Shown piece after piece: positions 1 through 26,396 of a DNA stretch of 26,396 nucleotides. Below the pieces are notes generated by a model that was not told the origin of the DNA, made no database searches, and was given only the letters and a program-made list of their open reading frames with translations. The DNA is taken from the IMG/VR virus record IMGVR_UViG_3300017782_000182, positions 1 to 26,396 of that record; one strand, given 5' to 3'. The DNA comes from a virus. The position numbers and the translations under genes are program-made. Each line of letters begins with the position of its first letter. Position 1 is the first letter of the stretch.

Positions 1-49
1 TATTCCTCATTTGCAATATTTAAAACTAAAAAATAAACAATGTAAAGTG

Positions 50-78
50 TTGAATTAAATTAAATAATTGTTTACTAT
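50..78 (+). promoter_or_regulatory. Candidate sigma70-type promoter of the early operon
   Basis: TTGAAT (50-55) and TACTAT (73-78) are separated by exactly 17 bp, close to the consensus -35 and -10 boxes. Transcription would begin near 85, giving a leader of only about 16 nt that starts at the AAAGGA ribosome site (85-90). The very short leader and the AT-rich background, where such hexamers arise by chance, limit confidence. Nothing else recognisable lies in bases 1-100. Confidence 0.4.
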
Positions 79-100
79 ACACGCAAAGGAAATAAATATT

Positions 101-712
101 ATGACTACTAAAATAAATAGTGCTCTTCAAAGTGTACAAAAGTACATGATGGAGAACCCAATTGCGTTATCAGCTGAGAATAAATTTCAAGGCTATAAAT
201 ACAGAGGGATTAAAGAAGTTATCCAAGCTTTTTCTAAACCATTAGCTGAAAATAACATAATCATTCTGCCACAGAATATTAAAGTATCAACAAAGTTTTT
301 GGAAGATGGCAAAAACACTCTCACAAGAATAACTGGTGAGGTAAGGTTGTACTGTACGCTTGATGGCTCTTATGTCGAAAGATCATATGAAGGACACAGC
401 AAATCTAATCAGGGCAAAGACTTAGAAGCAGCAAAATCTTTTGCTTTCAGAGATGCTTTACTAGAAACTTTTTGTGTGCCATTTGAATCTGTTGTTGAGC
501 CTGAAATGGAAGGCATAGAAAAAGATGATGAGGAGGTAGACGATCACCTGCAAACAGTAAACTCTTTTATTGCCGACCTTGATGGTTTGATTGATCCTGA
601 TGATGCTGAAGATGTTTTAAAGAACTATGTTAAAGCAGCAGAACTTTCTGGAGATAGAGAACTTCTTAAGAAGATTAATCTTGAATATATAAGGTTTACT
701 AAAGATGATTAA
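101..712 (+). CDS. erf: ERF-family single-strand annealing recombinase
   Basis: A 203-residue protein of the ERF family, the phage annealing proteins typified by P22 Erf, which coat resected single strands and anneal homologous DNA. The core lies at about residues 20-135: a GYKYRGI segment, the 'SKPLAENNIIILP' stretch, a beta-rich middle, and the G-K-D-LEAAKSFAFRDAL helix that is typical of the family. The tail after about 140 is acidic and variable, as usual. I chose the ATG at 101 because AAAGGA sits 10 nt upstream. An in-frame TTG at 68 has no ribosome site and would add 11 residues. The gene overlaps the next one by 8 nt (ATGATTAA), pairing the annealase with its exonuclease. That pairing is the standard two-component phage recombination arrangement. 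Confidence 0.9.
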   Translation: MTTKINSALQSVQKYMMENPIALSAENKFQGYKYRGIKEVIQAFSKPLAENNIIILPQNIKVSTKFLEDGKNTLTRITGEVRLYCTLDGSYVERSYEGHSKSNQGKDLEAAKSFAFRDALLETFCVPFESVVEPEMEGIEKDDEEVDDHLQTVNSFIADLDGLIDPDDAEDVLKNYVKAAELSGDRELLKKINLEYIRFTKDD

Positions 713-1646
713 GCAAGGAACACAAGCTTGGCATGACCAAAGAAAAAGCAGAATTACTGGTACTAGAATACCTAGAGCAGTAAAAGAATGTGCATGGGCT
801 AAAGGAGATCAATGGGAAGCTTTGGGTAGAGATATGTATCGTGGAGATCATAATCTAACACAAGACCCATTCGATCAAAGAGCTATGTATGCCATAACAC
901 ATGGTAAAAATAGCGAGCCAAAAGCTTTGCAACAACTTAAAGACATGGGTTATCAAATTACACAACCATCATTTGTTGTTCATCCTGAGTATAGCTGGTT
1001 AGGAATGTCTCCTGATGGTGTTCTTATCAAAGGAAGAAAAGGTAAAATTTCAGCAGTAGAAATCAAGTGTCCTCAAACTAAACCGGTTTCTAATGTAAGA
1101 GATCAAAAAAGAAACTATTGGCATCAAATGCAACTAGGCATGGAGTGTATGGACATAGATGAAATGTTATTTTTTCAATGGTATGAAAACGACAGCCACC
1201 AAGAGTGGGTAGAAAGAGACCCTAACTGGGCTGAAAAATATATACCTAAAGCAAAAGAATTTATGGATTGGTATGCCAAAGCATCTAAAGACCCCGAGTT
1301 TATAGCTAGATGGTCTGAGGACAAAGAAGAACCCGGAATAAATTATAAAAATGTACAAGAAGATAGTAGTTCATCTGAGCTAACATCTGTCTTAAAAGAG
1401 CTAAAGGAGCTTGAAGAGAGGAAAAAAATTCTTGAACCAAGAAAAAAAGAACTCTCATCGATGTTAATAAAAAAACATCGTGGAGCTTTTAGCACGACTA
1501 AAGTGAAGTGTCACATGACACAAGCCAAGGGTCGTATCAACTATAGTAGATTGGTTAAAGACCAGAACATACCTTTTGAAACTATCGAAGGATACAGATC
1601 AGAAGGAGATTCTAGAATTTATACCAAACTAATGGAGGATAACTAA
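705..1646 (+). CDS. YqaJ-type viral recombinase exonuclease
   Basis: A 313-residue protein with the YqaJ/lambda-exonuclease fold (PD-(D/E)XK superfamily). It is expected to chew back one strand of double-stranded ends so that the neighbouring ERF protein can anneal the product. Visible motifs, in order: QAWHDQRKSRITGT (7-20), HGKNSEPKA with E71, SPDG with D104, the E119-I-K121 catalytic pair, and a YWHQMQLGM helix (138-146) carrying the usual glutamines. Residues 220-260 are a charged coiled-coil-like stretch, and the last 50 residues form a small basic domain beyond the nuclease. The start overlaps the annealase stop, with AAGG 10 nt upstream. The catalytic residues appear intact. The sequence does not show whether it is processive or what end it prefers. 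Confidence 0.9.
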   Translation: MIKQGTQAWHDQRKSRITGTRIPRAVKECAWAKGDQWEALGRDMYRGDHNLTQDPFDQRAMYAITHGKNSEPKALQQLKDMGYQITQPSFVVHPEYSWLGMSPDGVLIKGRKGKISAVEIKCPQTKPVSNVRDQKRNYWHQMQLGMECMDIDEMLFFQWYENDSHQEWVERDPNWAEKYIPKAKEFMDWYAKASKDPEFIARWSEDKEEPGINYKNVQEDSSSSELTSVLKELKELEERKKILEPRKKELSSMLIKKHRGAFSTTKVKCHMTQAKGRINYSRLVKDQNIPFETIEGYRSEGDSRIYTKLMEDN

Positions 1647-1817
1647 ATGGTTGTAGATAAAACAACTAAAAAATCTATTAGCTCAAGAATTGACGAGCCT
1701 GTTTACAATGCTATGACTAAGGTTTCTAAAGACCCTAAGCATAGATTCTTTGACCGAAAGGTTGCTTATATTGTAAATAAGGTTTTAAGTGATTGGGCTG
1801 CCAAGGAGGGAAGCTAA
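1647..1817 (+). CDS. Small ribbon-helix-helix-like DNA-binding protein candidate
   Basis: A 56-residue protein starting immediately after the exonuclease stop codon, with a good GGAGG site (1634-1638) 8 nt before the ATG. The layout is a short polar N-terminus, a probable beta strand (about 9-15, SISSRID), a helix starting at EPVYNAM, and a second helix rich in V, I and W (about 38-51). This resembles the Arc/MetJ/CopG fold, in which dimers insert a two-stranded sheet into the major groove. If so, it is a candidate autoregulator of the recombination operon, because no other repressor-like gene is visible in the window. The fold is inferred from pattern and length only. It could instead be a structural cofactor of the nuclease. 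Confidence 0.6.
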   Translation: MVVDKTTKKSISSRIDEPVYNAMTKVSKDPKHRFFDRKVAYIVNKVLSDWAAKEGS

Positions 1818-1818
1818 T

Positions 1819-2067
1819 ATGGCGGATTTTGATAATACTAATCGTGGAGCGATTTGGAAAAGTGTCGATAAAAAGACTGATAAACACCCAGACTTTACTG
1901 GGAATATCAATGTAGATGGTAAGGAGTATTGGTTAAATGCTTGGAAACAAGACCCCAAGAAATCTAACGAAAAATCTCCTATACTTAGTTTTAGTGTAAA
2001 GTTGAAAGACGATACACAAAGTTCTGCACCTGCTTCAGGTGGGTCAGATAACGATATACCTTTCTAA
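1819..2067 (+). CDS. SSB-like small protein with acidic DNDIPF tail
   Basis: An 82-residue protein. I chose the ATG at 1819 because GGAGGG (1805-1810) lies 8 nt upstream; an in-frame GTG at 1789 would extend it inside the previous gene. Residues about 6-65 look like a compact beta-barrel, with segments such as 'NRGAIWKSV', 'DFTGNINVDGKEYWLNAW' and 'ILSFSVKL'. They resemble small marine-phage proteins often filed as DUF736-like or putative ssDNA-binding. A Ser/Ala/Gly-rich linker then leads to the extreme C-terminus DNDIPF. That tail closely matches the bacterial SSB tip (DDDIPF), which recruits partner repair proteins. Its position between the recombinase genes supports a role in coating single strands. 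The OB fold is inferred. Confidence 0.65.
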   Translation: MADFDNTNRGAIWKSVDKKTDKHPDFTGNINVDGKEYWLNAWKQDPKKSNEKSPILSFSVKLKDDTQSSAPASGGSDNDIPF

Positions 2068-2076
2068 GGAGGAAAT

Positions 2077-2391
2077 ATGGGTAAAATTGTAAACGCTGAA
2101 GGGCAAGAAGCCATGAAAACTATCAATTTAAATATTGATGGCGAATTAAGAGAGTATGAAACTGAAGCATTGTCTCAAGAGGCAGTGAATAAACTTAATA
2201 TTCTTAACTTCCATGCTCAAAACATCATGCCAATTCTCTCAGAGGTTATTAGGCTAGTGCAATTAGGTAATCAAGTGGATCAGGGACAATTAACAAGTCT
2301 TCTGCCAAGCAAGTTTACTGTTGTACAAGAAGCTGAAAATCAAGTAGAATCAGATACATCTGATACAGATGGAGAAGATTCTTCTGAGTAA
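2077..2391 (+). CDS. DUF6447-like small phage protein, function unknown
   Basis: A 104-residue protein starting 9 nt after the previous stop, with a strong GGAGG site just upstream of the ATG. The segment 'INLNIDGELREYETEALSQEAVNKLNILNF' (about 16-45, written here in part) follows the pattern of small phage proteins grouped as DUF6447: a beta-hairpin with 'IDG', then a helix 'LSxEA' and a helical region. Residues 50-80 are helical and hydrophobic, possibly for dimerisation. The tail from about 85 is very acidic and Ser/Thr-rich. No catalytic motif is visible. The operon position suggests an accessory role in DNA metabolism, but this is only inference. The family assignment is from memory of the pattern. 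Confidence 0.5.
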   Translation: MGKIVNAEGQEAMKTINLNIDGELREYETEALSQEAVNKLNILNFHAQNIMPILSEVIRLVQLGNQVDQGQLTSLLPSKFTVVQEAENQVESDTSDTDGEDSSE

Positions 2392-2396
2392 GGCAA

Positions 2397-2708
2397 ATGG
2401 ATGCAAAACTAGAAAAGAGTCTCTCAGGTTCTGAGAGGCTCTCCTCTTTACAGGGTGAATCATCACTCTCAGGAGTCCCTTGCACTGGTGAAATTTGTTC
2501 AACATCTTTTGGTGATCAAGTTTGCACAACATGCGGTAGAACAGAAACAGAAATAGCTAACTGGCATTTTCTTCCAGAAATAGATAGAAAAATAATAAAC
2601 ATTAAAAATGCTGCGGTTGGATATAAAATCAGACAAGTTATAAATCAAGAAAAAAGATGGCAAGAAGTTCAGAAAGCCAAAGCACAAAAGCATTCCAAAA
2701 AGACCTAA
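2397..2708 (+). CDS. DUF1289-type four-cysteine protein
   Basis: A 103-residue protein. Residues about 27-70 match the DUF1289 pattern known mainly from proteobacterial chromosomes: PC-x-G-x-x-C, then C-x2-CGRT, then 'EIANW' and an ER/DR-K-I-I helix. Cysteines C29, C34, C43 and C46 (CX4CX8CX2C) could bind zinc or an iron-sulfur cluster. The biochemical role of DUF1289 is not established. The first 26 residues are a Ser/Leu/Gly-rich extension with repeated LSG units, and its DNA forms a strong hairpin (separate entry). The C-terminus is basic and helical. The ribosome site is weak (AAGG only 3 nt before the ATG). The gene overlaps the nuclease gene after it by 52 nt in another frame. A host-derived origin is plausible but unproven. 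Confidence 0.65.
   Translation: MDAKLEKSLSGSERLSSLQGESSLSGVPCTGEICSTSFGDQVCTTCGRTETEIANWHFLPEIDRKIINIKNAAVGYKIRQVINQEKRWQEVQKAKAQKHSKKT
2416..2442 (+). promoter_or_regulatory. Strong hairpin in the first codons of the DUF1289-type gene
   Basis: Bases 2416-2427 pair with 2431-2442 through 12 consecutive pairs (one G-U at 2420/2438) around a GTT triloop. It begins 19 nt after the ATG at 2397. A further copy of CTCTCAG at 2466-2472 could pair with the same CTGAGAG arm (2431-2437), giving a mutually exclusive alternative of 7 bp. No U-run follows, so it is not a typical terminator. It may affect translation or mRNA stability, or simply reflect repetitive codons. Confidence 0.55.
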
Positions 2709-3112
2709 AGATTGGACAAGAACTTGAACTAAAAGTTCTTAATAAAATTAATCAAAAATATCCGTCTGCTGTTCTTATTCCCGGAAAATTCAAACCATAC
2801 GACATTTACATACCTGAGAGTAATCTTAAAGTTGAGGTTAAAGCAGATTACAAAAGCCAAGAAACTGGCAACATTATTATAGAAGTTCTTATGTATGACA
2901 AACCATCAGCCCTGCTATCAACAGAAGCTGACTATTGGATCATATACACAGGAAAAGAATATCTTTGGACCACACCCAAAAAAATAATACAATGCATTAT
3001 TATTAACAACATCCGTTGTCAGGAAATTTTAGGAGATGGCGACACTCAAGTTAAGCTTGCTTGTTTGATCCCAATAGAATTATTCAAAGATTGTGTTTGT
3101 CACATAACTTGA
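2657..3112 (+). CDS. PD-(D/E)XK nuclease, possible resolvase
   Basis: A 151-residue protein with a small restriction-nuclease-like core. It has a helix with 'GQELELKVL' (E22/E24), a strand ending 'YDIYI' (D49), and 'VEVK' (E60, K62), followed by helix and strand segments ('ADYWIIYTG', 'YLWTT'). This D...ExK arrangement is the metal-binding catalytic site of the PD-(D/E)XK superfamily. Phage members of this size act as Holliday-junction resolvases, nicking enzymes or VRR-like nucleases; I cannot tell which. It begins inside the preceding gene (52-nt overlap, different frame), implying translational coupling. Placed after the annealase and exonuclease, it could process recombination intermediates. 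Its stop codon overlaps the -35 box of the next promoter candidate. Confidence 0.75.
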   Translation: MARSSESQSTKAFQKDLKIGQELELKVLNKINQKYPSAVLIPGKFKPYDIYIPESNLKVEVKADYKSQETGNIIIEVLMYDKPSALLSTEADYWIIYTGKEYLWTTPKKIIQCIIINNIRCQEILGDGDTQVKLACLIPIELFKDCVCHIT

Positions 3113-3136
3113 CTTTGTTTGTAATTAGTGTATTCT
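3109..3136 (+). promoter_or_regulatory. Candidate internal promoter for the second early block
   Basis: TTGACT (3109-3114) and TATTCT (3131-3136) are separated by 16 bp. The -35 box overlaps the stop codon of the nuclease gene. Transcription would start near 3143, at or just before the ATG at 3144. This argues that the real start of the next gene is the ATG at 3168, which has GAGGG (3159-3163) in front of it. The -35 is strong and the -10 moderate. Confidence 0.45.
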
Positions 3137-3167
3137 TTGTATTATGAATTATTTATATGAGGGATTT

Positions 3168-3365
3168 ATGAATAAAAAATATATCTTTAACAATTTCTTT
3201 ATGGGCTCTTGGAAAGCCGGAAGAATGATACTGGAGGTAAGATCAATAGGACACAAGTGGGTCTGGGTCAAGCCAACAGGCAGGAAGCAATTCAGTAGAA
3301 TAACTAGAGCAGAGTGGGACCAAATTTCTAGCTCTAAAAGTTTTGAGGAAATCAAAAATGATTAG
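3168..3365 (+). CDS. Small basic protein, function unknown
   Basis: A 65-residue protein with net positive charge and several tryptophans. A probable small beta sheet (about 15-45, 'GRMILEVRSIGHKWVWVKP') is followed by 'RKQFSRITRAEWDQI', which could form a helix contacting nucleic acid. I chose the ATG at 3168 because GAGGG lies 4 nt upstream and the promoter candidate would start transcription near 3143. The ATG at 3144 would add eight residues but would have no leader. The stop overlaps the next gene's start by 8 nt. I do not recognise a family. The compact beta-hairpin plus helix could be a DNA-binding or modulator protein, but nothing in the sequence proves it. Confidence 0.55.
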   Translation: MNKKYIFNNFFMGSWKAGRMILEVRSIGHKWVWVKPTGRKQFSRITRAEWDQISSSKSFEEIKND

Positions 3366-3867
3366 AGAAAATTATGCAATAAAAATCTACGAAGAAGAAA
3401 AAACTAAACTACAAGCTTCCAGAGTAAAAAAATTTTTAGCTATTAAAAAATTAAAAAAACAAATTGATGAGCAAGAAGATAGTCTTAAACAAATTCGTAG
3501 TGGTATTTCTAAAACAGAAAATAAAATAAAAATTTGGAAACAAGAAAAAACATGGAAAAGAAGTTGTTATGCTTTATTAAAAAAACATGATTACCTTTGG
3601 TTCGATGACACAGATTATGAAAATATAAGCAATATTCATAAAAATTCTTCATGGGATACTATTGTTACAGAATGTGATCTTATGTCTCACTCTTGTACCT
3701 TTTGGTTTGGGTCAGACGATTTTGACGATGAAGATGAAAGGGACCCATATTACGATGCACACTACTGCGACTCATGGCAAGAACTACACGCAGCTCTCAA
3801 AGAATATGTAAGGATTCGCAGAGATAAAATAATTGATGCGGAACTTGATGCGGAGAAAGCACAATGA
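3358..3867 (+). CDS. Coiled-coil and acidic protein, function unknown
   Basis: A 169-residue protein. I use the ATG at 3358 because GAGGAA (3345-3350) lies 7 nt upstream; an in-frame TTG at 3343 has no better site. Residues 1-70 are a long lysine- and glutamate-rich helix, likely a coiled coil. Residues 75-150 are a compact, aromatic and acidic part with 'HDYLWFDDTDY', a Cys/His pair in 'LMSHSC', and the stretch 'DDFDDEDERDPYYD'. The final 30 residues are helical again. The highly acidic patch could mimic DNA or bind a basic partner; that is speculation. The start overlaps the previous stop and the end overlaps an upstream alternative start of the next gene. No known family was recognised. 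Confidence 0.6.
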   Translation: MIRENYAIKIYEEEKTKLQASRVKKFLAIKKLKKQIDEQEDSLKQIRSGISKTENKIKIWKQEKTWKRSCYALLKKHDYLWFDDTDYENISNIHKNSSWDTIVTECDLMSHSCTFWFGSDDFDDEDERDPYYDAHYCDSWQELHAALKEYVRIRRDKIIDAELDAEKAQ

Positions 3868-3890
3868 AATATGGATTTGAAGGAGTAACT

Positions 3891-4088
3891 ATGGAATATT
3901 TCGGAGAAGAAGCTATGCGAGTTGGATCACAGATAGAAGACTGGCTGCAAGAGTTAGCTCATCGTGGTCACACTAAAAAAGATGTTGAAGCTGAAAGAGA
4001 TAAGGCATACAAGTACTTAAGAATGTCTGGTTTAACTAAATCGACAGCAAGACATTTATTTAACATCTTTTACGGTATAGAAGAATAA
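3891..4088 (+). CDS. Small helical protein, function unknown
   Basis: A 65-residue, mostly helical protein. I prefer the ATG at 3891 because AAGGAG (3880-3885) lies 5 nt upstream. An in-frame ATG at 3864 overlaps the previous stop (ATGA) and would add nine residues. The helices are about 5-23 ('EEAMRVGSQIEDWLQELAH'), 28-45 and 48-62 ('TKSTARHLFNIFYG'). The last part resembles a short helix-turn-helix-like pair, but there is no clear match. It is the last gene before the structured region in front of the integrase, so it may belong to the same control unit. I do not recognise a family. Confidence 0.55.
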   Translation: MEYFGEEAMRVGSQIEDWLQELAHRGHTKKDVEAERDKAYKYLRMSGLTKSTARHLFNIFYGIEE

Positions 4089-4106
4089 TATGATTTTTGG
4101 ATGCCC

Positions 4107-4245
4107 AGCGGTTTTGTTTTTAAGATTTCGTATTCCGCTCATTGAGGGTCTGGCTCTCCCAAGAAGGCAAAACGAGCCCAGTTCATGGTTGTCTCTATAC
4201 AACCTTTTTGCGTGAGGGTGGCTCACTTGCGAACAAAACGAGCCA
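4107..4245 (+). repeat. Structured repeat region before the integrase
   Basis: The 165-bp gap 4089-4253 holds two imperfect copies of one module (4143-4178 and 4213-4244). Each has TGAGGGT, GGCTC, then the exact 11-mer CAAAACGAGCC (4168-4178 and 4234-4244). Within each copy GGCTC pairs with GAGCC: 4152-4156 with 4174-4178, and 4219-4224 with 4240-4245 (six pairs, TGGCTC/GAGCCA). AGCGG (4107-4111) also faces CCGCT (4135-4139), and GTTTTG (4111-4116) is the inverse of CAAAAC. Such arrays could be integrase arm or excisionase sites, an operator, or RNA structure. The attachment site cannot be fixed from this window alone. Confidence 0.6.
4187..4209 (+). terminator. Weak intrinsic terminator of the early operon
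   Basis: GGTTGT (4187-4192) pairs with ACAACC (4199-4204) around a six-base loop and is followed directly by TTTTT (4205-4209). The six-pair stem is half AT, so termination may be partial and allow some read-through into the integrase gene. It lies between the two repeat modules. Confidence 0.45.
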
Positions 4246-4253
4246 TTTAAATT

Positions 4254-5054
4254 ATGAAGACTTGGGAAAACACAATTAAAGAATATTACAGATTCAAAAA
4301 TATAGGTAAGAACGACTATACCTATAAGAAATATTTCGATGGCTTATTTAGTGGTTGGGATATAAACAAGATTACAAAAGAACACATAGCGAAAGCTAGG
4401 TCAGGCATAAAAGGAAAACCCGGCACAGTGAATCGTTATTTAAGTTACTTCAGGGCAATACTTATGTATGCTTATGAAGAGCTAGGCTGGTTGGACTCCA
4501 AGCCAATTGTTAAGAGAGTTAGGGAAAAAGGCAACTCCCATAAGTATTTCTCTAAAGAAGATATTGATAGGTTGGTTTCGACCTTACCGAAACACCTCGT
4601 GCAACCTTTTATCTTCTCTCTTTTGACTGGGGTGAGGATGTCCAACTGCTTTAGCCTGCAATGGGAAAATGTTAAAGAAAACCAAATAGCCATACCTGCT
4701 GAAGAGACTAAAAACGGAAAACCCTTATGTATTCCATTAAACTCTAAATGCAAACAGTTACTAAACAGTATAGAAAAAACCAGTCCATATGTATTCACTT
4801 ACGCTGGCAGAAGAATAAGGAAAGCATCAAACACTGGCTGGTATAATGCATTAAAAAAATGTGGGCTAGAAGGTTTTAGATGGCATGACATAAGGCACAC
4901 TTGGGCTACTCATCATGTTATGAATGGTACACCATTACATACTTTGCAACATCTTGGTGGTTGGTCAGACTTTAATATAGTTAATAGGTATGCTCACCTA
5001 TCACAAGACTATTTAAACGATGCTTGTGAGAACAGTAATAGTTTGATATCTTAG
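4254..5054 (+). CDS. int: Tyrosine-family site-specific integrase
   Basis: A 266-residue tyrosine recombinase that would insert and excise the phage genome at an attachment site. Residues 1-95 resemble the core-binding (SAM-like) domain, with 'YFDGLFSGWDINKIT' and 'NRYLSYFRAILMYAYEELGWL'. The catalytic domain follows: R128 in TGVR, K153 in the TKNGK beta-turn, H211-x-x-R214, W237 in the usual His/Trp position, and the nucleophile Y246. All catalytic positions are therefore present. The protein is short because it lacks a long arm-binding N-terminal domain. The ATG follows a region without a clear ribosome site, so translation may be weak or dependent on structure. It is the only + strand gene after the structured region and converges with the late operon. 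No recognisable repressor is visible nearby. Confidence 0.92.
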   Translation: MKTWENTIKEYYRFKNIGKNDYTYKKYFDGLFSGWDINKITKEHIAKARSGIKGKPGTVNRYLSYFRAILMYAYEELGWLDSKPIVKRVREKGNSHKYFSKEDIDRLVSTLPKHLVQPFIFSLLTGVRMSNCFSLQWENVKENQIAIPAEETKNGKPLCIPLNSKCKQLLNSIEKTSPYVFTYAGRRIRKASNTGWYNALKKCGLEGFRWHDIRHTWATHHVMNGTPLHTLQHLGGWSDFNIVNRYAHLSQDYLNDACENSNSLIS

Positions 5055-5072
5055 ATTTATTCATAATTTTTT

Positions 5073-5083
5073 AACCTTTTTGC
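5073..5083 (+). repeat. Eleven-base direct repeat flanking the integrase gene
   Basis: AACCTTTTTGC here is identical to 4201-4211, so the integrase gene sits between two direct copies about 870 bp apart. The upstream copy overlaps the terminator's T-run, so it may be coincidence. Integrase binding sites often occur as direct repeats beside the gene. The 93-bp gap 5055-5147 otherwise holds only the inverted repeat listed separately. Confidence 0.4.
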
Positions 5084-5120
5084 AGGGCTAGTGAATCAGT
5101 TTTATTATTCCCCTCATTCT

Positions 5121-5136
5121 AGTTAAGTTGTTAACT
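5121..5136. repeat. Perfect inverted repeat between convergent operons
   Basis: AGTTAA (5121-5126) and TTAACT (5131-5136) form a perfect inverted repeat around GTTG. It lies 85 bp after the integrase ends and just beyond the end of the late operon. There is no T-run on either side, so it is a poor terminator. A recombination core or a protein-binding site is possible. Confidence 0.4.
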
Positions 5137-5147
5137 GGTCCTGCTTT

Positions 5148-8100
5148 CTACCTTCCTTCCTTAATAGCATCTCTGTAAACTTTGTTGAACTCTTTCATAA
5201 TTTCAATTTCTTCTTGTTCAAGATCATTATAAATTTCATAATATTTCTTACGATTTTTTTCGTAGTAATCTTCTTTAGCAATTTCTTGTAGTTTTTTTAT
5301 TTCTTTTAGTTGTTTTTCTGTAGCTGCAAGCAAACTATTGTTCCCATACCTTTTTGTTGCGTAAGCATTAAAAGTGTTGCCTAAACTTTCTAATGGGAAG
5401 TTAATTCTATCTAAAAATTCTTCTGGCTCCTCTGATGGGTCAAGCGATTCCATAAGTTTTCTATATGCGTTCTCTGCCCTCTCAACTTCTGCTGCATTTT
5501 CGTAAAAGTATTCAACATCTATTCTATCATTTGCTTGAGTTGTAATTCTTCTAAGGACTGGTATCTGCCTTATTTCAGGTCTGTCTGGATTAGTAGCAAA
5601 ATTCCATGTTCTTCTAACAGTTCGACCCAAACCCCCAAAACCCTGATCAAACAGATAAACAAATGGTGCTGGATCAATATCAACCTCACCTGCATAAAAT
5701 TCATTACCACCGGTAGCATCATTAATTGTTCTTGTAATGCCTCGTATAAACTCAGGAACTTTTTTATTTTCTCTATAAGATTTAGGTGTTGTGTCATTAA
5801 AGTATGGTTCATAGTAAATAGGTGATCCAAAGTGATCTCTGTTTATCATTAGCTCTCCGGCTGGTTTGGCTAATGATGGTAGTGCTGATACTGCAATATT
5901 TTCAAAAAAGTTTCCTTCTGTAGCATAAGGTATTGGAGAGAAGTTGTGCATTAAAGAGTGTGCAAACTCTTTAGCAGCATCTGAAACATCATAATCATAG
6001 TTATCTAGTTCTTTAGCAAGCAATAATTCTGTAGATATTCTTGAAACATTGGCAAAGAAAGCATATCCATAAGGCATTGGTATGCTTAAACCAATTTCTT
6101 TTTTATTGCCGTTTGAGTCTACAGTAAAATATTTACTACCAGCTCCCCAAGACTCAACACTTAATTCTCCTTTACCATCAACTTCGACACCGGGTAACAT
6201 GAAAATAAATTTTGTTTGTTTCTCCCAATCAGGTATTTTGTGATACATGTTTCTGCCATCATCATCTTCATCGGCAGTTAAAAGATTGTACATAGCAGCC
6301 AAAGAAGCTACTCCCATCATTCCAATAATTGCTTTACCTTTTCTTGAAGCGTAAAAATTTCTGTCCAGCGGATTGACTCCTCTGAATGTGTTGACTGTTC
6401 CTTGGATACTAGCATTGAAGAACATATAAAGGGCATTAGCTGTAGGTCCCATGGTTCCCATTCTGTTAAAGTTAACTGTTAAGTTTTTAGAAAGGGCAGC
6501 TGCTCTTTCAAATATAGCTGGACTTGCATTATCAATCCCACCCATTAGTTCAACATAACCTTGGAATGCTGTAAACCTAGCTGCATTTTCAATACCCATA
6601 TTATATCTTTCTATAAATTTGAATATTTTATTTGTTCCTTGTTTGAGGTTCCCTTTAAATGTGCCTTGATACATTTCCATCATGTCTTGCAGTTCGTCTG
6701 TCAGCTTGTCAACTGTTCTTGATTCAATGTAACCAGTTTCACCGCCATATTTTTTAAACATTGTTAGCATCATCTGCAATTTTATTTTTTCGGGTGTTAC
6801 TTGATTCTTTTGACTAAAAGAAAAAGCAGAGTATTTTTTTTCTAATTCAGTAATTTTTTCTGGTGTGAACTCTGAGTCTTCTAAGTTTCTAATTTCTTTA
6901 GCTAAATCTAAAGGCAGATTTAAAGCTCTATTATTTTCAAACCTAATAAGCTGTTTTGCATTATTAAGAATATTAACACTTGTGTAATATTTGTTAGCTA
7001 TTTCTAAGCCTCTTGCTCTGCCGCCTTCTATTTCTTCTTCTGCCAGCAAATTATAAAAACCTGTTTGTACATCACGAAGGAAGTTATTGATCATAAATGT
7101 TGGGTCAAGAGATGTATTAACCATAGAAAGCCATCTAGTTCCAGCTCTCATGCCAGTCATAAATGCTCCAGAAACACTGGTATCAAAATTATCGAAACCC
7201 TTGGCTAGCAATTTGTCATAGATTTCTACATATTTTTGCTCCCCATTTTCTCTAAAACCAACCCTTGAATATCCTTTTGTTTCATCCCACTTAGAGCCTA
7301 CAATAAGATCACCCACATCTTCTGAAACACTATACATTTTGCTAGGAAAAGCTCTAGCAAGTTCAGCTAATGATTTAATTACTCTGTTTTTTTCTGCTTG
7401 TATAGCTGCTGATGATGCTTGTACTACTGATTGTTGTAAAGGTGCTGCTGCTATAGACTCTCTTCCCTTAGCTTCTTTGACTAATGATCCCGCAACAGTC
7501 ATTTGACTATTGATTAAACCGCTTTTTGATTGTTTCCTTGTTATTTCTCTTCCCGTTTTAGGGTCAATGAGAGTGTCTTCGGCAAAACCTTGTAAAGGAA
7601 CATAGTACTTGTACCTTGCATTCCACTCTTGAACAGCTTGCTCTGTTTCTAAACCACTATCAGTCATTATTTTTCTGGTGTAGTCCATCATAGGCTTATG
7701 GTACCTATTAAATGCTTCTAATAAGTTTTTACCTTTTGTTAGAGAGCCTCTTGCTTCCATAGTGTTCAAATCAAATATAACACCATATTTTTTTAATGTA
7801 GCTACAGCTTGAGCTGTTGATATTCCTGAACCTGTTTCAGCTTTTTTAATTTTGTTTTTTAATGTTGTTACTTTTCTTCTAGCATTAGCTAATGTTTGTT
7901 TAGTTGATAATCTGCTTTTTTCTAGTTCGGCAAGTTCTTGCTCTGCTTTATTTAAATCTTCAGCAAACTTAGTAGGCAAGTAAGCATTTCTTTCAGGAGC
8001 ATGTAAATTATAAATAAAGTGATTGTATTCTGTTTCAGTTATGCCTTTTGATTGTAAAAAGTCTATCAAAGGCTCAAAATGATCTTCTCTAATATTTCTT

Positions 8101-11100
8101 AATAAATCTTTTATTCTGCCAGAAAATATATCTGTTTGAGTGGTAACTCGCCAGTCTCTTTTACTTGTATCAACACCAAGCTCTTTAAGTCTTTTTAAAA
8201 CTTCTCTTTCCCCAAATTGTTCTATAAGGTTTTCTTCTATAGTCCATATTCTGCCAAACTTATTAGCAACCGTAATGTTAAGTTTTTCCATTTCTCTAGC
8301 GAAAAATGTCATTTCTTTAAGTGAAAAGTTTTCGTCTGGGTCTGGTCCTCCCGGTGGAGGTGGTGGAGTTGGCGGTAAATTATCTAAAGACTCTTCTATT
8401 AGAAGCTGTTGATCTGATGGTAATGGGGAGACCTCTCTTTTTAAACTTGGTCCGCCTTGTCCTGTGGTTGGGAAGGCTCCATCGATTCCTGTGTCATAGT
8501 CTCCTGCTCTGTATTTGTCGAAGATTGCATCAACCTTTGCCCTGATACGAACAAGCCCCTTTTGTATGCTTTTGTTTTCGAGTCTGCCTTTGAGATATTC
8601 AGTTCCATCTGGTTTTTCTTTCCAATTATTAATTAGATACTGTGTATTGTATCGTATGTCATGAGTAATGTCAGCTTTTGCACCTTCTAACCCAACACTC
8701 TCTAAGGCTGATTCTATTTTTTCATTAAAGTTTTCAACAACCTGCCCTTTAAATTTAAAATTAATAATACCAATTTCATTAGCACTTAACTGAGTAAACC
8801 CATCGATGCCCTGTTTTCTTAGAGCTTCGTTTAATTGTTTTCTTAAAACATCATTGAGATCAATAGGAGCATTTGTTTTTGAGTCTACGAAAGAAACTTC
8901 AGTACCAAAATTAACAGCCTCATTGGTCATATCGTTTATTTCTTGCTCACTTATGTTTTCATTAGCAACGAAATAAGGGACAGCATCCTGTCTAAAGACA
9001 TAACCCCATGCTCTTAAGAAATCATCAGCATAAGATAAATCAATACTACTAAACTGTTGTTCACCCTGAACTTTTTCTAATAGCAAACTAGTTACTATAT
9101 TAGGATTAATCTCACCATTATAAGCTCCGAAGCTATGTGAGAACTTGTAGAGACCTGTGCCCGGGAATAGGTCCATGATCATATTCTTGCCTTTAGATGT
9201 TGTTATAGCTTCAAGTAAATCTCTAGTCATCATGGCTTTAGCTTTTGGATTTAATTTTTCCCCGAATTTGAACTCAGGAAGTGATGGGGTTGGAATTACT
9301 TCTGTTGTTGCTGTTGCACTGGCTTTATTTATAAATGTTTCATAACCAACATATTCTGCTGGTTTGCCTTTAGCTTGTAATTCTTTGTTTCTTGCATAGG
9401 TCCAAAGAACAGCTTGCATCTCCATTGGAGTAAGATTGTCATTGTTCTTTTCATTGTAAAGTTTTGTAGCTTCTTGAATTACAGCTGTACCATATCTGTG
9501 ATTAGCTAATTTATTTTGTAATTTATCAAAGCCTAGCAATTTGAACATCCAAGTGTCCATAGTTACTGCATCAGGGTTTTTGCCTGTAAGGTTTTCATAG
9601 AAACTTTGCAGTTTGAAACCCACCCCCGGAAGTTTCTGACCAAAGTCTTGTGCTGCTAAAGCTTCTGCAGCAAACTCACCAGCTTCTGGCTGGAAGCCGG
9701 GCAGTGGATCACCATTTTTTGCTAGGGCAACTAATGATCTTAGTGTATATGCTAGGTTAGTTTCTACTGGAGTTTGAGAAGAGTATACTGTCAATAGTCT
9801 AAGAACATCTTCTTTTAGTTTAGCATTGCCTCTGGTTAGATTATCTATTTCATCATTAACATTCTTATACCAGTTTCTACTTTGATCTATAAGTGATAAT
9901 GGATTTTCTGCTAGCTTAACTAAATCTTTTGCTAATTTATTAAAATCTTTTTGAGTGTTTCTAAAAGAACCATCTGCATTTTTTGGTGAGCCTGAAAATG
10001 TTTTAGTTGTTTCGGCTAGCTTGAGTTGTCCGATTGGGACATAGTTGCTTGCAGCGGAGTCTTTCTTTGGAATTTGAACACTGTCTCTTTGTCTTTCAGT
10101 AGTTCTCTCCACTCTTCGATAGGCTGCTTCTGGTCCAAAGACTTCTGCAATATCTCTTCCAGCTGTTCTTCTGGTGTATATTTGAGAATCTGCATCGGAA
10201 CGACTTGATTGAAAAGCATCTCGTATTCGGAGACCAAGCGTTGCAAGTTTGTTATCAGTGGTTGCATTATTTATATCTTCTATTAATTTTAAGGTTCTTG
10301 GAGCATAGTTTTTAAGAATCCTACGATTAGTATAATACAAACCATAAGCTTGTGCGAATAATTCTGACTTAAGAAAAGTTTCAATATCATCATCATAGAT
10401 TTCTGTTCTCCCCATGTTGATTTCTGCTAGATATTTATCAAAAGGATAGGATAGCAGTCTTCCTCCTAATGGGCTTTGGTTTGGTCCTGTTCTTGAAACT
10501 AAGTAAAGATTAAAAAGTTCTTTAAATATTTGACCACCTGTTGTGAATTTATGATTTATAACATTATCAATGTCTAGCCTTCTCATGACCCCTGCCATGC
10601 TAAGATCAGGGTCAAGACCATTATTTTCAGCTATTTTTGAAAACTCAGCATCAATGTCAATGCTTTCAAACAGTGGAGATGTAGCTGCAAAGCTTTCTTG
10701 TTCAGCTATATAATCTATTGCATGAGCCATTTCATGGGCTAGTGTCTGTTGTAGATCAGCCCTAGATGCAGTAATGTAATCTAATACATCTTGAGGGGGG
10801 TTATTAATATCAAGGTCTGGTTGTATATTTTTTTTATATTTTTTTAAATCTAAAATAATTGAAGGGCTTAAAAGAACAGTTTGTGAATTAAGTTTATATT
10901 GTCCAAGATATTCTGAAACACTACCTTTTTCTGTTCCCCCTACTCCTAGAAAAGGAATTAATCTAAAAACTTGTTCAGGCATTCCTTGTTTAGTTAAGTT
11001 GTCTATAACTTCTGCTATAACAATAGATTCTTCTTCAGTAAGGTCCCTTACATTCGCTGTGAAAGCTGAACCACTTAAATCTTGTATCGATAAATCGGCA

Positions 11101-13163
11101 GAAAGTTCTTCTGGTAAAACCTTTTCAAAATCTGGCGTGTTGTTACCCGTGTAAAAAGCAATTTTGAAATTTTCTTTATCAAATAATAATGGTCTTAGTA
11201 TTTCATTTTGAACTCTTTCAATGTCTCTAGGGTCTGTTTCTTGTTTTATTTGATCTTCTATGCTCTCCGGTCTGTCTCTTATGGCTTCAACAGTAGACAT
11301 ATGAGATGTGTTCAGGTCTCCATCGTCATACAATTCTCCTTTATAATCAGTGCCATAAGTTTTTATCTGTAAGGTTTGCTCTTCAGTTTTAGGAACATTC
11401 TTATTAATATAATCAACTAAAGTTTTTCTGTCTGTTTCTAACTGTTCAACTTTTTCTGGACTTTTTTCTTTAGCAGCTTCTATTTGATTATTGTATTGAA
11501 CTATTCTTTCTTCGACTTTATTGTTGAAATCATTAACATTTAATATGTTATCATCTTGCATGATGTTCATAACTTTTCTTGCTTGCTCAACAGATTCAAC
11601 TGGATCAAAGTCTTCAGTTGCAAATTCTGAAGCATATTCTCTTACTAGTGTTTTTTCAGCCTCAGTAAGGTCTTCTTGAACAAGGTCTCTAGCTAAAATT
11701 CTTTCAGCAAAATATTCATCTGGCAATATTTCAGGATTCTTAAGGTAGTATGACTGTCTTGTTGGAGCTAAGTATTGCTCAGGAGACATATTATAAAAAT
11801 CTTTTGGTCCCTCTTCAGGTGTTTCTGTGCCCACCATTGATTTTGATGGGTCTAAAAGACCAGATTTAAAAACATATTGATAAGTATCATCGAGAGCTTT
11901 AAACTGTGCTTCTGATCTGTTTATTATAAGATTTAGTTCTCTAGCTATTTGTCTTGATACATTTTTATCAAAAGTGTTCAGAACATTTTTTTGTATGTCG
12001 GGTCCAAATGCTGCTACACCTTGTGCTGACACCATACCGCCAGAACTAACTAATGATGATATGGTTGTCATGTAAGCATTATCTACCATAACTTCATACC
12101 ATTCTGGACCATCGTATTCTGGGTTATCTTTGTTTGCTAAAGCTACTGCAAGTTCTGTTTGAACTCCGCCTATAAGTTTATTAGTTTCTTGTAAAAAAGT
12201 ATTAGCATTTTCCGCAACAGTATTTTTAAACGATGTTTCGGCTCCATCTCTAGCAAATTCTTGTAGTGAGCTGCCATGAGTCTTCCAATATTTTTTCATT
12301 GTTTTAGTAACAAATGGCAGAGGAGCTAACTCAGTACCAACCTCAAATGCAGCATTCATGCCAGATACTCGCATAGCATCTCTGTGAGATAGTCCTGACA
12401 TTCTAGCCTCTCTATAAGAAGCACCTCTTTCCATGTAGCCAAATACTGGTAGCATTGCATACATCCAAGTAGGGTTTTTAGTTGCTAGAGTTAAGGCAAA
12501 GCTCGAACCCTGAATACCAAAAGATGTAACACCACCTGAAACAGCTCTAGCAGTTTTGCCTAAACCTTGAGTATTTTTTTCTATTTTTTTTTGTTCTGCT
12601 TCCCATTTATCATAATTTTTATCTAAAGCATTTAAATAGTTATTAACATAATTTATTTTTTCTACTTGAGGCAAAGCGTTGAAAGTATCTTTTTTTTCTT
12701 GTTGATAGTCTCGCATAAACTTAGTTTCTTGCGGTACAAATAACCTACCAGCTGCACCTTCACCGAAAGTTGTTCCAAAGCCTAATGGTTTGCGTGGAGA
12801 TATTTGTCCAGTTTCTACAAGAGCTTCTTCTTCAATTTTTTCAAACTCGTTGTCAAGAATGGCTTGTGATATGGTGCTTGGAATATTTTTAATACCTGAA
12901 ACAAAACCTTGAATTAATTGTCCCTTTGATGAAGCAGAAACCCCTGCACCTAGTTCTCCGAGAAAACTTTTTGGGGCATAAGAAGTTTCTCTGGCTTTCT
13001 GCTCTTCTAGAAAATCATTAACAAAATCTTCTTCATTAAGTTTAGGTTGAACAACCTCTGGTTCTTTTTCTGTCAGACCTAAAGCTTCGTCTGCAAGCTT
13101 CTTCTTCTCATCTTCTGGTAAGAGTGAGAATGGGTCTGTAAGTGTAAATCTTGAATCTGCCAC
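5148..13163 (-). CDS. Giant polyvalent/ejection protein: zincin, glycosylase-like and LPD38-like parts
   Basis: A 2671-residue protein at the end of the late operon, in the place of T7 gp16. Visible parts, in order: an Ala/Gly-rich amphipathic region (about 205-290); helical segments; a zincin-like domain with H810-E-M-A-H814 and a likely third ligand E934 in ELFAQAY; a segment (about 1125-1210) with 'LLTVYSSQT', then LPGVGFK with K1184 and MDTW with D1203, matching the endonuclease III pattern; an unassigned domain (about 1340-1500, 'GAYNGEINPN'); a proline-rich hinge near 1600; a coiled coil (about 1737-1775); an LPD38-like region from about 1990 ('DPTFMINNFLRD'); a hydrophobic helix near 2280; and a coiled-coil tail. 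LPD domains mark polyvalent proteins thought to be injected with DNA. I saw no lysozyme-type motif. The gene starts 4 nt after the preceding stop. Confidence 0.8.
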   Translation of the reverse strand: MADSRFTLTDPFSLLPEDEKKKLADEALGLTEKEPEVVQPKLNEEDFVNDFLEEQKARETSYAPKSFLGELGAGVSASSKGQLIQGFVSGIKNIPSTISQAILDNEFEKIEEEALVETGQISPRKPLGFGTTFGEGAAGRLFVPQETKFMRDYQQEKKDTFNALPQVEKINYVNNYLNALDKNYDKWEAEQKKIEKNTQGLGKTARAVSGGVTSFGIQGSSFALTLATKNPTWMYAMLPVFGYMERGASYREARMSGLSHRDAMRVSGMNAAFEVGTELAPLPFVTKTMKKYWKTHGSSLQEFARDGAETSFKNTVAENANTFLQETNKLIGGVQTELAVALANKDNPEYDGPEWYEVMVDNAYMTTISSLVSSGGMVSAQGVAAFGPDIQKNVLNTFDKNVSRQIARELNLIINRSEAQFKALDDTYQYVFKSGLLDPSKSMVGTETPEEGPKDFYNMSPEQYLAPTRQSYYLKNPEILPDEYFAERILARDLVQEDLTEAEKTLVREYASEFATEDFDPVESVEQARKVMNIMQDDNILNVNDFNNKVEERIVQYNNQIEAAKEKSPEKVEQLETDRKTLVDYINKNVPKTEEQTLQIKTYGTDYKGELYDDGDLNTSHMSTVEAIRDRPESIEDQIKQETDPRDIERVQNEILRPLLFDKENFKIAFYTGNNTPDFEKVLPEELSADLSIQDLSGSAFTANVRDLTEEESIVIAEVIDNLTKQGMPEQVFRLIPFLGVGGTEKGSVSEYLGQYKLNSQTVLLSPSIILDLKKYKKNIQPDLDINNPPQDVLDYITASRADLQQTLAHEMAHAIDYIAEQESFAATSPLFESIDIDAEFSKIAENNGLDPDLSMAGVMRRLDIDNVINHKFTTGGQIFKELFNLYLVSRTGPNQSPLGGRLLSYPFDKYLAEINMGRTEIYDDDIETFLKSELFAQAYGLYYTNRRILKNYAPRTLKLIEDINNATTDNKLATLGLRIRDAFQSSRSDADSQIYTRRTAGRDIAEVFGPEAAYRRVERTTERQRDSVQIPKKDSAASNYVPIGQLKLAETTKTFSGSPKNADGSFRNTQKDFNKLAKDLVKLAENPLSLIDQSRNWYKNVNDEIDNLTRGNAKLKEDVLRLLTVYSSQTPVETNLAYTLRSLVALAKNGDPLPGFQPEAGEFAAEALAAQDFGQKLPGVGFKLQSFYENLTGKNPDAVTMDTWMFKLLGFDKLQNKLANHRYGTAVIQEATKLYNEKNNDNLTPMEMQAVLWTYARNKELQAKGKPAEYVGYETFINKASATATTEVIPTPSLPEFKFGEKLNPKAKAMMTRDLLEAITTSKGKNMIMDLFPGTGLYKFSHSFGAYNGEINPNIVTSLLLEKVQGEQQFSSIDLSYADDFLRAWGYVFRQDAVPYFVANENISEQEINDMTNEAVNFGTEVSFVDSKTNAPIDLNDVLRKQLNEALRKQGIDGFTQLSANEIGIINFKFKGQVVENFNEKIESALESVGLEGAKADITHDIRYNTQYLINNWKEKPDGTEYLKGRLENKSIQKGLVRIRAKVDAIFDKYRAGDYDTGIDGAFPTTGQGGPSLKREVSPLPSDQQLLIEESLDNLPPTPPPPPGGPDPDENFSLKEMTFFAREMEKLNITVANKFGRIWTIEENLIEQFGEREVLKRLKELGVDTSKRDWRVTTQTDIFSGRIKDLLRNIREDHFEPLIDFLQSKGITETEYNHFIYNLHAPERNAYLPTKFAEDLNKAEQELAELEKSRLSTKQTLANARRKVTTLKNKIKKAETGSGISTAQAVATLKKYGVIFDLNTMEARGSLTKGKNLLEAFNRYHKPMMDYTRKIMTDSGLETEQAVQEWNARYKYYVPLQGFAEDTLIDPKTGREITRKQSKSGLINSQMTVAGSLVKEAKGRESIAAAPLQQSVVQASSAAIQAEKNRVIKSLAELARAFPSKMYSVSEDVGDLIVGSKWDETKGYSRVGFRENGEQKYVEIYDKLLAKGFDNFDTSVSGAFMTGMRAGTRWLSMVNTSLDPTFMINNFLRDVQTGFYNLLAEEEIEGGRARGLEIANKYYTSVNILNNAKQLIRFENNRALNLPLDLAKEIRNLEDSEFTPEKITELEKKYSAFSFSQKNQVTPEKIKLQMMLTMFKKYGGETGYIESRTVDKLTDELQDMMEMYQGTFKGNLKQGTNKIFKFIERYNMGIENAARFTAFQGYVELMGGIDNASPAIFERAAALSKNLTVNFNRMGTMGPTANALYMFFNASIQGTVNTFRGVNPLDRNFYASRKGKAIIGMMGVASLAAMYNLLTADEDDDGRNMYHKIPDWEKQTKFIFMLPGVEVDGKGELSVESWGAGSKYFTVDSNGNKKEIGLSIPMPYGYAFFANVSRISTELLLAKELDNYDYDVSDAAKEFAHSLMHNFSPIPYATEGNFFENIAVSALPSLAKPAGELMINRDHFGSPIYYEPYFNDTTPKSYRENKKVPEFIRGITRTINDATGGNEFYAGEVDIDPAPFVYLFDQGFGGLGRTVRRTWNFATNPDRPEIRQIPVLRRITTQANDRIDVEYFYENAAEVERAENAYRKLMESLDPSEEPEEFLDRINFPLESLGNTFNAYATKRYGNNSLLAATEKQLKEIKKLQEIAKEDYYEKNRKKYYEIYNDLEQEEIEIMKEFNKVYRDAIKEGR

Positions 13164-13167
13164 ATTG

Positions 13168-14880
13168 TTACCTTAGCAAAGGATATTTAGACAATAAGTC
13201 TAATATTGCCTGATCTGACAATTCTCCTAGTCCTCTGTTTCTTGCTGCTATTCTTGCCGCAGCTATGTAATTATCTATATCAGCAGCATCTATTTGTGGA
13301 TTACTATTTTTAATTTGCGGCAAAACAGAATCTAAAGAATCGGTTCTACTTACTGAAATTCCACCAATATTATATGTTTGTTGTACTCTTGTTTCTGTTT
13401 TTGTTTTTTCAAATGGTGTGCCTGCTTTTAGTCCATTTGATATTTCTTCTATGCTTGGAACATTTTGATCAACTAGTGATTGCCTGACAGACTTAATTGG
13501 TACATTGTTTTCATCTCTTTTGAATCTGTAATAAATTTGCCCATCTTCGGCATCGATACCAAGGTCTTCTGCTTCAGAGGCAGTGAGCACATCAACATCA
13601 TCTAAAAAGTTATATTTAGAATTTAATTTAGCAATTGATTCACTTTCTTTACCTGCATCAGAACCACCAATAGAGACTATTTCTCTATTCAATTGAGAGT
13701 CCATTGCTAGTAGTTGGGCAAATCTGTTTGATAAAACACCAAATGTCTCAATGGCTTTATTGTTAATGTTTGTTAATTCTCTTGGGTCTGTTTCATATAG
13801 GTTTTTTCTTCTTTCATTCACATCAGCTGCAACTTGAAAAACTGCAACATTATTTGGATTTAATGCATTTTGTATTATAGCTCTAGAGGATGATGCTGTG
13901 TCCATTAAATCATTTAGAGAAATTGAGAAGGCATCTGTAGATTCTAATGATTCACTTATGACAGCTCTTGTTGAATCTGGGATATATGATAGTGCTTCAG
14001 TACCATCGTCAAGACTAAATGTTGCTTTAAGTAAAACATTGCCACCTGATCTTTCTGAGCCTGAAACAGCTTCTAAAGAATTAAAATCTATATTTAAACC
14101 CGTTATTTTTGCTTTACTTCCGTCTGATTTTTTAAATGTTTTTCCAATAAATTCATTTTTTCTTATATCGAGCATTTTGTTTAGTTCTGTGTTGTAGTCA
14201 CCAAAATTAACATTTTCTAATCCTCCATCAGATTGCAATGCTTGAAATAAAGGTTCCAGTGCTATCATGTTTTTTGCATAGTCTTTATCTAACATTGAAA
14301 GAAGGTCTACTGAACCTGCTCTGTCTAAAGTATTAGCTTGTTCTGCAAAACCATTTATAACTAAATCATAAGCTGATGTTCCTTTTGATTCCATAAAAGT
14401 TTTATCGTTTGCATGTACCATCAAACCGTTCAATATATCTAAAGAAGTTCTAGCATTGTCATAGTCTTGTTGATTAGTAATCCCTTTCCTTTTTATAATG
14501 TTATCCATCTCAACATTCTCATTAGATAATTCAATATTTCTTAAGTTTGCTTGTGAAGTAGCATCAGAAGTTGCCAGCCTTTCACGATAGCCCTCTAATT
14601 CAATATCAATTGTATCTGACTGTTGACCCCTTAACCTTGTTGTTGCTTGAGATGATTCTATTTGTGCCTGTTGAGCTCTTAATGTTGATATATCTCCAGC
14701 CTCTCTAACAGTAGTGCCTTCAGCAAATTGTCCAGCTAAGTCTGGATCAACATTAGCTATATCTTGTGTAACTTCTGCTTCTCTATCTTTTGAAAGCTCT
14801 TGTTCTTCTTTTAAAAGGTTAAGCCTATCCATGCTTAACATGACACTTAAGCTATCATTAAATCCTTTACCAAAACTCAT
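13168..14880 (-). CDS. Internal virion (gp15-like) ejection protein candidate
   Basis: A 570-residue, soluble, mainly helical protein with no signal peptide or membrane segment. The N-terminus (about 1-125) is rich in Gln, Glu and Arg with heptad-like stretches, and the middle and C-terminus are mixed helix and strand. Size and position, after three small Gly/Gln-rich proteins and before the giant protein, match T7 gp15, which builds the tube for DNA entry across the envelope. That is an assignment by order, not by sequence match. The start ATG overlaps the previous gene's stop (ATGA), and only 4 nt separate its stop from the giant gene. The C-terminal 'AADIDNYIAAARIAARNRG' part is helical. 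It could be a scaffold for the giant protein inside the capsid. Confidence 0.55.
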   Translation of the reverse strand: MSFGKGFNDSLSVMLSMDRLNLLKEEQELSKDREAEVTQDIANVDPDLAGQFAEGTTVREAGDISTLRAQQAQIESSQATTRLRGQQSDTIDIELEGYRERLATSDATSQANLRNIELSNENVEMDNIIKRKGITNQQDYDNARTSLDILNGLMVHANDKTFMESKGTSAYDLVINGFAEQANTLDRAGSVDLLSMLDKDYAKNMIALEPLFQALQSDGGLENVNFGDYNTELNKMLDIRKNEFIGKTFKKSDGSKAKITGLNIDFNSLEAVSGSERSGGNVLLKATFSLDDGTEALSYIPDSTRAVISESLESTDAFSISLNDLMDTASSSRAIIQNALNPNNVAVFQVAADVNERRKNLYETDPRELTNINNKAIETFGVLSNRFAQLLAMDSQLNREIVSIGGSDAGKESESIAKLNSKYNFLDDVDVLTASEAEDLGIDAEDGQIYYRFKRDENNVPIKSVRQSLVDQNVPSIEEISNGLKAGTPFEKTKTETRVQQTYNIGGISVSRTDSLDSVLPQIKNSNPQIDAADIDNYIAAARIAARNRGLGELSDQAILDLLSKYPLLR

Positions 14881-15125
14881 CCGAATAACTTCCCTATTAA
14901 AAACCCAATAACTGCACCGGGAACACCGCCAACAGCAGTACCAGCCCCAACATAAGCTCCAACCGCAGTCATAGTCCCTGTTGTTTGGGCTTGAGCTGCT
15001 TTTCTTTGTTGATAAAGTTGTTCTTCAGCAATATCTTGTTGTGCTTCTAATCCAGCTGCTTGAGTCAATCCTGACATAGCTTGTTTTTTTTGTAGAGCTC
15101 CAACTCCTAATAATCCTTTAGCCAC
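14877..15125 (-). CDS. Small glycine-zipper hydrophobic ejection protein
   Basis: An 82-residue protein with a polar, Gln- and Ala-rich helix (about 10-48) followed by a glycine-rich hydrophobic C-terminus (50-82: 'VGAYVGAGTAVGG', then 'VIGFLIGKLFG'). Such GxxxG-type segments insert into membranes or pack helices. This fits a small internal virion protein like T7 gp14, which helps form the channel across the outer membrane. The start is GTG: on this strand AAGGAG lies 8 nt upstream of it, and it overlaps the previous stop by 8 nt. The end overlaps the next gene (ATGA). A holin role is less likely because another gene matches holins better. The family was not recognised. Confidence 0.6.
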   Translation of the reverse strand: MAKGLLGVGALQKKQAMSGLTQAAGLEAQQDIAEEQLYQQRKAAQAQTTGTMTAVGAYVGAGTAVGGVPGAVIGFLIGKLFG

Positions 15126-15570
15126 CTAATGCACTCCTTTCATTCATTGCACTTCCAAGACCACCGGAAAGTACATCTGATCTTCTTTGTTCTGATCTTA
15201 TTCTAGCAAAATTTCTAGCTGCAACTAAAGCTGAAGTTTCTGATCTTCTAAAATCGTTACCTGATTCTGGTCTTAATGCTAATCCAAAACCAGACATTCT
15301 TCTGCCTTCTTGTCCTCTAACATTTGAGTATTGTCTAGCTACTGCTCTTTGAGCTCTACCTATTTCTTCTTGTTGCAATTCTCCAAAACCTGTGGTCATT
15401 TGCTCTATTAAGTCTTGTTCTACTGGAAAGAATCTATTTAAATAGTCCTGAAACTCAGCTTCGTAAAGATCAGCTAAAGTATCTTGAGCAGATTGATCAC
15501 CTTGTCTATATGGGTTGACATAAGTATTTTGACCTTGGAACAAACCTCCGCCTTGTGTGTAGAATGCCAT
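15118..15570 (-). CDS. Small internal virion-type protein
   Basis: A 150-residue, helix-rich protein with a short N-terminal arm ('MAFYTQGGGLFQGQNTYVN') and many Arg, Gln and Ser residues. Its middle reads 'FFPVEQDLIEQMT' and 'IGRAQRAVARQYSNVRGQ', and the C-terminus is also Arg/Ser-rich. This style is shared by the 190-residue product before it, and both resemble the short gp14-like proteins found next to ejection genes in marine podoviruses. Start and previous stop overlap as TAATG, so translation is probably coupled. No membrane segment is evident, unlike the next product. The assignment rests on style and position. Together the three small proteins may correspond to one gp14-like function divided among genes. 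Confidence 0.55.
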   Translation of the reverse strand: MAFYTQGGGLFQGQNTYVNPYRQGDQSAQDTLADLYEAEFQDYLNRFFPVEQDLIEQMTTGFGELQQEEIGRAQRAVARQYSNVRGQEGRRMSGFGLALRPESGNDFRRSETSALVAARNFARIRSEQRRSDVLSGGLGSAMNERSALGG

Positions 15571-16142
15571 TAATTATCTCCCATACTAGACAAACCTATG
15601 CCTGTGCCAATTGCTGTTCCTATAGTTTGGCTTCTAGAAAGGTCTCCAGCTAAGGCTGATCTTGCTCTTGCCGCAGCTATTCCTTGTGCTTGCTTACCAA
15701 TATCTCCTAAGCCCTGTATAGCATCTCCTGCTTGACCTTGACCCATAGCAATAATATTTTGCATGCCTTGATAATATCTATCAACTTGTGATGATAAACC
15801 CTGAGCTAAAGCATCTGATTGACCTCTTGCCTGTGTTCTTGCCATTTCTTCTGACCTAGCCTGAAACTGACCGCTCATAGGGTCCATACCTCTTTGGAAT
15901 GCCATGCTCTGCATATTTTTTGCTGCTGCTTGAAATTGTGGTTGAGTTGCTGCATTGACGAAACCTGAGACAGTATCGAATGCAGATTGATCCATCATAC
16001 TATAAACATCACTTATATATTGATTTTCTAATGGGACATAGTACTGTTGATAAAGATTAAATCTTCGTGCAGCTATTGAGGCTAAAGCCTTTTGTGATGC
16101 TGTATCTTTTATTGTTGTTGATCCACTTCCACCGAATGACAT
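15570..16142 (-). CDS. Internal virion (gp14-like) protein candidate
   Basis: A 190-residue protein rich in Ala, Gln, Gly and Met with a long helical core. An N-terminal arm ('MSFGGSGSTTIKD') is followed by 'ALASIAARRFNLYQQYYVPLENQYI', a pattern common in gp14-like phage proteins. Next come Gln/Met-rich helices (about 70-150) and an Ala/Gly C-terminus with 'IGTAIGTGIGLSSMG', possibly a membrane-inserting segment. In T7 such proteins are stored in the head and ejected into the cell envelope during infection. The start overlaps the GNAT-like gene's stop as TAATG, and its own stop overlaps the following start the same way. Identity comes from composition and order; no catalytic motif is present. 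Confidence 0.6.
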   Translation of the reverse strand: MSFGGSGSTTIKDTASQKALASIAARRFNLYQQYYVPLENQYISDVYSMMDQSAFDTVSGFVNAATQPQFQAAAKNMQSMAFQRGMDPMSGQFQARSEEMARTQARGQSDALAQGLSSQVDRYYQGMQNIIAMGQGQAGDAIQGLGDIGKQAQGIAAARARSALAGDLSRSQTIGTAIGTGIGLSSMGDN

Positions 16143-16582
16143 TATATTTTTTTCTCCACTACATATAGTTTAGTTTCATAGTCTATTGATTCCAACGCTT
16201 TGGCTAGTTTTTTATGCGGTGTCCAGAACTCAATTTTATTACAACCTCGTTCTTTTGCCATTTGCTCTATATGAGACATATACTTACTAGCTGCTCCGCC
16301 TCTTTTATCATACGCAATCCAAATCAAAAATGATTTAGTTGGCATAAAAATATTAGGCTTTTCTTGTAAAATAATAAAACTTTCACAAGGTTCTTCGTCT
16401 ATATCAATATACAACTCTGCTACATTATTAAGTAGTGCTGCATAAATGTCTTCTGGTTTCCAGTCCGGGTTGGAAGTATTTTTTATTTCCCAAATACCCT
16501 GAGCTATTAAATCCCAGTAAACCCTTACATCTACTTTAGTTAGCATTGTTTGTAAGATACCATTTTTTGCATAATGTATCAA
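16142..16582 (-). CDS. GNAT-like protein in the gp13 position
   Basis: A protein of 133 residues if started at the ATG at 16546, or 146 from the TTG at 16582; neither has a clear ribosome site, so the start is uncertain. The C-terminal half reads like a GNAT acetyltransferase: a strand ('SFLIWIAYDK'), then 'RGGAASKYMSHIEQMAKERGCNKIEFWTP', then 'KALESIDYETK'. This is the strand, R/G-rich acyl-CoA loop, helix and 'Y/F-x-x-x-G'-like C-terminal order of that family. T7 gp13 (internal virion protein A) is classed with this fold in Pfam, as far as I recall. Its place just before the ejection-protein block fits that role. The usual Q/RxxGxG/A loop is reduced (RGGAAS), so enzymatic activity is doubtful. 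The next gene overlaps its stop. Confidence 0.65.
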   Translation of the reverse strand: MIHYAKNGILQTMLTKVDVRVYWDLIAQGIWEIKNTSNPDWKPEDIYAALLNNVAELYIDIDEEPCESFIILQEKPNIFMPTKSFLIWIAYDKRGGAASKYMSHIEQMAKERGCNKIEFWTPHKKLAKALESIDYETKLYVVEKKI

Positions 16583-16587
16583 AAAAT

Positions 16588-16875
16588 TTACTCTGGTTCA
16601 GGAGTAGGTGTTGGTATACTAATATCTGGCATCGGTTGATCACCAGCATAGCCGGGTGGGTTAGGAAAATTTATAACATCATCTTCTTCAGAATATGTCC
16701 CTACATTTTCTGGAAAATCTCTGAGAGCCTGTCTATATGTAGCCCATAAAGTTTTATCTTCATCTGAAAGTGGGCTATCAACAGCTTGGGTCCAATCACA
16801 TCTAGCCAGAGCTAAGTCTCTTTGTTTTCTTAAATCCTGCATAAATGTGCCGGTTCTTAATCTAAACTTTCTCAT
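16588..16875 (-). CDS. Phage tail assembly chaperone-like protein
   Basis: A 95-residue protein. The core (about 12-55) reads R..R...L...DWTQ, then D-x-x-L-S-D-E-D, then W-x-x-YRQALRD. This pattern belongs to the phage tail (fibre) assembly chaperone family (PF16778, XkdW-like): 'RN..L..TDW', and 'W..YRQ.LRD.P'. The tail from about 60 is acidic and proline-rich ('PNPPGYAGDQPMPD', 'IPTPTPEPE'), probably disordered. Family members help fold or trimerise fibre proteins. It sits directly after a receptor-tip-like gene, which may be its client, and its start overlaps that gene's stop (TAATG). This is a fairly recognisable match, although the exact client is inferred. Confidence 0.75.
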   Translation of the reverse strand: MRKFRLRTGTFMQDLRKQRDLALARCDWTQAVDSPLSDEDKTLWATYRQALRDFPENVGTYSEEDDVINFPNPPGYAGDQPMPDISIPTPTPEPE

Positions 16876-18152
16876 TATTGTCCCTTAGTTATCCTCATAA
16901 CTTGTAAAAAATTATTATCAACAAAAGCATTGTTAGTTAAACCATTATTCTCTTTAACAAAAACTCTTACTTGAAATGATTCATCTTTTGCTGCTGTGAA
17001 AACAGTTGCAACCGTAAAACCCATACCTCTTTCTGCATAAAGTCTCATAGTCTTTGAAGTGTTCATGGTGCTATTAGTATTACTATAGACTTGCATTAAT
17101 ATGTCTGCTCCATCATCTCCTGCTATGTTTTCATCAGGATCAGCCAAGTTACCAGAATAAAATGCTGAATAAACTCCTGCCTCTCCTGCAACAAAAGAAG
17201 ACTGGTTTCCACCACCAGAAGTACCAAAGCTTATTACTTCTACATAAGAACCACCTTCTCCAGAAGCACCAATTGTTACTGATCCTCTGGCAAATGTTTT
17301 AAAAGCACCTGCAGCTTTAGTAGCAAGTTGACCTTGATTAACACCATTTGATTTTATTATTAGATTACCGCTGCCATCTGTGTCTATTGTGACATTGTCT
17401 ATTTTTATAGAATCTGCTGAAAGTTCTCCTGTAACTACATTTTCTAGGTTGGCAAAAGTTCCAGTTAGATTAGTTACATCTAAGTTACCAGTGACAGTAG
17501 AAGCAAAAGTTGCAAAAGAGCCTGTCAGTTTATCAACAGCTAGGTCTTGTATCTTTGCACTTGTTACAGCTAAATTAGTTATGTCAGTTGTGCCAACAGT
17601 TACAGTAGAAGCAAAAACACCATTATCATCTTGAAATGATCCGGCTATTCCATTTTTATTAACATGCCTAACCCAATAATATTTAGTTACTCCATTTCCT
17701 GTTCTGTGATTAAAGATAGTAGAAGATGTTTGCCCTAAGAAAACTTTGGTAGCAAAGTTATCAGAGTTGTTTACCCAAACCTCTGTATGTGAATGACCTG
17801 CATAAAGAGGTCTATTAAAAGAAACTACAATGTTTTGAAAAGCACCTGAAGCAGTTACTCCTGTTGGAATGCTTGCAGAGTCAACTCCTTGATCTATGGT
17901 TCCCAAGAAACCAGCACCAGCTGATCCTGAGCTTACTGTTACAGTATTTTTTTTAGCTAGACCAGATGCAATTAAATCATTGAAGGTTACTGCTTTGTCT
18001 AAAACATTTCCCTTTTCCCCGGTGAGCTGCTGTATGTTGTCTATTATATGTTGAGCAAATCTTTTACCTTCTGGGCTAAAATCTTTAGGTACAGGGAATG
18101 TTCCTTTAGCTCCTTGTCTTTTTCTTTTTTTGTTAAGTAACTGATTTGCCAC
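16875..18152 (-). CDS. gpJ-like tail tip / receptor-binding protein
   Basis: A 425-residue protein. The N-terminal 60 residues begin with a basic stretch and 'FPVPKDFSPEGKRFAQHIIDNIQQL'. A fibronectin III-like domain follows (about 90-180), ending with 'YYWVRHVNKNGIAGSF', the hallmark of the gpJ C-terminal region in siphoviruses. Residues about 190-260 are short repeats ('LTGSFATFASTVTGNL', 'LTGTFANLENVVTGEL'), and the end (about 285-425) is a beta-rich, jelly-roll-like part. This suggests a receptor-contacting tip built from lambda-like modules, but carried among podovirus-type genes. The start is a GTG overlapping the previous stop (TAGTG), with GGGAG upstream. The chaperone-like gene follows. 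Host recognition is inferred from architecture. Confidence 0.65.
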   Translation of the reverse strand: MANQLLNKKRKRQGAKGTFPVPKDFSPEGKRFAQHIIDNIQQLTGEKGNVLDKAVTFNDLIASGLAKKNTVTVSSGSAGAGFLGTIDQGVDSASIPTGVTASGAFQNIVVSFNRPLYAGHSHTEVWVNNSDNFATKVFLGQTSSTIFNHRTGNGVTKYYWVRHVNKNGIAGSFQDDNGVFASTVTVGTTDITNLAVTSAKIQDLAVDKLTGSFATFASTVTGNLDVTNLTGTFANLENVVTGELSADSIKIDNVTIDTDGSGNLIIKSNGVNQGQLATKAAGAFKTFARGSVTIGASGEGGSYVEVISFGTSGGGNQSSFVAGEAGVYSAFYSGNLADPDENIAGDDGADILMQVYSNTNSTMNTSKTMRLYAERGMGFTVATVFTAAKDESFQVRVFVKENNGLTNNAFVDNNFLQVMRITKGQ

Positions 18153-19822
18153 TAGGTAATCTCCCGTGCACTTTCATAAACACAAACTTCGTTTATGGTA
18201 TCTGTACCCTCCAACTGGACCTCAAACTCTTTTGCTCTATAGCCACCCGGTAATCTAAATACATCACCATTGGCAACTGTTTGTGTATGTTTAAGAGTTC
18301 CATCTGCAAAAAGTTTAAAGGTTAAGCTGTTATAAGAATCTGCATCTACTTTTGCTACACCGGGAGATAGAGGTCTGTTTGAAAAAAATTGTTTTGACTT
18401 CCAAGTGTATGCTCTTCGTGTTGCATTGTTAGAGAATGTTTTTAGAACTCCATCTATAACTAAATATAAAATATCATTTTCTCTATCGTTGTAACCTGCA
18501 TGTGCATAAAAATCTAGATTAACAAAGGCATTAGCCCCGCCTCTTGGATCAAAAATAAATCCCTTCTTGGTATTATTGTTAGAACCATCATAAGTAAATC
18601 CTATGTATTTGCCTTCGTACTCATAACCTTCAATATTCTCTGGATAATATTCTTGCCACTGATCTCTGGTAAATATCTGTTGTGTAATTAGTTGGATTCC
18701 TGATGCAGATGCTAAAACCAAACCATCTGGAGAGGAATAGATAGCATATTCACCCATATCAACTAATGATTTTTTATTGGCATTTGGCAAGTTAGCATCA
18801 ATCTCCACTATAGCAATAGCACTTGGATCAGTGCCTGATGCCATAAGAGGTTTTCCTTTGGTTGTTACTAGTAAACCAGAAGCTATTGAAGCTATAGCAA
18901 CTATGTCATCTTTGGTTGTTAGTTGGTTAGCAAGTGGATATGAGTGCGGTAGGTAAGCCTCACTAAATAGCAAAGTATTGCCTGAGAAGCCTGCTGTAAT
19001 ACCATTTGGCAGAGAAGTTATGCCAATCATAGGTCCATCAGGATGATCTGATGAAGTTGTGTCTGGTGGTGCTAGGTTGTCTGCGGACTCTATTTCTTCT
19101 CCGAGCAAATCGTCTAGGACATCTTCTGTTATGTTTCCTGCTGATGTCCCAGCCACATCTTTTACAAATCTAAAGACACCATTAACATCAGTTCTATATA
19201 TTCTTCTTTTCGCTATATTATAATTTCCACTACTCGCTGCTGGCAAAGCTAATGTAACTGTAGCTCCATTTGAGGCATCAACAATTTCATTAGATGTAAC
19301 TGCTGACGGTGGTCCTTCTTCCCCGAAGGCAGTGATCTCAGTATAAATATATGCCCTTGAAGATACTGCTGCACCTGCATCTGCTGTACCATTGTTGACA
19401 CTAGGTGCTGATGTAAATGCTGCTGGGGTTGGTAAACCCAATATAAATGAAGATGCTGGATAAGGACCTGAGCCATTGACTAGTGTGCTTCTTGGTCCAT
19501 ACTTAGGATCAACTCCGTTTTGTGTAAAATAAAATCTATTCTGTGGGTCTTCTTTTATCGGGCTTTTTATAATATCAACATCGCCTGTAAATGTTAACCA
19601 GTTAGAGCTAGTGATCTGAAATACTGTTCTGGTGTTTGCATCTATATGTGATGCCGGATGAGAGCTTGGTTCTGAAGAATGATTTGTATCGCTTTTTAAC
19701 CCTTCTAGTCTGCCAGAATCTAAGAATGAGTTTTGTGTATCTTGGGCAACAGTATCAGGCAGGAGTCTTGGAGACACCTTTTTGTTAAGACCACTAAATG
19801 TGTTAATTTTAAATCCAGCCAT
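18152..19822 (-). CDS. Beta-rich tail (nozzle or stabilisation) protein
   Basis: A 556-residue protein from the ATG at 19822, the start I prefer: it gives the familiar 'MAGFKINTFSGLNKKVSPRLLP' opening (22 residues, shortened here) and sits one base after the previous stop. An in-frame GTG at 19843 would add seven residues. The family opening is 'GLNKKVSPRLLPDTVAQD...DSGRLEG', seen in many marine-phage structural proteins. The body is beta-rich with repeated blades, includes an FnIII-like patch (about 155-235, 'AYIYTEITAFGEEGP'), and the C-terminus is also beta-rich. The pattern recalls propeller-type tail proteins such as P22 gp10 or T7 gp12, which close or stabilise the portal exit. I infer this from length, layout and place; no direct match can be shown here. 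Confidence 0.55.
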   Translation of the reverse strand: MAGFKINTFSGLNKKVSPRLLPDTVAQDTQNSFLDSGRLEGLKSDTNHSSEPSSHPASHIDANTRTVFQITSSNWLTFTGDVDIIKSPIKEDPQNRFYFTQNGVDPKYGPRSTLVNGSGPYPASSFILGLPTPAAFTSAPSVNNGTADAGAAVSSRAYIYTEITAFGEEGPPSAVTSNEIVDASNGATVTLALPAASSGNYNIAKRRIYRTDVNGVFRFVKDVAGTSAGNITEDVLDDLLGEEIESADNLAPPDTTSSDHPDGPMIGITSLPNGITAGFSGNTLLFSEAYLPHSYPLANQLTTKDDIVAIASIASGLLVTTKGKPLMASGTDPSAIAIVEIDANLPNANKKSLVDMGEYAIYSSPDGLVLASASGIQLITQQIFTRDQWQEYYPENIEGYEYEGKYIGFTYDGSNNNTKKGFIFDPRGGANAFVNLDFYAHAGYNDRENDILYLVIDGVLKTFSNNATRRAYTWKSKQFFSNRPLSPGVAKVDADSYNSLTFKLFADGTLKHTQTVANGDVFRLPGGYRAKEFEVQLEGTDTINEVCVYESAREIT

Positions 19823-19823
19823 T

Positions 19824-20210
19824 TCATTTTTCTCTTGATACACCTTTTGTCTTTTCCCAAGACCTTAAGCCGCCAAGACCTAGCATACCCATAAGTATAG
19901 TAGATAATTGGCTAAATTCGAACTCAGGAAGAGAAACTCCCGGTGCATAAATGTTTATAATTAGTCCTAATACAGGTGCAAGTATAAAGTGATAAGCTAG
20001 TGCTACTCCGCAGCACCAGCCTACAAAAGGTCTCCAGCCACTAACAAAAATTGACTGATGATTTGCCTCAATTTTATTAACTTCAAGTTGAGCCATGTTA
20101 GCTCTATGAAGTTCAGTTTTTAGTTCGTGAGCGAGTTTTTCTTTTAAATCTTTATCTTGGACAAACTTATCCAGTATACCGGAAACTGGTCCAATTAAAG
20201 ATTCTATCAT
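19824..20210 (-). CDS. Holin of the 3TM type
   Basis: A 128-residue protein with a charged, helical N-terminus (1-55, 'LKEKLAHELKTELHRA') and hydrophobic segments at about 60-90 ('FVGWCCGVALAYHFILAPVLG') and 105-118 ('LSTILMGMLGLGGLRSWEK'). The 'SGWRPFVGW' entry into the first membrane segment and the GG-x-R-S-x-EK end are typical of the holin family Holin_3TMs (PF11351), which oligomerises in the inner membrane and triggers release of lysis enzymes. The start overlaps the 88-residue gene's stop as TAATG. No endolysin gene is visible beside it in this window, so the partner may be encoded outside or be a domain of another protein. Assignment is good by pattern. Confidence 0.8.
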   Translation of the reverse strand: MIESLIGPVSGILDKFVQDKDLKEKLAHELKTELHRANMAQLEVNKIEANHQSIFVSGWRPFVGWCCGVALAYHFILAPVLGLIINIYAPGVSLPEFEFSQLSTILMGMLGLGGLRSWEKTKGVSREK

Positions 20211-20476
20211 TATGCCCAGATTGCATCGCAGACAGAAACCACAAGTGCATCTTCACCTGAGTAGTCTGTAGCATCTCCGCCATCTGATTCAAATTTTGAT
20301 AAATGTTTTACTCTTGTTGCAACCACTGGAAGATCATTGTCATTTGGATCATCTATGGTGTCCTCATAAACTACCATGACATTTTCATGGGCAGCATTAT
20401 GAGTATCTTCTGCTGATGAATCAGCTGGAGGATAAACCTCTAATCGTTGTACATTTGTGTTTTTAGTAATAGCCAT
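20210..20476 (-). CDS. Conserved marine-phage small protein, function unknown
   Basis: An 88-residue, acidic, probably beta-rich protein. The start 'MAITKNTNVQRLEVYPPAD' and the stretch 'VMVVYEDTIDDPNDNDLPV' (about 33-51) resemble small proteins often found beside tail-fibre genes in marine phages. I know no assigned function. The last 25 residues ('TDYSGEDALVVSVCDAIWA') end in a hydrophobic, Cys- and Trp-containing segment. It starts 12 nt after the fibre gene with no clear ribosome site. On the sense strand the leader holds the palindrome AGAATAATTCT. Its stop overlaps the holin start. It may be a small structural or fibre-associated protein. Confidence 0.6.
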   Translation of the reverse strand: MAITKNTNVQRLEVYPPADSSAEDTHNAAHENVMVVYEDTIDDPNDNDLPVVATRVKHLSKFESDGGDATDYSGEDALVVSVCDAIWA

Positions 20477-20488
20477 AATAGAATTATT

Positions 20489-23400
20489 CTAACCCACCTT
20501 TTCAGGTTCTACAATAATTTTTCCATGTTCATTTGTTAACACTGAATCATGTATTTCTTTATCTTGTCTTTCGCCTATAACTAACCAAGATACTTCAGCA
20601 TTTGAATCTGGGTTTTGACAGTCAATGATAAGTTGTGAACCCATAACTTTAGCTCTTACAGCATCCCATGTTTCTGAGTTGTTAACAAATGCTTGTATAT
20701 CTCTGTTAAGGGCTAAGAATGTGCCAGCTGTCATATTAAACCAATCATCTAGGTCAATTGTAGTTCTGCCATTTTCAAGTTTAACAACACCTCTATATAG
20801 GTTATCAGCTTGTGGTCCCTCTACAAATGAGTGAACTAAATGATGTGTGTCTGGTTTAAGTGGGTGATCTATCTTGAATGAACCTGATGATTTGGATAGT
20901 GAGCCATGAACTGTTACACCATCATCTGCAATAGTCATAACTTTATTGATTCCAAATGGGTCTGTTATTTCATCTGCTTCAGAAGTTACATAAAACTCCA
21001 TGAAGCCTGAATTGTTTTCTGACCCATTAGCTACTACCCTTATTGACCCACAAGCTTTATTGCCACTATCAAACCATTGAATACTACCCTTAGTTGCTGT
21101 TGTACTAGATGTTGTTTGGTTAAATTGTAATTTAGCACTATTAGGTTGTGTAATAATAACTGGTGTAGAGACAGCTGTAATGCCATCATTTTTTACTTGA
21201 AACCTATTTGAACCACCAGTATTAAATTGTATAGTGTCAGTAGAAAATTGAACACTCGTGTCAGTATCACCAGTATGATAAATGTAACCTGCAACAGATA
21301 ATGAATTTATATTGACTAGGTTTCTACTACTATCAACGATATATGTGCCATTTAGCTGATAACCTGAACTATTAACAAAACCTGATGCTGCATATATATT
21401 ACCTGCGACATGAAGCTTTTGGCTTGGTGAATTAGTTGATATGCCTACGTTACCTGAACTGTCTATTCTGGCTCTTTCTGCACCACCAGCTTGGAAGAAT
21501 AAATTATCTCCTACTGAACCTAAAGTAACCTTATAGTCTGCTGTTGTGCTAGGGTCTTGAAACTCCATAGCTGATTTTGTTGTACTAGCACCACCTATAA
21601 TCCTAACTGGTAAATTATCACCAGAACCCCCTTGTACTGTGAATCTTCGTGCAGGTGAAGCAGTATTAATACCAACGTTAGCACCACCAAGATTTAAGCC
21701 TGAAGAAGTTGTTTCAATAAACGAATGAACTGCACCATTTTTACCAAAGGTTATTTGTTTAGCACTAGATGTATCGTCTCTAGCAAGGTTTAAATAACCT
21801 CTAGATAATTCAAATGAGTTTGCATCTGCTGGTGTGCCACCTATTCCTACTTGTGCAGTTATGCCACCTAATAGTGAGCCTGAAGAATTAATACGAGCTT
21901 TTTCACCACTCATATCAAATCTAATATCTCCACCTACAGAAAATATATTGGTGTAATCATTAGTGCTATCCCATTGAATACCACCTCTTTTACTTGATGA
22001 TTCATAAACTTCAAAAGTTGGGTCAGTTGTTGCTCTAACACGACCAACTACTTCTAGCTTTTGGCTTGGTGACGAAGTTCCTATACCTACGTTGCCTGAA
22101 GCATCTATTCTGACTTTTTCAGTACCACCCATGTTGAAATGTACATCAAGGGCATCAATATCTAATGATTTATATCCTGTACCTGCTCTGTCAAAACTAA
22201 ACAAAATGTTCCTGTTATGTGCGTGTTGAGGGATAATTTCTACACCAGTATTACCACCATCAGAAACCGATAACAAACTAGCAGGCGAACTCGTTCCGAT
22301 GCCGACGTTGCCTGAGCTGTCTATAGTAAATGGTTGTCTAGAATCAGTTTGATCGTATATTTGTAGCTGACCACCATTAGTAATAAGTCGGTAATGTCCT
22401 TCGCTATTTTTTAAATCTAGACTGGCTTGGTTGCCATCAGTACATTCAACTAATGATGTTACAGTAGCACCAGAGCCCTGAACATGTAGTCTGGTTGTTG
22501 GGTGGTTTGTGCCTGTTAATCCAACACCAACATTACCACCATTAAAGGTCATGTGTGCATTAGAACCATTACCATCTGCGAACAATCTTGTTCTTGTACC
22601 ATCATCATGAAAAGCAGCCCTAAAGGTTGTGCCATTAGCTGCATATAAATATAGCCCTGTTGTGCCATTTATATTTATTTGACCTGTACTTGTAATATTA
22701 CCACTTGAGATAGTACCAATATTAGTTAGGTTTCTTGTATTACTGTCTATAAGTTTTGCAGAACTTCCACCATCATTCTGACTATAGAAACCATCAGTGC
22801 CTACATAAAACTTAGTAGCACCATCAACTTGGAAAGCTAGAACTGTATTAGCAACTTCGTTGTTATGATCTGCACCTATAAATAATGAACCATTACTAGA
22901 ACTTGCTGAAATACGACTATCAGCATTTGTGTCAGTATCTGTTAAGTTAATAAAAGGGTTAGTATTTGATAAATATATATTTTTAGAAAAAGTTACAATT
23001 TCATTTGAACCATCAATTCTTAGATAGTCTGCTAAACCACCACTCCCATCATCTGACTGTAAAACTATATCTGCATTATTTGCTTGGTTTCTTATTACTA
23101 AATGACCTGTTGCATTATCTAGGTATGAATCATACCCAGTATGATATATTGCAAAATCACTACTCGTACCTAATTTAATTCTTTTAGTATCAGGCATGAG
23201 GATAGATTCAAGGTTTATCAGGTTTCTTGAGCTGTCTATTACATCAGTTGAACTATGTTTTAAATTGCCACCAAAATTAATATCTCGCCATTTTCTGCTA
23301 GAAATACCAAGATCAACTATATTGTCTAAGCCAGCATTTGTGGTTGGTTGCCAAGGATATACTGCGTTTACACTTGCGTTGAACAGCACACCTGTATCGC

Positions 23401-26396
23401 CACTACCTATTGCCATCTGGACACCAGAAACCCCAACAGCCCTGCCAACTTCTGTTGATCCTTCAAACCATCTTTGGAGTAAAGAGCTTTGTGATTGCAC
23501 ATCTATTTGGTCATGTGCAAAAAGTTTACCAATATGATGTTCTGAGGTTGGGTCATTAGAAGTATCAAATAGAGTTGTACCTGTTGTGATTGTTCCTGAA
23601 GATAATGTTCCTGAACTTGTCCAATTACTGCCCTGTCTAGTTATTGCACTTACACTTATTCTGCCGTAATCACCTACTCTAAGCCAAACATACATATTGC
23701 CAGAGCCATCATCAATTAATACTACTTTGACATTATTAGAACCTACAGCATCATCATCACCTTCATACCACCAATTTCCTCTTGCTGTTCCACTTCTTTG
23801 GGCAAAACTGAAATGTATTTTAGGGCTTTCTGTTGTTGTGCCATAATCGTAAGCAAAACAAACAGTACCTTCTATCGCACCATCTGCACTAGAATTATTT
23901 TCTATTTGTCCAAGTAGGAAGTCACCCCCACCTGAATTTGTTGCAACATAATAGTATCTATGTGAATTGTCACCATTATTCATTTGCAGATTACCACCTT
24001 GTATTGTGTGTCTGCCAGTATTTGAGATAGTTCCAATATTGGTTAGGTTTCTTGAGCTGTCTATTACTGTGGTTGAACCAATACGATAACCATTAGCATA
24101 AACATTATTGATATTGGTTAAGTTGCCAGATGTATCGAGTATTGTACCTCGTGTAGTTTCTGCAATCGCACCTGTTACTGTTATACCTGTTGAGGTTGTG
24201 GCTAGTTTAAGTGAGTTGTCGTAATACAAACCAGTTTCAGCATCAGTAATACCTTTAAATAAAATTTGACCATTAGTGGTAGTTAGATATAGGTTTGTAC
24301 CTGATAGTGTTAGATTGCCTACACCATTATCTTTAACATAACTATGGCTACCATCGTGGTAGATTTCTAAATCACCAGCATTACCAGCAATAAATTTAAC
24401 ATTATCTGGTACTTGTACTGTGTGACTAAATTTGAATAAATCGTTGGTAGCATCCCACAAAATAGTAGCATCATTAGAAGCATCGACAGCATCTTGGATA
24501 GTAAGACCTGCACCATCGGCTGAAGCTGAAGTATCTCCTAAGCCTTTGTTAAGGGTTATGTTTTTGTCTTCGACATCTAGGGTTGCTGTGTTGAGTGTTG
24601 TTGTTGTTCCGTTGACTGTAAGGTTGCCCCCTATGGTTGCATTACCACCAAGGTAAAGGTCTTTAAATTGTGCTGATGATGCACCTAAGTCTATGGCATT
24701 ATTAGTAGAAGCATTAGTTGTAACATTCCAAGGTATTAAACCTGCACCTGTATCGAATCTAAGAGCTACATCAGCATCACCAATAGTCAAGTCACCAAAA
24801 ATAGTACCAATACTACCGACAAGAGTGTCGTTTTTGGCAAATTTTAAAATATTACCATCAGATGTTTTTCTGTTTAAGTATAAAGGTTCTCCACCATCTC
24901 TAGCGATAGAAGCAAAACCTGAAGCACCATCAAATCTAAAACCAACTGTAGCATTATCAACTGCTGTTTTACCTATAAGTAGTCTGCCTGAACTGTCTAT
25001 TCTGGCTCTTTCAGCACCATTAGCATGTAAAGCTAAAGGAGTTGACCCACCAATTGCAGAAACTCTTGCTTCACTAGATGTTGCTTGTAATTGCATAGCA
25101 TCTGTACCATTTTCTTGCAATTTAACTCTAGTATCAGAAGCATGATTAACAACTAAACTTCTGTCTGGCGAACTCGTTCCGATGCCGACGTTGCCACCAT
25201 TAGTTATGGTTAAACGTTCAGAACTGCTTGTGTTATCCACAATTCTAAACCTATTGTTAGAATCCATTACAGTTAAAGAAAAACTTTTGGTTGAAGAAGC
25301 ATTGTCAATACGAACAGTACCATTGCTTCCTACAACATGCAGATTAGAACTTGGCGAACTCGTGCCGATGCCAACTTTTCCTGAAGCATCTATTCTGACT
25401 TTTTCACCATTATTTGTGAAAAACTTCATAGCATTTGCTGGATGGTCATATAACACTATTCCACTAGCTTCCTCGTTTTGGTCGCCTAAGAAAATACCTG
25501 AATAACCAGTATTAGGTGCCATGATAGAAAGAACTGTGCCAGCAGAATTACTGCCTTCAATAATAGCTGCTGTTCTGCCATTATAAGAGCCTGAGAATCC
25601 TGAACTACCATTTTGAACGTGTAGCTTACCATTTGGCGAACTCGTTCCGATGCCCACGTTGCCTGAACTGTCTATTCTGAGACGTTCAGTATGCGTTGCA
25701 TCATGTGGGCTAGTATGAAATGCTAATCCTACTTTTCTGTTGAAACCCAGTGAATCTTCAGATACTCCATAGATTGCTGCAGATTTTTGATTATTGGTAG
25801 TTCCATCTGTTCTACCAAGAAATCTTAATCCCCATTTAGCTCCAGTATTAGATGTTGTTCCTGCGTTTTCTCCATATCCTGCTCTAATAATATTTACATC
25901 ATTAACACTATTAGAGTTCATTAATGAGCTAGTTACATCAGTGTTTAATTGTGTGTCCAACTTAGCACTTGGCGAAGTCGTGCCGATGCCGAGACCTGTG
26001 TTAGTTAATCTAATTTTTTCTGTCGGTGCTGCATTAGAACCAGAAAGTCCTATTGCTAGTGCATGGTCATTACCTGATGCATTTGTAGATACAGTTTGTA
26101 AATAAGACCTTACTCCTGCACCGCCTGAAGAACCATCATTTCCATAAAACTCAATTTTACCAATAGAGCCACCTGATGTTTGTGGGTCTGTCGTATCTTC
26201 TAATCTTATAACTGGACTAGCACTACTTATGTGTAGCTTCTCACTTGGCGAAGTAGTTCCTATGCCTAGTTTTCCATCATCGGATTTAAATACTTGAATA
26301 GCACCAGCTGAATTAGAAAATTGTAGCCCATATGTCGATGTTGATTGATACCAATTTGATAATATTCTATCGTTAGTTCTAATTTTACCATTTACA
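20489..26396 (-). CDS. Very long tail fibre with GIGTSSP-type repeats, 5' end outside
   Basis: The frame is open to the right edge, so at least 1968 residues are encoded and the true start lies beyond the window; an internal TTG near 25960 is not the start. The protein is built from repeats of 'ERARIDSSGNVGIGTSSP' type: I count about nine near-canonical G-x-x-GIGT-x-SP units plus variants. Five further units read 'DSSRNL-x-NI'. These arrays are typical of long fibrous phage adhesins. The last 150 residues carry a C-terminal domain ('IDHPLKPDTHHLVHSFVEG' to 'NAEVSWLVIGERQD') shared by many fibre proteins, probably a trimerisation or tip module. The protein would be virion surface or receptor-contacting. 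Some repeat DNA is nearly identical (separate entry). Confidence 0.8.
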   Translation of the reverse strand, partial: VNGKIRTNDRILSNWYQSTSTYGLQFSNSAGAIQVFKSDDGKLGIGTTSPSEKLHISSASPVIRLEDTTDPQTSGGSIGKIEFYGNDGSSGGAGVRSYLQTVSTNASGNDHALAIGLSGSNAAPTEKIRLTNTGLGIGTTSPSAKLDTQLNTDVTSSLMNSNSVNDVNIIRAGYGENAGTTSNTGAKWGLRFLGRTDGTTNNQKSAAIYGVSEDSLGFNRKVGLAFHTSPHDATHTERLRIDSSGNVGIGTSSPNGKLHVQNGSSGFSGSYNGRTAAIIEGSNSAGTVLSIMAPNTGYSGIFLGDQNEEASGIVLYDHPANAMKFFTNNGEKVRIDASGKVGIGTSSPSSNLHVVGSNGTVRIDNASSTKSFSLTVMDSNNRFRIVDNTSSSERLTITNGGNVGIGTSSPDRSLVVNHASDTRVKLQENGTDAMQLQATSSEARVSAIGGSTPLALHANGAERARIDSSGRLLIGKTAVDNATVGFRFDGASGFASIARDGGEPLYLNRKTSDGNILKFAKNDTLVGSIGTIFGDLTIGDADVALRFDTGAGLIPWNVTTNASTNNAIDLGASSAQFKDLYLGGNATIGGNLTVNGTTTTLNTATLDVEDKNITLNKGLGDTSASADGAGLTIQDAVDASNDATILWDATNDLFKFSHTVQVPDNVKFIAGNAGDLEIYHDGSHSYVKDNGVGNLTLSGTNLYLTTTNGQILFKGITDAETGLYYDNSLKLATTSTGITVTGAIAETTRGTILDTSGNLTNINNVYANGYRIGSTTVIDSSRNLTNIGTISNTGRHTIQGGNLQMNNGDNSHRYYYVATNSGGGDFLLGQIENNSSADGAIEGTVCFAYDYGTTTESPKIHFSFAQRSGTARGNWWYEGDDDAVGSNNVKVVLIDDGSGNMYVWLRVGDYGRISVSAITRQGSNWTSSGTLSSGTITTGTTLFDTSNDPTSEHHIGKLFAHDQIDVQSQSSLLQRWFEGSTEVGRAVGVSGVQMAIGSGDTGVLFNASVNAVYPWQPTTNAGLDNIVDLGISSRKWRDINFGGNLKHSSTDVIDSSRNLINLESILMPDTKRIKLGTSSDFAIYHTGYDSYLDNATGHLVIRNQANNADIVLQSDDGSGGLADYLRIDGSNEIVTFSKNIYLSNTNPFINLTDTDTNADSRISASSSNGSLFIGADHNNEVANTVLAFQVDGATKFYVGTDGFYSQNDGGSSAKLIDSNTRNLTNIGTISSGNITSTGQININGTTGLYLYAANGTTFRAAFHDDGTRTRLFADGNGSNAHMTFNGGNVGVGLTGTNHPTTRLHVQGSGATVTSLVECTDGNQASLDLKNSEGHYRLITNGGQLQIYDQTDSRQPFTIDSSGNVGIGTSSPASLLSVSDGGNTGVEIIPQHAHNRNILFSFDRAGTGYKSLDIDALDVHFNMGGTEKVRIDASGNVGIGTSSPSQKLEVVGRVRATTDPTFEVYESSSKRGGIQWDSTNDYTNIFSVGGDIRFDMSGEKARINSSGSLLGGITAQVGIGGTPADANSFELSRGYLNLARDDTSSAKQITFGKNGAVHSFIETTSSGLNLGGANVGINTASPARRFTVQGGSGDNLPVRIIGGASTTKSAMEFQDPSTTADYKVTLGSVGDNLFFQAGGAERARIDSSGNVGISTNSPSQKLHVAGNIYAASGFVNSSGYQLNGTYIVDSSRNLVNINSLSVAGYIYHTGDTDTSVQFSTDTIQFNTGGSNRFQVKNDGITAVSTPVIITQPNSAKLQFNQTTSSTTATKGSIQWFDSGNKACGSIRVVANGSENNSGFMEFYVTSEADEITDPFGINKVMTIADDGVTVHGSLSKSSGSFKIDHPLKPDTHHLVHSFVEGPQADNLYRGVVKLENGRTTIDLDDWFNMTAGTFLALNRDIQAFVNNSETWDAVRAKVMGSQLIIDCQNPDSNAEVSWLVIGERQDKEIHDSVLTNEHGKIIVEPEKVG
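25167..25195. repeat. Near-identical DNA repeat inside the fibre gene
   Basis: A 29-bp stretch (25167-25195) is identical to 22284-22312 and differs by one base from 25635-25663. More degenerate copies start near 22069, 25353, 25973 and 26249. They encode the GNVGIGTSSP-type unit and are GC-richer than the surroundings. Identity beyond the protein requirement suggests recent duplication or gene conversion. Confidence 0.75.

What the first reader, a model, noticed from the sequence alone, without database searches (positions are those of the whole stretch)
9553..9785. Endonuclease III-like (HhH-GPD) signature inside the giant ejection protein
At about residues 1125-1210 the protein reads 'LLTVYSSQTPVETN', then LPGVGFK, then MDTWMFKLLG. 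This parallels the core of HhH-GPD DNA glycosylases: the 'LL.SaQT' helix, the LPGVG-x-K hairpin and a downstream D-T-H. In E. coli Nth the Lys and Asp are K120 and D138 (18 apart). Here they are K1184 and D1203 (19 apart). The Fe-S cysteines of Nth are absent. A base-excision-type domain delivered with the genome would be unusual, for example for repairing or marking DNA on entry.
Basis: partly seen in the sequence, partly recalled or inferred. Interest (0 to 1): 0.7.

Follow-up and report, generated by a model that had tools for sequence, protein, structure and literature searches.

The report
Glycosylase-like domain in phage ejection protein
Inside a giant, cysteine-free protein that this virus of bacteria probably injects together with its DNA sits a domain that looks like a DNA-repair enzyme able to cut damaged or altered bases out of DNA, so the virus may bring its own base-removing tool into the cell.

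Summary
The region is Pfam DUF7178 (PF23802, unknown function), otherwise a stand-alone ~200-aa protein of many phages. In a 51-member alignment, down to ~16% identity, K and D are invariant. Two AlphaFold models (pLDDT 84 and 94.5) both find 8-oxoguanine glycosylases as best PDB matches (E 0.05 and 0.006; TM up to 0.61). Profile comparison pairs K with K and D with D, above every shuffled control for Nth-type profiles. So DUF7178 is very probably a divergent HhH-GPD domain, nearer OGG2/OGG1 than Fe-S endonuclease III. It lacks OGG2's C-terminal lysine, so its substrate is open.

The 2671-aa host protein has polyvalent-protein hallmarks (LPD38, a conserved HExxH motif) and no cysteine in ten homologues. 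The experimentally ejected N4 vRNAP and T7 gp15/gp16 also have none. Stand-alone DUF7178 proteins average ~4 cysteines, so these were lost on recruitment. The domain is the protein's most conserved part.

Most likely: a base-excision enzyme delivered with the genome, acting on DNA before phage genes are expressed. Activity and substrate are untested. New variant of a known kind.

The parts
5148..13163 (-). Giant polyvalent-type protein, 2671 aa, no cysteine; carries the domain
   Evidence: ORF; LPD38; phrog_14770, phrog_616, phrog_10691; 0 Cys here and in 9 homologues of 2413-2723 aa
9372..9953 (-). DUF7178 / HhH-GPD-like domain, modelled core residues ~1071-1264
   Evidence: (PF23802, residues 1093-1260, E 1.6e-11), (AF2 pLDDT 84, pTM 0.83; OGG folds; profile-profile)
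9756..9797 (-). Predicted base-flipping wedge region LLTVYSSQTPVETN (1123-1136); S1128 and N1136 invariant in the family
   Evidence: hOGG1 counterpart SSNNN confirmed in PDB chains
9612..9632 (-). HhH hairpin LPGVGFK (1178-1184); K1184 (9612-9614) is the predicted Schiff-base lysine
   Evidence: invariant; aligned to catalytic Lys of Nth/OGG
9555..9557 (-). D1203, predicted catalytic aspartate (GPD Asp), 19 residues after K1184
   Evidence: (invariant)
9399..9422 (-). C-terminal core helix EMQAVLWT (1248-1255); Q1250, A1251 and W1254 invariant
   Evidence: aligned with the D-W-A-I-W helix of OGG2-like proteins
10722..10736 (-). HEMAH (810-814), HExxH zincin-like metallopeptidase motif in the same protein
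   Evidence: HExxH in 10/10 homologues; SprT-like, weak, E 0.013
5556..6251 (-). LPD38, large polyvalent protein associated domain 38 (2305-2536)
   Evidence: E 1.1e-26
18152..19843 (-). Internal virion protein upstream in the same strand cluster (virion context)
   Evidence: phrog_511 internal virion protein, E 6e-131
13168..14880 (-). Adjacent 570-aa protein, no family, no cysteine; possible co-ejected partner

Best explanation
Residues ~1071-1264 form a divergent HhH-GPD (OGG/Nth superfamily) DNA-base-excision domain, the family Pfam calls DUF7178. It is carried as one payload of a polyvalent protein that is packaged in the phage particle and ejected into the host with the DNA. Proposed mechanism: the protein passes through the short tail largely unfolded, which would explain the absence of cysteine. 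It refolds inside and may be cut into units by its own zincin-like peptidase. The DUF7178 unit then binds duplex DNA through the LPGVG hairpin, inserts the SSQT wedge loop, flips out a base, and uses D1203 and K1184 to break the glycosidic bond and possibly nick the strand by a Schiff-base lyase step. The target is most likely a damaged or altered base in the entering phage genome, handled with host repair enzymes before any phage gene is expressed. Shown: motif, family, invariance of K and D, fold match by prediction, zero cysteine, domain context. Inferred: ejection, catalysis, substrate, peptidase processing, biological role.
For: Family: PF23802 E 1.6e-11, phrog_3842. Fold: the window-domain model's best 50 PDB matches are all OGG1/OGG except one (probability up to 0.99, E from 0.05). 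A stand-alone member (pLDDT 94.5, pTM 0.90) hits OGG2 of M. jannaschii, T. maritima and S. solfataricus (probability 1.00, E from 0.0058, TM up to 0.61), then OGG1, MutY and MagIII. Profile-profile: DUF7178 vs Nth-type set 81.5% probability, score 44.4 against a shuffled maximum of 19.1; vs OGG2-like set 75.7%, score 42.2 against a maximum of 18.6. The embedded and stand-alone sub-alignments each beat every shuffle with the Nth-type and combined sets. K136 and D155 of the alignment (K1184/D1203) are invariant in 51/51 and again in 59/59. Selection: the domain is the most conserved stretch of the giant (80-84% vs 22-71% elsewhere); dN/dS to L004 is 0.05 against 0.32 and 0.13 for flanking parts. 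Ejection: 0 Cys in 10 homologues and in three related giants of 3066-3832 aa; N4 vRNAP (3500 aa), T7 gp15 and gp16 also 0; [quoted passage not shown] a related giant is annotated DarB-like antirestriction protein.
Against: Foldseek E-values are above 0.001 and TM-scores only 0.4-0.6. HMMER finds no PDB relative with the domain profile, and Pfam HhH-GPD itself does not hit. Profile probabilities stay below 90%, and against a small three-sequence OGG2 subset the score does not beat shuffles. The GPD histidine is Trp here. OGG2's C-terminal 8-oxoG-sensing lysine has no counterpart. P1 DarB, a head-borne polyvalent protein of a long-tailed phage, has 9 Cys, so absence of cysteine marks only some ejected proteins. 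No virion proteomics or enzyme assay for this protein is known to me.
Confidence: 0.66

Rival explanations
1. A true HhH-GPD glycosylase/lyase, but aimed at host DNA or a defence-related modified base (takeover or counter-defence), not at repair of the phage genome.
For: Polyvalent proteins mainly carry conflict modules (PMC5512222). Relatives of this giant carry methylase, helicase and GNAT domains where this one carries DUF7178. Stand-alone DUF7178 genes lie in early or genome-end gene regions, in one case a few genes from an Ocr-like antirestriction gene and in others upstream of RNA polymerase or replication genes.
Against: The family spans phages of very different hosts, which favours a general substrate. 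No consistent modification or defence neighbour was seen in the few contexts read.
Confidence: 0.3
2. HhH-GPD fold without base excision: a base-modifying enzyme derived from glycosylases, such as the amino acid:DNA transferases (aGPT-PPlase) of thymidine hypermodification, or a plain DNA-binding module.
For: An amino acid:DNA transferase protein of Mycobacterium phage LilMcDreamy appears among weak fold matches (rank 47, E 2.4). Phage genomes carry aGPT-PPlase genes for base hypermodification (PMC11955845); their relation to glycosylase folds is from own knowledge.
Against: Both catalytic residues are invariant across very divergent members. The closest folds are active glycosylases. No hypermodification genes were seen in the window or in the stand-alone contexts read.
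Confidence: 0.17
3. The resemblance is superficial: an unrelated helical domain with a chance LPGVGxK motif.
For: Modest Foldseek and profile scores; no significant pairwise match to E. coli Nth.
Against: Two independent models point to the same superfamily, K-K/D-D pairing arises in several profile comparisons, shuffled controls score far lower, and K and D are invariant.
Confidence: 0.05
4. Structural ejection protein in which the domain is an inactive relic that only helps conduit formation or DNA binding.
For: Internal virion context.
Against: It is the most conserved part of the protein, with both catalytic residues kept and strong purifying selection.
Confidence: 0.1

Closest known systems
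DUF7178 (PF23802) / phrog_3842
   Same: Same family over the whole domain; invariant W-Y, S, N, GxK, D, Q-A..W
   Different: Usually a free ~200-aa early-region phage protein with ~4 cysteines; here embedded in a giant protein and cysteine-free
OGG2 8-oxoguanine DNA glycosylases (PF22175; M. jannaschii 3knt/3fhf, S. solfataricus 3fhg, T. maritima 3n0u)
   Same: Best fold matches of the stand-alone member; GxK...D pairing and C-terminal Trp helix align; no Fe-S cluster
   Different: No C-terminal lysine sensor of 8-oxoG; low identity; substrate unknown
OGG1 (human, mouse, C. acetobutylicum)
   Same: Best fold matches of the window domain; K-D spacing 19 in both; ungapped HhH-GPD stretch places exactly at residue 1180
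   Different: No N-terminal A-domain; D-T-W instead of D-V-H
Endonuclease III (Nth)
   Same: SSQT/SAQA wedge, LPGVGxK, V/M-D-T pattern; best profile score
   Different: No Fe-S cluster; K-D spacing 19 not 18; fold search prefers OGG
Phage polyvalent ejection proteins (DarB-like giants, N4 vRNAP)
   Same: LPD38, zincin-type HExxH, payload architecture, virion gene context, no cysteine as in N4 vRNAP
   Different: No DNA glycosylase is mentioned in the main text of the 2017 survey of 131 polyvalent domains (PMC5512222)

Membership tests
DUF7178 (PF23802) | Profile match over the curated cut-off | tested here: met
   44.9 bits vs cut-off 27
HhH-GPD superfamily | All-helical two-domain fold with HhH between | tested here: met
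   Predicted models, best PDB matches OGG2/OGG1/MutY/MagIII; probability 0.99-1.00 but E > 0.001
HhH-GPD superfamily | HhH hairpin L-P-G-[VI]-G | tested here: met
   LPGVG in the window; reduced to GxK in many relatives
HhH-GPD superfamily | Conserved catalytic Asp after the Gly/Pro stretch | tested here: met
   D1203 invariant 51/51, pairs with Nth D138/OGG1 D268
HhH-GPD superfamily | Match to the Pfam HhH-GPD profile (PF00730) | tested here: not met
   No hit even at E 10; relation seen only by profile-profile and fold comparison
Bifunctional glycosylase/AP lyase | Schiff-base lysine in the hairpin helix | tested here: met
   K1184 invariant; chemistry not tested
Bifunctional glycosylase/AP lyase | Base excision and lyase activity | not testable with these tools
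   needs purified protein
Bifunctional glycosylase/AP lyase | Lys and Asp together in one pocket | tested here: inconclusive
   Model coordinates not available; spacing of 19 equals OGG1
OGG2 | Strictly conserved C-terminal lysine that senses 8-oxoG | tested here: not met
   Stand-alone C-termini end ..WRRIH(G/N)I.. without conserved Lys; window domain is internal (PMC3397491)
Endonuclease III | 4Fe-4S cluster cysteines | tested here: not met
   No cysteine in the protein
Phage-type polyvalent protein | LPD38 plus several unrelated domains in a virion gene context | tested here: met
   PMC5512222
Phage-type polyvalent protein | Packaged and ejected into the cell | not testable with these tools
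   Indirect: zero cysteine as in N4 vRNAP and T7 gp15/16

The most novel reading that the evidence does not exclude
A phage delivers a working DNA base-excision enzyme in its particle, as part of a cysteine-free polyvalent protein, so that base removal starts on the entering DNA (or on host DNA) before any phage gene is expressed. A free early phage enzyme (DUF7178) was recruited for this, and its cysteines were lost to suit ejection through a short tail.
Probability: 0.45. Interest if true: 0.76.

Novelty: new variant of a known kind. Interest (0 to 1): 0.6.

Why it matters
It gives a testable function to a widespread phage family of unknown function and adds base excision to the known cargo of injected phage proteins. 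It also makes a concrete question testable: can a phage start DNA repair or DNA attack before its first transcript, using a protein from the particle? The complete absence of cysteine, shared with N4 vRNAP and T7 gp15/gp16, offers a simple sequence marker for proteins ejected through short tails.

Tried and rejected
Direct sequence search of PDB with the domain profiles gave no glycosylase. BLASTP against E. coli Nth gave no significant match. A weak PF00730 hit in the contig of L004 proved to lie at a terminase-like ORF, so it was dropped. Nth as a phage gene: most tblastn hits with E. coli Nth are in unannotated or fragment records with no bearing on this family. Profile comparison with three close OGG2-like sequences alone was not above shuffles; the broader set was. 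Scans for more distant giants with the domain returned only the same clade and free proteins, so spread among other giants rests on fold matches. No paper in the library mentions DUF7178, and none found joins glycosylases with polyvalent ejection proteins. Zero cysteine as a universal ejection mark was rejected: P1 DarB has 9, DdrB 2 and T7 gp14 1.

Full report
What was checked. The finding lies in a 2671-aa ORF, window 13163..5148 on the minus strand. K1184 and D1203 are 19 residues apart. In 20,000 shuffles of the protein, LPGxGxK followed by Asp at the right distance appeared 3 times, and the full pattern with the SSQT-type loop never.

Family. Pfam places residues 1093-1260 in DUF7178 (PF23802, E 1.6e-11) and PHROGs in phrog_3842; neither has a function. 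Close relatives in virus contigs carry the domain inside giant proteins; nine read in full are 2413-2723 aa. The wider family consists of free ~200-aa proteins in phages of Gordonia, Mycobacterium, Rhodococcus, Streptomyces, Microbacterium, roseobacters and cyanobacteria. Depositors call most of them hypothetical; a few are labelled glycosylase, DNA glycosylase or N-glycosylase. One is labelled portal protein, very likely wrongly.

Conservation. In a 51-member alignment reaching down to about 16% identity, the invariant residues are W1098, Y1099, S1128, N1136, K1184, F1188, D1203, Q1250, A1251 and W1254, with G1182 nearly so. A second alignment of 59 keeps the same set. The Trp in place of the usual His after D1203 also occurs in actinophage members (W in 8 of 34, H in 26 of 34).

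Fold. AlphaFold2 gave the window domain pLDDT 84 and pTM 0.83, and a free marine member pLDDT 94.5 and pTM 0.90. For the first, 49 of the best 50 PDB matches are 8-oxoguanine glycosylases (E from 0.05, probability up to 0.99). For the second, ranks 1-7 are OGG2 enzymes of M. jannaschii, T. maritima and S. solfataricus (E from 0.0058, probability 1.00, TM up to 0.61), followed by OGG1, MutY and MagIII. E-values are modest and TM-scores medium, as for a remote relative, but the two models agree on the superfamily.

Profile and motif comparison. hhalign of the DUF7178 alignment with Nth-type sequences gives 81.5% probability and score 44.4 (shuffled maximum 19.1, reversed 10.1). With OGG2-like sequences it gives 75.7% and score 42.2 (shuffled maximum 18.6), running from the GxK hairpin to the C-terminal Trp helix. 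The embedded members alone and the free members alone score lower, but still above every shuffle with these sets. Both catalytic residues pair with their counterparts in these alignments. With only three close OGG2-like sequences the score is not above shuffles. The OGG1 HhH-GPD stretch, checked as identical to PDB chains, fits the giant best at exactly residue 1180 without a gap, with K on K249 and D on D268; the M. jannaschii OGG2 stretch (checked) gives the same place. I therefore regard DUF7178 as a divergent HhH-GPD family with high confidence (about 0.93), although the Pfam HhH-GPD profile itself does not reach it.

What kind. It is not an endonuclease III in the strict sense: no Fe-S cysteines and an OGG-like spacing. 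It is not a canonical OGG2 either: the C-terminal lysine whose carboxylate recognises 8-oxoG (PMC3397491) is missing from the free proteins, and the window domain is internal. The lysine and aspartate of a bifunctional glycosylase/lyase are both kept. The substrate is open.

The carrier protein. [quoted passage not shown] That survey proposes that such peptidases free the domains. The gene lies in a virion gene cluster with an internal virion protein (phrog_511) and tail fibre genes. Related giants of Ruegeria, Vibrio and Burkholderia phages share the C-terminal part with LPD38, but carry methyltransferase, helicase, GNAT or LPD3 domains and no DUF7178 match. This looks like exchange of payload on a common carrier.

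Cysteine. The giant has no cysteine in any of ten homologues; at the frequency in the other window proteins the chance for one 2671-aa protein is about 1e-7. The three related giants of 3066-3832 aa have none either. As controls, N4 virion RNA polymerase (3500 aa) and T7 gp15 and gp16, which are known to be ejected (own knowledge), have none, while other structural proteins of the same phages mostly do. P1 DarB and DdrB, from a long-tailed phage, have 9 and 2. Free DUF7178 proteins average about 4 cysteines, and one cysteine present in 34 of 40 of them is valine in all 11 embedded copies. The domain thus seems to have been cleared of cysteine on entering an ejected protein. I infer that unfolded passage through a short tail and the oxidising periplasm is the reason.

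Selection. The domain is the most conserved stretch of the giant, 80-84% mean identity against 22-71% elsewhere. Its dN/dS to relative L004 is about 0.05, against 0.32 for the part before it and 0.13 for the C-terminal part (synonymous sites are saturated in more distant pairs). That fits an active enzyme better than a relic.

Mechanism and role. The likely course is ejection with the DNA, refolding, possible release by the peptidase, hairpin binding of DNA, wedge insertion, base flipping, and bond breakage by D1203/K1184, with host enzymes filling the gap. Free members sit in early or genome-end regions: upstream of RNA polymerase and replication genes in S-CBP42 and SIO1, at the genome start in A-4L, and in the region of an Ocr-like antirestriction gene in Thestral. 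Both forms would then act before replication. Repair of the entering genome is my first choice, attack on host or defence-modified DNA second, base modification third.

Limits. No coordinates of models were available, so the K-D distance was not measured. Nulls for the profile comparison are column shuffles of small alignments. Ejection and catalysis are inferred.

Noticed in passing
window 5148-13163 (-): The 2671-aa giant has zero cysteine, as do nine homologues and three related giants of 3066-3832 aa; N4 vRNAP and T7 gp15/gp16 share this, P1 DarB does not.
   Followed up: yes
window 13168-14880 (-): 570-aa protein next to the giant with no family match and no cysteine; perhaps co-ejected. 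The gene upstream of the Vibrio D79 giant (L224:854-2257, 467 aa) is also cysteine-free.
   Followed up: partly
window 8889-9338 (-): Residues 1276-1425, just after the domain, are also highly conserved (about 70%) but match no family (segment GKNMIMDLFPGTGLYKFSHSFGAYNGE).
   Followed up: no
L241:3504-4100: DUF7178 gene of Tunturiibacter phage Tunturi_3 is annotated 'portal protein', very likely a wrong label; the Rhodococcus phage Jflix2 member is labelled 'glycosyltransferase'.
   Followed up: partly
(BFVD fold matches): Several other large phage proteins, with ART-PolyVal, RelA/SpoT or large-polyvalent names, match the domain fold, so DUF7178-like domains may be a recurrent payload.
   Followed up: no
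window 68-5054 (+): ERF-type annealing protein, YqaJ exonuclease and an integrase on the opposite strand suggest a temperate phage.
   Followed up: no
L139: Record titled Chryseobacterium sp. holds an nth gene 90% identical to E. coli, so the contig is probably enterobacterial.
   Followed up: no
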